From Halobacteriovorax sp. GB3 (GTDB taxonomy: Bacteria; Bdellovibrionota; Bacteriovoracia; Bacteriovoracales; Bacteriovoracaceae): DNA of 64,000 bases. Below the pieces are notes generated by a model. The model saw nothing but the letters and a program-made list of their open reading frames with translations. It did not search any database and had not been told where the DNA came from. The stretch is from positions 372,001-436,000 of the forward strand of contig NZ_JAQSLN010000003.1 in assembly GCF_028649655.1 (NCBI RefSeq). Reading direction: 5' to 3'. The position numbers and the translations under genes are program-made. This document shows positions 1-64,000 of this stretch, piece by piece; the stretch's first letter is position 1; each line of letters starts with the position of its first letter.

Positions 1-7
1 AACTTCA

Positions 8-262
8 ATGTCTTCTTTTGCGAAAGTAAATTATATGGAGTCTAATGATCTTGTTGTTTTCGATGAAGACACTGGAAATGCTCGACAAATAATTGTAAGA
101 GGAGATTCTGCGAGCATGATTTATGAGTCATTGATTAATCAGAATAACGAAGAAAGAAAGACAGACTCTGAATTAAACGTTTCCGGAGAAAAAATGAGTT
201 GTACAAAGTTTTTAAGCGGTGGAGAGACGACAAAGACCCTTTGTTCAATTGCAATAAAATAA
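8..262 (+). CDS. small hypothetical protein, possibly cut at its 5' end
   Basis: This frame encodes 84 residues from an ATG at 8, but it is open to the window edge (codons at 2-7 are also sense). The true start may therefore lie outside the window. No signal peptide is visible in the part seen. Two cysteines lie near the C-terminus (in MSCTKF and TLCSIAIK), a common arrangement in small disulfide-bonded secreted proteins, so an upstream signal sequence is possible. I recognise no family. A good intrinsic terminator follows 25 bases after the stop, which supports a real gene end. Function is unknown. Confidence 0.6.
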   Translation: MSSFAKVNYMESNDLVVFDEDTGNARQIIVRGDSASMIYESLINQNNEERKTDSELNVSGEKMSCTKFLSGGETTKTLCSIAIK

Positions 263-286
263 TTAATCTTAAAATAAGAAGAAGGC

Positions 287-320
287 AAAAAGGCCGGCAA
301 TATACTACCGGCCTTTTTTT
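287..320 (+). terminator. intrinsic terminator after the first gene
   Basis: The stem AAAAAGGCCGG pairs with CCGGCCTTTTT around a ten-base loop and runs into seven Ts. The stem core contains GGCC, as do many other terminators in this window. Confidence 0.9.
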
Positions 321-592
321 ATTTTCACGTTCACTTTTTTCTATCTAGTGAAGTATCACTACTCATTTGCGATGCAATGTGTTTCACAAAAGAGAATATT
401 CTATTTTATAGAATTTTTTAAGAATTTCTAAAAGCTCACATCGACTGCTTAAAAGTCCAAAATTCTAATGAAAAAAATCACTTCCTAGACTTTATCTTTT
501 TTTCAACTCTAAACAAAAGAATCTTATTTTATGCGAAGCTCACAAGATAAAAGATATAGAAAAACTTTCGATCACCAACGAGGAGAGAATTA
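321..592 (+). other. intergenic region with an AT-only hairpin
   Basis: No gene is supported here. At 398-414 ATTCTAT and ATAGAAT form a perfect 7-bp stem with a TTT loop, followed by six Ts. It looks like a weak second terminator or an RNA end. No convincing sigma-70 promoter is visible. The downstream gene has a clear ribosome-binding site (GAGGAG, 7 bases before the ATG at 593). Confidence 0.5.
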
Positions 593-1279
593 ATGAAAAA
601 TTTAAGCGCTATAGTTTTACTTACAATGTCAATTACATCTTTTGCAAGCAATGGATCAGCACCAATTGATACGTGCCTTATGCAAGAAGGAAAAAGCACA
701 TTTTTTGGAAAATTAACAATGGAGTCAATGGAAAAAAGAATCCAAGTAGTTGACTCTTATGAAGGTAAAGAAGTCGATGGTTTAATTAAGGGAAAGAAAA
801 CTTATTATATTAAACTCGATAATCCAAACTTTATCAGAAATGATCTCGCACCAGGACCAACATTTAAAAAACAAATACTAGACAATGGACTAGAAATTAA
901 TAGAGGCACTACAAATAGCTTCTACAGAGTTGTGACTCAAGATGAAAGAGTAAAGGATGCTTTTGCGAGCAATAGCCTTACTTCATTTTGTACTCATGGT
1001 AGTGAGCTTTATGGGCACAATACAGTTACATCTGAAAATCATCCGTGGCTAAATAAAGCAAGAGGAGAAGAAGTTCTCAGAGACTTTGGAGTTCCAATGC
1101 TTTATCAAGTTGTTAAAAGTGCTGATGATATAGAGGCCCTAGAATGTAGAAGTGACTACGTCGTTGGATATACTCCAGAATCATTTGAGATGTATAATCT
1201 TTTTCACAAGAAAAGAAATTATGAAGCTTTATATTTTGATGGACAAAGAGTTGCTGCGACTTGTTCAAACGTACAATAA
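593..1279 (+). CDS. secreted hypothetical protein, 228 aa
   Basis: The protein opens with a short Sec signal peptide (MKNLSAIVLLTMSITSFAS, cleavage expected near residue 19), so it should be periplasmic or secreted. The mature part has four cysteines (in DTCLMQ, SFCTHG, LECRSD and ATCSNV), which could form two disulfides. GAGGAG lies 7 bases before the ATG. The next gene, 20 bases downstream, also encodes a signal-peptide protein of similar size with four mature cysteines, so the two are probably co-transcribed. I see no enzymatic motif and no recognised family. Confidence 0.85.
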   Translation: MKNLSAIVLLTMSITSFASNGSAPIDTCLMQEGKSTFFGKLTMESMEKRIQVVDSYEGKEVDGLIKGKKTYYIKLDNPNFIRNDLAPGPTFKKQILDNGLEINRGTTNSFYRVVTQDERVKDAFASNSLTSFCTHGSELYGHNTVTSENHPWLNKARGEEVLRDFGVPMLYQVVKSADDIEALECRSDYVVGYTPESFEMYNLFHKKRNYEALYFDGQRVAATCSNVQ

Positions 1280-1299
1280 TCATAAAGAAGGAAATCCTT

Positions 1300-1998
1300 A
1301 TGAAAAAAATTGCACTCTCATTAGCTTTGATTACATCGTGTTCAGCTTTTGCAGCTGGTGAAAATAAAGCTATTGATAAACTATGCACCGAAAATAATAA
1401 AAGAGCAGAAGTGAATCTAGAAGACCAAGCGGTTATGGTTCTTAAAGAATGTAATCCTAATGGCGATGGAGCTTTTGGTTTTGGTTACGATCCAGAAAAC
1501 TGCGAAGATGCTAAAGATAGATTGGTAAAAATGCACAATGAAAAGCATCGTGTCTATCTTGCTTTCATTGATAAAGACGATGACAATACAGACGCATTTT
1601 ATTATGAATGTGAAAAAGATGTGTTCAAAATGAGAAGAACGACATTCACAGATGAACTTGACATTGAGGAAGATCATTCAGCGACATTAAAGTATCATTT
1701 AGAAAATGAAACAATGACGATGAAAAGTTCTAATGTAGAATACATCTTCAATTTAATGACAACGAAACACGAAGACAAGAACGTAGTTGTTTTTGCCAGA
1801 GATCTTTTTTCGGGAATCTATAAAGCGACTCTCATTGAAAATGGAATTGAAGAAGATCTAACAAAACATGCACGCACAAGCTTTTCCGATACTCTTTTTC
1901 AAGATGGTCATGAGCTTACTAATGAAAACGTGCTTGATACCTATCACAAACAGTATGTTGATTATCAAGCTTTACTCTCTGCTCTATCAAAAAAATAA
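1300..1998 (+). CDS. secreted hypothetical protein, 232 aa
   Basis: I chose the ATG at 1300 rather than an in-frame start at 1261. It follows AAGAAGGAAA and gives a textbook signal peptide (MKKIALSLALITSCSAFAAG). The mature protein is charged, rich in Asp/Glu/Lys, and has four cysteines (KLCTEN, KECNPN, ENCEDA, YECEKD). The stretch DPENCEDA...DKDDDN is acidic and could bind divalent metal, but no formal EF-hand is complete. It forms a likely operon with the preceding secreted protein, and a terminator follows directly. Function is not recognised. Confidence 0.85.
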   Translation: MKKIALSLALITSCSAFAAGENKAIDKLCTENNKRAEVNLEDQAVMVLKECNPNGDGAFGFGYDPENCEDAKDRLVKMHNEKHRVYLAFIDKDDDNTDAFYYECEKDVFKMRRTTFTDELDIEEDHSATLKYHLENETMTMKSSNVEYIFNLMTTKHEDKNVVVFARDLFSGIYKATLIENGIEEDLTKHARTSFSDTLFQDGHELTNENVLDTYHKQYVDYQALLSALSKK

Positions 1999-2003
1999 CG
2001 ATT

Positions 2004-2040
2004 TAAATGGCCGTTTATCATTAAGCGGCCTTTCTTTTTA
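2004..2040 (+). terminator. intrinsic terminator after the secreted pair
   Basis: GGCCG and CGGCC form a short G+C stem around a 12-base loop, flanked by AAAT on the left and TTTCTTTTT on the right. It lies within 10 bases of the preceding stop codon. Confidence 0.75.
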
Positions 2041-2259
2041 GCCCCTTAGTAAATTCACATCTTTTTATTGAATAGCACAAATTAGACACAGTTTTTCTAT
2101 TCCCAATTCTCGTAAATAAATAAAACACTGGTTAATTTTTTGACCAACTTTTAACCGCTTATTTTAAAAATCTTAATTTTTTAAATTAACTCTTCCCTAG
2201 ATTCTAAGTTGTTCGATAATCACAGCTCCAAAAACGATATTTATACAGGAGTACGTAGG

Positions 2260-2481
2260 ATGATACCTTCACAAAGTGATCCTTGCTGGAAGAAGTTGAT
2301 AGCAGGAACAGACGAATTTAGCTTTAACACACTTGCCACCAAGATGATGGTAACGAGAGTTAGGCAGATGTATCGAATGGATGGTGATGGCGCTCTGGCC
2401 GAAGCAACAAAGGTTGCTCGAGAGTTTTTTGAAAAGAATGCCAATATTGCAGGTCCAGATTTAGAACTTATTAAAGGTTAA
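2260..2481 (+). CDS. small conserved-looking hypothetical protein, 73 aa
   Basis: The ATG at 2260 is preferred over an in-frame ATG at 2209. It has AGGAG 8 bases upstream, whereas 2209 has no ribosome-binding site. The product starts MIPSQSDPCWKKL, is soluble, and has a basic middle (MMVTRVRQMYRM) and an amphipathic helical C-terminal half. It ends 17 bases before the next gene on the same strand, so the two are probably translated from one message and may act together. I do not recognise the family. Confidence 0.7.
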   Translation: MIPSQSDPCWKKLIAGTDEFSFNTLATKMMVTRVRQMYRMDGDGALAEATKVAREFFEKNANIAGPDLELIKG

Positions 2482-2498
2482 TGAGAAGGGAGAAAAAA

Positions 2499-3482
2499 AT
2501 GAAAAGTTTATTATCGATTGAAGAAACCAAAGAATTAATTGAACAAGGAAAATCACTACTCATCGCAGCTGAAGAAGAACTCATTGCAAAACTTCCAAAG
2601 GGTAATTGGATAGCGGGAACTATCCCCTATTTTATGGGTGATGACGGCGGGATCATGAGTAAGGAAGTTCTTCAAGTTACTGTCCTTCCAGAGTTTTCGG
2701 CCCTCAATAAAATAAAGGCCTACTCCAAAGAAGAACTTAGCTCAATTCCAAAAGAGTATCCTGAAAATGGCGCAAGCTTCATCATTATTCCAGCGGCCAG
2801 TGAAGTACACCAAGAGTTTGCCAATAACTGTATTAGTTATGAAGGTATATTTGATAGACCCCTTGTTGGGTGGATTTCAGGTGTTGATCTCGCTGAACTA
2901 GGGAAGAAAACACCAAAAGTGATTAGCGGAGTAGATCTCAAATCATACGAAAACGAAGCTCTTGTTATGCACCTTGATCTTGAGGAGAAATACTTTGCTC
3001 AAGTAGATATTATCAACCTCTTTGAACAGTCTAAGGGCGATGTCATTCAATTTGAGAAAGTTGGATTTGAAGTGGATGAGTGCCTCGTTAATGGAGAAAA
3101 GAGAAATTTCTTTGACTATATTAAAGAAAAAGAAATCAATATTGAATCTCCTCTTGTGGCCAATTTCTCTGGGGCCATGGTCAATGTTTCTTTTCAGGCC
3201 CTCGATGAAGAAAATAAAAAAGTAGCTCTTTATGCACCAGTATTTGAAGGTATTGAATACAAAATCGCTAATTCTGTGGCCGATTATGAAAAAGAGTTTC
3301 AGGCCTACTTAGATGAAAAAAATATTGTTCCGGCCTTTAGCTGTAACTGTATCCTTAACTACCTCTATGCGAATTTAGAGGGAAAGAAAACAGGAAATAT
3401 TAAAGGTCCAATTACATTTGGTGAGATTGCCTACATGCTTCTCAATCAGACGTTAGTTTATTTAAGTTTTGTCGAGAAGTAA
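2499..3482 (+). CDS. conserved uncharacterised protein, 327 aa (DUF6976-like?)
   Basis: The start at 2499 follows GAGAAGGGAG. An in-frame ATG at 2481 overlaps the previous stop and lacks a ribosome-binding site. The N-terminal block KLPKGNWIAGTIPYFM followed by DDGG resembles, from memory, an uncharacterised bacterial family labelled DUF6976; I cannot verify this here. No signal peptide or transmembrane segment is present, so it is likely cytoplasmic. The C-terminal part has three cysteines (FSCNCILNYLY). It forms a pair with the 73-aa gene and ends only 2 bases from a convergent ABC transporter gene. Confidence 0.75.
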   Translation: MKSLLSIEETKELIEQGKSLLIAAEEELIAKLPKGNWIAGTIPYFMGDDGGIMSKEVLQVTVLPEFSALNKIKAYSKEELSSIPKEYPENGASFIIIPAASEVHQEFANNCISYEGIFDRPLVGWISGVDLAELGKKTPKVISGVDLKSYENEALVMHLDLEEKYFAQVDIINLFEQSKGDVIQFEKVGFEVDECLVNGEKRNFFDYIKEKEINIESPLVANFSGAMVNVSFQALDEENKKVALYAPVFEGIEYKIANSVADYEKEFQAYLDEKNIVPAFSCNCILNYLYANLEGKKTGNIKGPITFGEIAYMLLNQTLVYLSFVEK

Positions 3483-3484
3483 TC

Positions 3485-5293
3485 TTACGACTCTTCTCGT
3501 TTTTGGCCTGCTAGCTTAAGCTTATAGAAATATCCCTTCTCCTCTATAAGCTTGGCCGGTGGGCCCTTTTCAATGATCTCACCTTTTTCAAACACAAGCA
3601 GTTCATCACAATTTTCTATTGTCTCCAAACGGTGTGCAATCATCAATGTTGTGCGATCTTTCATAAGCTTTAAAAGTGCTGAGTGAATGATTTTCTCCAT
3701 AGTTGGATCGATATTGGCCGTGGCCTCATCGAGAATCAGTATGGCCGGATCAGTGAGAAAAATACGACAAAGACAGATTAACTGTTTCTGACCAACACTT
3801 AAATTGGCCCCACCATCAAGTAAAAGGGAATCCAGCGTTAACGAAGACTCGCTCATTACCTTATGAAGACCCGTTTGCTTAGCAAGCCTTAGAATTTGCT
3901 CGTCTGTCTTTGCAGGATCAAGACTCAAATTCTGCCTTAATGTCCCTTGAAATATTATGGCATCTTGAGAGACGACACCAATTTGCGAGCGAAGTTTCGA
4001 GCGATCAAAACTTCTAAGGTCGTGGCCATCAATGAAAATAGCGCCCTTTTGAAATTCATAGAGTCTAGATAAAAGAGAAATTGTCGTCGTTTTTCCACAA
4101 CCAGTTGTTCCAACGAGACCAACACATTTTCCCTTAGCAATATCAAAGGTAATATCCTTTAAGACCCACTTTTCAGCTTCATAGCTCATTGATACATTTT
4201 TAAATTCAATATGACCTTCAATCAAATTGTCTTTTAAAAGAATATCATTTCTTTTAAAAACAGTTTCCTCTGTATCAAACTCAAGAAAATTAGCAACTCT
4301 CTCAGCACTTGTGAAGGCCTGAAAGATAACGTGAATCTCACGAAAGAGATTCATAATAGGAAAGAAAAAGCGTTCACAATAACGAATAAATGCCACAAAG
4401 AGACCTACACTTAAAGTTCCCTCCAGCACTCTTGATCCTCCCATATAAGCAAGAACCAGAAGAGGTGCAGAACATAGAAGCGACAAAAGAGGCCTAGACC
4501 AAGAGTGCAGAAAGTTAGCTTCAAGAGAGGCCTTTATATGTTGATTAATTGTCCCTTGATATTTATTCATCGACCAGCCTTCAAGACCAAAACTTCTAAT
4601 CACAGCAAGTCCATCGATGTACTCAGTGAGCTTTGAATTAATGTCGCTTGAAAGACGTGACATCTTACGGTTGATATTTTTAACTTTTGTTCGAGTTAAA
4701 TAGACAAAAACGAGGGCCGGAAGTACTGAAGCAACTAGATAGAATGAAAGAGTCACATCCGTTGTAAACATCGCCACCATGGCCATAATCGCCATAAACG
4801 TTGATGAGACAAGTCTTCCAAGAGAACTTGTAAAAAACTCCTCGAGTCCTTCCACATCATGAGTCATCCTTGTAATCACTCGCCCCTGTGGCCAGCGATC
4901 AAAAAAACTCAAAGGCAGAGATTGAAGATGGGTAAAGAGTTTTTTTCTAATATTTAATATAACTAAACTTGCTCTTGTCGAAAGGATAAGGCGTCCATAG
5001 TAATTTGAAATAAGAGCAAAAATCTCTAAAAGAACAACCGAGATAGCAAGACTTGTGGCCTTTTTAGCATCGAGTTCCAAAAGACCTTTATCTACGAGCT
5101 CCCCCGTAAGACGACTAGATAAGAGAGAGAGAACGCTAAACGAGATAAGAATTACGAGGGCCAAGATTAAAAAGAGATAATTGCCCTTTGCAAATTTTAA
5201 GAGATACACTAAAGAGCGCCAATCACTCATCTTTTTCTTATTTTCATTTCTCTCGTCTTGATCATCGAGTGCGAGATATTGATTATTACTCAT
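3485..5293 (-). CDS. ABC exporter half-transporter, consensus-site Walker B (MdlB/SmdB-like)
   Basis: This 602-aa protein has an N-terminal six-helix type I exporter domain (about residues 30-320) and a C-terminal ATPase. Visible motifs are Walker A (VGTTGCGKTT), signature LSVGQKQ, Walker B LILDEA with the catalytic Glu, and the switch His in IAHR. The signature is off-consensus (LSVGQ instead of LSGGQ). The next gene in transcription order is upstream and overlaps by 8 bases; its motifs are complementary, so the two should form one heterodimer. E. coli MdlB shows similar features. The substrate cannot be inferred. It lies in the inner membrane. Confidence 0.93.
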   Translation of the reverse strand: MSNNQYLALDDQDERNENKKKMSDWRSLVYLLKFAKGNYLFLILALVILISFSVLSLLSSRLTGELVDKGLLELDAKKATSLAISVVLLEIFALISNYYGRLILSTRASLVILNIRKKLFTHLQSLPLSFFDRWPQGRVITRMTHDVEGLEEFFTSSLGRLVSSTFMAIMAMVAMFTTDVTLSFYLVASVLPALVFVYLTRTKVKNINRKMSRLSSDINSKLTEYIDGLAVIRSFGLEGWSMNKYQGTINQHIKASLEANFLHSWSRPLLSLLCSAPLLVLAYMGGSRVLEGTLSVGLFVAFIRYCERFFFPIMNLFREIHVIFQAFTSAERVANFLEFDTEETVFKRNDILLKDNLIEGHIEFKNVSMSYEAEKWVLKDITFDIAKGKCVGLVGTTGCGKTTTISLLSRLYEFQKGAIFIDGHDLRSFDRSKLRSQIGVVSQDAIIFQGTLRQNLSLDPAKTDEQILRLAKQTGLHKVMSESSLTLDSLLLDGGANLSVGQKQLICLCRIFLTDPAILILDEATANIDPTMEKIIHSALLKLMKDRTTLMIAHRLETIENCDELLVFEKGEIIEKGPPAKLIEEKGYFYKLKLAGQKREES

Positions 5294-6983
5294 AGGACTT
5301 AAGCTCCAAAATATGATCGCAATACTTCAACGTTGAATCTCTATGAGCAACCCAAATAACAGTTGTCTCACTTAAAAATTCATCAATACGCTTAAGGATC
5401 TTCTCCTCTGTCACAGTATCAACGGCGCTTAAACAATCATCTAAAAGAAGAATTCTCGGTTTTCTTGCTAGAGCGCGCGCAAGGGACAAGCGTTGCTTTT
5501 GCCCACCAGAGAGATTAACTCCCCATTCACCGAGTGGAGTTAAAAGACCTTTCTCAAAGCGCTTAACATCTTCATCGAGTCCAGCTATTTTTAGGTATGA
5601 CCAAATTTCTTCATCACTCATATCTCGATCCAGACTAACGTTTGCTCGAATGGTATCGGCAAAAAGAAATGGTCTTTGGTGAACATGGGCAATCACATCG
5701 CGAAGTGATTGGTGGGAATAGTGGTGAAATTCTTTTCCTTTAAAAAAGACTTTACCTGTATAATTTCTTTCTAAACCACTTAAGATATCTAGAAGTATAC
5801 TTTTTCCACTTCCAATAGGACCTTTGATTCCCATGCGCTCTTTTGCGTGAACTTTAAAATTTAAATGCGAGATAACTTCTTCTTTTCCATCGGGAAAAGT
5901 GAAAGAGAGATCAACGATATCAAAAACAACATTATGCTTTTCTACATGATGGGCCTCTTTATAAAGAAAACTTTCTTTAGGGGCGTCATAAATATTATTT
6001 AAGCGCGAAAGACTGGCCATCCCCTTTCTCCACTCGGCAATGATATAGCCAAGCTCAATAAGAGGATCTTGGAGAATAAAGGCCAGACCGTTAATGGCCA
6101 CAAAATCCCCGACACTCATTTGCCCTTCAAAAACCTGGTAAACACCATAGCTAAAGAGAACCACGTAAACGAGAATTGTGCTTAGTCCAATGAGAGGCAT
6201 ATAAAGAAGATTAGTCTTAACGGCCAAGATCCAAGTTTTACGATAGTGAGAGGCCCCTTGAACTAAGAACTCAGTCCAAAACCTTCCAAGCTCACTGAGC
6301 TTTTGTAAACGGATACTCCCAACTGATTGACTTACAAGCTCGTTAAAATCATCGAGACTCTCTTGCGCCTTCGTGTAGCGATTTACTTGCAACGTCGAAA
6401 GTTTCTTAACTGACCATGGAAGAAAACTCATCACCAAAAGACAGAGAATCGTAAATTTCCAACTGATCGTTAACATCGTTGCAATCGTAATAATGCCAAG
6501 AAAGATTACATCCATCATCCCAACAAGAGTGAAACCAAAAAGAAAGCGCGATACTGAAACATCGGAGTTTGCAGCATTCATAAGTTTTCCCTTGGTGTAG
6601 ATCGTCTTTAGTTCATGACGTGGGAAATATCTGGCACTTTTCCAAACTTTTTCTTTTAAAAACCCGGCAGCATGGTGAGTCTGTCTGGCCAAAGTGAGAC
6701 GCCACAGCATTCTTCCTAAGGTAAGAATTAATCTCGAGGCCAAAAGAACAAAGAAAAGGGCCATGAATTTATCATGCTTTGTTCCATCATAAGAGATGGG
6801 AAAGGTATTTTTTGTGAAGAGGTCTAAAAGCCAACCCATAGCGCGGGTAAAAAAGACCTGACAAATATTTGTCAAAAGAACCGAAAGAGCTCCGGCCAAA
6901 TACCATGGCCATCTCTTTCGAACAAAATTTGTCCAAAGCTTATAATGAGGTAATTTCAAGGGGGATTCAAATTTTTTTAACAC
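5286..6983 (-). CDS. ABC exporter half-transporter, degenerate-site Walker B (MdlA/SmdA-like)
   Basis: This 565-aa protein has an N-terminal transmembrane domain and a C-terminal ATPase. Walker A is PIGSGKS, the signature is canonical (LSGGQKQRLSLARAL), and Walker B reads LLLDDC, so Asp replaces the catalytic Glu. The His switch is present (VAHRDS). In known heterodimeric exporters one subunit has Asp at this position and the partner has the altered signature, exactly as here. The start codon is GTG with no strong ribosome-binding site, so the start is less certain. It is the first gene of the two-gene exporter unit and follows lplA by 40 bases on the same strand. Confidence 0.92.
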   Translation of the reverse strand: MLKKFESPLKLPHYKLWTNFVRKRWPWYLAGALSVLLTNICQVFFTRAMGWLLDLFTKNTFPISYDGTKHDKFMALFFVLLASRLILTLGRMLWRLTLARQTHHAAGFLKEKVWKSARYFPRHELKTIYTKGKLMNAANSDVSVSRFLFGFTLVGMMDVIFLGIITIATMLTISWKFTILCLLVMSFLPWSVKKLSTLQVNRYTKAQESLDDFNELVSQSVGSIRLQKLSELGRFWTEFLVQGASHYRKTWILAVKTNLLYMPLIGLSTILVYVVLFSYGVYQVFEGQMSVGDFVAINGLAFILQDPLIELGYIIAEWRKGMASLSRLNNIYDAPKESFLYKEAHHVEKHNVVFDIVDLSFTFPDGKEEVISHLNFKVHAKERMGIKGPIGSGKSILLDILSGLERNYTGKVFFKGKEFHHYSHQSLRDVIAHVHQRPFLFADTIRANVSLDRDMSDEEIWSYLKIAGLDEDVKRFEKGLLTPLGEWGVNLSGGQKQRLSLARALARKPRILLLDDCLSAVDTVTEEKILKRIDEFLSETTVIWVAHRDSTLKYCDHILELKSYE

Positions 6984-7023
6984 CTATAGAGTGTAGTCTT
7001 GGCCCCCTTTATCGACAAGAACT

Positions 7024-8049
7024 TTATTTAACTTGTAAAGAAAGCCAGTCTGAAAACTCTAAGAGATAATCACTAATCATTGGTAATTCTTCCATAACAA
7101 GTCCAACTGCTTTAGCGACGGCCTTAGGATCATAGGCAATATCACAAAGCTGCTGCTGAAGAAGTTCAATCATCTCTGGATGGAGTGAATCGGAGTAGAT
7201 CTTAACTTGCTTGATCATTCCCTTGTGCGAATCCAAGTGAACTTCCATCGTTCCCCAGCTAAATCTCTCTTCCATAAAATGAGAAAATTTAGGGGTCTCA
7301 CCAAAGCGCCAATTCCAATCTTTAAGCTTTTCATAGCGCTCCTGCAACTCAGGAATCTCTTTTAACGTCTCATAGCTTAGGTGCTCTACTTCAGCCTTTG
7401 CTCCATATTTAGATTGAAAACTTTCAATAATCGCCTGGCAGAGTTCGTCGTGATTCATCATTTCATTTTCTTGAACCAAGTTTGTCACACGTGCGCGAAC
7501 GGATTTAATTCCTTTGGATTCAAGTTTTTTCTTATTAGGATTAAGGTATTTTGATAATTTAGTTAGATCGGCATCAATAAGAAGCGTTCCGTGGTGGAAG
7601 GCCCTATCTTTTGTTTCTTTAAAAGCACTACCTGATATCTTCTTTTCACCCTCATCAGTGAGAACAACCATATCGTTACGACCAGAGGCCTCACACTTAA
7701 TGCCAAATTTGCTTAGAGCATCGATGATTATGGAGTTATTGGTATTTTTATCATAATGTTCTTTAGCATTTAAAAATGTGAAATTAGTATTTCCAAGATC
7801 ATGGAAAACGGCACCACCGCCAGACTGTCTTCGAGCGAGTTTTATGCCATCCTCTTCCATTTTTTCGACATTGCACTCTGTCCATGGATTTTGAAAGCGC
7901 CCAATGACAACCGTATTTTCATTGCGCCAAAGAAAAAGTGTTGGGACAACGGGATTCATATCGCGAAAAAGCCAATCCTCTGTTGCGAGGTTAAACCAAG
8001 GATCAAAAGTATCGGCCATGAAAATTCTAATTTTAGTCTTTGTCGTCAT
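7024..8049 (-). CDS. lplA: lipoate-protein ligase A
   Basis: LplA activates lipoate with ATP and transfers it to the lipoyl domains of E2 subunits and the glycine-cleavage H protein in the cytoplasm. The 341-aa length matches E. coli LplA (338). The family motif RRQSGGGAVFHDLGN is intact, as are ENTVVIGRFQNPW near the N-terminus and KKISGSAFK with the substrate Lys. A C-terminal accessory domain follows at about residue 250. The ATG follows AGGGAG. It sits between mtgA and the ABC exporter genes on the same strand, with no functional link evident. Confidence 0.95.
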   Translation of the reverse strand: MTTKTKIRIFMADTFDPWFNLATEDWLFRDMNPVVPTLFLWRNENTVVIGRFQNPWTECNVEKMEEDGIKLARRQSGGGAVFHDLGNTNFTFLNAKEHYDKNTNNSIIIDALSKFGIKCEASGRNDMVVLTDEGEKKISGSAFKETKDRAFHHGTLLIDADLTKLSKYLNPNKKKLESKGIKSVRARVTNLVQENEMMNHDELCQAIIESFQSKYGAKAEVEHLSYETLKEIPELQERYEKLKDWNWRFGETPKFSHFMEERFSWGTMEVHLDSHKGMIKQVKIYSDSLHPEMIELLQQQLCDIAYDPKAVAKAVGLVMEELPMISDYLLEFSDWLSLQVK

Positions 8050-8103
8050 AGAAACTCCCTACAGGATAATTTATAAGGAGCAAAACGGCTTGGCCAGTTA
8101 ATG

Positions 8104-9039
8104 TTAATCTAAAGAGAACTCTTGATCTTTAATTTCAAATGCCTCATCGAGAGAATCATCATCGTATTCAATATTCTCTTTCACCACGGCATCAGGATCT
8201 TGAGCGTAATAGGCATCAAGCTCATTTCCATCGGAGAGAAGCTTTCTCTTAGAGTATTTGAACTTCTTCGAAGGAATGGCCTTTAGAGACTTTCTAAATA
8301 GATCGCGCGAGAGCCAATACTCAGCTTCCTTTGCGCTTAAGACTTTTGCTAGGCGCATTTTTTCTATAACGCTTGAAACGGTCTTTTTACCAAAATCAGT
8401 TAATTTTCTCTGTCTAAAAGACTCTCCATAACGAACGGGGCTTGGTAAGAGCATCGCCAAAAAAGCACTCTCTTTAGGATTAAGCTTACTAGGATGTTTA
8501 TTAAAGTAATATGAAGAAGCACTTCTTAAACCATAAACCCCATCGCCCCATTGAGCAATGTTGAGATAAACTTCAAAGATTTTATCTTTAGATAATTCTC
8601 GTTCCATGTAAAGAGTGATGACGCTTTCTTTTAACTTGCGCCACAAGGTCTTTTTTGGAGTGAGAAAAACGTTTTTAACAACTTGTTGTGAAATCGTGGA
8701 TGCCCCACGGACTCGCTTGCCAGCAATCCCCTCTTCAATGGCCTCTTGCAATTGATTGTAATCGAGCCCATCGTGTTCATAGAAGGCCCAATCCTCACTT
8801 AAAAGAATTGCCTTTTTTGCATAGACAGAGATCTTTTTAAGCTCTACCCAGTCGCGAGGTTTTTTACTCGTCACTTGGTAAGTGACTTTCTTTTTATCTG
8901 ACTTATCAAAGGTTTTTTGTACATAGCCGCTTTTTAAAAGTTGGATTTCTTTTTTTGGAATGATCCCATTGAGATAAAACACAGGTAGTGCAATAAGAAC
9001 AATTAAGATCAAAGTGAATAGGAGTACTTTTTTTGTCAC
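8104..9039 (-). CDS. mtgA: monofunctional peptidoglycan glycosyltransferase (GT51)
   Basis: The 311-aa protein has one N-terminal membrane anchor (about residues 4-24) and a GT51 domain facing the periplasm. It polymerises lipid II into glycan strands. Family motifs are present in order: LLSEDWAFYEHDG with catalytic Glu82, RGASTISQQVVKN, and KIFEVYLNIAQWGDGVYG with Glu156. There is no transpeptidase domain, so it is MtgA-like rather than a bifunctional PBP. A roughly 50-residue acidic C-terminal tail is longer than in E. coli MtgA. Translation starts at GTG with GGAGGAG just upstream. Confidence 0.92.
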   Translation of the reverse strand: MTKKVLLFTLILIVLIALPVFYLNGIIPKKEIQLLKSGYVQKTFDKSDKKKVTYQVTSKKPRDWVELKKISVYAKKAILLSEDWAFYEHDGLDYNQLQEAIEEGIAGKRVRGASTISQQVVKNVFLTPKKTLWRKLKESVITLYMERELSKDKIFEVYLNIAQWGDGVYGLRSASSYYFNKHPSKLNPKESAFLAMLLPSPVRYGESFRQRKLTDFGKKTVSSVIEKMRLAKVLSAKEAEYWLSRDLFRKSLKAIPSKKFKYSKRKLLSDGNELDAYYAQDPDAVVKENIEYDDDSLDEAFEIKDQEFSLD

Positions 9040-9126
9040 AACTCCTCCCTAAGTAACAAAGCGCTCTCATTATATCAAAATGAAATGAGATAGGGAGAGA
9101 GATTGCAATATTTAAAGTATTTTTAG

Positions 9127-9474
9127 CTACTTATACTTAAAATAGAGGCTCGTAAGTCCTACAATTCCTTGTGTACAGACACTATTTAGACGAGAAATAT
9201 TGAGAGTTTGATCCTTGTAATCCTCATCGCCAGCGAGTACATGCTCTCTCAGTTTTTTAACAGGAAGACATGAGTTCTTATTAACCTGATAGGAAAGATA
9301 ATCGGGAATAGATAATTCTGGTGAATCAATTTGACGAATCAACTCATCCATAACTTTTTCGTTTTTATCAAAATGCATCAGAGCAGCTCTCTCTTTAAGT
9401 GAGAGATCTCTGGAATAGGCCTGAATGGCCACTGTAAGAAAAAATAAACATACGATGAAAAAAGCAAGCCTCAT
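9127..9474 (-). CDS. secreted hypothetical protein, 115 aa
   Basis: A signal peptide (MRLAFFIVCLFFLTVAIQAYS) is followed by a short mature protein with two cysteines (KNSCLP and NSVCTQG) that could form one disulfide. GGAG lies 6 bases before the ATG. It follows the HAD gene by 43 bases on the same strand and precedes mtgA, so it may be part of that transcript. No family is recognised. Confidence 0.8.
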   Translation of the reverse strand: MRLAFFIVCLFFLTVAIQAYSRDLSLKERAALMHFDKNEKVMDELIRQIDSPELSIPDYLSYQVNKNSCLPVKKLREHVLAGDEDYKDQTLNISRLNSVCTQGIVGLTSLYFKYK

Positions 9475-9517
9475 TTTTTACTCCATTAAAAAACTAACTT
9501 GACAAAAATAGTTCTTT

Positions 9518-10462
9518 TTAAACATTGTGCAGAGTTTGAAACAATAATTCAAGTCTCTTTTGCAACAAATCGTAATTATCGAAGCACTCGTTTTTTGCTG
9601 TTGATAAATCGTATTGTCTTATCATGTGAAAAACATTTCCGTGAAATGCTAAAAGATCATCACTAACCTTATCTCCAATCATCAAATTACCTGTAGAAAG
9701 AATCGGCATTTGTTGAAAGGCCTTTGAAACCATACCTGGATAGGGCTTACGCAGATGACTTTTTCGTCTATAGGCACCTTGCCCTTTTGTTTCGTGATAA
9801 GGAGACTGTAGCCAACTCTCAATCTCCACTCCTCTATCATAAAAGTATTGTTTCATCTTCTTATGAAGAGTATCGACATCCTCACTAGAATAATAACCTC
9901 GCGCTACGCCCGATTGATTGGTCACAACGCACAGAAAATAGTTTTGATCTTGAATATATTTTAAAAGAGGGATGATCTCATCGTAGAATGACATGGCCTC
10001 GAACTCATAGAGATAACTTCCATCGTGGTTTAAAATGCCATCGCGATCAAGAAATAAACAACTTCTGTAATCACTTTTAGAAACAAACTTCCCTTGGCGA
10101 CCACTAGTGATTGGATTAAATTTCGAAGGTGTTTCTAAAAATGAAATCTCACAAAGATCAGTAAAGACAAAGGCGCCGATAAATTCGAAACCATCCACAG
10201 ACTTATCTCTTGCTACGAGCTCATTTGACTCACTAAGTGTGTAAGGGCCAGATTCAGTTAATTCAATGAGACAACTTGCTCTGTCACACTTTTTTAAAAC
10301 ACTTGGATCAAAGTCTAGAAATGATAAATCCCTAAAAAGAACGCAGGGAAAATCTGATTCTGTTAAATCTTCTAAATTTTGAATGACTTTAATTGATTCA
10401 AATCCAAAAGACTTTAACTGTTGTTCAAAGAGAGGGTCACAATTTAATAATAGAGAGAGCAT
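9518..10462 (-). CDS. HAD-superfamily phosphatase, GmhB/HisB-N-like, with an extra N-terminal domain
   Basis: Residues from about 130 onward form a HAD-IIIA phosphatase: motif I CLFLDRDGILNHD, motif II VVTNQSG, the Lys motif LRKPYPGM and motif IV MIGDKVSDD. This is closest to D-glycero-manno-heptose bisphosphate phosphatase. The loop that binds zinc through cysteines in GmhB and HisB-N reads SPYHETKGQGAYRRKSHLRK and has no cysteine, so zinc is probably absent. About 125 unrecognised residues precede the HAD domain. I prefer the ATG at 10462; an in-frame TTG at 10489 would overlap the upstream gene. The substrate is uncertain. Confidence 0.85.
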   Translation of the reverse strand: MLSLLLNCDPLFEQQLKSFGFESIKVIQNLEDLTESDFPCVLFRDLSFLDFDPSVLKKCDRASCLIELTESGPYTLSESNELVARDKSVDGFEFIGAFVFTDLCEISFLETPSKFNPITSGRQGKFVSKSDYRSCLFLDRDGILNHDGSYLYEFEAMSFYDEIIPLLKYIQDQNYFLCVVTNQSGVARGYYSSEDVDTLHKKMKQYFYDRGVEIESWLQSPYHETKGQGAYRRKSHLRKPYPGMVSKAFQQMPILSTGNLMIGDKVSDDLLAFHGNVFHMIRQYDLSTAKNECFDNYDLLQKRLELLFQTLHNV

Positions 10463-10470
10463 GTATTTGT

Positions 10471-11493
10471 TTATCCTTTGATTGAACAATTCACTTTATA
10501 GGAGGCCGTTGTGAATTTATTCATTGGCTTAATTCTAATTTGTAGCAAAGTGTCTCCAAGAGAGATTTCAAAAGAGCTAATATTCTCTTTAAGTGGCTTC
10601 AACTCAAGACCCTTAAGAGAGCTTGCCAGGTGATCAAAATCGTAAACGTGCACACTGTGAAAGTGATAACGACTAAGATTTCCCTCTCTTTGTTTTTGAG
10701 AGTGAAAACATGTGGCCTGAATGATATTGGGATCGGCAAGTCCCATCAAAGGCCAAAGGCTACTTGCAAATTTCTCTTGATCGATGGCCTGTAATTTCTG
10801 CGTTAACTCATAGAGCTTTTGATTGATTTTGTAATAGGAGTTTAAAACAACCGATTGCATGGTCTTATCAAGTTGACCAGGAAGCTCGCTGAATCCCGCT
10901 TCTGTCCATGAACTATCGAAACGACCTTTAAAATCAAGTTCATTCATTTCATAGAGTTCATGACCCATTTGCAAAAAACATTCATCGACAGAGTCTGTGA
11001 ATTCTTTTTGAAATTCTTTGGCCTCATCAAAGCGAGAAAAGTATTTGCTGATAAAACTTTTAAGTCCTGCGGACTTAGTATTAACATAAGCGCCACCTTT
11101 ACATAGCTTTAAACTAATAGGGATGACTTGCTCTTTTTTTATAACAAGAAGATCAGCTTCTCCAAAGCGATCATCATGACTGCCTCCTGCACTCTTTCCC
11201 ATTACCAGTATATTATCGACACCTTCACCCACACGCTTTGAAAGGGACAGGGCCGTCTTTTCACAAAGGGCAGGTAAGGCCTTCAATAATTCAGAGTCAT
11301 TGAGTCGAAGCCATGTTTCGTACTCACTAAATTGCTTCTTTATCTCTCCTCCAAAAGAAGTGATAAAGGCCTTCTCACATCCCTTAAGCCTCGAAAGATA
11401 GGCGGCCACTAAATACTCAAATAAATTACCCTTAATTTCATTGAGTAGTGCCTCTTTTTGGGATGTTGTGTCTGTTGAATTGTAAGTTCTCAT
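10471..11493 (-). CDS. hypothetical protein with a possible nuclease-like core
   Basis: This 340-aa soluble protein has no signal peptide. The block RFGEADLLVIKKEQVIPISL continuing into K, then GGAYVNTKSAGLKSF, is arranged like a PD-(D/E)XK nuclease core: an acidic residue on one strand and a Lys about 15 residues later. The expected Asp/Glu two residues before that Lys is Ser, so activity is doubtful. The N-terminal NEIKGNLFEYLVA helix also fits this fold. It lies 8 bases upstream of the HAD gene and is likely co-transcribed with it. No ribosome-binding site is obvious. I do not recognise a named family. Confidence 0.7.
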   Translation of the reverse strand: MRTYNSTDTTSQKEALLNEIKGNLFEYLVAAYLSRLKGCEKAFITSFGGEIKKQFSEYETWLRLNDSELLKALPALCEKTALSLSKRVGEGVDNILVMGKSAGGSHDDRFGEADLLVIKKEQVIPISLKLCKGGAYVNTKSAGLKSFISKYFSRFDEAKEFQKEFTDSVDECFLQMGHELYEMNELDFKGRFDSSWTEAGFSELPGQLDKTMQSVVLNSYYKINQKLYELTQKLQAIDQEKFASSLWPLMGLADPNIIQATCFHSQKQREGNLSRYHFHSVHVYDFDHLASSLKGLELKPLKENISSFEISLGDTLLQIRIKPMNKFTTASYKVNCSIKG

Positions 11494-11510
11494 GATTTTA
11501 AAAAAAGTGT

Positions 11511-11539
11511 TTGGCTAAAAGATTTTATTGATTTACGAT
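11511..11539 (+). promoter_or_regulatory. candidate promoter of the pyrimidine cluster
   Basis: TTGGCT, a 17-base spacer and TACGAT fit sigma-70 boxes at four of six positions each. They sit about 50 bases before the pyrB ATG. The match is weak and is offered only as the best candidate in this gap. Confidence 0.35.
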
Positions 11540-11589
11540 AATTATCAGGTTTACTTTTACACAATTAAGTGAAGTTGGAAAGGACGAGT

Positions 11590-12555
11590 ATGTTAAACTT
11601 CCCTTCCATTTTTGAGAGCGTAAGTGATCTGGACAAAGGACAGATCGATGCCTTATTGCTTCTGGCCCACAAATTCAAAAATCGCGTGAGCCACACTACA
11701 GACTTCACCAAGGCTAAACCTACCATCTGCACTCTCTTTCTCGAAAATTCAACCAGGACAAAGCACTCATTTCAAATGGCCTCGGAACATCTGGGCGGTT
11801 ACTTCTTTGATTTTGACGTCAAGTCCTCAAGCTTTAGTAAAGGCGAAAATCTCGAGGAGACTCTCTTAACACTCAAGTGTCAGGGAGTTGATCTTTGTAT
11901 TATAAGAAGTAATGAAAACAACCACTTAGAAAGACTGAAGGCCGCCCCTCCCCTAAGGATTATCAACGGCGGCGACGGAACTAACGAACACCCTACCCAG
12001 GCCCTTTTAGACCTCTTCACAATGCAAGAAATCGAAGGCGATCTAAATGGGAAGCGCGTGTGTATTGTAGGCGATTCTAATCACTCGCGAGTAGCGAATT
12101 CTCTTATAAAGCTCCTTCCTCTCTATGGCGTTGAAGTTTCACTTGCAGGGCCAAAAGAGTTTGCTGATCAATGCGCAAAGAAGCATGGTTTAAAACATTT
12201 TGAAAAATCGAGTGAGTACCTAAAAGAGTGCGATATTGTTTACCTCTTAAGAGCACAGCTTGAACGTCACACGACAGGTGATAAAGCCGCACATCAAAAC
12301 TTATTAATCTCTTATAATAAAGACTACGGACTAAATTCACAGGCATTGAAAGAGGCCGGGACAAATCAGAGTATTTACCACCCTGGCCCATGTAATATCG
12401 GTATCGAACTTACTCATGAGCTTATGAGAACTTCTTCTTATAAAGGTTATGAGCAAGTGAAGCACTCAATTTTTATGAGAATGGCCATTATTCAGTCCAT
12501 TCTACAAAACGGAGATAAGAACGTTGGCAAATTTACGAATTTATCGACCAACTAA
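11590..12555 (+). CDS. pyrB: aspartate carbamoyltransferase, catalytic chain
   Basis: PyrB condenses carbamoyl phosphate with aspartate, the second step of de novo pyrimidine synthesis. The carbamoyl-phosphate loop LENSTRTKHSF (Ser54-Thr55-Arg56-Thr57), GDGTNEHPTQALLDLFT, LRAQLERH and YHPGP are all present. The ATG at 11590 gives 321 aa (E. coli 311) and has AAGGA five bases upstream; an in-frame GTG at 11569 is less likely. No pyrI regulatory chain is next to it. The fused carbamoyl phosphate synthase follows 93 bases later, so substrate maker and user are adjacent. Confidence 0.96.
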   Translation: MLNFPSIFESVSDLDKGQIDALLLLAHKFKNRVSHTTDFTKAKPTICTLFLENSTRTKHSFQMASEHLGGYFFDFDVKSSSFSKGENLEETLLTLKCQGVDLCIIRSNENNHLERLKAAPPLRIINGGDGTNEHPTQALLDLFTMQEIEGDLNGKRVCIVGDSNHSRVANSLIKLLPLYGVEVSLAGPKEFADQCAKKHGLKHFEKSSEYLKECDIVYLLRAQLERHTTGDKAAHQNLLISYNKDYGLNSQALKEAGTNQSIYHPGPCNIGIELTHELMRTSSYKGYEQVKHSIFMRMAIIQSILQNGDKNVGKFTNLSTN

Positions 12556-12648
12556 AATTTATCACTCATTGTATACTTGTCTTCATTCAATAGACTCTTT
12601 CCCTTTATTTTTCCCCATATTCAAACTTAACTTACAGCAGGACATTCT

Positions 12649-15600
12649 ATGAACGAATTGGATTTTCAAAAAAGTCTTAAAAACACGCGTGCCTTTTTAC
12701 ACTTTAAAGATGGAACTAAGTTTCAGGGTTGGCTCAATATTGAGTCCGATGATCCAAGAATCAAAAATGGAATTTTCGCTGAAGCGGCCTTCACAACAGG
12801 AATGAGTGGTTATCAAGAAACGGCCACAGACCCAAGCTTTCTAGGTCAATTTATTATTTATACCAATGCCCATATTGGACAATACCCTTCTAACAAACAA
12901 TGGGAACAATCTCAGTCTATTCATGCTAAAGCGTTAATTGCTCGTAACTTTTCTGCCAACGACTTTCTTTTAAAATGCGATGTCCCACTCTTTTCAGGGC
13001 TCGATACGAGAAGTCTTGTTCGCTACATTTCAACAGTGAGTGAGGATCAAAGAGCAATACTCACTTTGAGCGAACAAGCACCTAGCGAAAATGAATTCAT
13101 CGATCGCATGCTTGAGTGTAACCAATTAAATAAAGTCAGCATAAAGGAAAAAAAGACAATCATTGAAGGAGAAAGGCCAATTGCTCTTATAGACTATGGA
13201 GTAAAAAATGGCATAATCGAACATTTAAAGCAAATAGGGCTTCCACTCATTCAACTTCCCTATAATTCAAGTTCAAAAGAAGTTCTCTCTCACAATCCAA
13301 GATTGATTTTTCTATCTAATGGACCAGGGGATCCTAAAGAGTATTACGATCAAATAGAAGTCGTTAAAGAGCTGTTGGAATCAAAAATACCTATTCGAGG
13401 AATTTGTCTTGGTCACCAACTTCTCACTCTTGCTCTAGGCGCGAAAACCATTAAACTCCCTTTTGGACAAAGGGGCGCAAATCATCCTGTGCTTGATCAT
13501 ACAAATGGGGAGATTCTTATTACATCTCAAAACCATGGTTATGCCAGTGACGAGAAATCCCTCCTGGATATAAAAAATTCTAATCCACTTGGAACAACTC
13601 TTCATATAAGTGCTAGAAGTTTATTTGATAAATCAGTTGAAGCGCTCTCAAGTGATGACCACCTAGTTAAATCTGTTCAATATCATCCAGAGGCCAATCC
13701 AGGACCTCTCGATGGGGCAAAGTTTTTTAGTGAAATTAAAGATTATCTTGAAAATGGAGCTAAAGAAAAACTCCCTGAAGATCTTTTACACCCACTAAAA
13801 GATCTTGAAGAAAAGAAAACCTACCATGGAGAAATTAAAAAGATTCTTCTCATAGGTTCCGGTCCAATTAAGATTGGTCAAGCGAGTGAATTTGATTACT
13901 CAGGTACTCAGGCGCTAAAAAGTCTCAAAGAAATCGGGCTAAGTGTAGTTCTTCTCAATTCAAATCCGGCCACCATTATGACCGACCCGAATATGGCCGA
14001 TGCAACTTATATTGAGCCAATTACAAAAGAGACGATCATAAAGATTATAGAAAAAGAAAATGTCGATGCCCTCCTCTCAACAATGGGTGGACAAACGGCA
14101 CTCAACTTGTGTGTTGAGCTTGAAAAAGAAGGACTTTTAAAAGAGAGAAACGTCACGCTTTTAGGGGCCAATGTCGATACAATTGAAAAGACAGAAGACC
14201 GTGAGCTCTTTGCAAAAGAGCTCGACGGTCTAGGCTATGCGACAGGAAAACGCTTTAGAGCAAAATCAAGACAAGAGGCCCTTAGTCTTTCAAAATCAAA
14301 AGTGGGCTTTCCACTCATTATTAGAAGAGACTTCGCCCTTGGAGGAAAAGGTGCGGCCCTTGTTCATGAAATATCAGAACTTGAAGAAGTTTTAGATGGT
14401 GATATCAAGTATCCAATCACCATGGAAAAATCTCTTTTAGGATGGAAAGAAGTTGAACTTGAAGTCATGGTTGATAGAGAAAAAAATGGACTTGTTATCT
14501 GCTCCATTGAAAATGTGGACCCCTGTGGAATTCACACAGGTGACTCTATAACCGTTGCTCCGGCCCAAACGATTAGTGATTACTGCTATCAAAAACTAAG
14601 AACAATGTCTCTTACCATCGCAAAACATATGAATGTCGTTGCAGGGGGGGCCAATGTACAATTTGCCATAAACCCTCTTGATGAAGATGATATTATTGTC
14701 ATCGAAATGAACCCTAGAGTCTCTAGATCATCAGCACTTGCCTCAAAGGCCACGGGTTATCCCATTGCAAAGATCTCAGCACAACTTGCCGTTGGATACA
14801 CACTTAAAGAAATTTTAAACGATATCACAAGAAACTCTCCCGTGGCCTTTGAACCAACACTTGATTATGTCGCCGTTAAAATTCCCATTTTTCCTTTTAA
14901 TAAATTTCCGACAAGTTCTAAAACACTCGGTCCTCAAATGAGATCTGTTGGAGAAGTCTTGGCCTTAGGCTCAAGTTTTAACGAGGCCTATATGAAGGCC
15001 TTAAGATCAACTGAATTAGGTCTTGAAATTCCTCAACTATCAAATCTGAAATCATCTCCGACAGTTATTGATGAAGCTTATCTTGAAAAGAGGCTACAAA
15101 CAGCAAACGAGCTCTCCCTTCTCACAGTAATGGAGGCGCTTAGAATAGGAATGGATAAAGAAAGAATTTGTGAACTCTCCAATATGACTGCTTGGTTTGT
15201 TGATCAAATGGAAATTCTAACATCCAAGGAAAATGAAATTGAACAAGACAAGGCCATTACAGTTGATAAAATTCGCTCTTTAAAAGAGCTTGGTTTTTCT
15301 GATAAACATATTGCCCTAAAGTGCGACAAGGGACTTAGTGACATTCTCTCTTTTCGCTACAAGCACAATATAGTTCCCGTTTATAAGGCCGTTGATACTT
15401 GCTCTGGAGAATTTGCCGCTAAAACGCCGTATTTCTACTCCACTTATCAAGTTGAAAATGAGGCCATCTCCTTATCTAAGAGCGACAAGAGTGTCGCCAT
15501 TTTCGGATCGGGGCCAAATCGAATTGGGCAGGGAATTGAATTTGATTATTCCTGTGTAAAAAGTTGCACGCACCTTAGAGAAAATAGCATTAAAGCAATT

Positions 15601-17058
15601 ATGATTAACTCAAATCCAGAAACAGTTAGCACAGATTATGACAGCTCAGATAGACTTTATCTCTCCCCGCTTTTTAGTGAGGATCTCTTTGACATTCTCT
15701 TCAACGAAAAGCCCATGGGAGTGATCAGTTCTTTTTCTGGTCAAACAGGAATTAATATCAGAGAACATTTAGAAGCGGAATTTCGAAAAGAAATCTTTGA
15801 CATTAACTTCTATGGACCAAGCCTTGATCTTCTCGATTTAACAGAAGATAGAAAACGCTTTTACGAGATTACAAAGAAAGTTCCTCTTTCGCATACCAAA
15901 TCTAAAGAAGTCGCTGGCCATAAAAAAGTTGTCAACGCCATGATCGAGATTGGGCTTCCTATCATCATTAGACCAAGCTATGTCATCGGTGGAGAGAGTA
16001 TGTATATCTTTCACCAGCATAGCGAGATCGAGAATTTACCAGAAACGCTAAAAGAACAACTTCACCACTCTTCCACTCTCTTTCAAGTAGAAACCTATCT
16101 GGATGGAGCACTGGAGTACGACGTTGATCTCATTAGAGATCACAAAGGCCATACTATTTTTACTGTGTGTGAACACATTGAACATGCAGGAGTTCACTCG
16201 GGAGATTCAGGAATGATCTCACCTCCAGTGCAACTTACATCAAAGATGTATAAAAAAATGAAAGAAATCTCTATTGCCCTAGCTAACGAACTCGATGTCA
16301 TAGGACCTATTAATTTTCAATATGCTGTTAAAGGTGAAGAGATCTATTGTATCGAGGCCAATCCACGCGGTTCAAGAACAATTCCTTTTCTTTCAAAAGC
16401 GGCCAATAAGAACCTTGCGGCCCTAGCAACTGATGCCCTTCTTGGAAAGGAAATTGATAATTATGATCGAGAGAAGGCCAAATACTTCTGCGTCAAACAA
16501 TCAACATTTCCTTTTGATCGCTTCGTTCAAGACAATATCATTCTAGGACCTAAAATGAGATCAACTGGTGAAACTCTAGGAATTGATTCCGATAAAGATC
16601 ACGCCATCTTAAAATCTTATCTTGGAAATTACCCTGGCATTCATGAGCCAGGAGAGATCCTCTTTTCTCTTGCTGACAAGAATAAAGTGCAGGTTCTTCC
16701 CTACTTGAAAATGCTTAAGATGCTAGGCTATGAATTCATTGCCACACCAGGAACGTGGGAGTACATAAAAAAACAAGGCCTATCATGTAAGAGAGTTTGC
16801 AAGATTGGCCAACTTGAAGGTGTTCAGATGGGAGAGGTTTTAAAGAGTGATCGCTTGAAAATGGTCTTTAATACTCCTGAAAATCAAGGACAGTCAAAAT
16901 CTGATGGCGAATTCATTCGAAATTCGGCAATCCAATATGGTGTTCCTTGCTTTACAAGACCAGAAAATATCATTGCCGTCATTGAGTCGATCGTTGGCTC
17001 GAGTGATAAAGAGCTTGCTCCAGTGAGTTTACAAGAAGTTATTAGGGAGGCTAAATGA
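12649..17058 (+). CDS. carAB: fused carbamoyl phosphate synthase (CarA-CarB in one chain)
   Basis: One uninterrupted 1469-aa frame carries both subunits of carbamoyl phosphate synthase, which makes carbamoyl phosphate from glutamine, bicarbonate and two ATP. Residues 1 to about 375 are the glutaminase: CLGHQL with nucleophile Cys253, and YHPEA with His346 and Glu348. A linker of about 20 residues leads into the first synthetase half (IGSGPIKIGQASEFDYSG, about residue 400). The second half begins near residue 948 (FGSGPNRIGQGIEFDYS), and an MGS-like allosteric domain runs from about 1345. E. coli uses separate 382- and 1073-aa proteins; the sum fits. The last four bases overlap pyrF as ATGA. 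I see no stop or frameshift at the junction near 13830. Confidence 0.97.
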   Translation: MNELDFQKSLKNTRAFLHFKDGTKFQGWLNIESDDPRIKNGIFAEAAFTTGMSGYQETATDPSFLGQFIIYTNAHIGQYPSNKQWEQSQSIHAKALIARNFSANDFLLKCDVPLFSGLDTRSLVRYISTVSEDQRAILTLSEQAPSENEFIDRMLECNQLNKVSIKEKKTIIEGERPIALIDYGVKNGIIEHLKQIGLPLIQLPYNSSSKEVLSHNPRLIFLSNGPGDPKEYYDQIEVVKELLESKIPIRGICLGHQLLTLALGAKTIKLPFGQRGANHPVLDHTNGEILITSQNHGYASDEKSLLDIKNSNPLGTTLHISARSLFDKSVEALSSDDHLVKSVQYHPEANPGPLDGAKFFSEIKDYLENGAKEKLPEDLLHPLKDLEEKKTYHGEIKKILLIGSGPIKIGQASEFDYSGTQALKSLKEIGLSVVLLNSNPATIMTDPNMADATYIEPITKETIIKIIEKENVDALLSTMGGQTALNLCVELEKEGLLKERNVTLLGANVDTIEKTEDRELFAKELDGLGYATGKRFRAKSRQEALSLSKSKVGFPLIIRRDFALGGKGAALVHEISELEEVLDGDIKYPITMEKSLLGWKEVELEVMVDREKNGLVICSIENVDPCGIHTGDSITVAPAQTISDYCYQKLRTMSLTIAKHMNVVAGGANVQFAINPLDEDDIIVIEMNPRVSRSSALASKATGYPIAKISAQLAVGYTLKEILNDITRNSPVAFEPTLDYVAVKIPIFPFNKFPTSSKTLGPQMRSVGEVLALGSSFNEAYMKALRSTELGLEIPQLSNLKSSPTVIDEAYLEKRLQTANELSLLTVMEALRIGMDKERICELSNMTAWFVDQMEILTSKENEIEQDKAITVDKIRSLKELGFSDKHIALKCDKGLSDILSFRYKHNIVPVYKAVDTCSGEFAAKTPYFYSTYQVENEAISLSKSDKSVAIFGSGPNRIGQGIEFDYSCVKSCTHLRENSIKAIMINSNPETVSTDYDSSDRLYLSPLFSEDLFDILFNEKPMGVISSFSGQTGINIREHLEAEFRKEIFDINFYGPSLDLLDLTEDRKRFYEITKKVPLSHTKSKEVAGHKKVVNAMIEIGLPIIIRPSYVIGGESMYIFHQHSEIENLPETLKEQLHHSSTLFQVETYLDGALEYDVDLIRDHKGHTIFTVCEHIEHAGVHSGDSGMISPPVQLTSKMYKKMKEISIALANELDVIGPINFQYAVKGEEIYCIEANPRGSRTIPFLSKAANKNLAALATDALLGKEIDNYDREKAKYFCVKQSTFPFDRFVQDNIILGPKMRSTGETLGIDSDKDHAILKSYLGNYPGIHEPGEILFSLADKNKVQVLPYLKMLKMLGYEFIATPGTWEYIKKQGLSCKRVCKIGQLEGVQMGEVLKSDRLKMVFNTPENQGQSKSDGEFIRNSAIQYGVPCFTRPENIIAVIESIVGSSDKELAPVSLQEVIREAK

Positions 17059-17759
17059 TGAATCGAATCATCGTTGCCCTTGATGGTATGAGTAAAGAGC
17101 AAATATTTACTTATCTCGATGAGATAAAGGGTGAGATCAATTTTGTTAAGATTGGAATGGAGGCCTATTATAAATATGGCCGAGAATTACTCATTGAAAT
17201 TAAGAATCGATATGATGTAAGTCTTTTTCTCGATTTAAAACTTCACGATATTCCCAATACAGTGAAAGGGGCCATACGCTCGCTTGAAGGTCTCCCAATA
17301 GAGTTTCTAACAGTTCATCTACAAGGTGGAAAGAATATGCTTAGAGAGGCCAAGAAACAAAAAGACATCTCCCTTCCACGGACAAAATTACTTGGAGTCA
17401 GTTACCTAACAAGCTTAGATGAACAGGACTTTTTAGAAATCTGGAATACAGAAAAAGAGGATATTGAAGACTCATTTATAAGACTTTTTAAAATTGCCGA
17501 GGATTGTAAACTCGAGGGTATTGTTTGCTCGGCCGTTGAGGCCACTCTGGTTAAAGAGAGATTTAATCTTCAAGTCATTAGCCCAGGGATTAGATTAAGA
17601 GATGATTTAAAGGCCAATAAGATTGGTGATCAAAGGCGCGTGCTTTGTGCTAAGGACGCTTTAAGCAGAGGTTGTGATTATCTGGTGATTGGACGCTCCT
17701 TAACAACTAAAGAGCGCCCTTACAAAGAGAGTCTTAGTCTCCTAAAAAAAGAATTATAA
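17055..17759 (+). CDS. pyrF: orotidine 5'-phosphate decarboxylase
   Basis: PyrF converts OMP to UMP, the last step of de novo UMP synthesis. The catalytic block FLDLKLHDIPNTV supplies Asp60, Lys62 and Asp65. IIVALD and VKIG at the N-terminus and VISPGIR with IGRSLT near the C-terminus form the phosphate-binding barrel ends. The 234-aa length is normal for the short bacterial class. The start overlaps the carAB stop by four bases, implying translational coupling. The 3' end overlaps the convergent gsk gene by six bases. Confidence 0.95.
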   Translation: MMNRIIVALDGMSKEQIFTYLDEIKGEINFVKIGMEAYYKYGRELLIEIKNRYDVSLFLDLKLHDIPNTVKGAIRSLEGLPIEFLTVHLQGGKNMLREAKKQKDISLPRTKLLGVSYLTSLDEQDFLEIWNTEKEDIEDSFIRLFKIAEDCKLEGIVCSAVEATLVKERFNLQVISPGIRLRDDLKANKIGDQRRVLCAKDALSRGCDYLVIGRSLTTKERPYKESLSLLKKEL

Positions 17760-19052
17760 CTCCCAATACGATTCCTCGAGGCTTTCTTCTTTTTGAGGAA
17801 GGCCTTGAGAGAGTCTTGGCGAATTTTGCTTTAAAACTTCATAACTAGCACGGTTGGCGTACTTACAAATTTGGTGAATGGAAGAATAAGTTAAATAATT
17901 TGACTTATGCTTCGGTGAATTTGGAAGAACCATCTGATGATAAACATTAGCAGCGACATCGTGTAGAAGTGCAGACAAGGCAGCATCTCCTGCTCCATTT
18001 GTATTTAAGATCTCGCCAGGACCACCCATATATGGGTTAATATGGGTATAGATTTTAATTGGTTTTTCACAATCAGACTTTTTCTGCGCTCTTGAATACT
18101 CATGCAAATTATATTCAGCAATAGATTTAGTATGAATCATATCTTTTGTTTCACGAGCATTTTTTTCATCGACATAAGAAGCGATATAGAGGCCTCTTTT
18201 ACCTACGGTTAAGAGGATCATATCCGTATATTCGAGAACCTTTTCACAAGATAAAAGTGGGTCGTCAATTCCCGTAAGAGCGTGGGCCTCTTGCTCGTTC
18301 ATTGCAACAATGGTTGCATATTCATTGATAAAATCGAGAAATTCTTCCTTTCTTCCCTCGATGAGAAAGCTCGTACCAAGGGCGAAGACGACAGGTACAT
18401 TATTTTCCTTAGCAATTTTACAGGCCTTGAGAGTCGATTGATACATTGGCGACTCTTTGTCTCTAAGTAAAAAGGCCGTTACTAAAAGGGCACTTGATCT
18501 AGCGACAACTTCCTCTGGAATAAATTCTTCTTTAAGCTCATTCATGATCCCCTTACCAATGGCAAAGGTTCTTTCTTTATCTGGAGTTAAAAAACACATG
18601 GCCCTTCCCATGTGACCCTGACAAGGTTGGAGATAGTTAAAGTCGACTTTTGAAGAAGTTGAACAAATATACTTAAAAGCATAGTCTCCAACTCGGATAT
18701 TCTCGCAAATTGTTCCAAGAGCAACAGAGCGATCATCAGTTAAAACACAATAATTATGAAGTGTATTACCAACGGCTCCACCAGCATACTCACCAATAAT
18801 TCGATCTTCTTTTTTCATCTTCCAATAGATCTCTTCAACAATATCGCTATCCAAAACGACAGACTCTCCTTTTGGAATAGAATATTTTTCAAGAAATTCA
18901 TCATCCACTTCTACTTCAATATCAACGAGAAGTTGGTCAATACCAACGATATAGACGTTCTCTTTCTTTGAGAAATCGACTTCAAATGGCATACGTCCTT
19001 CAGTTTCGACGGGAAAGTAATGTTTAGTTTTTCTCTTACCTGGAAATTTCAT
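17754..19052 (-). CDS. gsk: inosine/guanosine kinase
   Basis: Gsk phosphorylates inosine and guanosine to IMP and GMP (purine salvage). The 432-aa protein aligns by eye along its whole length with E. coli Gsk (434 aa). It shares MKFPGKRK.KHYFPV at the start, VGIDQ.LVDIE, LADDRSV-like LTDDRSVALG, the PfkB-type motif NTNGAGDAALSALLHD with the catalytic Asp, and SPRLSQGLP..EESLEESYW at the end. GAGG lies 6 bases before the ATG. The placement beside pyrimidine synthesis may reflect nucleotide supply. Such close similarity to an enterobacterial enzyme could mean old horizontal transfer; only a tree would tell. Confidence 0.96.
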   Translation of the reverse strand: MKFPGKRKTKHYFPVETEGRMPFEVDFSKKENVYIVGIDQLLVDIEVEVDDEFLEKYSIPKGESVVLDSDIVEEIYWKMKKEDRIIGEYAGGAVGNTLHNYCVLTDDRSVALGTICENIRVGDYAFKYICSTSSKVDFNYLQPCQGHMGRAMCFLTPDKERTFAIGKGIMNELKEEFIPEEVVARSSALLVTAFLLRDKESPMYQSTLKACKIAKENNVPVVFALGTSFLIEGRKEEFLDFINEYATIVAMNEQEAHALTGIDDPLLSCEKVLEYTDMILLTVGKRGLYIASYVDEKNARETKDMIHTKSIAEYNLHEYSRAQKKSDCEKPIKIYTHINPYMGGPGEILNTNGAGDAALSALLHDVAANVYHQMVLPNSPKHKSNYLTYSSIHQICKYANRASYEVLKQNSPRLSQGLPQKEESLEESYWEL

Positions 19053-19086
19053 ATAGGCCTCTATAACTTAATTTGTAGATAGGCCA

Positions 19087-19115
19087 AGCATACGGCGGAG
19101 TCAGATTTAACTCAA
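19087..19115 (-). promoter_or_regulatory. candidate gsk promoter
   Basis: Read on the minus strand, TTGAGT is followed after 17 bases by TATGCT, about 35-65 bases before the gsk ATG. Each box matches the sigma-70 consensus at four positions. Confidence 0.4.
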
Positions 19116-19181
19116 GTTCTCTATGATATTTTTACACTGATTTCACCACTGATAAGAAAATGCCTAACCTAGTAAAATAAT

Positions 19182-19203
19182 TGATTATTTTTTATAATAA
19201 TCA
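19182..19203 (+). repeat. perfect inverted repeat abutting the start codon of the next gene
   Basis: TGATTATT and AATAATCA form an 8-bp perfect inverted repeat with a six-base TTTTTA-type loop. It ends one base before the ATG at 19205 and occupies the place where a Shine-Dalgarno sequence should be; none is visible. It could be an operator, or an RNA hairpin limiting ribosome access. Confidence 0.6.
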
Positions 19204-19204
19204 T

Positions 19205-20077
19205 ATGAAAAAATTATGTTTATCGCTTATCTTAGCGCTTGTTTCCTTTCATGTTTTCGCTGCCAAACTGGCGACAGTCGTATCGAGCAAGGCCATCATC
19301 TATGCCGATATCGAGATGACTAGCCCAATAGGGTTTGTTAGCTATGGAAAAAAAATCAAAGTGGGCTCTAGCTCTCTTAGAAATGCAGAGATTTACCCCG
19401 TTTCAGTGGCCGGAAGAATTGCCTATATCAAGGCTAAAGATGTCAAAGTTGGAGATGAAATAAGTGATGTCAATGAGACAGGACACAGAAAGATTAGAGA
19501 GCACGATGTCGATGAACTCTTTAAAACGGATATTGATAAACTCTCTGAGAATAACTTTGTTTCCCTTTCTCTTGGAAGCGTTGGACTAGGATCTCAGTGG
19601 GAAGAGGTTTCCAACTCCTACAATGAAACGGCATCCTCGGCAACAAGCTACTCTCTTTCAATCGATCACCGTGCGCCTGAAGCAAAATGGGGCTTTGGAC
19701 TTGGAGTCACATTCATGCAAGTTAAGCAAGAAGAGCTCAGCATGAAGACTCTTACCATTGATGGAATTCTTGGAAGAAATATCTTTTTTACGAACTTCAT
19801 TTCTCTTGAAATTAATGGAACAATCAACCTGAGTGGAGATATTCAATTTAAAGATCCTAATAGTGATGCAAGTTTCAATCGAGGGGTTCTCTTTGGAGGC
19901 TCAATCGGTGCGACAGCTAGACTTTTTCCCGCATCAAAATGGGGGGCCTTTGCTCATACTGCCATGTACAGCTATAGCGTAAAGGAACTCGATGCCTTTG
20001 ACTCAGATGAAGGTGAGCTTGAGTTAACAGGACTTAGTGGCATAAAAATGTCTATTGGAATTAGCTACAAACTCTAG
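19205..20077 (+). CDS. outer-membrane beta-barrel-like protein with an N-terminal SH3-like segment
   Basis: The ATG at 19205 gives a clean signal peptide (MKKLCLSLILALVSFHVFAA). Residues about 20-95 (VVSSKAIIYADIEMTSPIGFVSYGKKIKVG) read like a bacterial SH3-type domain. After a charged linker, the rest alternates Gly/aromatic-rich strands (VSLSLGSVGLGSQW, WGFGLGVTFMQV, GVLFGGSIGATARLF), as expected of a small outer-membrane barrel, and ends IGISYKL. No ribosome-binding site is visible; an inverted repeat sits directly before the start. The stop is shared as a CTAG palindrome with the convergent gene. Confidence 0.8.
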   Translation: MKKLCLSLILALVSFHVFAAKLATVVSSKAIIYADIEMTSPIGFVSYGKKIKVGSSSLRNAEIYPVSVAGRIAYIKAKDVKVGDEISDVNETGHRKIREHDVDELFKTDIDKLSENNFVSLSLGSVGLGSQWEEVSNSYNETASSATSYSLSIDHRAPEAKWGFGLGVTFMQVKQEELSMKTLTIDGILGRNIFFTNFISLEINGTINLSGDIQFKDPNSDASFNRGVLFGGSIGATARLFPASKWGAFAHTAMYSYSVKELDAFDSDEGELELTGLSGIKMSIGISYKL

Positions 20078-20307
20078 GCCAGAGAAGGAAAGAGCTTCGT
20101 AATTTTGGCCACAAGATTATCGATAAACTCTTGAATCACTAGGAGCATGGCATAGCTATTCACTTGCTCAAAAAGACTCTTCAAAAGTTCATTAAAGATA
20201 TCAATAATAGGCCCAAGTCCAAGCTTCTTAACGATAACTTCGAAAAAGTTGGCAACTTGTTCCACATCTTTTCCGTTATTTGTTACAACATATAAAGGGT
20301 TTTTCAT
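20074..20307 (-). CDS. small helical partner of the ParA-type ATPase, 77 aa
   Basis: The ATG at 20307 overlaps the stop of the upstream ParA-like gene as ATGA and has GAGGAG 8 bases before it, so translation is coupled. The 77-residue product is mostly predicted helix with hydrophobic repeats (VANFFEVIVKKLGLGPIIDIFNELLKSLFEQV, quoted as two parts: residues about 17-32 and 33-48). It lacks cysteines and a signal peptide. It has no ParB motifs and no helix-turn-helix that I can see. Its position suggests it works with the ATPase, perhaps as adaptor or cargo link. This is inference. Confidence 0.75.
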   Translation of the reverse strand: MKNPLYVVTNNGKDVEQVANFFEVIVKKLGLGPIIDIFNELLKSLFEQVNSYAMLLVIQEFIDNLVAKITKLFPSLA

Positions 20308-21170
20308 CTTGCCCACTCCTCAATGACATTTGCTAATTTATCGAAACTTTCTTGAAGAGGCCTAAATTCTTTTGACTGAAAGCTATAGATTGACTTTCTC
20401 TGCCCAAGGGCCTTCACAAGTTGCGCTCTATTGTAAATCGGCTCCATGACCAGATTTTCCTCCAATCCAGAAACAATGGTCGAGAGATCCATCTCCTCTT
20501 GCTTTCTTCTCGCATCCACAAGATTTGGCACGTGAGCAATAATCTTAGGAACTTCTACGACACCCATATCCTCAATATTTTCAAGCACATCATTTAAAGC
20601 GAGAAGACCCTTTCTCGAAAAATCATCTGGTCTAAAAGGTACAATCACTCCATCACTTGCACAGAGAGAGTTAATGACAAGCAAACCAAGAGTTGGAGGG
20701 CAATCGATGATAATATAATCATAAAGAGTATTTAGAGCATTCTTTTCGATAAACCTTTTTAAAATAAGCTGTCTAGGCGAAGAGATGGCGGCCACCGTTA
20801 ATTCAAAACCTGAGAGATCCCCACTTGCCGGAAGAATATCAATTCCATCTTTTTCTGTAAGTAGATCACTTACAAGGCAAGAGCTGTGTAGTCCTCTAAG
20901 TTCGCGCACAGAATTTAAAAGGAGGTTATATAGTGAATATCCTTGGAGTTCATCTATTCCAAAAAGATGGCTGAGATTGGCCTGTGGATCGAGATCCAGA
21001 CAAAGAACTCTCTTTCCCTGCTCTTTTAGTGCATAGGCCGTATTGAAAGCAAGCGTTGTTTTCCCAACACCACCCTTTTGATTTAAAAAAGAGATAACCT
21101 TCCCCATCTTCTTTTGGTCAAGATCGGAATTGGCTTCATTTGTTTCTCGGTTTTTAAAAAATAGACCCAT
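20304..21170 (-). CDS. ParA/Soj-type P-loop ATPase without a ParB
   Basis: The deviant Walker A motif KGGVGKTT follows VISFLNQ near residue 27. Walker A' CLDLDPQANLS and Walker B YIIIDCPPTLG are intact, which identifies the ParA/MinD family. The ATG at 21170 is chosen because GGAGGGA lies 6 bases upstream; an in-frame TTG at 21185 sits inside that site. A proline-free, charged N-terminal tail of about 20 residues precedes the ATPase. No ParB or parS is nearby. The only partner is the overlapping 77-aa gene, so this is probably a protein-positioning ATPase rather than the chromosome-segregation ParA. Confidence 0.93.
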   Translation of the reverse strand: MGLFFKNRETNEANSDLDQKKMGKVISFLNQKGGVGKTTLAFNTAYALKEQGKRVLCLDLDPQANLSHLFGIDELQGYSLYNLLLNSVRELRGLHSSCLVSDLLTEKDGIDILPASGDLSGFELTVAAISSPRQLILKRFIEKNALNTLYDYIIIDCPPTLGLLVINSLCASDGVIVPFRPDDFSRKGLLALNDVLENIEDMGVVEVPKIIAHVPNLVDARRKQEEMDLSTIVSGLEENLVMEPIYNRAQLVKALGQRKSIYSFQSKEFRPLQESFDKLANVIEEWAR

Positions 21171-21232
21171 AAAAAATCCCTCCAAGCATGAAGGGATCTT
21201 ATCACAAGAAATTCTCTTTGAAATATTAAATC

Positions 21233-24200
21233 TTAGTCAAGATAACCACCAGCAGGGATGACACAGCGAAAACCAACATCGGCAAAGCGCCCAGTGGTAT
21301 CAGCATCATCTTCACATGGTTTTAAAGAAAAGTGATATGTTCCAGCACCATTTCCATCGAGATAACTACCACCACTAGCAAGACCTCCACAACGAGAACT
21401 ATTTGTTGTAGCGCTTATTTCATTCATATTCACATTGATACTGTCTTCATGTAATTGAGAAAGCGTGATCCCAGAAGATGTTCCAATTTGAACGAAAGAG
21501 CTAAGGGCCTCAGATGTTGCGAACGTTGTTGGAATTGAACCATCAATTGGAAGTCCCATCGCAACAGAAAAGCGAGACGCATTGAAATTTAGACCTCTAA
21601 AGAGCCAGTTTTCAAGGTTAGCTCCACAGCCAGAACCATTGTCATCACAAGGTCCTACATCGCCATCGAAATTATAATTCACAACACTATCGCTTCCATC
21701 AGCATAAGTTAAATCGTTTGTCGTTGAATTAAGTTCGTAAACCGAGTTAGCAGAGTCGAGAATTGGTGTACAAGTATAAGCTCCATTTGCACAGATAAAG
21801 CGCTCGGCCGTCCACTCTGATACGTTACCAATCGTATCTTGAAGACCAAATTTAGAAACACATGTATTTGTATAATCACTCCCTGTCATAATAGAGCGTA
21901 CAGAAGAGCTCTTTGTCGCCGTAATTGTAAAGAGAGCATTACTATTTGGAGAATCTGAATCAGTAAAAAAGTCACCAAGTCCATCAGCACTTGAAGTGTT
22001 ACACTTGGCCTGAACATCAAGCCCTAATCCTGACTCATAGCTCGTTGCCGTCGAGTCGAGAAGATCATTAGTTCCAGATTCAGTAGAACTTGAAGTCAAA
22101 TACCATTCAGAATAAGAAATTTGCTCTTTTCTTGAAGGAAGTTTCGCTCTACTTGAACCGGCCATGTTCGAGTTTAAACTTACCCATGTCGATCCGTCGG
22201 CCGTACCATAACAAGTTTTGGCAGATTCATCGTAATAGAAGTCCCCAGCGTTTGCCGTGTAGAGACCATTTGGATTTGCTTGTCCGATACAGTTTTCTCT
22301 TGTGTTTGGATTCGCTGCTGCAATACAAGACTTAATAGAGAAACTACAATTCCCAACAATATTAGAAACGCTTTGAGTTCTACAAAACATATCGGCCTGT
22401 CTCTGAGCAGTATGTACAAGCGGAGGTAATTCCATTCTGTTATAATCAGCAAGGTTTTGTGTTCCATCAAATTCGTTCCATGCACCAGCATTTCTAATTA
22501 AACACTTCCCCGATTCTCTAGCATAAAAGATTGTTCCATCGACAGCACTATCAGATGCACTTGGAACATTAATTCCAAGACAAGTTCCATCAGGAGAAAA
22601 TGTACAAGCAGGAGATTTTGAAAAAGGACATCCCGCTTCAAAACGATCGACAATCAGATCACTTCCAAGATCATAGTAATTGGAACCAGGTACATTATGA
22701 GTACCACCAAACCCCTCGTATGCACAACGATAGTGATTTGAACTATCAGGGCTTAAGAGCATTTTTTCACATTGAGTTTTATTGGCCATCCATCTATGAA
22801 CCAAAGACTTATTATCTCCTGGAACGAGAACTCTTAAGTTTTGAAAGATCTCTGTAGTAGGAGCAACAAATTGATTTGAAGTACCATTTTCAAGCACTAT
22901 TGGCTTAACTTGATATTGATAAACAGTATTAGGAGTAGGCGCAATATGTGAATTTGATTCATTGTCATAGTAATAAGTCTGTATTGCACTAATTGTACTT
23001 TTATTTATTGGCGTTTCAAAATCATACTCTTCAAAAGGAGCTTTTCTATAAACATTGTAACCAACAATAGATCCACCATTTACACTGAAAGCACTCCAAT
23101 CTAAGAAAACATTTCCAGTGGCCGTGTAGCTTTTCCAGTCATTATTCGTTGTACCTGTGGCCTGGTAGCAAATATTATTTGTACGATCCCAATACTGAGT
23201 ATCGACCATCTGTGGAGTAATTGATCCAATCGGAGATCCATTTCCAATACATGATTCTCCGGTACACCCCGAAGCATAAACAGAAGCGGATGCCTGACAA
23301 TAAGTTTCTACTTTCGTCCAATCACCTGTCGTTTGACTATTACTAACGTAACACTCATTAGTATCACTCTTATAATAAATAGCATTTTGTCCATCGGCTG
23401 CAATAGCATTGGAAACGACACTTGGATCAAGAGTTCCCTGACACTCGCCTCCACCGTTACATGAATTTTTACTGTAAGAACATGAATAGTTTTGATTACT
23501 AACAATTCCTACGCGGTTTACAAGCGGGCCATGGGCCTTTACATTTTCCCAGTTCCCGTGAGTTGCAGAGACATCGTTAACGACAACCTTAAAGCTAAGA
23601 TCAACTGTATTTGTTCCATCACTTAATGTGAGAACGAGATCACTTTCACCAACAAGAGAAGAGACAGGTGTGATAACAATTTTTATATCTTCACTATCAC
23701 TACTATTAGTTGTCACTGCTTCTATATTATTATTCGAATAAGCTCCCGAAGAGAGAACTTCATTAGTTCCATGATAAATTCTAACATTGAAAGCATCTGC
23801 AGGAATAAGGTTTGTATCCGAACTCGTTAGAGAAACGATTTGTAAAGATTCAGAATCTTCATCGATTCCACCGAGAGTTCCTCCCCCTTCATCGATGCGA
23901 ATTCTCTTTATTGTCGCAACTTCACGCTGAGTTAATGTGATTGTTTCAATCCCATCATCAGTAGCAACTTGCCAGTCATTATTAGAACTTGTTCCTGTTG
24001 AAACATAGCAAGTGGCCGTTTGTTGCTCGTAATAGCGAATCCCTACGGTCTTTGGAGTTATTGAACCGACAGGAGATCCTGTACCGATACAACCGTTGAG
24101 GTTGTTACACTCTGGCGCTTCATTAAAACTAGAATACTGACAAAGAACAGGGGCATCGTTAACAGCACTTATATCAAGCATAACCGTTGCAGAGTGAGAA

Positions 24201-26536
24201 CTAAGAGAGCCATCAGAGATAGAATACGTGAATGAATCAACACCATTAACTGGTATCACTTGAACATTGGCCGTCATCGCTTCACTAGAACCCATAGCTG
24301 AGACGAGAGTTGAGGGACTTGGTGATGTTACAGAAATGATTCCAGCGGCCCTTGGGTTAGCATTGATTGCATCTGCAATTTGCTGACAATTTGTATTTCC
24401 AGAGTCGATATAAAGTTGAATATCGTAGCCATCAACAGTAGCAAAAATCTCACTGGAACTCATATCAACTTGATCAATTGTTTGAATCGTAATGGCATTA
24501 GACCAAGTTCCGCCAACAAGTGCCGTTACTTCTAAACAGCTCGCCCCCGTTCCAAGATTAAATCTTGAAACTCCGGCAGTTGATGTTCCGAAGATATTTC
24601 CATTAGATGGAATATAAGTACAATTTAGAGATCTTGTGGCACCTGAACTTTGAAGAGAACATCCTGAAAGAGTTCCCCAAGTTGGAGCGCTATCAATTGT
24701 ATAAGTATATACAGGATCAACATCACTATCGATAAATGCTCCCGTACTAACGCTAATGTAATCAGAAGTTGTCACAAGTGCTGTTGAACTCTCAGTTCCA
24801 CTTGCAGTGTGATTAACAGGGTATGGAGCAAGAGTTGGAGCACTTGCGACATTGATGGTAATAGATTCTGAATCAGTTAAAGCAGGATTTGAATTTTGAG
24901 CAATTCCCAGTGTTAAACTTAAATTTCCAGACAACGAATACTTCGGTTTAAGATCAATACTACAAAGATTTGTTACATTAGAACAAGTACAGGCTGACTC
25001 CTCATGAAAACTCGTATTACTAGAAATGCTACACGTTGTATTAAGTGCATCACCTTCTTCATCAGTAAAAGGAACATTGAGAGTAAAGCTTGTAAAATGA
25101 CTTGGAGTCGATGAGAAAGTAACGCCACTTGTATTTAAAACAGGAGCATCATCGTTAGCAACGATATTGATATTTGCAACTGCGTATTCTGAAAAACTTC
25201 CATCATTATCAAGAACTCTGTAACGAAAGCTTGTATATGCATCAACTGAAGAGTTTAAGACTACAGATTGATTAGGCACTTGAATAACTGACCCCTGAGA
25301 GGCCAGAGGAGCTGCTTGAACAAGCTTTCCAGCATAAAAGTCGGCATTAATCGCATCACTAATTTCTGTCGCAGTTTTAGCATTAGGCCAAAATTTAACA
25401 TTGATCGTCTGTGCACTTACACTAATTTCAATTTCTTCTTTGAAATCAATATTTGTTTTTTCAAGAAAATTAATCTGAATTGAATCACCACTTGAACCAT
25501 AAGCGATGGCCTCAAAACGAATATTTCCTAAGTTATTCGAGGCCACACCGCCCGAAACACCATTAGATATTCCATCAACAGATCTGTATGTACAAGAGAG
25601 ATCTGTTCCAAAAATAACCTGGCAACCAGAAACACTTCCAAGTGCAGGTTGTTCAATATCAATGGAAACGATACTTCCATCAATATCATCGAGAGCATTT
25701 GAAAAATAGAGAGAATAATCTCTAGCAAGGGATGTTGTATGCTCCGTAAATGAAGCAACATTAACATTTGTTGCAACAGGGATATCATTTTTTCTTTGAA
25801 CATTAATTGATATTTGCGATGAAGTTGACTCTCCATCGATTGGATCTACGATGACATAAGTAATTCCAAATTCTCCAAAAGCATTCTTGACTGGCTTAAC
25901 GGCAATCTGGCAGACTCCCCCAACACATTGACATCTATTTTCGATATCACGTGAAACACTGGCAAAGTCATTCACTAAACTCTCAAGAGAATCCCCATAA
26001 GAACTTGTGACAGTGTATTGTTTGGCAACATTAGCAATCTGAGTCGCACGATTTAAAATCGTTTTAAGATGAGAGTCAATCTCACTGTTGAGAGTGGAAA
26101 CTTTTAGATCTTCAAAGGCCGTTTCAACTTGCGCAATAAGAACATCAACAGAACCAGTTGAAGGAGCAATAAGAGCTTCTACTTTATCTTGAACAACATC
26201 CGCATAATTATAAAGCGTCTTTGCCTGAGAGTAGAGATCATCAAAGACAACAGGGGCCACGACTTCAATTTGAGCACTAGACTCTTCGACTCGACAGTAC
26301 TCTGCCTTATCACCATTTGGATCATTGTATTGAAGCGTGTGAATAACTGGAGCTGAATCTTCTTCTAAAGTGATATTATCAATTGTCGTGGCAGGAGCAG
26401 ATCGCGTACTAACACATTTTTGAGAAACCTTATCAAAGGCCTCACCAAAGTCACAACTGACTTTTGTTTTTCCCTTCTCTGGAGTACAAGAACTGAAAAG
26501 AGCTAAAGAAATAATGAATAAAATCCCAATTTTCAT
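21233..26536 (-). CDS. giant surface lipoprotein with cadherin-like repeats and an FGE-like C-terminal domain
   Basis: From the ATG at 26536 the protein is 1767 aa and begins with a lipoprotein signal (MKIGILFIISLALFSSC); an in-frame ATG at 26584 would add 16 residues. The N-terminal two-thirds contain repeated Ig/cadherin-like units marked by NDIPVA, NDDAPVLN and AVNDAPVL and by DGxxS-type loops. Next come five Cys/Trp modules and an FN3-like segment (NVFLDWSAFS...YNVYRKAP). The last 300 residues resemble a formylglycine-generating-enzyme/sulfatase-modifying fold (DTIGNVSEWTAERF, GGSYLDG, VGFRCV). Such proteins are usually surface adhesins or carbohydrate binders; catalytic activity is not implied. 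Its role is unknown. Confidence 0.88.
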   Translation of the reverse strand: MKIGILFIISLALFSSCTPEKGKTKVSCDFGEAFDKVSQKCVSTRSAPATTIDNITLEEDSAPVIHTLQYNDPNGDKAEYCRVEESSAQIEVVAPVVFDDLYSQAKTLYNYADVVQDKVEALIAPSTGSVDVLIAQVETAFEDLKVSTLNSEIDSHLKTILNRATQIANVAKQYTVTSSYGDSLESLVNDFASVSRDIENRCQCVGGVCQIAVKPVKNAFGEFGITYVIVDPIDGESTSSQISINVQRKNDIPVATNVNVASFTEHTTSLARDYSLYFSNALDDIDGSIVSIDIEQPALGSVSGCQVIFGTDLSCTYRSVDGISNGVSGGVASNNLGNIRFEAIAYGSSGDSIQINFLEKTNIDFKEEIEISVSAQTINVKFWPNAKTATEISDAINADFYAGKLVQAAPLASQGSVIQVPNQSVVLNSSVDAYTSFRYRVLDNDGSFSEYAVANINIVANDDAPVLNTSGVTFSSTPSHFTSFTLNVPFTDEEGDALNTTCSISSNTSFHEESACTCSNVTNLCSIDLKPKYSLSGNLSLTLGIAQNSNPALTDSESITINVASAPTLAPYPVNHTASGTESSTALVTTSDYISVSTGAFIDSDVDPVYTYTIDSAPTWGTLSGCSLQSSGATRSLNCTYIPSNGNIFGTSTAGVSRFNLGTGASCLEVTALVGGTWSNAITIQTIDQVDMSSSEIFATVDGYDIQLYIDSGNTNCQQIADAINANPRAAGIISVTSPSPSTLVSAMGSSEAMTANVQVIPVNGVDSFTYSISDGSLSSHSATVMLDISAVNDAPVLCQYSSFNEAPECNNLNGCIGTGSPVGSITPKTVGIRYYEQQTATCYVSTGTSSNNDWQVATDDGIETITLTQREVATIKRIRIDEGGGTLGGIDEDSESLQIVSLTSSDTNLIPADAFNVRIYHGTNEVLSSGAYSNNNIEAVTTNSSDSEDIKIVITPVSSLVGESDLVLTLSDGTNTVDLSFKVVVNDVSATHGNWENVKAHGPLVNRVGIVSNQNYSCSYSKNSCNGGGECQGTLDPSVVSNAIAADGQNAIYYKSDTNECYVSNSQTTGDWTKVETYCQASASVYASGCTGESCIGNGSPIGSITPQMVDTQYWDRTNNICYQATGTTNNDWKSYTATGNVFLDWSAFSVNGGSIVGYNVYRKAPFEEYDFETPINKSTISAIQTYYYDNESNSHIAPTPNTVYQYQVKPIVLENGTSNQFVAPTTEIFQNLRVLVPGDNKSLVHRWMANKTQCEKMLLSPDSSNHYRCAYEGFGGTHNVPGSNYYDLGSDLIVDRFEAGCPFSKSPACTFSPDGTCLGINVPSASDSAVDGTIFYARESGKCLIRNAGAWNEFDGTQNLADYNRMELPPLVHTAQRQADMFCRTQSVSNIVGNCSFSIKSCIAAANPNTRENCIGQANPNGLYTANAGDFYYDESAKTCYGTADGSTWVSLNSNMAGSSRAKLPSRKEQISYSEWYLTSSSTESGTNDLLDSTATSYESGLGLDVQAKCNTSSADGLGDFFTDSDSPNSNALFTITATKSSSVRSIMTGSDYTNTCVSKFGLQDTIGNVSEWTAERFICANGAYTCTPILDSANSVYELNSTTNDLTYADGSDSVVNYNFDGDVGPCDDNGSGCGANLENWLFRGLNFNASRFSVAMGLPIDGSIPTTFATSEALSSFVQIGTSSGITLSQLHEDSINVNMNEISATTNSSRCGGLASGGSYLDGNGAGTYHFSLKPCEDDADTTGRFADVGFRCVIPAGGYLD
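22183..24091 (-). repeat. five related ~40-residue Cys/Trp modules within the giant lipoprotein
   Basis: Modules lie at 23972-24091, 23318-23443, 23135-23251, 22478-22582 and 22183-22289. Each reads roughly Cys-(I/L/Q)-Gly, a Pro/Gly-rich stretch (for example GSPVGSITP), an aromatic pair such as IRYYEQ or FYYDES, T/G-x-x-C-Y/L, and then Trp after 8-12 residues. The two cysteines per module suggest one disulfide. Two copies (first and third) are closest to each other. They are spread through the chain, not arranged as one tight tandem array. Confidence 0.75.
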
Positions 26537-26819
26537 AAACCCAACCGATAATTTTCCACTAAACTTATCGAATATTTTTTCCATGGCCTTAGAAACAATT
26601 CCCTTTTATTTCAAAGAGTTTCACTCAACTACCCCTTTCATTGTGCCATCATTAGAGCGTCTCTATTAAAAGTCTTAACAAAATCAATATTATCGGCAAC
26701 TTAACCCATATGCCCTCGTTCTATTAACAATTTTTCAATCCTCGCCTTGCCTAGAAAACTTTGCGACTGGACACATATGCCACCTTGGGAGAGGCGGCCC
26801 TTTTAGTTAAAATGAGTAT

Positions 26820-27746
26820 ATGACTAAATTATTTGCTCTTATAATTATCCTATTTTTATCAAGTTTCACCTTCGGCCAAGACCTTCTTGATAAGGATTAC
26901 GATCCAAATGATAATCTCATTATCATCAAAACGATTAGTGAATCTAAAAAGTCATTTGTCATTCAACTTGGAAAATCTGATGGAATTTTACCTGGACAAG
27001 TTTCACTCTTTTCAACAAAGAACGTCACGATTCTCGCTAGAGCAATTACAGTTAACCGCGATTACTCACAGTGGACTATCACTGAAGAAGATGCCCTGAT
27101 CCCTTTTAAGAGAAATCAATTTGTGACTTTATCAAAATCAGTCGAACGTATTTGGACAGAAATCCCTATTGTTCAAATGATAGAGAAGAGAAACAAGATC
27201 AAGTCATCTCTGCTAAGACAAAGTGGCCTAACTTTTGTGACACTTAAATCGAACTTCATCCAAGGTTTAAAAGAATCAACAAGTGAAGTTGAAGACGAAC
27301 AGGCCACTCGCTCAGGAGTACAGATTGAGGGAATTTATTCTAAATCATTTTGGCCACAAATAGAGCTAGGCCTTGGTCTTCGCTATGACAGTGAGACACT
27401 GAAAAAAGAAACTGCAGATCTCGCCATCTCTACAGTTCGAACATTTGTCCTCTTCGATGTTCTCTACCACTTTAGTCACAGAAATGATGCGACCACATCA
27501 TATTACGCAGGACTGAGTTTAGGTTTTGGACAAAGTAGTACGGCCGTCAATGAACAAACAAAAACCGGACTCGCCTACATTTTACCAAGTGTTCGCTTAG
27601 GCGCTGAAATTGACTTTATTAAAGAGACGGATCTTCTTTTTGAGGCGAGCTTAGAGTCTCTCTCTGCTAAAGAAGAGTTTTCGGATGGAGAAGCTCAGCA
27701 AACAAATATCTTGGCCGCCAAGCTCTCCGTTGGACTCAAATTCTAA
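26820..27746 (+). CDS. outer-membrane beta-barrel-like protein, 308 aa
   Basis: A signal peptide (MTKLFALIIILFLSSFTFGQ) precedes a domain with the phrase IQLGKSDGILPGQVSLFSTKNVTI, similar to the short beta domains in proteins that anchor to or modulate envelope components. From about residue 140 on, alternating strands (IEGIYSKSFWPQIELGLGLRY, YYAGLSLGFGQ, ILPSVRLGAEIDF) end with VGLKF, a typical terminal strand of an outer-membrane barrel. It is divergent from the giant lipoprotein gene. No substrate can be inferred. Confidence 0.8.
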   Translation: MTKLFALIIILFLSSFTFGQDLLDKDYDPNDNLIIIKTISESKKSFVIQLGKSDGILPGQVSLFSTKNVTILARAITVNRDYSQWTITEEDALIPFKRNQFVTLSKSVERIWTEIPIVQMIEKRNKIKSSLLRQSGLTFVTLKSNFIQGLKESTSEVEDEQATRSGVQIEGIYSKSFWPQIELGLGLRYDSETLKKETADLAISTVRTFVLFDVLYHFSHRNDATTSYYAGLSLGFGQSSTAVNEQTKTGLAYILPSVRLGAEIDFIKETDLLFEASLESLSAKEEFSDGEAQQTNILAAKLSVGLKF

Positions 27747-27747
27747 G

Positions 27748-27767
27748 GTCTCTTACTTGTAGAGACC
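27748..27767 (+). terminator. hairpin between convergent genes
   Basis: GGTCTCT and AGAGACC form a 7-bp stem with a six-base loop, followed on the plus strand by GATTTCTTTT. It starts just after the barrel gene stop and overlaps the last codons of the dioxygenase gene on the other strand. Confidence 0.6.
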
Positions 27768-28703
27768 GATTTCTTTTAGCCTTTGGATCAGGAAGTCACC
27801 AGCTGTAATATCTGGATACTTCGCTCCTTCTCCTATGCATGAAGCAATACAGCTAAGAAGAGCATTTGAGTGAGGGTGCACAAAATAAGGCATTGAATAA
27901 CGCTCACTATTGTCATCCTTAGGGTTTACTACCCTATGTGTTGTCGCAGGAAGAACATCATTAGTGATACGAGACATCATATCTCCCGTATCAACAACGA
28001 TTTGGCCAGGAGCTGATTGAACAGGAAGCCATGTTCCATCTCTATCAAGTAACTCAAGACCACTGTCCGTTGCACCAACTAACATTGTAATCAAATTTAT
28101 ATCTTCGTGAGCTGCTGCTCTAATAGAACTTTTTGTATCTTCACCAACAGTAGGCGGATAATGGATTGCTCTTAGGATGGAGTTCCCATCAGAAACCATC
28201 TCAGCAAAAAAATCTTTTGGTAAATCAAGTGCCATGCCAATGGCCTCTAGAAGATGATTGGCCGTTTCATCCATGGCCGAATACAAAGACATGAAAGCAT
28301 CTTTGAAACCTGGAACTTCACTATCTGGCCAAACGTTTTCAGGATAAACACCCTTATACTGGCTTGTCGCACTTAGTTCGCGACCAACGTGCCAAAATTC
28401 TTTGAGATCAGGATTCTCATTATCTTTTGCGTGCTCAGTTTTAAAAGGAGTATAACCTCTTTGCCCACCATTATCTCCACAGTAATTCATTTTAACTTCT
28501 ACAGGTTGAGCATAGAACTTCTTTAAGAGTTCATAAGCATGATCAACTTTTTTTTGGTCAACAGTGTGATCAGTTAAAACGATGAAACCGTAATCCTTAA
28601 GTCCAATAAAAAGCTTGTCGACAAATTCTTTTCTGTCGCTTTCAGATCCATTTACATAACTTAAAAGGCTTAACTCTGGTACCTTTCTTACTGTTTCACT
28701 CAT
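27753..28703 (-). CDS. 2-oxoglutarate/Fe(II) dioxygenase, isopenicillin-N-synthase family
   Basis: The 316-aa protein has the DIOX_N segment (KDYGFIVLTDHTVD, about residues 36-50) and a jelly-roll core with iron ligands His199, Asp201 (AAHEDINLITML) and His256 (ATTHRVV), plus Arg268 in ERYSMPYF for the oxoglutarate carboxylate. QRGYTPF matches the conserved GY motif of the family. The ATG at 28703 has GGGGA upstream; 25 residues further out lies another in-frame ATG inside the promoter. It stands alone with a strong promoter and an adjacent palindrome. The substrate is unknown; homologues act on small molecules and are often misnamed flavonol synthase. Confidence 0.92.
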   Translation of the reverse strand: MSETVRKVPELSLLSYVNGSESDRKEFVDKLFIGLKDYGFIVLTDHTVDQKKVDHAYELLKKFYAQPVEVKMNYCGDNGGQRGYTPFKTEHAKDNENPDLKEFWHVGRELSATSQYKGVYPENVWPDSEVPGFKDAFMSLYSAMDETANHLLEAIGMALDLPKDFFAEMVSDGNSILRAIHYPPTVGEDTKSSIRAAAHEDINLITMLVGATDSGLELLDRDGTWLPVQSAPGQIVVDTGDMMSRITNDVLPATTHRVVNPKDDNSERYSMPYFVHPHSNALLSCIASCIGEGAKYPDITAGDFLIQRLKEIGLYK

Positions 28704-28739
28704 TTTATGATTCCCCTTCAAGAATTTATTTCTGATGGT

Positions 28740-28768
28740 TTTATAGGACGACTCAAAATTGAAGTCAA
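28740..28768 (-). promoter_or_regulatory. sigma-70-type promoter of the dioxygenase gene
   Basis: On the minus strand TTGACT is followed after exactly 17 bases by TATAAA, each matching the consensus at five of six positions. The start point should lie about 30 bases before the ATG at 28703. Confidence 0.7.
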
Positions 28769-28782
28769 ACGTTTCCAAACGT
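28769..28782 (-). promoter_or_regulatory. palindromic operator candidate next to the -35 box
   Basis: ACGTTT-GG-AAACGT is a perfect 14-base palindrome that directly abuts the -35 box. The AAACGTTT core that overlaps its end resembles operators of LacI/PurR-type regulators. No such regulator gene is in the window. Confidence 0.55.
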
Positions 28783-28894
28783 ATTAACAGAACTTTAACA
28801 TAGCGCTATATTAGTATAATCAATACATTACGAGTCAACTATCGATTTTTTTGCTATAAATTATCTAAAGAGAGGAAAAGTTAGATATTAATAA

Positions 28895-29617
28895 CTAAGA
28901 ATTATTGTTGGACTTAAAGATTTTAGAGCCAACGCGAATAAAATCGGCCCCTTCTTTTAGGGCAAGATCAAAGTCATTGCTCATTCCCATTGAAAGCTTG
29001 AGCTTGATAGGAAAGTCTCTTTCAAGAAGCTTTTTATAATAGACTAACTTTTTAAAACACTTGCTAGCATCATCTCGAAAATCATCTGTTCGAATCTTTC
29101 CCATAGTCATGAGCCCAGCGAGTTTAAGAGGCGTCCCACCATCAAACTTAAGAGCGTAATTAACGGCATCAGCAAGTTCATCGTAGGTTTGAAGGCCGCT
29201 TTTCTCTTCTTCTGCAGATGTATTTACTTGAAGAAAATAAGAGACATTCGAAGAGACGATATCATCTTTTCTTTGATGTAGTGTCTCGAGAAGTTTTTTT
29301 GAGTCCACACTATGAATGTAGCGCAAAGATAAGAGACCAAATAATTTTTTTACTTTATTGCTTTGAAGGTTACCAATGAAGTGCCAATTGATATCGTGCA
29401 GTCCTTCTTTTTCGGCCATCTCCGCCTTTTCAAGAAGATCGCTGACTCGATTTTCACCAAAGTCTCTATGACCGGCATCATAGGCCAGCTGGATATCATG
29501 AAACTTAGAATACTTTGTGACAGCAACAAGACAAACGTCTTTTCCCATGGACTTAGTATTTTCAATACGGCGATTGACGATCTCAAGATTAGATCCGATT
29601 TCAACTCTTCTGCTCAT
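28895..29617 (-). CDS. yggS: PLP-binding homeostasis protein, YggS/PROSC family
   Basis: The alanine-racemase-like barrel carries the PLP Lys35 in LVAVTKYSK, then FGENRVSDLLEK, WHFIGNLQSNKVKK, GLMTMGKI and LSMGMSNDFDLALKEGADFIRVGS, all hallmarks of the family. These proteins hold pyridoxal phosphate and keep vitamin B6 and amino-acid pools balanced; they are not racemases. It is the last gene of a four-gene operon starting at glpX, 5 bases after the 107-aa gene. The 240-aa length is typical. Confidence 0.94.
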   Translation of the reverse strand: MSRRVEIGSNLEIVNRRIENTKSMGKDVCLVAVTKYSKFHDIQLAYDAGHRDFGENRVSDLLEKAEMAEKEGLHDINWHFIGNLQSNKVKKLFGLLSLRYIHSVDSKKLLETLHQRKDDIVSSNVSYFLQVNTSAEEEKSGLQTYDELADAVNYALKFDGGTPLKLAGLMTMGKIRTDDFRDDASKCFKKLVYYKKLLERDFPIKLKLSMGMSNDFDLALKEGADFIRVGSKIFKSNNNS

Positions 29618-29622
29618 GATAA

Positions 29623-29946
29623 CTACTCTTGATCTTCCTTTTTCTTGAAGCGAAACTTTGCTTCAACTTCAACATCATAGTTTTCAAGAACTTCTTCAAT
29701 GAGCTTTTTAGGATCCACTTTTGCTAAATGTTTTGAAACTTCATCTCTCATAGAGACAATGAATTCTTCTTTGGCCTGTTTAGCATTGGCAGAAAGGCCT
29801 GTGACAATGTCCTTTGGAAGTGGGAGATCGTGAAGGATATTCTTAACCGATTCCTCTGTCATAAAAGCTGCCCCCACACCTATGGAGACAACTTTTTTTA
29901 TAACATCGGAAAGTCCGCTTTCTTTTTTATCTTGCTCAGAACTCAT
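29623..29946 (-). CDS. hypothetical helical protein, 107 aa
   Basis: The product is charged and mostly helical. A small hydrophobic patch (VVSIGVGAAFMTEESV) is followed by an amphipathic region (ANAKQAKEEFIVSMRDEVSKHL) and a basic/acidic tail. This pattern recalls phasin-like or membrane-associated helical proteins, but no family motif is visible. GGAG precedes the ATG by 7 bases. It lies between the SRPBCC gene (10-base gap) and yggS (5-base gap), so it is surely co-transcribed. There is no signal peptide. Confidence 0.85.
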   Translation of the reverse strand: MSSEQDKKESGLSDVIKKVVSIGVGAAFMTEESVKNILHDLPLPKDIVTGLSANAKQAKEEFIVSMRDEVSKHLAKVDPKKLIEEVLENYDVEVEAKFRFKKKEDQE

Positions 29947-29956
29947 AAGGTACTCC

Positions 29957-30382
29957 CTATTGTCCCTTAGCTCTTTGACAGTATGATTTCATCATGGCCG
30001 GAAGTGAGCTTTCAGTCAGCTTATTGATAATTGCTTTTGGAACAAATCCTTTTACATCAACTTCTAGAGAATAAGTTACATCTGTTGTTGAGTTGCCATT
30101 ATCTTTAAGTTCCCACGAACCTGAGTTCACTTTAAAAAGATCACCTGATTCAAAGTCCCAGCTAACACGGTTTGGTTTATCGTGCTTAAGAGTAAGAATA
30201 TAGCTAAACTTCTTAATGAGGTTTAAAGAGTACTTCACTCTTGCCCCTTGATCATTTTGCTCTAAAACTTCAACCGAACTCACCCCTTCAACAAACTCAG
30301 GATAAGAGGCGTAATCAACGATGACATTGTAAATTTTGTCGATTGCGACATCAAATGTTTCACTTCTTTGTGCTTTTGCCAT
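29957..30382 (-). CDS. SRPBCC/START-like (COQ10-type) lipid-binding protein
   Basis: The 141-aa protein opens with the FDVAIDKIYNVIVDYASYPEFVEGV pattern (residues about 10-34) that marks the polyketide-cyclase/COQ10 branch of the SRPBCC fold. It is followed by alternating strands and a long C-terminal helix (LPAMMKSYCQRAKG). These proteins hold a hydrophobic ligand in a helix-grip pocket. It sits 14 bases after glpX and 10 before the 107-aa gene. Ligand and role are unknown here; a ubiquinone chaperone-like role is possible but not shown. Confidence 0.88.
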   Translation of the reverse strand: MAKAQRSETFDVAIDKIYNVIVDYASYPEFVEGVSSVEVLEQNDQGARVKYSLNLIKKFSYILTLKHDKPNRVSWDFESGDLFKVNSGSWELKDNGNSTTDVTYSLEVDVKGFVPKAIINKLTESSLPAMMKSYCQRAKGQ

Positions 30383-30396
30383 TATGTCTTCCTTAA

Positions 30397-31350
30397 TTAA
30401 TAACGTGGCTTTGTATCAAAGTGGTGCTCAGCTGAAATGTGACGAATTGTTCCAGACTGTGATCTCATAACCATTGAGTGAGTAATGGCACCCCATGGCT
30501 TAAATTGTACACCCTTTAAAAAGTTTCCTTCTGTTACACCTGTCGCACAGAACATAACTGGTCCACTTGCAAGTTCTTCAATTGAAAAAATCTTATTAAT
30601 ATCTTCAACACCCATGGCCTTCGCGCGTACGATTTCTTCATCATTTCTTGGACGAAGAATCCCTTGAAAATCACCACCGGTACAACGAAGAGCTGCTGCT
30701 GCGATAACACCCTCTGGAGCACCACCTGTTCCAAAAAGGATATCGACACCTGAGTTAGGATTACAAGTTGCAATCGCTGCAGAAACATCACCATCACCAA
30801 TGAGTTGAATACGAGCACCGGCCTCACGAACTTCTTGGATAAGTTCAGCGTGACGAGGGCGATCAAGAATAACGGCCGTTAAATCTTGAACACGACATTT
30901 CTTAGCTTCAGCAAGACGCTTAAGGTTCTCAGCGGCAGAGTCGCGAATATCGATAACGCCTTTTCCCTCTGGACCACAAGCAATCTTTTGCATGTATGTA
31001 TCTGGAGCGTTTAATAGACCACCCTTTTCAGCAATGGCCATAACAGAAATTGAATTGTAACCACCAGTTGCACAAACAGTTGTTCCCTCGAGAGGATCAA
31101 GTGCGATTTCAAGCTCTGGCCCGTTTCCGGAACCAACTTTCTCACCAATGTAGAGCATTGGGGCTTCGTCTCTCTCACCTTCTCCAATAACGACAGTTGC
31201 GTTACACTCAACAGAATCGAGCATCGCTCTCATGGCATCAACGGCTGCTTGGTCTGCAGCTTTCTCATCCCCACGCCCCATAAGACGTGCTGATGCGATT
31301 GCGGCCATTTCTGTTACTCTTACAAATTCCAATGCTAAATTGCGGTTCAT
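30397..31350 (-). CDS. glpX: fructose-1,6-bisphosphatase class II
   Basis: GlpX removes the 1-phosphate of fructose 1,6-bisphosphate in gluconeogenesis and is Mn/Mg dependent. The family blocks are intact: VVIGEGERDEAPMLYIGE, ALDPLEGTTVCATG, GDGDVSAAI, FGTGGAPEGVI and the C-terminal region ending KPRY. Length 317 is close to 320-336 for the family. AAGGAG lies before the ATG. It heads the glpX-SRPBCC-107aa-yggS operon. No glpF or glpK is present nearby, so the job is central carbon metabolism rather than glycerol use. Confidence 0.96.
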   Translation of the reverse strand: MNRNLALEFVRVTEMAAIASARLMGRGDEKAADQAAVDAMRAMLDSVECNATVVIGEGERDEAPMLYIGEKVGSGNGPELEIALDPLEGTTVCATGGYNSISVMAIAEKGGLLNAPDTYMQKIACGPEGKGVIDIRDSAAENLKRLAEAKKCRVQDLTAVILDRPRHAELIQEVREAGARIQLIGDGDVSAAIATCNPNSGVDILFGTGGAPEGVIAAAALRCTGGDFQGILRPRNDEEIVRAKAMGVEDINKIFSIEELASGPVMFCATGVTEGNFLKGVQFKPWGAITHSMVMRSQSGTIRHISAEHHFDTKPRY

Positions 31351-31398
31351 AAAACCTGCTCCTTAATATTTATTTCTTTTATTTGAAGTACTTAACAA

Positions 31399-31427
31399 AG
31401 TATAGAGATCGAACAGCAAAGTGGGAA
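31399..31427 (-). promoter_or_regulatory. candidate glpX operon promoter
   Basis: Minus-strand TTCCCA, 17 bases, then TATACT. The -10 box matches five of six positions and the -35 four of six. It lies about 50-80 bases before the glpX ATG. Confidence 0.4.
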
Positions 31428-31436
31428 GGGCCAAAC

Positions 31437-31463
31437 AAAAAAAAGAGGCCTAATTGGCCCCTA
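31437..31463 (-). terminator. terminator of the PilZ gene
   Basis: On the minus strand AGGGGCC, the loop AATTA and GGCCTCT form a 7-bp stem with one G-T pair, followed by eight Ts. It overlaps the PilZ stop codon. Confidence 0.8.
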
Positions 31464-32181
31464 ATTTTAACAGTAAAAAGTCTTTAACTTCAGGCGTTAG
31501 ATACTCGGTGGGAACACTTTCCACAATGCGCTTAGCGAAACTAAGTTTTTCCAGATCAAAACCCTGATCAATCGAGAAGACAAATTCATCCTCACTCATA
31601 AGAGGAGTGTCCAAATCTCTTTTTGAAAGCACTCTCCCTGACTTAAGTCCTTTGCCATCTTCCCATTCAATGAAGTGCTCCATAGTGATAATTTGAAACT
31701 TTGAAAGTTCATTATCACTATGTGACCAAACAAAAACTTCGAAAGGACCATCTGCTCTTAACCAAAACCTTAAATTACTTGGAAGGTCAACAACTGAGGC
31801 CTGAGCATGCAGAGGTCTCATGCAAGAAATAACATTATCGATTGAAAGAAAATTATGAATTTCTTTTTCAAAATCACTTTGCTCATCGAAATGTACACCT
31901 AAACGTGATTCACTTATCCACTTCACACTTCCTTTCATATTTAGAGAGGCACTCTTCCAGTGAATCACACCAGAGATCGTGTCATTTGTCTCATATTCAT
32001 GAGTTCCAAACTTTAAGCGCAACTGCATACCCGTAAAAGAAATATCAACAACCTCAAAAACAAAATCCGACTGATCTGCTCGGTCGCTCTTAAATGTTAA
32101 AAAACTGAAGGGAAAGCGTGGGAACACCCTTTTTTCAGTCTCTTCAATTTCGTTTTTAATTAGGTTGAGATGTCTTTGCAT
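31450..32181 (-). CDS. PilZ-domain protein (c-di-GMP effector candidate)
   Basis: The N-terminal half has the PilZ c-di-GMP motifs: an RVFPRFPF segment supplying the RxxxR-like arginines, and VVDISFTGMQLRL matching D/NxSxxG. A beta-barrel follows to about residue 115. The C-terminal 120 residues are not recognised. The ATG at 32181 has AAAGGA 6 bases upstream and is preferred to one at 32208. It stands alone, divergent from pgsA. c-di-GMP binding is expected from the motifs but untested. Confidence 0.85.
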   Translation of the reverse strand: MQRHLNLIKNEIEETEKRVFPRFPFSFLTFKSDRADQSDFVFEVVDISFTGMQLRLKFGTHEYETNDTISGVIHWKSASLNMKGSVKWISESRLGVHFDEQSDFEKEIHNFLSIDNVISCMRPLHAQASVVDLPSNLRFWLRADGPFEVFVWSHSDNELSKFQIITMEHFIEWEDGKGLKSGRVLSKRDLDTPLMSEDEFVFSIDQGFDLEKLSFAKRIVESVPTEYLTPEVKDFLLLKLGAN

Positions 32182-32305
32182 ATTTTTTCCTTTTAACATT
32201 GAACTCAATTTAGAATAAACCGATCACAGATCAATTATAAGTCGGAAAAAGGCACCACTGTGCGAGAATAACTCTTCACAAGAGGCAATCTTTTTTGCGA
32301 GAATA

Positions 32306-32314
32306 TGGTACAAT
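32306..32314 (+). promoter_or_regulatory. extended -10 element upstream of pgsA
   Basis: TGGTACAAT matches the TGnTATAAT extended -10 pattern except for one base, 25 bases before the pgsA ATG. No good -35 is present, which an extended -10 can tolerate. Confidence 0.5.
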
Positions 32315-32339
32315 AGTTGAGTTTGAATAAAGGATTTTC

Positions 32340-33020
32340 ATGACTGAAGCTCAAATCAATCAAGAACAAGAGTGGGAAATTGATAATCTCCCCAATCGAT
32401 TAACAATATTTAGAATCTTACTCGTGCCCGTCGTTATTGGAGCATTATTTCTTTGCTCTCTCAAAGGCGAGTGGATTGAAAAATATCACAATCTCTTCGG
32501 TTACATTGCGGCCTGGACTTTTGTCGGTGCTTCAATTACTGATTTCTTTGACGGCTATATTGCAAGAAAAAGAGGAATTGTGACTGTCTTTGGTTCTTTT
32601 CTCGATCCCATTGCTGACAAATTTCTAGTGGTTTCAAGCTTAATTCTACTCGATGCCCTTGGAAGAGTACATCCCATCATTGTCGTCATATTAGTATTAA
32701 GAGAGATGTATATTACAAGTCTTAGGCTCCTTGCCAAAGAGCGTGGATTCAATGTTCCCGTTGGAAAATTTGGTAAGTGGAAAACGGCAACTCAAATGTT
32801 GGCCATTCCCTTTCTCATGGCCTATGACTATCCTTTTGGCATCCCTATGCCTCTTATTGGAACTACGCTTATCGTTCTCGCTTCAATATTTTCACTCTAC
32901 TCAGCTCTTGAATATTCAACAGGCCTTCTAAAGAAGTTTAAGGCCCACAGAAAAGAGAAAAAAAGAATCAAAAATGAGGGACCATCTCTTAATGAAGATG
33001 ACCTTCAAATAAAGGAATAA
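32340..33020 (+). CDS. pgsA: CDP-diacylglycerol-glycerol-3-phosphate 3-phosphatidyltransferase
   Basis: PgsA makes phosphatidylglycerol phosphate at the inner membrane. The CDP-alcohol phosphotransferase motif DGx2ARx8Gx3Dx3D is complete in the segment beginning FFDGYIARKRG and ending LDPIADK. NLPNRLTIFRILLVP at the N-terminus and GKWKTATQM are also typical. About five hydrophobic helices are visible. A charged 40-residue C-terminal tail (KAHRKEKKRIKNEG onward) is longer than in E. coli. serB starts 4 bases after its stop, so the two are co-translated. Confidence 0.94.
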   Translation: MTEAQINQEQEWEIDNLPNRLTIFRILLVPVVIGALFLCSLKGEWIEKYHNLFGYIAAWTFVGASITDFFDGYIARKRGIVTVFGSFLDPIADKFLVVSSLILLDALGRVHPIIVVILVLREMYITSLRLLAKERGFNVPVGKFGKWKTATQMLAIPFLMAYDYPFGIPMPLIGTTLIVLASIFSLYSALEYSTGLLKKFKAHRKEKKRIKNEGPSLNEDDLQIKE

Positions 33021-33023
33021 GAC

Positions 33024-34220
33024 ATGGCGATAAATTCAGGGAAGAATATCTTATTTACTGTTTCAGGTGCCGACCATCCTGGGATTACTAATAAATTAAT
33101 GAGCATCGTCTCAAAGTCTGAAGTTCCCATTATCGATATGGGTCAATCAGTTACCTATGGGCTGCTCTCTTTAAGCTTTGTTTTAAACCTTCAAGACAAC
33201 GATAAAGATGATCACGTCATTAAAGAACTTCTCTTTCTTTGCCATAAGCTCAATCTCAATCTCACCTATAAAATTCTTGAAGATAATCAAATCACATACC
33301 ATGAGCACGGAGAGAAATTTATTCTTAACTGTGTTGCAAAAGATGTTATCACATCGGGCTTTATGAAAGATGTCTCTTTAATTTTAGCGAGCAACAACAT
33401 TAACATTCATCGCATTGACCGAGTTTCACCCGATGATTTTTGCTCGGTTGAAATTTTGACGACTGTTCCAACAAATGTCGATATTAACAATGTGAAGGGG
33501 TCACTTATTGAGTGTTCCAATGATCATCGAGTTGATGTCGCCTTTTTAAAAGACAATATTTTTAGAAGAGCAAAACGACTGATCGTTTTTGATATGGATT
33601 CAACTCTCATCCAGGCTGAAGTCATTGATGAAATGGCTAAAGTCTACGGAGTAGGAGAAGAAGTTTCGCTCGTTACAGAAAAGGCCATGAACGGAGAGAT
33701 CGATTTTAACGAGGCCCTAAGGGAGCGCGTCTCTAAACTTCAAGGACTAGAAGTGAAAAAAATGGAAGAAATCCTTCATGAACTCCCTCTAACTCCTGGA
33801 GTGGAAGATTTTATAAAAACGATCAAGTCACTTGGCTACAAAGTGGCCGTCATCTCTGGTGGGTTTAGCTATTTTGCTAACGCCTTAAAAGAAAAACTTG
33901 GACTCGACTACGCCTTTGCTAACGAATTAAAAATTGTTGATGGCAAATTAACAGGTGAAATCGAAGGAACAATTGTCAATGCCGAGCAAAAGGCCATGTT
34001 AACAAAATTAATTGCCCAACAAGAGGGCATCAATATGGAACAAGTCGTCGCAATTGGCGATGGGGCCAACGATCTTCCCATGTTAGCGGCCGCAGGCCTT
34101 GGAATTGCCTTTCACGCAAAAGAAGTCGTTAAGAAAAAGGCCTCTCAACACATGTCTCATGGGCCAATGACATCTATTCTCTACTTTCTTGGAATCCCTG
34201 GACCTGTAGAAGAAAGATAA
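33024..34220 (+). CDS. serB: phosphoserine phosphatase with tandem ACT domains
   Basis: SerB performs the last step of serine synthesis. Residues about 8-85 and 98-175 form two ACT-like regulatory domains (VSGADHPGITNKL marks the first). The HAD domain follows: FDMDSTLI with Asp190 and Asp192, VISGGFSYFA, and GDGANDLPML. The 398-aa length fits the ACT-containing SerB class of actinobacteria and some proteobacteria rather than the short E. coli form. ACT domains suggest amino-acid (probably serine) control of activity. AAGGA lies 7 bases before the ATG. Confidence 0.95.
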   Translation: MAINSGKNILFTVSGADHPGITNKLMSIVSKSEVPIIDMGQSVTYGLLSLSFVLNLQDNDKDDHVIKELLFLCHKLNLNLTYKILEDNQITYHEHGEKFILNCVAKDVITSGFMKDVSLILASNNINIHRIDRVSPDDFCSVEILTTVPTNVDINNVKGSLIECSNDHRVDVAFLKDNIFRRAKRLIVFDMDSTLIQAEVIDEMAKVYGVGEEVSLVTEKAMNGEIDFNEALRERVSKLQGLEVKKMEEILHELPLTPGVEDFIKTIKSLGYKVAVISGGFSYFANALKEKLGLDYAFANELKIVDGKLTGEIEGTIVNAEQKAMLTKLIAQQEGINMEQVVAIGDGANDLPMLAAAGLGIAFHAKEVVKKKASQHMSHGPMTSILYFLGIPGPVEER

Positions 34221-34261
34221 GTGTTATTGCCAAGCCTCAAAAAAAGTGCATAATCGGCCTC

Positions 34262-34603
34262 ATGAGAGAATTACTACAGTCTAAAATTCATAAGGCCACT
34301 GTCACGCAAGCTGACTTAAGCTACATTGGCAGCGTTACAATCGATCAAGACCTTCTAGATAAGTGTGATCTTTGGGCGGGACAAAAAGTTCTGATTGTCA
34401 GCAATACAAGTGGTGCTCGTCTTGAAACTTATGTCATCTCGGGAGAAAGAGGCACAGGAATGATCTGCATTAATGGTGCAGCTGCTCACCTGATAAAAAA
34501 GGGTGAAGAAGTAATCATTATTGGATTCCAATTTTCAAATGATCCCATCGAGCCCAAGTGTATTCTTGTAGATGAATCCAATAAATTTGTAAGCTATCTT
34601 TAA
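34262..34603 (+). CDS. panD: aspartate 1-decarboxylase precursor
   Basis: PanD makes beta-alanine for pantothenate and coenzyme A. The self-cleavage site Gly23-Ser24 lies in SYIGSVTI; Ser24 becomes the pyruvoyl group. KIHKATVTQADL, NTSGARLETYVI and CINGAAAHL are the other family blocks. Its length of 113 aa is slightly short of the E. coli protein (126). It follows serB by 41 bases with no terminator between. The stop shares the palindrome TTAA with the convergent gene. Confidence 0.95.
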   Translation: MRELLQSKIHKATVTQADLSYIGSVTIDQDLLDKCDLWAGQKVLIVSNTSGARLETYVISGERGTGMICINGAAAHLIKKGEEVIIIGFQFSNDPIEPKCILVDESNKFVSYL

Positions 34604-35037
34604 AGTTCTAGGTCGAGACTTTCCTGACATTTTCTTGGAAGTGTCGACTTCTTTTTAATAAGGCAAATTTTATAATCTCTTTCGGCCTTTTCTATAAAGG
34701 CCTCTAACTTTTTAGTGCTAATTGCTGAAAGCTGAGTGAGTTTATCTCTTTGAAGATGCTTATTACAGCCAACGGCTTCAATAATCTTTAAGCAATCTGC
34801 CACAGCACTTTTTCTAATAATTTCTTCTTGTTTAACCAACTCATTATAACAAGCGCGACTAATAACATTCTTACTGAGCAACTCTCTTTTAATAGTTGAA
34901 AAGTCGCAATCAGATTTTTTATTATCCACGCAATATTTTTGAATATCTTCCTGACAGCTCATAATATCCAAAACGGCAGCATGAGCAGAAACACTTATAA
35001 ATAATGTTATAAAAATACCTATTATAAAAGATCTCAT
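34600..35037 (-). CDS. secreted cysteine-rich protein, 145 aa
   Basis: A signal peptide (MRSFIIGIFITLFISVSAHA) precedes about eight cysteines. The segment SCQEDIQKYCVDNKKSDCDF resembles the Cys-rich GLG1-type repeat (C-x3-D-I-x3-C), and a second similar unit (ADCLKIIEAVGCNKHL) follows. The protein should be periplasmic or secreted and disulfide-bonded. AGGAG precedes the ATG. No partner gene is evident; it converges on panD with a 4-base overlap. The GLG1 assignment is tentative. Confidence 0.8.
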   Translation of the reverse strand: MRSFIIGIFITLFISVSAHAAVLDIMSCQEDIQKYCVDNKKSDCDFSTIKRELLSKNVISRACYNELVKQEEIIRKSAVADCLKIIEAVGCNKHLQRDKLTQLSAISTKKLEAFIEKAERDYKICLIKKKSTLPRKCQESLDLEL

Positions 35038-35239
35038 ATTTGCTCCTAGAATCTAGCCTTAGGATAATCTCAATGCTCTAAAGAGCAAAAAAAATCCTTC
35101 AATCATTCCAATTTTCTCTCCTATCGGTTCTAAAATCCAAGACTTAGAGTTTTTTTATGTTTTTCAATCATCGCCAAAATATATTGCCGCTGAAACTTAA
35201 TAAATTAGCAGTAAAAACCGACAAGTAAGTACAAGATAT
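35038..35239. other. divergent intergenic region, no gene seen
   Basis: This AT-rich stretch separates the Cys-rich gene from the long coiled-coil gene, which starts at 35340. It contains a short GCTC-TAAA-GAGC hairpin near 35073 without a T tract on either strand's downstream side, so I do not call a terminator. The only other sign is the promoter candidate at 35239-35266. Confidence 0.5.
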
Positions 35240-35266
35240 TACACAATTTTCAATATTCTTTATAAG
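35239..35266 (+). promoter_or_regulatory. candidate promoter of the coiled-coil/LRR operon
   Basis: TTACAC, a 16-base spacer and TATAAG; the -10 matches five of six positions. It would give a leader of about 65 bases before the ATG at 35340. Confidence 0.45.
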
Positions 35267-35339
35267 AACACCTAGGCCCTAACTCTTCTTTAGTGAAAAA
35301 TAGAGTTAAGAGATGTTGGATTATCGCTTGAGGCAATTT

Positions 35340-38300
35340 ATGAAAACAAAAAAGATATGGACAAAACTAATTCTCACTCATGCATTACTTTGGTCATCAC
35401 CAAATTTCATTTGGGCAATTGAACACAACGCCAAAAAAAATGCTGAGAGGATCGAAAGAGCAAAAGAAAATTTTGTTGAAAACGTTGAAAGAGAAAATGT
35501 TGGTCTCGACAAGTTGAGAGTCATTACAACCAATAATCCAAACATGACAGCTCTCGAACAGTTCAACGCCCTCAGTGAAGCAGAAAAAGAGGCCCTCGCC
35601 TCTGAAACAGAACAACTGGTAGCGACAAGTGGTTGTGAAGCAGTAAGCGTTCACAATGAAAAAATAAAGCAAGATGCTGAGGTCTTTGAAAAGCGTCTCA
35701 CCAATCAAAGTTACTCCCGAGACTCAGGTCATTTTGAAACAATTGAATCACTTAGACAAAAACTCGATCAGCAAAGTGGAACAATGGGCGCTCTGACAGG
35801 TGGGATTGGTCCATTAGCAGGAAATCAAGAAACAATTCTTGCTAAGCGCGATGAGATGAGACGTGAAATGTACAAGCTTGAACAACTTATGCCAGCTAAG
35901 CACGCAAGGATTGATAAGGCCGAAAAGGCCCTTGAAAATTGCTATGACGACGATGGAAAAAGACAATCTTATAAATGTAACAATGAAGTCTATGCAAAAA
36001 GAAAGCAAGAAGTCACCGACTCCAAGCTAGACTTACAGCTGACCATCAACAGAATTAAATTTCTACAAAATGCAATTAGAAAAATTATTATGAATGATGG
36101 TAGAAGAATGACGGCCAATGCAGACCAAGCAGTATCTAAGGCCAATGCTCAAGGGAAAACCGCTGAACAGACCTATGAGTTATTGAATGATGAAATAGCA
36201 GCGAAAGAACAAGAAAATACAAAGGCATTAGAGGATGCCATGCAGAGACTAGAACTTGCTAAGAGAAAGTCACGTGAAAACTTACAAAACCTTCAAATGT
36301 CTAATAACGCCGACTTTAGAATTTGGGACTCACTAAAAACACAACTGGCCGAAACATCTGATCAAGACCCGGCCAATATCATGAGAATTGAAAATGATAT
36401 TGATCTCTTAGCAACATCAAGCTCAGCAGTTAGCCAACTTCGTTGCCAAGATATCAGTGATGTCAAAGTAAAGTCATACCCACTCTTTAAAGCAGCATCT
36501 GCAAACTACATGGCAGCAATGATTAATGAGAGAACTGAGTTTACAAAAATGACAGCAGGCTGCTACCTCTCTTGTACAGGCATTGAGGACATTAAAGCTG
36601 ATCAGGCCAATGGTGGCCAAAAGTATCCACAATTCATTGGTAAAGACCTCTCAACAATTAAACCAAATTGTCAGACATTTGCAGGTCGCGATGGAATGCT
36701 CATTAATGACCCGAATCCTGATGATGATAAAGATGAACAAATCAAGGCCATTGAAAGAGCGGCCAATTTACAAAATAATCTTGTAACAAATGCAAAACTT
36801 AAAAAAGTACACAGAGAAGAAGTAAAGACTATGTTTACTGATGCCTATAATGCGGCGATGATGGAGTATTCAACCAAGGTCTCTCGTGTCGCGGCCGCTA
36901 CTGCTCAACTTGCAAGAGCAAAGGCCTGGCAAAATAAAGCTAAGAACTCAATTCTCATTTACATAGCCGTTGTTGCCATGCTTGCAACTTGTGCGAGTTG
37001 GAGTTGTCCAAGTGCTTACGCTGCAGCGGTAGCGATTCTTCTGTGGCATAGAAAGGATAAGAAAAAGGCAGATAAAGATGTTGCAAAGTGGGAAAAGAAG
37101 TTAAGAGAATCAAAAATGCACGGTCACCTTGCTTGTAACTACCCAGGAGAATCAACTGAGGCGATTACAGTCATAGACTTTGAAGGAAAAGGTAGAGATC
37201 CAATGGGACCAAGTGATGGATATTCTCTAATGGACATTACCGACGAGATCCCTTTTATTTACGATAAAAATACTGTTTGGGAATTGACAGATATGGCACC
37301 TCCTCTAAGTGGAAAAAAACAAATTATTGATAAGGCCACTTATGAAAAGAGATTAGATAAAGGGGCAACCAAAAGAAGATCTTATGGTGGTTCTTTCTAT
37401 GATCGCTTAGATAATATGAAAAATGATGTTGGGCTCAACTCTCAGGCCAGATCATATGATGTCTACTTAACAAAAAAGCTTGGTGCTTGGAGACTACAAA
37501 CATTCAATGCCTCTAAGATGATCGACTACAGACCGACAGTTCCAAAAAAGATGAATCTCATTCCAATGAAAAAAGAGAGTGAGACCACATACCAGTGGAC
37601 ATCATCGAGTTACAATGAAAGTAGTGGTAAAAAGATCGTCACAGACACTGGTTTTCCTGCTCCAGAAACGAGAATCGTCTACATGCAACAAATTATGAAC
37701 CTTCTCAATACAAACCTTGATTATATGGATGATACGATTGCCATGTCGACAATCTATGCCAATCAGTACGCTCAACTTCTCGCTCGAACAAGAAGCCATT
37801 TGAAGCTTGGAGATCAAGGACTTGAAGAAGATACGAGCAAAGCTAAAACTGTTAAAACCATGGAATGTGCAAGTGGTGCTTGTCAAAAAGCAACGACGTT
37901 GAAAGGACTGAATTTTAAAGCTCCAACGATCGAACTTGATAACACGACGGCCAACAAGAACAAGGCACTCATTAAATCAAACTCTATGGGAGCGAATACA
38001 GCAGGCGCTGTTGATATACAACAGACAAAAAAGAGCGCCATAAGAAGTAGAAATACATCGAAAAAACTCAGTGATTCATCACAAGACAAAACAAGTGGCA
38101 GTTCATCTACTTCTAATTCTCAAGCAAATAAGAATCAGTTTGGCGATCTCAATCGTCGTAGAAATGCAAACGGAGATCTTTCTAAGTCGTTTGACTCTAA
38201 TGGTTCAAATAGCGCTAGCAATGGAAATAGTTCTGGATCGAGTTCTCATGCATCATTAAATGGAACAGCTTCAGACTCAGGTTCATCAGCAAACTCGGCC

Positions 38301-38744
38301 TCATCATCGGCCAGCTCAAATATACCAAGTGCTATTTCTCTCTCTTCTTCACAAAAGAGCGCACTCAATAAAAAAGTAGATGAGCAATACCAGAATAGAA
38401 AAAAAGGAATTAATCTCGATTTTTCTAGTTATGATAAAACAGACTTTGACGACACAGGAAGTGAATTTAGCTTCTTTAAAAAGGACGGTGTCGATTATAA
38501 AGCTAAAACGAACGAGGATGGCTCAACGAGTATTTATGATATGCAAGGGAACTTAGTTGGAACAACTCAAGCAGGTTCAAATGGTTACGGTAGTTATGGT
38601 AGCTACGGAGCGAATGGAGCAGGAAGTTACGGATCAAATGGATATAATTATAAGAATGTTGCTCACCCAAAAGCGGGGCCTTCTCTTTTTAATATCGTAT
38701 CGAAGAGATATCAAAAATCTGCTTACTCAGTTCTTCTACCTTAA
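35340..38744 (+). CDS. large secreted coiled-coil protein with Ser/Asn-rich tail, 1134 aa
   Basis: The ATG at 35340 has GAGG 7 bases upstream and gives a signal peptide (MKTKKIWTKLILTHALLWSS...WA). Residues about 30-400 are strongly charged and coiled-coil-like (AKREEM/RDEMRREMYKLEQL style heptads). Around residues 538-572 lies a hydrophobic hairpin (ILIYIAVVAMLATC, then AYAAAVAILLW) followed by a Lys-rich segment. Residues about 900-1005 are Ser/Asn/Ala-rich low complexity, and near 1080-1105 there is a GYGSYGSYG repeat. I recognise no family. The next gene starts at the base after its stop. Confidence 0.85.
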   Translation: MKTKKIWTKLILTHALLWSSPNFIWAIEHNAKKNAERIERAKENFVENVERENVGLDKLRVITTNNPNMTALEQFNALSEAEKEALASETEQLVATSGCEAVSVHNEKIKQDAEVFEKRLTNQSYSRDSGHFETIESLRQKLDQQSGTMGALTGGIGPLAGNQETILAKRDEMRREMYKLEQLMPAKHARIDKAEKALENCYDDDGKRQSYKCNNEVYAKRKQEVTDSKLDLQLTINRIKFLQNAIRKIIMNDGRRMTANADQAVSKANAQGKTAEQTYELLNDEIAAKEQENTKALEDAMQRLELAKRKSRENLQNLQMSNNADFRIWDSLKTQLAETSDQDPANIMRIENDIDLLATSSSAVSQLRCQDISDVKVKSYPLFKAASANYMAAMINERTEFTKMTAGCYLSCTGIEDIKADQANGGQKYPQFIGKDLSTIKPNCQTFAGRDGMLINDPNPDDDKDEQIKAIERAANLQNNLVTNAKLKKVHREEVKTMFTDAYNAAMMEYSTKVSRVAAATAQLARAKAWQNKAKNSILIYIAVVAMLATCASWSCPSAYAAAVAILLWHRKDKKKADKDVAKWEKKLRESKMHGHLACNYPGESTEAITVIDFEGKGRDPMGPSDGYSLMDITDEIPFIYDKNTVWELTDMAPPLSGKKQIIDKATYEKRLDKGATKRRSYGGSFYDRLDNMKNDVGLNSQARSYDVYLTKKLGAWRLQTFNASKMIDYRPTVPKKMNLIPMKKESETTYQWTSSSYNESSGKKIVTDTGFPAPETRIVYMQQIMNLLNTNLDYMDDTIAMSTIYANQYAQLLARTRSHLKLGDQGLEEDTSKAKTVKTMECASGACQKATTLKGLNFKAPTIELDNTTANKNKALIKSNSMGANTAGAVDIQQTKKSAIRSRNTSKKLSDSSQDKTSGSSSTSNSQANKNQFGDLNRRRNANGDLSKSFDSNGSNSASNGNSSGSSSHASLNGTASDSGSSANSASSSASSNIPSAISLSSSQKSALNKKVDEQYQNRKKGINLDFSSYDKTDFDDTGSEFSFFKKDGVDYKAKTNEDGSTSIYDMQGNLVGTTQAGSNGYGSYGSYGANGAGSYGSNGYNYKNVAHPKAGPSLFNIVSKRYQKSAYSVLLP

Positions 38745-39311
38745 ATGAAGACTTTGACTATAAGATTAAAGAAAAACCAAAGGCCAGTGATCGAGACAAA
38801 TCAACTTGACTCGATCACTCATATTGAAGTCATTGCCCGTAATCATCAACACGTAGATTTCTCATTTCTTAAAGAGCAAATCAATCCCGTATCAATTAGT
38901 GCACTGACAATTAATGTCAAGGATCTGCGGATCCCCCCAAGTGAAATAAGTCTTTTCTACAATTTAAAATACTTGAAAATTATCAACTCAAAAATTGAAA
39001 AAATAAATTTCAAGTACTCGCTAGAGACGATCATCATGCCCAAGGCCAATTTAGAAAGAATCCCTTCTGATATTTATGAAATGCGAGATTTAAAAGTTCT
39101 CGATCTCAACGGGAACCGAATCAGCAAAGTAGATTCGAAGATAGAGAAATTGAAAAATCTTCAACGACTTAATTTAGATTGTAACTTAATTGAAAATTTA
39201 CCTGAGAGCTTCTACTATTTAGAAAAAATAAATCACTTAAGTCTTGATGGAAATCCTCTCACAGAAAAAACGAAACAAGAAATTTTTGATCACTTTGGAA
39301 TAGAGCTTTAA
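38745..39311 (+). CDS. leucine-rich-repeat protein, 188 aa
   Basis: The ATG follows directly on the TAA of the preceding 1134-aa gene, so translation is probably coupled. The C-terminal half has three to four LRRs of the 23-residue bacterial type (LKVLDLNGNRISKVD, LQRLNLDCNLIENLP, INHLSLDGNPL). No signal peptide is present, so it is probably cytoplasmic, in contrast to its exported partner. LRRs usually bind proteins. The 3' end shares TTAA with the convergent cNMP-binding gene. Confidence 0.87.
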   Translation: MKTLTIRLKKNQRPVIETNQLDSITHIEVIARNHQHVDFSFLKEQINPVSISALTINVKDLRIPPSEISLFYNLKYLKIINSKIEKINFKYSLETIIMPKANLERIPSDIYEMRDLKVLDLNGNRISKVDSKIEKLKNLQRLNLDCNLIENLPESFYYLEKINHLSLDGNPLTEKTKQEIFDHFGIEL

Positions 39312-39667
39312 ATACGAATGCGCTTATTTGTGGCCCTTAAACGCTCTAGTAAAGTGACGATCAAAATACGATACCACTTTGGTTGTGCATCGAAGATTCT
39401 TTGAAAACGCTCTCTTGGAATAACTTGTAAAACGCAATCATTAATGGCCTTCACTGAGGCCGAGCGAGGCAATTGATCGAGAAAGCTCATCTCCCCTACA
39501 AGTTCACCTGAATAAATCGTGCCAATTTGCACTTCTTTTGCACTTTGAGCACCACTTCTAGTATCGAAGACGCCAAGAACCCCTTCTTTGAGATAAAACA
39601 TGGTGGAAGACTCTTCTTTATGACGAACGAGATACTCTCCTGAATGTAGAACAATTTGATCACTCAT
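39308..39667 (-). CDS. stand-alone cyclic-nucleotide-binding domain protein
   Basis: The 119-aa protein is a single cNMP-binding domain: YLVRHKEESSTMFYLKEGVLGVF, then the phosphate-binding cassette GELVGEMSFLDQLPRSASVKA, then the C-helix. The Arg and Glu that contact the cyclic phosphate and ribose are in place, so binding of cAMP or cGMP is plausible. There is no DNA-binding helix-turn-helix, so it is not a full Crp/Fnr regulator. No ribosome-binding site is obvious. No partner gene lies alongside. Confidence 0.88.
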   Translation of the reverse strand: MSDQIVLHSGEYLVRHKEESSTMFYLKEGVLGVFDTRSGAQSAKEVQIGTIYSGELVGEMSFLDQLPRSASVKAINDCVLQVIPRERFQRIFDAQPKWYRILIVTLLERLRATNKRIRI

Positions 39668-39781
39668 AATTTTATTTTAATACTTTTTAGATACTTAGCA
39701 AGGGTTGTACTCTAAAAAATAAAGAAATCGTCTTTACTCATGACAATAGATTAAGTAGGAATAGCATAAAAGGGGATCGAT

Positions 39782-40906
39782 ATGATGAAGACTTTATTGT
39801 GCTTTTTTACTCTGATACTATTTGAAAGCTCATATGCTCTAAAATTAACAACTTACAACACAGGCCTTGCCCATGGCTATGTTCCGCTAGCGAGTAAAAG
39901 AATTAACCCTATTTTAAATTCTCTCAAGCAACATGACTCTGATGTACTGTGTCTGCAAGAGGTCTGGGAAAAAAATGATCGTTACCTCTTTCACGATGTA
40001 TTAAAAGAAACTTACCCGCACTGGTTTTTTACAAAAATAAAAAATACAAAAACTCAAAGAGCTCCAAGCTGTAAGGTGAATAACCTTTTTGGAAAAGATA
40101 AATTTGTTACCTGTCTTCTAAAAAATTGCTCTAATCTTCCAAGCGATGAGTCTACAAGCTGCTTAATGAATAAATGTCAGCACTCACTTATTAAATTGAA
40201 AAAAGATAATAAAGATTGTGCCAACGCCCTTATGGCAAAAGTGGGACAATCTCCTGTAAAAGCAATCTTTACCCTTTTAAACCCACTCTGGGCCCAAGGT
40301 CTCTTTGCCTATGGAGGTTCTGATGGACTCATGGTTTTTTCAAAGTATCCAATCATTAAAAAAGAAGTCGTCGATTTTTCTAAAATCGCTACTCTCAATA
40401 GAAGAAGGGCCCTTAAAGTAACGATTGAAAAAGATCAAAAAGAACATGCTGTTTTATGTACTCACTTGACGGCAAATCTTGAAGGGGAAGCTCCTTACAC
40501 AGGGGACTTCAAAAATTGGGAAGAAGAAAATAAAGAACAGTTATCTATCCTGCTCAATGATAAAGAACTTTTAAAAGAATCAAGACCCACTTATATTTTA
40601 GGTGATCTCAATTGTGGTTTTTCAAACCCAACAATTCCTCTAGAAGATGCCATGGTAAATTCATGTAACCAAATTCTAGAAAGTGATTTTTTCAATCCAT
40701 TTTACGAATCACCTGTTGGATGTACCTTTTGCCCAGACAACAGTCTCTTGTCACCGACAGCTTCACCAATTGCCATTGATCATATTTTAACGAGAAATGT
40801 TATGATAAGAGAGAAAAGAAGAGTTTTTGATGAATTAATTTTTATCGATGACAAACCACAAAATCTTTCTGATCACTATGGTCTCCAAATAGAAACTCAG
40901 GAATAA
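39782..40906 (+). CDS. secreted endonuclease/exonuclease/phosphatase-family hydrolase
   Basis: A signal peptide (MMKTLLCFFTLILFESSYA) precedes an EEP-fold domain of about 355 aa. Motifs are LTTYNTGLAHG, VLCLQEVW with the metal Glu, YILGDLNCG with Asp/Asn, and LSDHYGL with the catalytic His. A Cys-rich insertion lies at about residues 95-150 (seven cysteines), which would suit an exported protein with disulfides. Sphingomyelinase-type phospholipases and secreted nucleases share this fold; which substrate applies here is open. AAGGGGA lies five bases before the ATG, and a strong terminator follows. Confidence 0.9.
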   Translation: MMKTLLCFFTLILFESSYALKLTTYNTGLAHGYVPLASKRINPILNSLKQHDSDVLCLQEVWEKNDRYLFHDVLKETYPHWFFTKIKNTKTQRAPSCKVNNLFGKDKFVTCLLKNCSNLPSDESTSCLMNKCQHSLIKLKKDNKDCANALMAKVGQSPVKAIFTLLNPLWAQGLFAYGGSDGLMVFSKYPIIKKEVVDFSKIATLNRRRALKVTIEKDQKEHAVLCTHLTANLEGEAPYTGDFKNWEEENKEQLSILLNDKELLKESRPTYILGDLNCGFSNPTIPLEDAMVNSCNQILESDFFNPFYESPVGCTFCPDNSLLSPTASPIAIDHILTRNVMIREKRRVFDELIFIDDKPQNLSDHYGLQIETQE

Positions 40907-40936
40907 AAAAAGCTCCTTTAAAAGGAGCTTTTTTTA
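40905..40936. terminator. bidirectional intrinsic terminator
   Basis: AAAAAAGCTCCTTT and AAAGGAGCTTTTTT form a long stem with T runs on both strands, between the convergent hydrolase gene and the next minus-strand gene. Confidence 0.92.
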
Positions 40937-41575
40937 ATCTAAATCTTCTAATTGAGAAATGATTTTATTTTTAAGTTGATCGTAATTAATATCTTCTATT
41001 TCAACGATCACATCTTCACCATATTCTTTTGCTTCGACATCTTCTAAATTTGAATCACTTGCAATGCCAATCACCTCTTCTAGAGCAATAGAAACATCGC
41101 GATGAACAAAAGGATCAAGAGCATCAACACTTATTGTTACAACACTAGAAACAGCTCCACCAGAGCTTGTTCCTCCAAGAACTCCACCAATAGCAGCAAC
41201 TCCCCCATCAAGACTTGCCCCAGCTGCAACATAGTATGCGGCCGTGGCCTTCGCGGCGAGAATCATACCAAAATAGAGAGAGGCGGCAACAATGGCAACA
41301 TCAGCACCAGCAGCATAGTAGGCCTGTCTTTCATTCATATCAGCAAGAGACTTAATCTCTCGAGCTGAATAGGCCCTATTGATTCCTGGAAGTCTAGAAC
41401 AACTTAACTCCTCTAGATATTCACCAGCACACTCAGAAAACTCATATAAACCATTCTCAAGCCTCTGAGTCACAATGTAGCGATACTTTGTTTCTTCGGC
41501 CTTGATAAGCGTTCTTGCATCAACCAATGAACACATAAGAAGCGAGTAAATGACGAGAAGCTTTTGTATTTTCAT
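40934..41575 (-). CDS. exported hypothetical protein with glycine-rich hydrophobic middle, 213 aa
   Basis: The ATG at 41575 (AAGGA upstream) gives a signal peptide (MKIQKLLVIYSLLMCSLVDA). Two cysteines follow (SECAGEY, LSCSRLPG). Residues about 85-160 are Ala/Gly-rich and hydrophobic (AAGADVAIVAASLYFGMILAA, split around 100-125, then GGVAAIGGVLGGTSSGG), resembling one or two transmembrane or glycine-zipper segments. The C-terminus is acidic. This layout could be a membrane-inserting protein, but no family is recognised. Confidence 0.78.
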   Translation of the reverse strand: MKIQKLLVIYSLLMCSLVDARTLIKAEETKYRYIVTQRLENGLYEFSECAGEYLEELSCSRLPGINRAYSAREIKSLADMNERQAYYAAGADVAIVAASLYFGMILAAKATAAYYVAAGASLDGGVAAIGGVLGGTSSGGAVSSVVTISVDALDPFVHRDVSIALEEVIGIASDSNLEDVEAKEYGEDVIVEIEDINYDQLKNKIISQLEDLD

Positions 41576-41689
41576 GAAAATCATCCTTTTTAGTCTTTTC
41601 ATGAGAATATAAAGAATTCAAATAATTTAACGACACTTTTTGTAAAGATTATAGGAAATTCATTTAGATAAGCTATCAGAATTAAAAGA

Positions 41690-41710
41690 GTGCCCCCTTT
41701 AAGGGGGCCT
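41690..41710 (-). terminator. hairpin after the ClpB-like gene
   Basis: Read on the minus strand, GCCCCC, a five-base loop and GGGGGC form a compact stem, followed by ACTCTTTT. The T tract is short, so efficiency is uncertain. Confidence 0.6.
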
Positions 41711-41721
41711 TCTATGACAGG

Positions 41722-44091
41722 TTAACGGATAGAAATGGACTGATCTTTTTTAGACCAAGAAAGAGTGTACTTCCCACTTTTTAACTCATCTTTTAAAATA
41801 AGCTTAGAAAGAGGTCTTGTGACAAGCTTATTAAATACACTTTGAAGTGGTCTTGCTCCAAATCGAGGATCGTGCCCCTTTAGTGCAATTTCTTTTAAAG
41901 AGCATTCATCTAATTCAATCGAAACCTCTTTGCTAGAAAGCCTCTCATTAAGAAGTTTAACTTGTTTTAGAACAAGAGATTCCATGATCGACTCGTCCAA
42001 TTCATGATAGTCTAAAACAGCATCAAGACGACCGAGGACTTCAGGTTTAAAATCGTGCTCAATATTCTTAGAGTTTGTCGTCAGAAGAATAATAGTATTT
42101 TTAAAGTCAATTGTTCTTCCTTTGTTATCTGTTAAGCGACCGTCATCAAGAATTTGCAACAAAATATCAGAAAAGTCGAAATGTGCCTTTTCAATTTCAT
42201 CAAAGAGAATAACTGAATACGGTTTTCTTCTCACTGCTTCTGTTAAAATACCTCCGTCATCGTGCCCAATATAACCGGCAGGAGCACCAATGAGCTTTGC
42301 GACATCATGCTTTTGTGAATACTCCGATAAGTCAAATCGCAGAAGATTCGCTTCGCTATCAAAGAGAAATTGAGTGAGCGCCTTGGCCGTTTCTGTTTTC
42401 CCCACTCCGCTTGGACCTTTAAGTAAGAAAGAGCCGAGTGGTCGCGTAGGATCAGTTAATCCAGCGTGAGCAGATATAAGGGTCTCATGGATTTCGTTTA
42501 AGGCCTCATCCTGTCCAAAAACACGCTCAGTCAAAAACTCTCCAAGACGAAGGATATTTTCCTGTTTCGATTTAAGAATTTTTTCTACAGGAATTCCCTG
42601 CTGTCTTGAAATAACTTGAGCGATATTAACTTTATTTAAAACCCAATCGTGAGAGCACTCATTCAATTCTTTTTCGAGCTCGGGTATCACGCTATACTTC
42701 AATTCTCCGGCCTTATCAAACTCTCCTTTCCTTTCGGCCTGCTCTAATTCGAAACGGTATTTATCAAGTTGATTCTTAACATCACTAACACGCTTCAGGG
42801 CATAGACCTCTTTTTCCCATTTCTCTTTTTCGCTATTAAAATCAGCTTCGAGAACTTCGATATCTTTCAATTCACTTTCTTTAAGCTTGCCAACTTGGGC
42901 ATAGATTTTTTTCTGACGAATCTCTGATTGGAGTTCAACTAATTTTGAAGGCATGGCCTCGGCCGATAGTTTGAGTGCCGAAGCGGCCTCATCAACCAAA
43001 TCAATGGCCTTATCAGGTAAGTTTTTATCTGTGATATATTGGTCAGATAAAACAACTGCATTATAGATAGCATCTTCACCTATTTTAATCCCATGATGAA
43101 TCTCTAGTTTCTCCTTCAAACCCATAAGTATTTCAATAGAGTCCTCTTTTGACGGTTCATTAACAGGAACAGGGCGAAAGCGACGATCGAGAGCAGAATC
43201 ACCTAAAATAAATTTTTGATATTCATCATAAGTTGTCGCCCCAATACAATTGAGTTCACCGCGTGCAAGGGCCGGTTTTAGCAAGTTAGCAGCATCCATC
43301 GCACCATCAGTTTTACCTGCACCAACAAGCTGATGCATTTCATCGATAAAGAGGATGCTCTCTTGTGCCTTTGCTTTTAGAAATTTCAAAAGGTTTTGAA
43401 GGCGTTCTTCAAACTCTCCACGAAACTTTGTGCCCGCCATTAAAGAACCCATATCGAGAGTGTAAACAACTTTGCCCTCTAAAACATCGGGGACATTTCC
43501 TTTGACAATCGCCTCTGCAAGACCTTCAACAATGGCCGTTTTCCCGACCCCAGCAGGACCAACCAGTACGGGGTTATTCTTCGAACGTCTCCCTAAAATT
43601 TCCATAACAGCACGAATCTCTTTTGTTCGACCGATAACGGGATCTAGCTTTCCTTGCATAGCAAGTTCGTTTAAGTTCACAAGGAAGCTTGGGACCTCAT
43701 GTTCTTCTTCATCAGAATCAAGAGAGAGTAATGCGTAGTCGAGATCTAGGTTTTTAAAAACTTGAGGTAAGAATTTAACTAAATCTTTTTCGCTAATCTC
43801 ATCTCGCTGAGATTGAATCGCATGACTTGAAGCATAAGTTAACCACTCAGAAAAGCGAGCGCTCGCTCTTACCTGATCAAGCGCCATTTGATTGGTAACG
43901 CTTGGAATTTTATCAAGTTCTAAAGTGATATCCTTTTTATATTTTTTAAAGACACGTGAGAGATACGAAGAAGGGTGTGAAATTAACCCAAAGAGTAAAT
44001 GCTCTGGCCATAGTTCAGAGTTCTTTCTCTTGAGTACCTCTGCTTGCGCTAAATCGAGCGCACCTGCAACGATTGAGTCAAATTTATTCAT
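41722..44091 (-). CDS. ClpB-like double AAA+ ATPase with a shortened second ATPase domain
   Basis: The 789-aa protein has a Clp N-domain (about 1-140), NBD1 ([20 protein letters not shown], Arg finger in DRRFRP), a nearly full-length M-domain ending [15 protein letters not shown], and NBD2 ([18 protein letters not shown]). The M-domain marks it as a disaggregase-type ClpB rather than ClpA/ClpC. It is about 70 residues shorter than E. coli ClpB. About 20 of these are lost between sensor 1 (LLTTNS) and [10 protein letters not shown], where ClpB reads FRPEFINRID. No ClpP-docking loop is visible. It may be a specialised paralogue. AGGGAGG precedes the ATG. Confidence 0.9.
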
Positions 44092-44122
44092 AAATCCTCC
44101 CTATCAAAAGTGATTTCTATTA

Positions 44123-44152
44123 TTAAGATGTGTTCGAAAAAACTAATGTCAA
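44123..44152 (-). promoter_or_regulatory. candidate promoter of the ClpB-like gene
   Basis: A perfect TTGACA lies on the minus strand at 44147-44152, with TCTTAA 18 bases further on. The -10 is poor, and no sigma-32-type CCCCAT box is seen. Confidence 0.35.
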
Positions 44153-44233
44153 GACTAGAAAATAAAAAAGCTTTTTTTACTTTTCAAATGATCTTCATTA
44201 AAATTTAAAAAACCCCGATTTTTAAGGACTTTT

Positions 44234-45961
44234 ATGAAGATCGCTATGCTCATTTTTAATATCATTTTCTTTGCTCTTATTACTAAAGATACCCTAGCAA
44301 GTGACTATCCGAAGGCAACGTTAGAATCACCCCGCAGTAGTATGAACTTTTTTCTAAAGACGATGAAAGGCTACAAGACGGGCGACAAAGAAGCGATTAA
44401 TCTGGCAATCAAGGCCCTTTCTAAAAAGGGGCTCGATCCTCAAACAAAAAAGACCACTTTAGAAACAAAAGCGAAAAAGCTTATTCAAACCATCGATAAA
44501 ATTGAGTATGTTGACGTTAAAACAATCCCAAATGAATGGCCGGCCGCCCAGTGGGTTTATAGGAAAAGAAATGTCACACTTGGAGATGAAGATTACCAAG
44601 TGACGATTACTCTTAATAAAGAAGAAGATGAAAAGTGGAGATTTTCACCTGAAACGCTCTCATCGATTGATTACTATGAAAAAGCTCTTAGTGGAAAAAA
44701 TACGGCAAAAGATGTTGTAGAACTTAACGATTTTAAAACAAAGTTTAAGAAGAGTATGCCGGTCTGGACATCAAACAAAAATTTCCTCCTTCTCAATGGC
44801 CAATGGATTGCACTTGGCGTAATTCTCTTTTTGTGTCTTTTAACAGACAAGTTAACAAGGCTATTTATCGCTAATCGAGTTGTTCTTTTTTTAAAGTCCC
44901 GTGGCGTTGCCTTTTCAGCAAAAAAGCAAAACCGCTTAACAGCTCCAATAGGACTCATGGCCTTCTCTGGCCTATGGAGCATACTTGTTCGCCCGCTCGA
45001 GCTTGAAGATCAAATACTGAGTATCTTTTTAAGAATTGGTATTGTCGCCTTTACATTGGGAGCAGTCATTACCGTTCACAATATCGTCGATGTTATTTGT
45101 TTTTATCTAGAGAAAAAAGCAAGAGAGAGTGAAAATAAGTTTGATGACATTCTTGTCCCCCTCATAAGAAAAACGGCTAAGTTTTTTGTTCTAGGCTTTG
45201 GAATCATCTTCATAGGAAATAGTCTAACAATTGATATGAAATCAATCCTAGCGGGGATGGGAATCGGAGGGATTGCCTTCGCCTTAGCCGCTAAAGATAC
45301 GATCTCAAACCTCTTTGGATCATTCACAGTCCTTATTGATAGACCTTTTAGTATTGGCGATTGGGTTGTGATTAATGGCAATGTAGAGGGAACAGTAGAA
45401 GAAGTTGGACTTCGTTCAACCCGCATTCGAACTTTCTACGACTCTTTGATCTCTCTTCCTAACGGAACACTAACGAATGTCCATATCGACAATTATGGAA
45501 AGAGAACCTATCGCCGCTACAGTACGAAAATTTCACTTGAGTACTCGACTCCTGTAGAGAAAATAGAAAGTTTTTGTCAAGGAATTAGAGAATTGATACT
45601 GGCCCACAAGTGGACAAGAAAAGATTATTTTCACGTTTATTTCAACGATATGAACGCAAGTAGCCTCGATGTACTTCTCTATGTTTTCTGGCAAGTACCA
45701 GACTGGTCAGCAGAACTTCAAGAGAGACACCGTCTCTTGCTTGATATTGTTCGACTGGCAAAAGAGCTTGGAGTTAATTTTGCCTTTCCAACGCAAACAG
45801 TTCATTTGTTTAACGAACAAAAGTCAAATGAAGAGCGCGTGTACTCAATAGAAGAAATGGAAAGACTAGCTAAAGAAAAGGCCCATCAACTGAGCGTGAA
45901 CCAATTAACTTCGACTCATGAACAAAGTGGCCAGAATAAGAATTATCAACGTGGACTTTGA
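44234..45961 (+). CDS. MscS-family mechanosensitive channel with N-terminal periplasmic domain
   Basis: A signal peptide (MKIAMLIFNIIFFALITKDTLA) precedes an exported domain of about 170 residues, then four transmembrane helices. The pore-lining and beta domain is recognisable: ILAGMGIGGIAFALAAKDTISNLFGS, LIDRPFSIGDWV, and GTVEEVGLRSTRIRTFYDSLISLPNG (each quoted within its own stretch, about residues 335-415). The cytoplasmic alpha/beta domain follows. Length is 575 aa. These channels release solutes on osmotic downshift; this longer type may have extra sensing through the exported part. AAGGA lies five bases before the ATG. Confidence 0.92.
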   Translation: MKIAMLIFNIIFFALITKDTLASDYPKATLESPRSSMNFFLKTMKGYKTGDKEAINLAIKALSKKGLDPQTKKTTLETKAKKLIQTIDKIEYVDVKTIPNEWPAAQWVYRKRNVTLGDEDYQVTITLNKEEDEKWRFSPETLSSIDYYEKALSGKNTAKDVVELNDFKTKFKKSMPVWTSNKNFLLLNGQWIALGVILFLCLLTDKLTRLFIANRVVLFLKSRGVAFSAKKQNRLTAPIGLMAFSGLWSILVRPLELEDQILSIFLRIGIVAFTLGAVITVHNIVDVICFYLEKKARESENKFDDILVPLIRKTAKFFVLGFGIIFIGNSLTIDMKSILAGMGIGGIAFALAAKDTISNLFGSFTVLIDRPFSIGDWVVINGNVEGTVEEVGLRSTRIRTFYDSLISLPNGTLTNVHIDNYGKRTYRRYSTKISLEYSTPVEKIESFCQGIRELILAHKWTRKDYFHVYFNDMNASSLDVLLYVFWQVPDWSAELQERHRLLLDIVRLAKELGVNFAFPTQTVHLFNEQKSNEERVYSIEEMERLAKEKAHQLSVNQLTSTHEQSGQNKNYQRGL

Positions 45962-46692
45962 GATTCATTGAGAATGGCCCGATAGCGGCCATTTCTTTTT
46001 AACTTTTTAAGACCTTCGTTAAATTGATCGATAATCAGTTTTGCTCGCGGATTTTTCTTTGAAACCATTAAGTAAACGAAATCATCTTTAACTTTATCCT
46101 TTAAAAAAGAAAATTTATCCAAATCACCATAGAGATTTCGAATAATATATTTTGCAAATGTAATATTAAGATTGATAAGATCAACCCTCTTTGCGGCCAA
46201 AAGCCTAAAGCACGTTTCAACATCTGAGGTTCTCGTCAATAAGAGCTGGTACTTCTCAACTTCTTCTTGTACTTGTTCAATATTCCAACCGAGAGGATGA
46301 CAGATTACTTTACCTTTCCAATTTTTCTCTTTTTGAAAATCCTTCTCCATTTCCTTCACAGTAATAAAGTGCAACTTACCTTTGTGTAGTATATCGGAAT
46401 AAAAAAAACGCTCTTCTCTCGAGCGGTTTTTAGCATAGGGAAAAGTTGCATCAAACATGGCCTGTTCTGTTTCATAACTTGCTCTTTTCCAAGGAGCAAA
46501 GTTGACCTTTTTAACCTCAACCCCTTTCGCTTCAAAAGATTCAATAACAACCTTAGTTAGGAGTCCGTTCTCACTTAGATGAGCACTCGTAAAAGGAGAA
46601 TATTCGCCAGTAATAAGCCTGACAGAGTTCTCCTCACAGAAGCTCGATACATGGAAAAAGAAAAGGGCGAACAAAAGAAAGACTTTCGCCAT
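45946..46692 (-). CDS. periplasmic solute-binding protein (amino-acid type, SBP_bac_3-like)
   Basis: A signal peptide (MAKVFLLFALFFFHVSSFC) is followed by a two-lobed binding protein: VRLITGEYSPFT, WKRASYETEQAMFDATFPYAK, and C-terminal DDFVYLMVSKKNP and GLKKLKRNGRYRAIL. The pattern is that of PBP-like domains in amino-acid ABC transport and sensing. No permease or ATPase genes are next to it, so it may act as a stand-alone sensor or use a distant transporter. The 3' end overlaps the convergent mscS gene by 16 bases. Confidence 0.86.
   Translation of the reverse strand: MAKVFLLFALFFFHVSSFCEENSVRLITGEYSPFTSAHLSENGLLTKVVIESFEAKGVEVKKVNFAPWKRASYETEQAMFDATFPYAKNRSREERFFYSDILHKGKLHFITVKEMEKDFQKEKNWKGKVICHPLGWNIEQVQEEVEKYQLLLTRTSDVETCFRLLAAKRVDLINLNITFAKYIIRNLYGDLDKFSFLKDKVKDDFVYLMVSKKNPRAKLIIDQFNEGLKKLKRNGRYRAILNESQSPR
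45973..46000 (+). terminator. terminator of the MscS gene inside the neighbouring gene
   Basis: AATGGCC, a seven-base loop and GGCCATT, followed by TCTTTTT. It lies within the last codons of the convergent binding-protein gene. Confidence 0.75.
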
Positions 46693-46818
46693 AGATACTC
46701 CTCAGTTCACTACTATTATAATGAACTGAGGAAATTGTATTTTTTTAATTTTATCTAAAGGAGAAAGCTAAAGAATAATTCGATAACATTCTAAAAATAG
46801 GGGGAAAGAAAAGATGTC

Positions 46819-48231
46819 CTATTTCTTGTATCCAAAGAGATTCATCTCTTTAACAGTTTTTACAACAGTTTCTGGCACCATTTTCTCCCAAGCCGTATCC
46901 CCTTGCTCAATCATAGAAAGAACACGACGTGACCAAATCGCCGAATACTCAGGGTTGTAATCCTTGATATCCTCGATAAATTTATTGGCCAATAGATAAT
47001 CAACGATACCTTGCAACTTAGAATCATATTTAACTGAATCTAATTTTCTAATCTCATTTTTATCATCATCCATAACCGGATATATATAAAGCCTTGTCGT
47101 ATGGCCAAAAAGTGCCCCAAGAGCTCCTAAAATACCTGTCGGGCTATCTTCATAACGTTTGAGATCAAGGATCTCTTCAACATTAAAAATACCTGTTACA
47201 AAAGCTATTTTCTTGCGACTGTACTTAGAAAGATATTCATTGAGGGCAAAGTAGTTATCAAAACTTGTAATAAGAACTTTTTTACCAAGTGCAGAGAGAA
47301 GATCAACTCGAGCAAGAAAGTCATCATTGTCGACTTCCCCACGCTCAATTAATTTAGACATACTGATCTCAGGAAGAACGAGAACTTTATCACGCTCTTG
47401 TTTATCAAGAGATTTTTCAAACTTCTCAAGACCGCTGCGGAGCATGTCCATATTAACGTGTGTAGGCGGCCTGAACGAACCTCTTAGAACACAGAGATTC
47501 TTTTTATAAATTTCATCTGTTGCTTGAAGAACACGGCCTTGCTCATCGAACATGATGGCCTTGCAGAATTTCTTTTTAACTAACTCTAATGCGAGAAGTC
47601 TCGAATCGATTCCTTTAAAAGCATCTCCTCTCACTCGAATCATATCAATACGAATTCTTCTCGTACTTAGTCCATCCATTAAAGATGAAATAAAGGCCTT
47701 AGAATTGTCGATATGACGAAAACAAGCATAGATAAGATTGACACCGATGATCCCAAGGGCCTCTTGTTGTTGAATATTTTCTTGGTCACGCATACGAACG
47801 TGTAGAATAACTTCTGAGAAATCGGCCTTCGCTTTATGCTGAAAGCGAACACCTAGCCAACCGTGACACTCGCCCTTTCCGCTAAAAGATTTAGCTGCAA
47901 CAGTATTAGCAAAAGCAAAAAACTGTGTACTCTCATCACGAACTTCTCCAAGTCGATTAATGATCTGATCATACTCACGATCGAGCATACGCACCAGTCG
48001 ATCCTCACAAACATAGCGACCACTCTTTTCTTTGCCATAAATTGAGTCACTCACAACCATATCATAGGCAGAGATCGTCTTTGCAATCGTTCCCGCAGCT
48101 GCTCCCGCCTGAAAAAAATGGCGAGCAACCTCTTGCCCGGCACCGATTTCAGCGAGGTTCCCATATATGTGGTGATCGAGATTGATTTCTAAGGCCTTTT
48201 GCTTGGCCGTTAAGATTTGGCAAAAACTCAT
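46819..48231 (-). CDS. conserved uncharacterised protein, 470 aa
   Basis: The N-terminal block INLDHHIYGNLAEIGAGQEVARHFFQAG continuing into AAAGTIAKTISAYDM (about residues 17-58) is one I associate with a widespread conserved bacterial protein, often given misleading names such as nicotinate-nucleotide adenylyltransferase or TonB-dependent receptor. There is no signal peptide. I see no catalytic motif that settles its function. AAGGA is 8 bases before the ATG. It stands alone between the binding-protein gene (126 bases away) and a 273-base intergenic region. Confidence 0.82.
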   Translation of the reverse strand: MSFCQILTAKQKALEINLDHHIYGNLAEIGAGQEVARHFFQAGAAAGTIAKTISAYDMVVSDSIYGKEKSGRYVCEDRLVRMLDREYDQIINRLGEVRDESTQFFAFANTVAAKSFSGKGECHGWLGVRFQHKAKADFSEVILHVRMRDQENIQQQEALGIIGVNLIYACFRHIDNSKAFISSLMDGLSTRRIRIDMIRVRGDAFKGIDSRLLALELVKKKFCKAIMFDEQGRVLQATDEIYKKNLCVLRGSFRPPTHVNMDMLRSGLEKFEKSLDKQERDKVLVLPEISMSKLIERGEVDNDDFLARVDLLSALGKKVLITSFDNYFALNEYLSKYSRKKIAFVTGIFNVEEILDLKRYEDSPTGILGALGALFGHTTRLYIYPVMDDDKNEIRKLDSVKYDSKLQGIVDYLLANKFIEDIKDYNPEYSAIWSRRVLSMIEQGDTAWEKMVPETVVKTVKEMNLFGYKK

Positions 48232-48445
48232 AGAGTCATCCTTAAGCTAACAAGTTGAAAAGAGACATTCTAACAGTATTTTAACCGCCCTAAAAAGGCG
48301 CAAAGCAGGAGCTAGAAAAACTTACTCTTTTATCGTTATATGGTGAACCTATCGGCAAAAAGAAGAAATAAATAAAAAAAAGAGAGAAAAATGAATATAA
48401 CACCCCGAATCTATGTAAACTTCTTGTCAATTATAACTAAGCTCA

Positions 48446-48475
48446 TTGGTTAATTTTGTCGAAAAGGGTTATAAT
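48446..48475 (+). promoter_or_regulatory. promoter of the 51-aa membrane protein gene
   Basis: TTGGTT, an 18-base spacer and a perfect TATAAT, about 30 bases before the ATG at 48505. Confidence 0.6.
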
Positions 48476-48504
48476 GAAAGTGGGAAATATGGTGGAGGTG
48501 CCCT

Positions 48505-48660
48505 ATGATTCAAGTATTCGACGCTCCTTATGTGCTACTAGCACTCTTAGCGGCTTTAGCAGGCTTAGCAAGTCTAGGGCAACAGCGAAGACTAAAAAAG
48601 AAGTATGTCCCAATTAGAATTGATGACAATAAAAACAATCAAAACAAAAGGCCACTTTAA
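48505..48660 (+). CDS. small single-pass membrane protein, 51 aa
   Basis: A short frame of 52 codons starts MIQVFDAPYVLLALLAALAG and ends NKRPL. It has one hydrophobic segment (about residues 8-24) followed by a basic stretch QQRRLKKKY, so the C-terminus should be cytoplasmic by the positive-inside rule. The support is unusually complete: TATAAT promoter upstream, GGAGG 6 bases before the ATG, and a strong terminator whose stem begins inside the last codons. No partner gene is obvious. No family is recognised. Confidence 0.82.
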   Translation: MIQVFDAPYVLLALLAALAGLASLGQQRRLKKKYVPIRIDDNKNNQNKRPL

Positions 48661-48677
48661 CAGTGGCCTTTTTTTAT
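48646..48677 (+). terminator. strong terminator of the 51-aa gene
   Basis: AAAAGGCCACT, the loop TTAAC and AGTGGCCTTTTT, followed by more Ts. The stem includes the gene's stop codon region and a GGCC core. It also separates this gene from the convergent gene ending at 48685. Confidence 0.93.
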
Positions 48678-48684
48678 GTCTTAA

Positions 48685-49071
48685 TTACTCATTGAAAAGT
48701 AGGTAAGCTTCAAGGATATCAAAATCACTAAGCTCCTGCTCAGGATTTAATTCTCTTGTTTGCTCAACAAATTCTTGAAGTTCTGGAGATAGATCAGCAT
48801 CCATTCCCTGTCCTTCCATAGCTAGTGCCATTGCAATTTCACTATCGACGTAATCTTTCTTATATCCGTTGTTAAGAATATCAGATGTTAGAAGAATCGC
48901 AGTTGAAGCAATAAGACCATCAAAGAAACCATCATCGTATTGTCCACCACGATCAGATCCACGACAAACTCTTACAGTTTCACCGTAACGATTTACTCTT
49001 GTACGACAAGTTCTTGCCATTGCATCAACACATGTTACTAAAACGATTGCTGCTAAAACTAACTTTTTCAT
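48685..49071 (-). CDS. secreted hypothetical protein, 128 aa
   Basis: The ATG at 49071 with AAGGGAG upstream gives a signal peptide (MKKLVLAAIVLVTCVDAMA). Two cysteines flank a basic loop (RTCRTRVNRYGETVRVCRGS), and the C-terminal half is acidic (about residues 85-128). This opposite-charge arrangement suggests a binding or scaffold role, but there is no recognised domain. It starts 16 bases after the stop of the large DUF4105-type gene on the same strand and is probably expressed with it. Confidence 0.82.
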   Translation of the reverse strand: MKKLVLAAIVLVTCVDAMARTCRTRVNRYGETVRVCRGSDRGGQYDDGFFDGLIASTAILLTSDILNNGYKKDYVDSEIAMALAMEGQGMDADLSPELQEFVEQTRELNPEQELSDFDILEAYLLFNE

Positions 49072-49087
49072 AAAACTCTCCCTTTGA

Positions 49088-50974
49088 TTAATGTGCACTT
49101 GTTAGTGCCTCTTTAATAGTTGCGCTTAAAGATTTAGATTCCTCTAATCTCGTATATCTTTCTTCAAATAAATCTGTAAAAATATCTTTCATTGTTTCAT
49201 TTAATTCAACTAATCGAGCCTCGGCCTCGAGAACAACTTCCGGAACTTGATCATCAGATAATTGCTCATCAGAATCATTACTTTGAAGGATTCCATAACC
49301 ACTTTGCCCCACACCTGTTTCAAAGAGGATAATATTTTTAAGACGAACGATTTCCTGAAAAATATCAGCTGAAGACTCATCCAATAAATTGATTGAGGTT
49401 TCTTTTTGAATTTCTTCTAAAATCCTATTGGACTCTAAGTGGTGGGCCTGCATTTCAACGGGAAGCATACTAAGAAGAACTTTTCTCGAAGGATTTGCCT
49501 CTATAAGATTAGAGAGAACTTCTTTTCTCTGCTCTAATGAGAGCTCTAAGTATTCGTCGACAGTTTTCAAACGATCATAATAAGTCATCTCTCGTGACTT
49601 CTCTCCACCAGTTCGTCTTGTCTTTTTAACTTTGAAGTAACGTGGATAGCGATTATAAACATACTTGTAGCTTTTAGAGAGTGGTTCAAGAAAGCTTGGA
49701 TAAAAAAGACCATGCTTTCTTGCATAACTTCTATCTTCTAAAACACTTGAATCAACAAGATTTTTCTTTTTTAAATACTTGAGAATTGATTTTGGACTTA
49801 AAACATTTTTCTCATACATCCACTTATAGTTGAAGGCAACTTGAAGAAGCCGAAAGGCTTCATCTGCACAATTATTAGTGAAGAAGTAATACTTCCCTGC
49901 ATATTCCCAATAAATACGAACAAAGTGATCAATGAAACGGTCGCGTTGCACTTTGTTAAATTGGAGAGGGTAACTTTCTAAATTTCTAAACTCTTCCCTA
50001 TTATATTGCATCTTCATGCTAACAAGGTCACTAACGAGAAGTCTCGATTGGTACTTTCCAAAAATTCCTTTATAGAGATTTAGTTTTACATTAACGTTTT
50101 CGGCAAGGAATCCAAGAACAACACTCTTTCCTCTTCTTCTACAAGTATCGAGATCAACAGAGGGATCACATAGAAGAATTTTAAACATCGCATGTCCAAA
50201 GCGGCTATAAATAGCACTTCCCTCACTTGCAAAGAGGTAGTGAATCTCTCGAACTTTTGACTTGTCGATTTCGACGATTTCATTAGATCGAGTATCGGTC
50301 ATTGAAACTTGATAAACAGATTTTTCACAGGAAACATTTGATGGATTAAAATTGAAGTGGTCACGAAAAAAGCGATAGAGATTAGGCCTTCGACACTTAT
50401 ATGAGGAATCCAGGATAAAGTACTCAAAATTCACAGCTGCGAACTCTCTTCTATTTTCATATTCGTAGCGATCCATAGAGCGCTTAGCAAAGTGATTGAA
50501 GTTCTTTTTTCCCTTCTTATTCCAAAAACCAAGAGAAAGAAGAGTTGGATTATTCTCTAAACGAACACTCTTGGCCTTTCTTAAATCATAGTAATGAAAG
50601 AGCTCGTGAATAAGAGTGGCCTTTAAAGTCTTTTCAAAAGTTTTGTGTTTACAAGAAAAGTCTTCACTATCCTCACTTTCCTCTATAGAGCTTTCAAAAA
50701 GAGCACGATCGATTAAAATCGTATTTCCTTCATAGTACCCATAATTATAAGGAAGATTATCACAAGGAGTATTTAGTGCACGTTGGTTGAGCGTGCTAAG
50801 TTCGATGCGAAGAGAGCTTTTTGAGATCGTCCTTTGCATGGATTCGGGCATAACTTTCAAAATATCATCGACTGCATCTTTCAATAAATCTGATTTTGTT
50901 ACAAAGGCAAAGCTACTTTGAGCTCCAAAGACAAAACAGAGACAGAGAAAAATGAGTTGCTGAATTCTAAGCAT
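49088..50974 (-). CDS. exported DUF4105/Lnb-like protein with an HExxH motif
   Basis: A signal peptide (about residues 1-23, ending QSSFAF) precedes an N-terminal region with His123-Glu124-Leu-Phe-His127 in TLIHELFHYYD, the zinc-metalloprotease motif. From about residue 240 come SEGSAIYSRFGHAMFKI and YFFTNNCADEAFRLL, the hallmark Gly-His and Asn-Cys motifs of DUF4105, a papain-like family that includes the Lnb lipoprotein acyltransferase domain. The C-terminal 200 residues are charged and helical. Two possible active sites in one 628-aa envelope protein is notable. Which reaction it catalyses is unknown. Confidence 0.85.
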   Translation of the reverse strand: MLRIQQLIFLCLCFVFGAQSSFAFVTKSDLLKDAVDDILKVMPESMQRTISKSSLRIELSTLNQRALNTPCDNLPYNYGYYEGNTILIDRALFESSIEESEDSEDFSCKHKTFEKTLKATLIHELFHYYDLRKAKSVRLENNPTLLSLGFWNKKGKKNFNHFAKRSMDRYEYENRREFAAVNFEYFILDSSYKCRRPNLYRFFRDHFNFNPSNVSCEKSVYQVSMTDTRSNEIVEIDKSKVREIHYLFASEGSAIYSRFGHAMFKILLCDPSVDLDTCRRRGKSVVLGFLAENVNVKLNLYKGIFGKYQSRLLVSDLVSMKMQYNREEFRNLESYPLQFNKVQRDRFIDHFVRIYWEYAGKYYFFTNNCADEAFRLLQVAFNYKWMYEKNVLSPKSILKYLKKKNLVDSSVLEDRSYARKHGLFYPSFLEPLSKSYKYVYNRYPRYFKVKKTRRTGGEKSREMTYYDRLKTVDEYLELSLEQRKEVLSNLIEANPSRKVLLSMLPVEMQAHHLESNRILEEIQKETSINLLDESSADIFQEIVRLKNIILFETGVGQSGYGILQSNDSDEQLSDDQVPEVVLEAEARLVELNETMKDIFTDLFEERYTRLEESKSLSATIKEALTSAH

Positions 50975-51080
50975 GTTTTTACCAACTTAAATATTACTAA
51001 GACAGTTTTATTTACCTAAACTGAAACGCTTCATTAAGTTAGATGTGAATTTTTTACAGAGAATGAGAGAAGATGTAAGA

Positions 51081-51100
51081 ACTGGCCATTTCTGGCCAGT
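51081..51100 (-). terminator. hairpin after hemB
   Basis: On the minus strand ACTGGCCA-GAAA-TGGCCAGT is a perfect 8-bp stem closed by a stable GAAA tetraloop, then TCTTAC. The T tract is poor but the hairpin is strong. Confidence 0.65.
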
Positions 51101-51108
51101 ATTCTTAT

Positions 51109-52089
51109 TTATTGTTTTTGAATAAGGGTTGCCATTTCTTTAGCAAAGTATGTGAGAATCATGTCACAACCGGCGCGCTTAAAGCTTGTAAGCATTTCAA
51201 CCATGATCGCTTCACCATCTAGCCAACCTCTTTCACTGGCGGCCTTAACCATTGAGTACTCACCTGAAACATTATAAGCAGCAATTGGAAGAGTCGTTGT
51301 CTGAGACATTTCTTTGATGATATCTAAATAACTAATCCCAGGCTTGACCATAAGAATGTCCGCCCCCTCAGATTCATCAAGAGCAGTTTCTCTAATGGCC
51401 TCACGAGAATTTGAAAAATCCATTTGATAAGTCTTCTTATCTCCGGCCTTAGGTGCACTATCAAGTGCATCACGAAAAGGTCCATAAAAACTTGAAGCAT
51501 ACTTAGCTGTATAACTCATAATCGCAACATCGCTATGACCATTGTCATCTAGTGCATCACGAATATAGGCCACTCGACCATCCATCATATCACTTGGACC
51601 AACAATATCAGAACCGGCCTGAGCTTGATTGATACTCATATTGGCAAGGATCTCTAGAGTTTCATCGTTTTTAATAATTCCCGTTTGAGGACAAACAATT
51701 CCATCGTGTCCATCACTTGAGTATGGATCCATGGCCACATCTGTCATAACAAGCATATCCGGAAGAGCATTCTTAATATCACGAATAGTCATCTGCAGAA
51801 GACCATCTGGATTCATGGCCTCACTGGCCATACTATCTTTTTTACGCTCATCAATAGCTGGAAAAAGAGAAACACATGGAATCCCCAGCTCATAGAGGGC
51901 CTTGGCCTCTTTAACAATGAGATCTCTTGTGAGCCTTGCATAACCAGGCATTGACTCAATTTCTAGACGTTGATTAGAGCCTTCCATAATAAATAAAGGG
52001 GCAATGAGATCATTAGGTGTAACAAGGTTTTCTCTTACCAGTGAACGAATCGCTTCACTCTTACGATTTCTTCTTGGACGATACATCAT
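51109..52089 (-). CDS. hemB: delta-aminolevulinic acid dehydratase
   Basis: HemB joins two 5-aminolevulinate molecules to porphobilinogen in haem synthesis. The two Schiff-base lysines are Lys196 (MSYTAKYASSFYGPFRDA) and Lys249 (LMVKPG). The metal site reads MTDVAMDPYSSDGHDG, with Asp instead of the three cysteines of zinc enzymes, so this is the Mg-dependent class. The 326-aa length is typical. The ATG overlaps the sufE stop by one base (TAATG), so the two are translationally coupled. Confidence 0.96.
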   Translation of the reverse strand: MMYRPRRNRKSEAIRSLVRENLVTPNDLIAPLFIMEGSNQRLEIESMPGYARLTRDLIVKEAKALYELGIPCVSLFPAIDERKKDSMASEAMNPDGLLQMTIRDIKNALPDMLVMTDVAMDPYSSDGHDGIVCPQTGIIKNDETLEILANMSINQAQAGSDIVGPSDMMDGRVAYIRDALDDNGHSDVAIMSYTAKYASSFYGPFRDALDSAPKAGDKKTYQMDFSNSREAIRETALDESEGADILMVKPGISYLDIIKEMSQTTTLPIAAYNVSGEYSMVKAASERGWLDGEAIMVEMLTSFKRAGCDMILTYFAKEMATLIQKQ

Positions 52090-52523
52090 TACGCCATCCC
52101 CATTTTAATTTTTGTTTGAAAGGCCAAAGCATACATAGAAATTTGTTTAACCATGCTCGAGAGTCCATTGGCACGACTCATAGAAAGGTGCTGGCGAAGT
52201 CCAATCGTATCGAGAAAATCAGGCTTTGTTTGTAGCACTTCTTCAGGTGTTGAATTCGAGTACACTTGAACGAGAATTGAAACAATCCCCTTTACAATGG
52301 CCGCATCACTGTCGGCCGAGAAAGTAATTTTTCCCTCATTTAATTCTGCGAAAAGCCAAACTTGCGATTGGCAACCTTTAACTTTATTTGCTTCGTTTTT
52401 AAGCTCTTCATCCATAGGAGCGAGCTCTTTACCAAGACCAATAATATATTTATAGCGATCTTCCCAATCATCAAATTTAGAAAAATCACTGATTAAGTTC
52501 TCGACGCGCTGATTGATATCCAT
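52089..52523 (-). CDS. sufE: cysteine desulfuration protein SufE
   Basis: SufE takes persulfide sulfur from the SufS desulfurase for Fe-S cluster assembly. The acceptor Cys51 lies in VKGCQSQVW, at the same position as in E. coli SufE, and the C-terminal LSMSRANGLSSMV matches the family. Length is 144 aa. No sufS or sufBCD is adjacent. Pairing with hemB may simply link iron-dependent cofactor pathways. AAGGG precedes the ATG. Confidence 0.94.
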   Translation of the reverse strand: MDINQRVENLISDFSKFDDWEDRYKYIIGLGKELAPMDEELKNEANKVKGCQSQVWLFAELNEGKITFSADSDAAIVKGIVSILVQVYSNSTPEEVLQTKPDFLDTIGLRQHLSMSRANGLSSMVKQISMYALAFQTKIKMGMA

Positions 52524-52556
52524 AACTATCCCTTATCTATAAATTGATTCTTCGAC

Positions 52557-52584
52557 CATATACTAAAAGGTCTTTGGTTATCAA
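52557..52584 (-). promoter_or_regulatory. candidate sufE-hemB promoter
   Basis: Minus-strand TTGATA, a 16-base spacer and TATATG, about 35-60 bases before the sufE ATG. Confidence 0.4.
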
Positions 52585-52702
52585 GGTTTAGGCCCTATTT
52601 TTCTCCCCAGAAACGACACTTTTTTTCTAGAAAGCATCTTCCCTTTTTCACACATTTAGAGCTATACTCAATAAAAATATCTTTTAAAAAGGCACGGAAA
52701 AT

Positions 52703-52951
52703 ATGTTAGTTGATTTTGATATTGATAAATTCTCTGGAAAATATCTCATTAAGTTCAATCTCGATCAATTTAAGGGTGAAGCCGATTACAAAATGGCCAT
52801 TACAATCGTTACTTGTGTTTCTCTAGACTACGATCTAGATCCAGAAATTGAGGTGGGAGATATCCAAGATATCTGCGACAAAACGGAAGAGCTTGGAAAA
52901 GATGTCTTTACATTTGAAATTGGTGACGATGGAATTGAAGTCGACATTTAG
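52703..52951 (+). CDS. small acidic hypothetical protein, 82 aa
   Basis: The product is strongly acidic (about 24 Asp/Glu against about 10 Lys/Arg) and alternates short strand-like and helix-like stretches (YLIKFNLDQFKGEADYK, VFTFEIGDDGIEVDI). Two cysteines are present. There is no signal peptide. A TATACT -10-like box lies about 35 bases upstream without a good -35. A perfect hairpin spans its stop codon. No family is recognised. Confidence 0.75.
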   Translation: MLVDFDIDKFSGKYLIKFNLDQFKGEADYKMAITIVTCVSLDYDLDPEIEVGDIQDICDKTEELGKDVFTFEIGDDGIEVDI

Positions 52952-52959
52952 TCGACTTC
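52937..52959 (+). terminator. perfect hairpin across a stop codon, no T tract
   Basis: GAAGTCGAC-ATTTA-GTCGACTTC is a 9-bp perfect stem. The stop codon of the 82-aa gene lies at the loop and right arm. It may limit read-through toward the convergent cpaF gene or protect the mRNA end. Confidence 0.5.
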
Positions 52960-52975
52960 GTCAATATGTCTAGCT

Positions 52976-54109
52976 CTAGGCAGCTTTCTTCTTAATCTCA
53001 TTTACCCAATCAGGGGCGATAAACATACTTTTTGGAAAAGGTAGTTTATTAACGACAATATCTTCAAAGAAGCTTGGTACATAATTACAAGGAACCATCT
53101 CCCCTAAATACTTTCCAGTCTCAGGATCTTTTCCCGTTTGCATCCAGCGAAAGATATCGCGGGTAATATAATTGCCTTTGCTATCAACACCAAGAACTTC
53201 AGAGATATGGGATGTTCTTCTTCCCCCATCATGATAGCGGCTACACTGAACAATAATTTGCATTGCTGAGCCAATCATTTTCTTTACAGCATCTGGTGGA
53301 ATCTTGGTATCACCCATAAGACAGAGCGTCTCTAAACGCGTGCATGCATCTAATGGAGTATTGGCGTGTACCGTTCCCATTGAACCGTCGTGTCCAGTGT
53401 TCATTACCTGAACGAGGTCTAGGGCCTCATCTCCACGAACCTCACCAACGATAATCCTATCAGGGCGAAGCCTCATGGCAGAAATAACAAGATCACGAAT
53501 GGTGACTTCAGTTAATCCACTATTTGGTTCTGCTTTTCTTGTTTCAAAATTTACAACGTGCTCGGCCTTCACTTGAAGCTCGGCCGCATCTTCGATAATA
53601 ATAAGTCTTTGAGTTTTTGGAATACGCCCACCAAGAACGTTGAGCATCGTGGTTTTTCCAGACCCAGTTCCCCCAGAAACCAAAACGTTTTTTCCAAGAT
53701 AAACACACATGTCTAAAAACCTTGCTCCAGCATCAGAGAGTGAGCCAAAGTTGATGAGGTCTTTAAGAGTAAGTTTTTCTTTTGAGAATTTACGGATAGC
53801 TACAGTTGTTCCGTTTTTTGCCATTGGTGGTAGAACAACGTGAATTCTTGATCCATCTGGAAGTCTAGCATCAAGTCGTGGGTTTTCTTCATCGATCACA
53901 CGATGAACAGATTGAGCGATGGCCCTCATTGCAGAGACTAAGGCATCTTCACTTGAAAATTGATTTTCTACTTTAAAAACCAAACCTTTTTTTTCTACAA
54001 AAATTTCATGAGGCCCGTTAATCATAACCTCTGAAACCCCTTCATCATCCAATAGATCAGATATTGGCGACAAGAGGGAGCGAATAGCATCTTGAAATAC
54101 ACCAGACAT
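52976..54109 (-). CDS. cpaF: CpaF/TadA-type secretion ATPase
   Basis: This is a PilT/VirB11-superfamily ATPase of the Tad branch. Its N-terminal part (LLDDEGVSEVMINGPHEIFVEKKG, about residues 18-42) is CpaF-like. The core has DARLPDGSRIHVVLPP, Walker A GGTGSGKTT, the Asp box IIIEDAAELQ, Walker B region RIIVGEVRGDEALDLVQVMNTGHDGS (in two parts) and the His box GTVHAN. It powers assembly of type IVc (Flp/Tad) pili or related secretion. At 377 aa it lacks the long N-terminal region of Caulobacter CpaF. No other tad gene is adjacent. Confidence 0.93.
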   Translation of the reverse strand: MSGVFQDAIRSLLSPISDLLDDEGVSEVMINGPHEIFVEKKGLVFKVENQFSSEDALVSAMRAIAQSVHRVIDEENPRLDARLPDGSRIHVVLPPMAKNGTTVAIRKFSKEKLTLKDLINFGSLSDAGARFLDMCVYLGKNVLVSGGTGSGKTTMLNVLGGRIPKTQRLIIIEDAAELQVKAEHVVNFETRKAEPNSGLTEVTIRDLVISAMRLRPDRIIVGEVRGDEALDLVQVMNTGHDGSMGTVHANTPLDACTRLETLCLMGDTKIPPDAVKKMIGSAMQIIVQCSRYHDGGRRTSHISEVLGVDSKGNYITRDIFRWMQTGKDPETGKYLGEMVPCNYVPSFFEDIVVNKLPFPKSMFIAPDWVNEIKKKAA

Positions 54110-54129
54110 GAACTCTCCTTACCTATCTA

Positions 54130-54588
54130 CTATTCGTCTTCTGGAATCCATACCTTAACCTTTTTTTCAGAGGCCAGATCACGTGCTTTCCTCTTTTCAA
54201 TGACATCGGGATGTTCGATAACAGTGATTGTACCGTTAATATTTTTCATGGAAGGACAATAGAAGTGATAGAGTCCAGGCTGAGTAAAAAAGACACTTCC
54301 CTCACTGATTTTTCCTTTCTTAGCCGCCATAAAGAGCTCTTTGTTCTTAACCATAAAACAACTGGGTCTCTCTGTGGTTGAAGTGACAAAAAAGTCGATG
54401 CGCTCACCAGCATAGGCCATGAACTTATTGGGATAAAATCCCTCATCGGTCACAATGATTGAAACTTCCCTTTGGGGAACAGTATTCATTTTGCCCTTAA
54501 ATCGCGTCTGCTTCAGTGAGAATGAAGAAAGACTTAGTAGGCAGCAGCAGGTAATGGTAGCAAATTTTGACATCATCTTATGATTCAT
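54130..54588 (-). CDS. exported cupredoxin-like protein with altered copper ligands
   Basis: A signal-like N-terminus (MMSKFATITCCCLLSLSSFS) precedes a cupredoxin beta-sandwich: VSIIVTDEGFYPNKFMAYAGERIDFFVTS (about residues 43-71) and PGLYHFYCPSMKNINGTITV. In typical blue-copper proteins a His follows the first sheet and a Cys-x2-4-His-x-Met cluster ends the fold. Here the first position reads PSCFMV (Cys for His) and the cluster is YCPSMKN without a His. Copper binding, if any, would use Cys and Met. It precedes cpaF by 20 bases in the same transcript. Confidence 0.83.
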   Translation of the reverse strand: MNHKMMSKFATITCCCLLSLSSFSLKQTRFKGKMNTVPQREVSIIVTDEGFYPNKFMAYAGERIDFFVTSTTERPSCFMVKNKELFMAAKKGKISEGSVFFTQPGLYHFYCPSMKNINGTITVIEHPDVIEKRKARDLASEKKVKVWIPEDE

Positions 54589-54619
54589 AAGACCTCCAAA
54601 TACTTTATCGATACAATCA

Positions 54620-54647
54620 AGTATAAACTTTAATTAATGCAAATCAA
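54620..54647 (-). promoter_or_regulatory. candidate promoter of the cupredoxin-cpaF operon
   Basis: Minus-strand TTGATT, a 16-base spacer and TATACT (five of six positions), about 30 bases before the ATG. Confidence 0.45.
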
Positions 54648-54759
54648 GTAGTTGTAAGCAGTGAATTAATGCTTAATTAATTTCGATAAAATTGAGATAG
54701 AACAAGATTGATTTAAGATAAAATAGTTATTGATAGTGACCAAATTTTAAGGAGTTAGT

Positions 54760-55179
54760 ATGAACCAACTGTTAGATCTACTCGATCACACAATCCAAGA
54801 AATGGGTATGAGTGATCCTAAATATATTCAAGGAAGCGACAGTTTAGAGAAGGCCATAAAAATGATGCAAGAATTTAAAATTGGATCTGCTCTAGTTATT
54901 GATGAAAAAGTTAATCTTCTTGGAATAATTACCGAAAGAGATTTATTGATGAAGGTGATGGGGAAAGGAGTTGATCTCTCAGATCAGGTTAGTAACTACA
55001 TGACTGCCAATCCAAAAACGGTAGCTGCTAATGAATCTCTTATTGTTGCACTCTCTCTAATGAGCCGAGAGGGGTTTCGCCACCTTCCTGTTGTGAATCT
55101 TGATAAAAAACCAATCGGGATCATAAGTATCCGCGATATCATGAGCTATTTTACAAATCATTTACACGATGAATTGTAA
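54760..55179 (+). CDS. tandem CBS-domain protein, 139 aa
   Basis: Two CBS domains fill the protein: SDSLEKAIKMM-like start with IGSALVIDEKVNLLGIITERDLL (about residues 40-62), then TVAANESLIVALSLMSREGFRHLPVV and PIGIISIRDI. Such pairs bind adenosine nucleotides (AMP, ATP, SAM) and act as energy or ligand sensors. AAGGAG lies before the ATG. A response-regulator gene starts 20 bases downstream, so the pair may belong to one signalling unit. Confidence 0.92.
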   Translation: MNQLLDLLDHTIQEMGMSDPKYIQGSDSLEKAIKMMQEFKIGSALVIDEKVNLLGIITERDLLMKVMGKGVDLSDQVSNYMTANPKTVAANESLIVALSLMSREGFRHLPVVNLDKKPIGIISIRDIMSYFTNHLHDEL

Positions 55180-55199
55180 AAATGGAATAGGAAGACAAA

Positions 55200-55580
55200 A
55201 TGAATATTATGATTGTTGATGATGAAAAGATGATTACAGATTCTCTCGTTGCTCTTTTACAGGATACGGGTCTCTTTCGAAAAGTTGTCGTTGCTAATAA
55301 TGGTATCGAAGCAAAGAACAAACTACAGGCAAATCATTACGATATCATTATACTTGATATTAATATGCCCAAATTCGATGGGCTTGAACTCGTTAAGCAC
55401 ATTAGAACTGAAACAACGAGAACACCCGAAATCATCATGATGTCAGGACAGTTTACTCCTGAAAATGTTCAAGTCGCAGCTGACTTTAACATTCAGTACA
55501 CTCTAGCAAAACCTTTTAATGCTAAAAAACTTTTAGAAAAAATAGAAATTGTAAGTTCGAAAATTAAAAGAGCTGCTTAA
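55200..55580 (+). CDS. single-domain response regulator (CheY-like)
   Basis: A receiver domain without an output domain: acidic pair Asp7-Asp8, phospho-acceptor Asp53 (IIILDINMPKFDG), Ser82 in MMSGQ and Lys104 in LAKPF. These are all the residues needed for phosphorylation. Length is 126 aa. No histidine kinase is next to it, so the phosphate donor is encoded elsewhere. It follows the CBS protein gene in a likely operon. GGAAG lies before the ATG. Confidence 0.94.
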   Translation: MNIMIVDDEKMITDSLVALLQDTGLFRKVVVANNGIEAKNKLQANHYDIIILDINMPKFDGLELVKHIRTETTRTPEIIMMSGQFTPENVQVAADFNIQYTLAKPFNAKKLLEKIEIVSSKIKRAA

Positions 55581-55593
55581 TTGCAGCTCTTTT
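55566..55593. terminator. bidirectional terminator between convergent genes
   Basis: AAAAGAGCTGC and GCAGCTCTTTT form an 11-bp perfect stem with a six-base loop that includes the response-regulator stop codon. T runs occur on both strands. Confidence 0.88.
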
Positions 55594-56215
55594 AGATACT
55601 GAGTCCAAAGTCTTTATCAAGTGGTTTTCGCTTCTTCTTATCTTTTTCAATGCTTACTTTTTCAAGTCTAGCAAAACGAATCCAAAGCTCTTTACCTTTC
55701 TTTTCAAACTTTACCTTTTTATGTGAAAGCCCCTTTGGAATAGGGAAACTTTCATTAAATTGATATGTATACTGCCTCGTGCGCATGCCATTTTCACTTT
55801 GGGATTCCTCTTTCTTAAGCACCTCTCCTTTTAATTGGATCTGACCATTTTCAATCTTTATATCAATTGGGCGGTCTCCTTCACCAATCTCAATCACAAG
55901 GACTCTCTCCTCTTCTTTATCAACCCACTTTTTAGAAAGATTGCTCTCAAATTCGATTCCTTTAAAAAAATCAGTATCCCCTTTAAAAAAAGAATCTCTA
56001 TTATTAAAGTCTTTAAAAAACTGATCCTTAAAAGAATCCATGGACTGAAAAAAATCAGAGTTCATCATCTTATCCATGATTCTTTTATTCTCTTCCAAGG
56101 CCCTTTTCATGGCCTCTCTCATTTGTTCCTGAGTACTTAACCCAGCTTTATCTTGATCCTGTGCTAAAGTTGATAAACTTACAAAGCACAAAATAAAAAC
56201 AAAGAAACTTCTCAC
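55592..56215 (-). CDS. exported Hsp20/alpha-crystallin-like protein
   Basis: A signal peptide (MRSFFVFILCFVSLSTLA) precedes a charged helical region rich in Met/Phe/Asp (about residues 25-85). An alpha-crystallin-like domain follows: RVLVIEIGEGDRPIDIKIENG, IQLKGEVLKKEE, YQFNESFPIPKGLSHKKVKFEKKGKELWIRF (each a separate strand block within residues 100-185). Cytoplasmic small heat-shock proteins lack signal peptides, so a periplasmic holdase is the natural reading. The start is GTG with GGAGGG just upstream, directly after the phhB stop, so the two are coupled. Confidence 0.85.
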   Translation of the reverse strand: MRSFFVFILCFVSLSTLAQDQDKAGLSTQEQMREAMKRALEENKRIMDKMMNSDFFQSMDSFKDQFFKDFNNRDSFFKGDTDFFKGIEFESNLSKKWVDKEEERVLVIEIGEGDRPIDIKIENGQIQLKGEVLKKEESQSENGMRTRQYTYQFNESFPIPKGLSHKKVKFEKKGKELWIRFARLEKVSIEKDKKKRKPLDKDFGLSI

Positions 56216-56551
56216 TTAACCCTCCAGTATACGATCGACTTTTGAAGCGAATATAAAATCACTTTCTACTAGTCCGTTTATTTTATGTGTCCATACTTCA
56301 ATATCAAGATGCCCATGGCCAACATGCAACTCAGGATGATGCCACTGCTCTTCGGCCATTTTCCCTATTTCATTGGCAAACTCCATCGGTTTTAAAAAGT
56401 CATCGAAGCTCTCTTTTCTAAGGAGCCTCTTTGCGCCATGAGTAAGTCTCCAGCGAGGAGAGAGCTCTTTCATAAGAACCTCAATTTCATCTTTTTCAAG
56501 AGGGGGGACCCCTCCACTACAAGGTGTACACTTCTTTGTAACAAGACTCAT
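56216..56551 (-). CDS. phhB: pterin-4a-carbinolamine dehydratase
   Basis: The family block EEQWHHPELHVGHGHLDIEV followed by WTHKINGLVESDFIFASKVD is nearly canonical, with the active-site His pair and third His in place. PhhB dehydrates 4a-hydroxytetrahydrobiopterin and regenerates the cofactor of phenylalanine hydroxylase; some homologues act in molybdopterin metabolism. No phhA is in the window. A short N-terminal extension carries a CTPCSGG dicysteine. AAGGAGGT is a near-perfect ribosome-binding site. Confidence 0.94.
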   Translation of the reverse strand: MSLVTKKCTPCSGGVPPLEKDEIEVLMKELSPRWRLTHGAKRLLRKESFDDFLKPMEFANEIGKMAEEQWHHPELHVGHGHLDIEVWTHKINGLVESDFIFASKVDRILEG

Positions 56552-56596
56552 AAGTACCTCCTTTTGGGTAGGATGCCTTAATTTTAAACAACTTTC

Positions 56597-56653
56597 GTCA
56601 AAATATTATGAAAATTCGGTCAATTTATTGAAGAATTTACTCGTCAAATTGAC
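56597..56653. promoter_or_regulatory. three phased GTCAA boxes in a divergent promoter region
   Basis: GTCAA occurs at 56597, 56619 and 56643, spaced 22 and 24 bases (about two helical turns). The last is part of the palindrome GTCAAATTGAC. They lie between the divergent phhB and polysaccharide-deacetylase genes and may be regulator sites or -35 elements on the minus strand. Confidence 0.4.
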
Positions 56654-56705
56654 CCAATTTCAGAGATTTGCGATAGTCCAAAAAAATCTACGGGGGCACA
56701 ATTTA

Positions 56706-57473
56706 ATGAAAAATTTCACTTTATTTATAATGATGTCGGCCTTTGCTCTACAGGCACAAGCTGTACAAAAATCACTGTCACGCTTCCCAATTGAGCGCTC
56801 AAGCTTAGTTGGAAAAAAAGTTTTAGCTCTTACTTTTGATGATGGTCCAAATAGAACATCCACAAGAGATATTCTTGAGACATTAAAAGAGTATGAAGTT
56901 CCTGCAACATTCTTCGTTCTAGGAAGCCTTGCTAAGGAAAATAGTGACGTGATGAAAGAGATTTATGATGATGGTCACCTACTGGCCAATCATACATACT
57001 CTCATCAGGCCCTCGGAAAAGTCTCTTTTTGGTCGCGTAAGAAAACGGCAAAGAATCAAATTTCTAAGGCGCACGATATCCTAGCTCCATACTATAGAAG
57101 CTCGGATCGTCTCTTTTTTAGAGCTCCTGAAAACTCATGGCATAAATCCCTTTCAAGTTATTTAAACAAACAAGATGAGCTCTCAAAATATGTTGGACCC
57201 GTCATGTGGGACGTTGGTGGATCAATGAATGTAAAAGGAAATGAAATTACTCAAGCAGCTGATTGGGCCTGCTGGGTTTCTCCTTATAAGCTCTCTCCAT
57301 CCGAATGCGCGCAAGGGTACTTAAACGAAATCAAAAGAAAAAAAGGTGGAATCGTTCTTTTACACGATATTCACGTATCAACAGCGAAAATGTTGAAAAT
57401 TCTGTTACCGAAATTAAAAGAAATGGGCTACAGCTTTGTAACCCTTAATGAAGTCGAATCACTTAAAAAATAA
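56706..57473 (+). CDS. exported polysaccharide deacetylase (NodB/CE4)
   Basis: The ATG at 56706 gives a signal peptide (MKNFTLFIMMSAFALQAQA); an earlier in-frame ATG at 56628 does not. CE4 motifs: LTFDDGPNR with catalytic Asp45 and metal Asp46, HTYSHQ with His96 and His100, FFRAPENSW with Arg139, and GGIVLLHDIH near the end. The enzyme should remove N-acetyl groups from peptidoglycan or another N-acetylglucosamine polymer in the periplasm. Bdellovibrio-type predators use such enzymes on prey wall, but that link is inference. Length is 255 aa. Confidence 0.92.
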   Translation: MKNFTLFIMMSAFALQAQAVQKSLSRFPIERSSLVGKKVLALTFDDGPNRTSTRDILETLKEYEVPATFFVLGSLAKENSDVMKEIYDDGHLLANHTYSHQALGKVSFWSRKKTAKNQISKAHDILAPYYRSSDRLFFRAPENSWHKSLSSYLNKQDELSKYVGPVMWDVGGSMNVKGNEITQAADWACWVSPYKLSPSECAQGYLNEIKRKKGGIVLLHDIHVSTAKMLKILLPKLKEMGYSFVTLNEVESLKK

Positions 57474-57479
57474 TTCTTT

Positions 57480-57512
57480 CGAACTCTCATACTGATCTAG
57501 TATGAGAGTTCG
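57480..57512. terminator. 14-bp perfect hairpin at the convergent junction
   Basis: CGAACTCTCATACT, the loop GATCT and AGTATGAGAGTTCG pair perfectly. It lies just after the deacetylase stop and covers the last codons of the protease gene on the other strand. No clear T tract follows on either strand. Confidence 0.6.
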
Positions 57513-58846
57513 TTAAATAGATTGTATATTTCAACTTTCAAAGTATCATCACACTTGCCTTCTCTTTGATCAATCCACTCTTTTTCTAGTCCTTGCTTAT
57601 AGATATGAACAAGACAGATTGAAAGAAAATCAACAGAGGATACGGCATAATCACCTTGCTTAACAACGTCCATACCAAAGACAAAACTTAACTCCTCACG
57701 GTCACTAGGATTTTTAAATAACTTTGATATGAAATCTTCATAGCTAAGAAGCTCATCTTGTGTGATGCCATCAACTTGAGTGATGCGCGTTACCTCTTCC
57801 CCATCACATCCATCATCTGCACAGGTATAGACTTCACGACAAAAGAGTCCATCTTTATTCACGTAGCGATAATCAGTTTCACCGCGAACGAGGATTCCCT
57901 CTACAATTCCGGTATCTGTATTGATAACAGGTGAACCGGAATTTCCTCCAAATGTATCAAGATTGGCCTTAAAATAAATATCATTATTTCCATCACGCAC
58001 CTGTGCACCATCGGCGATTTTTAAAGGAAGACCAGTTGGATTGCCTATAACGGCAAGAGGAGTTCCACTTGAAACGCGACCACTAGTTCTTACTCGCAGG
58101 GGTTTTCTATCAACAACGGGACGATCGAGACGAACAAGAGCATAATCTAGCATCGTTGAGTGATCGAGCACCTGTTTTTCTATCTCTTTACAGCGATAGA
58201 TTTGCGAAGAATCAAATTGTGTTGTGGAATCTTTAAAATCAAAGGCCCAGTAAAAATCTTCACAAGTCTCAAGACTTGTCATACAGTGTCCGGCCGTGGC
58301 AATTAAATCCTCTTCCACTAAAAATCCTGTACAGTTTCCAGGATTCATCTGAGCAAGAAATCTCTCGCTTGGACAAAGATTCCAAGACTCCTTGATCGTA
58401 GGTGCATCAATAAAGAAGTTGGCATCGATGTATTTTTTCTCTATCTGAGTTGCCACACTTCGATCGTACTCTCTAAGCTTTTGATTGGGATGTAGATCAA
58501 CGTCAATTCGATTATCTTGGCCATAGACAACTTCAGGAGTATAGAGAATTTCTTTTTCCTGTGTTTTTTGAGAAGCGATGAAGTCTTTAATTTTAGCGTG
58601 AACATTTAACTCTTCACCATCGTGTTCACATAATTTATCTTCATGCTTTTTTAGAAATTCACTTAAAGAAACAAAGAACAATTCACTTTGTTCTTTTGTT
58701 GAATCGGATTTATGTAATTGAATAAACTGTTCTTCGAGATTTTCTTTATCAGCGAGAAAACTATCACTACAGGTTTCGACTTCCTCGCAAGAGACAAGTA
58801 ATGTCGAAAAAAGAACAATTGAGAAAACTTTTTTAAACTTGCCCAT
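57497..58846 (-). CDS. trypsin-like serine protease lipoprotein
   Basis: A lipoprotein signal with lipobox LLVSC places the 449-aa protein on a membrane. A roughly 150-residue N-terminal region is not recognised. The S1 chymotrypsin fold follows with His187 (ATAGHC), Asp234 (LDYALVRL) and Ser303 (FGGNSGSPV), a complete triad. Several cysteines (CEDFYW, YRCKE, FCREVYTCADDGC) suggest disulfides. It is likely an exported protease of the V8/trypsin type. AGGAGGGAG precedes the ATG. Confidence 0.92.
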   Translation of the reverse strand: MGKFKKVFSIVLFSTLLVSCEEVETCSDSFLADKENLEEQFIQLHKSDSTKEQSELFFVSLSEFLKKHEDKLCEHDGEELNVHAKIKDFIASQKTQEKEILYTPEVVYGQDNRIDVDLHPNQKLREYDRSVATQIEKKYIDANFFIDAPTIKESWNLCPSERFLAQMNPGNCTGFLVEEDLIATAGHCMTSLETCEDFYWAFDFKDSTTQFDSSQIYRCKEIEKQVLDHSTMLDYALVRLDRPVVDRKPLRVRTSGRVSSGTPLAVIGNPTGLPLKIADGAQVRDGNNDIYFKANLDTFGGNSGSPVINTDTGIVEGILVRGETDYRYVNKDGLFCREVYTCADDGCDGEEVTRITQVDGITQDELLSYEDFISKLFKNPSDREELSFVFGMDVVKQGDYAVSSVDFLSICLVHIYKQGLEKEWIDQREGKCDDTLKVEIYNLFNELSY

Positions 58847-58994
58847 ATCTCTCCCTCCTAGAAGATAACAGACTAAGTTTAGAACTTAAAAAACGTCAAT
58901 GGTAGTTGGGGGCACATTTTCTCTGCTTAGAAACTCGATTGTAAGAAAGAATGAGCTTTCTGGTGTCAGCTCGCCTCCATCAAATAAAGCTTAA

Positions 58995-60272
58995 CTAGGG
59001 CGATCTCAAGATATCATCAGATTCATCACTATTTTTTCCAGAAGATTTGGCCTTTTTCAAAAAGTAATCTATCTTATCTTCATTACTTTCAAACTCTCCG
59101 TCTTGGATATCCACACGCTCATTTTTTGCCTTTTCATATTCAGCATTTTTCTCTTCATTAATAAGACGCTCTAGTTTTTGCTCATTTGTCTCAACTCTCT
59201 CACTGTCACTAAGCGAGAAATTTGTTCCATAGAGCCGATAGGCATAATCATAAAGGGCCTTCAAGTAGACCTGATTACCTTGCCCTCTTTCTAAAAAGCG
59301 AATCATCTCTTTTAAAAATTCTCTTTTTTCTGGCACGTGAGACCAAGCAGCGTAAAGATAAACCATTCCCTTTTGATCAATTCTCTCTCTGTATTCTAAT
59401 TTCTTGTATTGAGCATAAATGGCATTGGTCGTATCCTCAGAGCTCTTTGTATACTTAAGCCCATCTAAAATACGAGCACGAATGGTTTCGGCCAAAACAT
59501 CATACTGCTCATACTCAAATTTCATGCGATATATACGCCCTTTATGAGGAATGAGAAAAAGTTCAATGAGGCGACCTTCTTTTTGTGATTCTAAACGAAC
59601 AACACCTATATCTCCCTTTTTAAAAAGTGAAAACTTCATCATATTGACGGGGAAATATCTCTCGCGCAATTTAAGTATATAGAGATTATAAACAAGTGTT
59701 CGATAATCAATTTCATAGAGCACTTTAGCATACTCTATATAACTCTTATTACCTTTATCTGGTAGAGTCACATTGAGAGTAAAAAGATCACGCCATATAT
59801 CGTCTTGAGTTTTCTTTTGAATCATAGCCTTAAAATAAGGAAGATCAAAAATACGGTGACGATTCATAGAAAGCTCTAAGGCCTCACTCTTTAGGATTAA
59901 AAAATTTGCGATGTCCTTTTCTTTTCTCGTTAAATACTTTGCACCAAGTTCATTGTATGCACCATTAAAGTCGATATGAGGAATTAAAAGAAACATGGGG
60001 TGACTAAGAGGAAAGGGAACATTTAAATCACCAAAGTGAAAGTTTCTCCATTGATTTTCATTCTCTTTATAGACTAATTTTTCCGTGCTAAGGAATTCAT
60101 CTTCTGGCTTAAGCCTAAGCTTATCTTGTCCCTTCATTGTTAAGTATTCCGAGACTAAACCTTCGTTCACAGTCGTGAAATAAAAATGGTAAGGAGCAAA
60201 TGTCAAAAATACGACAAATGAAACAATAACTAATGTGGATGCAAGTAGAAAAAAAATGACCTTCATATTCAT
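58995..60272 (-). CDS. membrane-anchored hypothetical protein, 425 aa
   Basis: One N-terminal transmembrane segment (MKVIFFLLASTLVIVSFVVF, about residues 3-25) anchors a large domain that lacks cysteines. This is rich in Tyr/Phe/Leu/Lys and reads as mostly helical (YIEYAKVLYEIDYRTLVYNLY, about 180-200). The C-terminal 80 residues are highly charged and coiled-coil-like (EQKLERLINEEKNAEYEKAK). No motif or family is recognised. A weak GAGCT...AGCTC hairpin lies just downstream (58953-58972). Confidence 0.8.
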   Translation of the reverse strand: MNMKVIFFLLASTLVIVSFVVFLTFAPYHFYFTTVNEGLVSEYLTMKGQDKLRLKPEDEFLSTEKLVYKENENQWRNFHFGDLNVPFPLSHPMFLLIPHIDFNGAYNELGAKYLTRKEKDIANFLILKSEALELSMNRHRIFDLPYFKAMIQKKTQDDIWRDLFTLNVTLPDKGNKSYIEYAKVLYEIDYRTLVYNLYILKLRERYFPVNMMKFSLFKKGDIGVVRLESQKEGRLIELFLIPHKGRIYRMKFEYEQYDVLAETIRARILDGLKYTKSSEDTTNAIYAQYKKLEYRERIDQKGMVYLYAAWSHVPEKREFLKEMIRFLERGQGNQVYLKALYDYAYRLYGTNFSLSDSERVETNEQKLERLINEEKNAEYEKAKNERVDIQDGEFESNEDKIDYFLKKAKSSGKNSDESDDILRSP

Positions 60273-60373
60273 CTTTTCGGTAACTTAGAGCTAAACATGA
60301 GAAAAAAACTAAAAAAAAGACTATAATCATCCGAGAAGAACTGTGAATAGTTCTCGCTTTAAAAGGGTTCTTA

Positions 60374-61039
60374 ATGAAAAAATTAGTTTTTCCATTACTT
60401 CTATCATTTCTGCTCTACTCATGTGAGCAACCCAAAAATAATCGCTCCTTCTATTCAGGGGCCATTACAAATAGTTCTACAAATAGCACGAATTCATCTA
60501 CGGATGATGCCAGTGATAGAACCGATACGAAAACTGATACGGGTGACACAACTGATGACTCAACTAGTACTATCCCAGATGAGATTAAAGATTGTAATTG
60601 GTCAACTGACGCGACAACAAATTACTCTGAGTCCTCATCTCATTTAGGAAGCTATAATATTTGCCTGAAATCAACCAACCTATATATTCAATTTAAAACG
60701 GCGATTACTGAGTCTCAGGTTTGTTTCTTTCCGGCCTATGAAAATGGTGGGAAATCATTCTACATTGGTAACCCTAGATGTTTTGTCCCAGAGCAGTCGT
60801 CAAAAATTTATAAAGTAACTCTCCATAAAGATAGAGATAACGGTAGATACTCAGGACTTGCGATAAATGCAGTTATGATGATGAAAGATAAGGCCTATTT
60901 CTATGGTAAGCCTTTTTATCAGTGGGTACTTGCCCCTGATGCCTATATGTACTGCTCTAAATTTCTTGAGCTCTACAACAACAGTTCATACTGTAGCGCC
61001 TTTAAATCCAAAGGCGAATACTCTTACAAAAGATTTTAA
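60374..61039 (+). CDS. lipoprotein with Ser/Thr/Asp-rich linker, 221 aa
   Basis: The lipobox LLYSC ends the signal peptide (cleavage before Cys17). A low-complexity linker rich in Ser, Thr and Asp (about residues 30-70) tethers a compact domain with six cysteines (DCNWS, NICLKS, QVCFF, PRCFVP, MYCSKF, SYCSAF), so probably three disulfides. A perfect TATAAT at 60322-60327 lies 47 bases before the start without a clear -35. The same leader contains a bulged hairpin. No family is recognised. Confidence 0.85.
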   Translation: MKKLVFPLLLSFLLYSCEQPKNNRSFYSGAITNSSTNSTNSSTDDASDRTDTKTDTGDTTDDSTSTIPDEIKDCNWSTDATTNYSESSSHLGSYNICLKSTNLYIQFKTAITESQVCFFPAYENGGKSFYIGNPRCFVPEQSSKIYKVTLHKDRDNGRYSGLAINAVMMMKDKAYFYGKPFYQWVLAPDAYMYCSKFLELYNNSSYCSAFKSKGEYSYKRF

Positions 61040-61071
61040 AAAAAGGCCTCTTACTTAAGAGGCCTTTTTTT
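61039..61071. terminator. bidirectional terminator
   Basis: AAAAGGCCTCTT, the loop ACTT and AAGAGGCCTTTT, with a T run on the plus strand and a run of As (Ts on the minus strand) on the other side. It separates the convergent lipoprotein and zinc-protein genes. Confidence 0.92.
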
Positions 61072-61074
61072 ATT

Positions 61075-61947
61075 TTAATTTACTGGGCTACCCATAAGTC
61101 TTGTGCCTTGGCGATATTTTTCAACGATCGAACCATCCAAAGTAGGCACAGATATGATTGGCAAGGCCTGAACAATTTCATTCTCACTAAATGTCATAAA
61201 GACGATAATATAGAAAAAACTCTGTCCATTATTTTCACAGGCCTTAATATGTGAATATACCTCATCCCCTTCTTGATCTTTAAATTGGTAAATTTCATCA
61301 GGGTCTTCAAGGCACTGCTCGAAAAAAGGTTCATATAAGTGGAAACTTTCCATTTGAATATCACTTGGAAGCTGATCAACCATAAGCTCTGCTAGATAGG
61401 TCGATTTCTTTCTTTCAAGTTCGACTAGGACATCATCGTTGATTCCCATCTCTTCTAATTCACTTATTTCATCTGTAGAAAAGAAAGAGTCAATATCGTC
61501 AACAGACTCTCCAATCCTAAATTGTTCCAAGATAAAAGGATTGCTTGTAGCTGTCTGTAAAAAGATATAAGAGACGGCCCTATTAAAGAGAGTACAAAAA
61601 ACAATATGATGAAAGCCATCACATTCATTGATTAGAACAAAGACTTCATCGCCAATTTTATTTTCAAGATGCCACATCTCATTAGGGCGAGAGCACGTCT
61701 CATTTAAAAGTTGAACATTGTCACAATGAACACTTAAATATTCTTCATCTATCCCTAGATCATCACGAAGCTTATAAAGAATTTCTTGATAATACTTGGC
61801 CATTGGGGAAAAGTATTGATCGATACATTCTTCACTACAAAATGATCTCGAAGAATTCTCTTCAACAAAGAGAAGCTCAGTAACGTCACTCATAATCTTT
61901 TTACAATTATGACAATGATATATAGGACTATCTAATCTTTTAACCAT
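61075..61947 (-). CDS. TRASH-like zinc-ribbon protein, 290 aa
   Basis: The N-terminus has Cys12-x2-Cys15 and Cys37-x3-Cys41 (YHCHNCKK and RSFCSEECID). The 21-residue gap before the second pair fits the TRASH/MYM-type metal-binding knuckle, which binds zinc or other metals. The rest is acidic, with two similar blocks: one around residues 95-120 (MWHLENKIGDEVFVLINECDG) and one around 225-245 (IYQFKDQEGDEVYSHIKACEN). These suggest an internal duplication. It starts two bases after the stop of the outer-membrane protein gene. Confidence 0.82.
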   Translation of the reverse strand: MVKRLDSPIYHCHNCKKIMSDVTELLFVEENSSRSFCSEECIDQYFSPMAKYYQEILYKLRDDLGIDEEYLSVHCDNVQLLNETCSRPNEMWHLENKIGDEVFVLINECDGFHHIVFCTLFNRAVSYIFLQTATSNPFILEQFRIGESVDDIDSFFSTDEISELEEMGINDDVLVELERKKSTYLAELMVDQLPSDIQMESFHLYEPFFEQCLEDPDEIYQFKDQEGDEVYSHIKACENNGQSFFYIIVFMTFSENEIVQALPIISVPTLDGSIVEKYRQGTRLMGSPVN

Positions 61948-61949
61948 AA

Positions 61950-62891
61950 TTAAATACTAAATTCAATTCCTGCAAAGAGCGTGTTCCCATATAAACCAGG
62001 AAGCTCCCATAATTTAGCAGGAACAAGTCTCTGCACATCTTTGGCCCTTCTTGTTCTAAAAGTCGCCCCCATATTGACATTTACAAATGGCGACAGCCCC
62101 AAGCTTAACATAGGAGAGACATAACTGTACTTAATATCTTCATCAAGTTTTAAACCCTCATCTGAGTCACTCGCCTTAGAAATAGAAACAGTTGCGCCCT
62201 CTAAAGAAAAGCGAATATCTCGTGAGACAACCCAACCAAGAGAAGCTTTTAAAAGTGAGACATTTCCAATTTTCATCTCTTCTTCACTATCAGGAGTACC
62301 TGTGAGCCACAATTCATAACCAAAACCAACAGCAAATTGATAAAATCTCTTTGTAGTCTCTACTCCAACAATTTTATCAAGCCTAGAGCTGGCCAGATCA
62401 CTAGAAGAGCTACTTCTAATTCCACCAATAAGATCAATTGTCGCCAGATCGGCCACACTTCCAAACTGTAGCCAATTGAAACCAAGTAAGGCCTTACCAC
62501 GACCTGCTTGCCAATCACCACTCGTGCCAATTTCTTCATCACTAGATTGATAAAAGTCGTAATCGGCATCGACGAATAAATTATAATGAGTCTGGAAAAG
62601 AGCATGAAGTTTCATTTTTTGAATATCAGATTGCCCAGATTCACCTTCAACCTTCATTGAATGATACATTGATTGTATATTAAAAAGGCCTAAGCTAGCG
62701 CCATTGGAGCTTGAACTTTGAGCCTGAGTGCTCGTATTTACCTTCGGTGCAATACGTCTTGCTGGTGCCGGCGAATTTCTCTTCACGCGTGGCTGACTTG
62801 GTGTCGTCTCAGTATAATCGACCAGTGCTTGCGCTGGAGAAAGTAGAGCTAATGTTAAAGTTGATAAGAGAATAAGGTCTGTTCTTTTCAT
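61950..62891 (-). CDS. outer-membrane protein candidate, 313 aa
   Basis: A signal peptide (MKRTDLILLSTLTLALLSPAQA) precedes a basic Pro/Ser-rich linker (RVKRNSPAPARRIAPK). About 230 residues of alternating strands follow (LFVDADYDFYQSS, FYQFAVGFGYELWLTG, SYVSPMLSLGLSPFVNVNMG), ending LFAGIEFSI, as in barrels of 8-12 strands. A good promoter lies 50 bases upstream. It is co-transcribed with the zinc-ribbon gene. No substrate can be named. Confidence 0.82.
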   Translation of the reverse strand: MKRTDLILLSTLTLALLSPAQALVDYTETTPSQPRVKRNSPAPARRIAPKVNTSTQAQSSSSNGASLGLFNIQSMYHSMKVEGESGQSDIQKMKLHALFQTHYNLFVDADYDFYQSSDEEIGTSGDWQAGRGKALLGFNWLQFGSVADLATIDLIGGIRSSSSSDLASSRLDKIVGVETTKRFYQFAVGFGYELWLTGTPDSEEEMKIGNVSLLKASLGWVVSRDIRFSLEGATVSISKASDSDEGLKLDEDIKYSYVSPMLSLGLSPFVNVNMGATFRTRRAKDVQRLVPAKLWELPGLYGNTLFAGIEFSI

Positions 62892-62942
62892 TTTTCATCT
62901 TCCTTGACGATAACGTAAATTCCCCTCTCTAGAGGCATAAAT

Positions 62943-62972
62943 ATCATACACAAAGATTGGGTTATTTATCAA
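62943..62972 (-). promoter_or_regulatory. promoter of the outer-membrane protein operon
   Basis: Minus-strand TTGATA, an 18-base spacer and TATGAT; both boxes match five of six consensus positions. The leader is about 45 bases. Confidence 0.6.
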
Positions 62973-63133
62973 ATCTAACCAATTCCTGAGGGCTTTAGTC
63001 AAATAAGCCCGATTATAAAAAATACTTACAAAGATTCTAATCGCTTGAAATCTCGAAAATGGAAAGTCTTTCCCTCTCATGAATAATCCTTAAGTTTAAT
63101 AAAATAATGGAGGACTATAAAAAGGAGAAACAG

Positions 63134-63439
63134 TTGAATATTTTCCAAGCATCGAGACAAGAATCAATCAAAAAACTTATCGAATTCGGAAAGATGGGCT
63201 TCTACCCTCTTTTTGATGAAAGTTGGATGTTGGGTCTCTCTAAAAACAATTCTCCTATGTCACAAAAAGATCAAGAACGTGCTGCAGGTCTTTTAAAAAG
63301 ATTGACTCAACATAGAACGATTGAAAGACAGAAGACGGTTCTTTTCACAATGAAAGAAACTGATAGAGAACTTGTCATGAAAACTCTTATTAAACTCGTA
63401 GAAGGAAAGATTCTCGATGAAACACCTATGCTTCATTAG
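63134..63439 (+). CDS. hypothetical cytoplasmic protein, 101 aa, TTG start
   Basis: AAGGAG lies exactly 6 bases before TTG at 63134, while the in-frame ATG at 63107 has no ribosome-binding site. I therefore prefer the TTG start. The product is basic and helical (QESIKKLIEFGKMGF, KDQERAAGLLKRLTQHRTIERQKTVLF split into residues 50-64 and 65-76). There is no signal peptide. The sequence around TIERQKTVLFTM is reminiscent of proteins of flagellar or chaperone operons, but I make no assignment. It overlaps the next gene by 23 bases. Confidence 0.72.
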   Translation: MNIFQASRQESIKKLIEFGKMGFYPLFDESWMLGLSKNNSPMSQKDQERAAGLLKRLTQHRTIERQKTVLFTMKETDRELVMKTLIKLVEGKILDETPMLH

Positions 63440-63722
63440 TCTCTTCACTCTGTGTTTATCGGCAAGTGCAGAATATAGAGTCTACCAATATCAAGTTAAA
63501 AGTAAAATGGAGCGTTACTCTAAACAAGGTAACTACCTTGTCACCTCTACTTTAGATCCAGTTAGCTACTTAAGCTATCATGGGGGAAGTGATTCTATTA
63601 GAATAGACTTACTACGCTCGTGGACTTGTAAAGGCTATACTGGTAATAGCTCTGCACTTTGCAAAGCCCCCTTAGAGAATATCGACCCTTTTAAAGAAGA
63701 AGTCGCACTCCAAGGACAATAA
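63417..63722 (+). CDS. secreted hypothetical protein, 101 aa
   Basis: A short signal peptide (MKHLCFISLFTLCLSASA) precedes a mature protein of about 83 residues with two cysteines (SWTCKG and ALCKAP). AAGGA lies 9 bases before the ATG, inside the end of the upstream gene. The next gene starts on the base after its stop, so three genes here are tightly coupled. No family is recognised. Confidence 0.82.
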   Translation: MKHLCFISLFTLCLSASAEYRVYQYQVKSKMERYSKQGNYLVTSTLDPVSYLSYHGGSDSIRIDLLRSWTCKGYTGNSSALCKAPLENIDPFKEEVALQGQ

Positions 63723-64000
63723 ATGAAAGTAACGCAGGAACAAACGGCCAAACAATACCTAAAAAAACTCACAAAGTCGCAAGAAGACCTCGTTAAGGCC
63801 AAAGAGCGTGAAATTAACAAATTAAATACTCACTATAATCAGAAATTAAAAACGCAAAAGCTTGCCAATGATCAAATGATCTACGAACAAAAAGAAATGC
63901 AAAAAGTAGATATCGCCAAGGCCATTGATCAAAAAGAAGAAAGGCTAGCAAGTATTCGTGACTCTCTCAAAGAGAGTGCAACAAAACTTCAAACTGAAAA
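63723..64000 (+). CDS. coiled-coil protein, cut by the window end
   Basis: An ATG directly follows the previous stop, with AAGGA 7 bases upstream, and the frame stays open for 92 codons to the window edge. The product starts MKVTQEQTAKQYLKKLTKSQ and is almost entirely charged heptad sequence (KEREINKLNTHYNQKLKTQK, then KEMQKVDIAKAIDQKEERLA), so a long coiled coil. No signal peptide is present. Its full length and function lie outside the window. Confidence 0.82.
   Translation, partial: MKVTQEQTAKQYLKKLTKSQEDLVKAKEREINKLNTHYNQKLKTQKLANDQMIYEQKEMQKVDIAKAIDQKEERLASIRDSLKESATKLQTE

Follow-up and report, generated by a model that had tools for sequence, protein, structure and literature searches.

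Carbamoyl phosphate synthase (CPS) of bacteria usually consists of two chains, and a CarA-CarB fusion otherwise marks the eukaryotic enzymes. In the window, the 64,000-nucleotide stretch of Halobacteriovorax sp. GB3 DNA analysed here, both subunits lie in one reading frame. This locus raises the question whether the frame is a genuine fusion, and if so, where it came from and how the enzyme might work.

Complete CarA and CarB in one reading frame

The open reading frame extends from an ATG to a TGA over 1469 codons, without interruption. It contains the following features:

12649..17058, plus strand: fused carA-carB gene, single-chain glutamine-dependent CPS, 1469 aa, 163.6 kDa
12649..13752, plus strand: CarA (glutaminase subunit) half, residues 1-368, placed by profiles, residue alignment and model superposition
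13753..13830, plus strand: inter-subunit linker, about residues 369-394, constant in length and variable in sequence
13831..17055, plus strand: CarB (synthetase subunit) half, residues 395-1469, with two ATP-grasp halves and checked ATP/carboxy-phosphate site residues
16693..16956, plus strand: MGS allosteric domain, residues 1349-1436, placed by Pfam and residue alignment

Pfam recognized CPSase_sm_chain (residues 17-129), GATase (180-362), CPSase_L_D1 and CPSase_L_D2 (two stretches each), CPSase_L_D3 (815-889) and MGS (1349-1436). Among the NCBIfam profiles, TIGR01369 and NF003671 spanned residues 394-1451, the former with 1202 bits (cut-off 1027), and NF009475 exceeded its cut-off over residues 14-369, whereas TIGR01368 stayed slightly below its own (299.6 vs 307.35 bits). 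A preliminary description of this DNA had claimed two full-length halves on a single bacterial chain, with Cys253, His346 and Glu348 intact. The first point is borne out by the agreement of ORF calls with Pfam and NCBIfam, and the second by alignment with E. coli C269, H353 and E355 (the Cys253 codon is at 13405-13407). Across 36 aligned fused sequences the glutaminase Cys, His and Glu do not vary, and the checked ATP-site residues vary little or not at all apart from two positions that depart from E. coli, E208 (K) and H754 (T or N).

The domain content is that of a CPS II: a small-chain domain and a class I glutaminase with the C253, H346, E348 triad, followed by two ATP-grasp halves, an oligomerisation domain and the MGS domain. 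Separate subunit genes, as in the canonical heterodimer, are absent. The gene is a genuine fusion of a complete CarA and a complete CarB. E. coli CPS, a CarA-CarB heterodimer (PDB 1bxr, 1jdb, 1c30), has the same domain order, glutaminase triad and ATP-site residues, is about 43% identical in CarB and 34-38% in CarA, and has most UMP-site residues in common with the window's enzyme. The enzyme itself appears to be ordinary, and its chemistry not new.

The fusion in related genomes

Two ordinary genes could look fused if an assembly or sequencing error had erased a stop codon or frameshift between them. A full-length single frame was found in at least 49 of 129 genomes of the same family, distributed over 18 genera; 35 of the 49, named Bacteriovorax isolates among them, were confirmed by independent ORF calling. 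Moreover, when the window is compared with BSW11_IV, the differences by codon position stay coding-like across the junction. The repetition of the single frame in independent genomes rules out a sequencing error, whose probability we regard as negligible, and the fusion asserted in the preliminary description is real. It is old, and one entire clade, consisting of marine predators and related bacteria, shares it as a derived character.

The preliminary description had named, as a finding that would count against it, that the fusion is common and already described in its clade. Common it is, but no paper describing it in this Bacteriovoracales clade was found: the literature on fused CPS yielded general statements only, and publications on Bacteriovorax and Halobacteriovorax pyrimidine metabolism and on Bacteriovorax marinus contained, judged by title and abstract, nothing on this gene. 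The review of Shi et al. (2018, PMC6022934) states that bacterial CPS II may be one fused peptide, in a clause that gives no organism, sequence or phylogeny; the present analysis maps clade, linker, operon and single origin for such an enzyme. The result is a well-defined independent CarA-CarB fusion with close split-gene relatives in the same family, and fused and split relatives together offer a clean natural comparison of the effects of tethering on ammonia transfer and regulation.

The linker and the number of products

The preliminary description had put the linker at about 20 residues without a stop. The frame is indeed open, but the length needs correction: 32 residues separate the end of the glutaminase (362) from the start of CPS.A (395), and about 20-26 of these are extra relative to the tails of free CarA proteins. 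Across the fused sequences the linker keeps a length of 31-34 residues while its sequence drifts, with an entropy of 2.16 bits compared with 0.5-1.1 in most catalytic domains.

If translation also started within the fused gene, a separate CarB would be made and free and fused forms would coexist. In about half of the fused genes an in-frame ATG, GTG or TTG does occur by the junction, in many cases as a Met at one particular linker position. However, by a simple test none of the 34 fused loci examined had an in-frame start preceded by a Shine-Dalgarno core near the junction, and residues 361-400 of the window's protein contain no ATG, GTG or TTG codon at all. We consider an internal start very improbable. 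Since the linker offers no usable internal start, one chain is the likely product of translation, although proteolysis might then divide it in two.

Comparison with eukaryotic single-chain CPS

The order of the halves is identical to that in the eukaryotic single chains, and the length of the linker is similar, as might be expected if the fusion were homologous to that of CAD or CPS1 through transfer in either direction. Human CPS1 uses ammonia and N-acetylglutamate. Like the window's CPS it is a single chain with a glutaminase-synthetase linker of similar length (PDB 5dot/5dou), and when residues 1-940 of the window's enzyme were modelled as one chain, the model matched its glutaminase and CPS.A with a TMq of 0.83 (867 residues at 3.8 A), a good superposition of the kind any CPS would give; the same model gave a Z of 41.9 with E. 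coli CarA. Human CPS1 lacks the catalytic Cys, C-L-G-H-Q reading S-T-G-N-L there, and is only about 30-36% identical to the window's enzyme. The CarB part scored 738 bits with E. coli CarB compared with 499 with human CPS1, and its identity to CPS1 is 35.5% as opposed to 41.8-43.6% to proteobacterial CarB. Trees of each half, proposed in the preliminary description as a check, did not group the fused proteins with human CPS1, the only eukaryote included; both put CPS1 elsewhere, and a split CPS of the family is nearer to it than the fused CPS is. On bit scores, identities and half trees together a eukaryotic origin is rejected, and a shared fusion is scarcely credible; the two fusions arose separately. 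Thus, a fused CPS alone does not signal eukaryotic origin.

CAD and Ura2 are eukaryotic CPS II enzymes fused to ATCase and DHOase. The window's CPS shares with them the single-chain, glutamine-dependent form serving pyrimidine synthesis, but here no ATCase or DHOase is on the CPS polypeptide: PyrB is encoded by a separate upstream ORF and PyrC elsewhere in the genome. The operon order is bacterial and predates the fusion. The suggestion that the locus is a partial mimic of CAD has to be abandoned, the pyrB-car-pyrF order being ancestral and present in split relatives, and both halves being of bacterial type.

The operon and the origin of the fusion

The neighbours of the fused gene are those named in the preliminary description, as placed by ORF calls and profiles:

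11569..12555, plus strand: pyrB, aspartate carbamoyltransferase catalytic chain, NF002032 and TIGR00670 above cut-off
17055..17759, plus strand: pyrF, orotidine 5'-phosphate decarboxylase, its start overlapping the CPS stop codon

The likely start of pyrB is the ATG at 11590, which follows AAGGA, a better Shine-Dalgarno sequence. No Rfam match at gathering scores was obtained around the operon, and promoter-like sites in a promoter/terminator scan did not exceed those in shuffled sequences. The pyrC gene lies away from the operon (G000:C3:1117673-1118881), and pyrD is also elsewhere in the genome.

In every fused case the gene is located between pyrB and pyrF. Split relatives in the family have the order pyrB-carA-carB-pyrF, and in several of them carA and carB overlap or nearly abut. 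In an RpoB tree the genomes with the fusion form one clade (100/100) nested within split-gene relatives, and the fused proteins are monophyletic in both the CarA and the CarB tree. Because this clade is nested among split relatives with the same gene order, the fusion arose once, in a pre-existing operon: a single event, younger than the operon order, in the common ancestor of one clade of a Bacteriovoracales family.

The fused gene would have been derived from the local carA-carB pair. Trees of CPS do not prove this, for there the fused clade stays apart from the family's split enzymes, on a very long stem beside Bdellovibrio or proteobacterial CPS. Such a position could also result if the gene or operon had been acquired horizontally from an unsampled, already fused donor and had displaced the local genes. 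Two observations favour such a transfer: the very long stem, seen in both half trees, and the CarB identities, by which the fused CPS is no closer to the family's split enzymes (40.2%) than to Bdellovibrio (42.6%) or proteobacterial CPS (42.3%), though RpoB unites the hosts. On the other hand, the split relatives have the same operon order, the fused sequences are unusually distant from everything, as fast change would make them, and a joint clade of fused and family split CPS was not rejected (p-AU 0.12). Neither 398 Pseudomonadota and 146 other Bdellovibrionota nor the plasmid records yielded a fused donor; beyond these two phyla the sampling comprised individual cases on plasmids of Bacillota, Actinomycetota, Fusobacteriota and Bacteroidota. 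We regard horizontal replacement as rather unlikely and prefer derivation from the local pair.

Predicted function and regulation

Taken together, the locus is read as encoding a working CPS II made of fused bacterial subunits, which originated by one ancestral fusion in an older pyrB-carA-carB-pyrF operon and whose product goes to UMP; we assign this reading a probability of about 0.9. As in the E. coli enzyme, glutamine would be hydrolysed at Cys253/His346/Glu348 of the CarA half and the released ammonia delivered to the CarB half. There the first ATP-grasp half would yield carboxy phosphate and carbamate, and carbamoyl phosphate would come from the second. The linker of about 26 residues would tether the halves, so that they occur in a 1:1 ratio and the glutaminase stays docked. 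We infer E. coli-like chemistry with 1:1 tethering, and better glutaminase coupling through the fusion is plausible; the channelling to PyrB suggested in the preliminary description is conjectural. PF02729 has one match in the genome, leaving PyrB as the sole transcarbamoylase; as it is the only acceptor enzyme found there, carbamoyl phosphate would go to UMP via PyrB.

The ornithine activation site of E. coli CPS we take to be formed by E783, D791, E892, L907, Y1040 and T1042. In the fused enzymes E783, D791, L907 and T1042 are kept, whereas the equivalent of E892 (residue 1284, upstream of the MGS domain) is Q in all 35 sequences compared and that of Y1040 (residue 1434) is C or T, so the full site is not present. 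E892 is also lost from split Bdellovibrionota CPS. The UMP site presumably comprises K954, T974, T977, K993, N1015 and T1017. K954, T974, K993 and N1015 are invariant in the fused copies, T977 is T or S, and T1017 is replaced by P in all. The window's protein keeps the equivalents of T974, T977, K993 and N1015; that of K954 is residue 1346, just upstream of the MGS domain. The ornithine-binding signature thus appears to be lost and the predicted UMP-binding site mostly kept, and UMP feedback in the absence of ornithine activation would be expected. Unlike the two-chain E. coli CPS, the window's enzyme is one chain with Q for E892 and C for Y1040, and unlike E. coli its genome lacks the arginine branch (no second transcarbamoylase). 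It is best read as a putative pyrimidine-dedicated, UMP-regulated, glutamine-dependent CPS.

It is possible, but tentative, that one fusion became the sole CPS form throughout the clade, dedicated to pyrimidines and regulated by UMP, and that in the process its sequence changed in a burst, ornithine control was shed and, perhaps, a fused copy from an unknown donor took the place of the clade's own genes. If true, nature would have repeated independently the step that gave eukaryotic CPS II.

Other long reading frames

Candidates for further fusions in the phylum and in Pseudomonadota were long frames in G289 (1685 aa), G380 (1646 aa), G502 (1515 aa), G526 (1568 aa) and G358 (822 aa). When read at the DNA level, they proved to be separate carA and carB genes, or carA with an upstream open extension. 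Similarly, the single-piece plasmid matches of Phocaeicola (L146) and Monoglobus (L147) turned out to be split genes.

Gene and catalytic residues

The preliminary description had read the gene as a single-chain carbamoyl phosphate synthase (CPS) in a bacterium. This reading was confirmed by the domain content, the open frame and the relatives, and both ORF ends were as described:

12649-17058, + strand: fused carA-carB gene, open over 1469 codons

Pfam and NCBIfam models matched all parts of a complete glutamine-dependent CPS, with CarA ahead of CarB as usual, and the predicted mass of the chain is 163.6 kDa. Alignment to E. coli CarA and CarB placed the glutaminase triad at C253, H346 and E348, the residues previously picked out from the sequence. 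The listed Arg, Gly, Glu, Gln, Asn and His residues of both ATP-grasp sites are present and nearly invariant in 36 fused sequences; at two positions, E208 (changed to K) and H754 (T or N), all or most of these sequences differ from E. coli. The chemistry of the fused enzyme appears to be ordinary. The gene is preceded by a Shine-Dalgarno-like AGGA, and the pyrF start overlaps its stop codon.

Elsewhere in the window (21233-26584, - strand) an ORF of 1783 aa, which begins like a lipoprotein and contains several internal segments that resemble one another, probably encodes a large secreted or surface protein.

Distribution of the fusion

According to the search table, at least 49 of the 129 genomes of the family (18 genera) have one match that covers the query over its full length, with 57-74% identity (100% in the window's own genome) and open frames of 1464-1513 aa. 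In further family genomes a gene of fused-like identity is cut by contig ends. When ORFs were called again from the DNA, one frame was obtained in all 36 fused loci, which include one genome twice; named relatives with a matching frame are Bacteriovorax sp. BSW11_IV and DB6_IX. The recurrence of the frame refutes a sequencing error at the junction, a possibility raised earlier. The fusion is a character of the clade. In the remaining CPS-bearing genera of the family the two subunits are encoded apart, by genes of about 360 and 1060 aa.

Outside the clade the search covered Bdellovibrionota and Pseudomonadota genomes and plasmid-borne cases of four other phyla, and uniqueness among bacteria is not claimed. 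A second family (Bdellovibrio-like by inference) showed no fusion: each of its 66 genomes has separate genes or only fragments. Another 80 genomes of the phylum, from other families, had separate genes wherever CPS could be read. For 398 Pseudomonadota genomes, every both-halves match among the matches listed contained a stop codon; plasmid-borne CPS of Bacillota, Actinomycetota, Fusobacteriota and Bacteroidota were all split. Apparent long frames outside the clade proved false once the DNA was read. A CarA-CarB sequence labelled Phycisphaerales (JACSSB010000384.1; L030, 378-4673) is sister to Contendobacter (Gammaproteobacteria) with 100% support, and its contig is probably mis-binned.

Eight genomes of the same family (G022, G055, G059, G060, G061, G063, G127 and G128; 94-97% complete) gave no CPS match beyond weak ATP-grasp similarity. 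De novo pyrimidine synthesis may have been lost in these bacteria, leaving them dependent on prey or a host.

Single-peptide bacterial CPS II is already known in kind, since the bacterial enzyme has been described as either a heterodimer or a single fused peptide (Shi et al. 2018, PMC6022934); new here is the fused clade, mapped in detail. It had been proposed that the fusion might prove common and already described in this clade: common it is, but a literature search of partial coverage found no paper describing a CarA-CarB fusion in Bacteriovoracales.

Junction and single-chain product

In all fused sequences the glutaminase ends 31-34 residues before the first strand of CPS.A, the first synthetase part. 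Only one of 32 linker columns is invariant, and the mean entropy is 2.16 bits, compared with 0.5-1.1 in most catalytic domains. Such constancy of length combined with variability of sequence is the pattern of a tether, in which length matters and sequence does not. Residues 361-400 of the window's protein contain no ATG, GTG or TTG codon, and in the junction region of the 34 fused loci examined no start codon in frame followed a Shine-Dalgarno core; with no usable internal start near the junction, a single chain would be the expected product. A structure model of residues 1-940 (mean pLDDT 79, pTM 0.82) superposes on the glutaminase and CPS.A of the single-chain human CPS1 with a TMq of 0.83 (867 residues at 3.8 A). 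The model, a prediction and not a proof, shows a linker compatible with normal docking of the halves. The functional benefit of the fusion is putative.

Origin of the fusion and relation to CAD

Wherever the flanks could be read, the fused gene lies between pyrB and pyrF. Split members of the family have the order pyrB-carA-carB-pyrF, and in several of them carA and carB overlap by a few bases or abut. In the RpoB tree the fused genomes form one clade (100/100 support) among split genomes. The simplest history is one fusion event in a pre-existing operon.

In the split relative G068 (L134, around 3926) the TTG start of carB comes immediately after the carA stop TAA and in the same frame, so that a single stop codon stands between it and a fusion. 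In the Bdellovibrio-like genomes (L137, L138 and L139) carA and carB are about 650-730 bases apart, and the gap in L138 (6079-6726, genome G147) contains an uncharacterized ORF of 215 aa; Xanthomonas and Pseudomonas have also been reported to have a carA-orf-carB layout (PMC4619228).

The fused CPS is equally distant from its own family's split CPS and from that of other bacteria. For both halves its clade has a stem of 1.2-1.5 changes per site, compared with 0.11 for RpoB in trees built from different sets of rows, and a joint clade with the family's split CPS was not rejected (p-AU 0.12). The long stem possibly reflects a burst of fast change or replacement by a transferred copy.

The suggestion that the operon partially mimics CAD did not hold. 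The CarB part is of bacterial type, scoring 738 bits to E. coli CarB versus 499 to human CPS1, with identities in agreement; the pyrB-car-pyrF order predates the fusion; and, unlike in CAD, PyrB has a gene of its own. The genome carries pyrC and pyrD at other loci.

Regulation and metabolic role

At the position of E892 (E. coli numbering), which we take to be an ornithine-site residue, every one of the 35 fused sequences has Q; split Bdellovibrionota have A, V, L, G or S there, so the loss must predate the fusion or extend beyond it. Y1040 is replaced by C or T in the fused sequences, and K954, T974, K993 and N1015, presumably UMP-site residues, are invariant across the fused set. From these positions we infer UMP feedback without ornithine activation. 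Because PyrB of the CPS operon is the only transcarbamoylase in the window's genome, the carbamoyl phosphate should go into pyrimidines alone.

The CPS1-like CPS of the family is a second, split pair, present in two genomes besides the fused enzyme:

L130 (contig C100 of G053), 1526-9935: second split carA-carB
L131 (contig C173 of G120), 432-4804: second split carA-carB

This enzyme adjoins human CPS1 in the trees of both halves and has lost the UMP-site K993. The G053 pair lies among glycan genes (GDP_Man_Dehyd/epimerase, formyltransferase, NeuB+SAF, Wzy_C-like). Given these neighbors and the presence of only one transcarbamoylase in each of the two genomes, the product of the second CPS may be used to carbamoylate a surface glycan.
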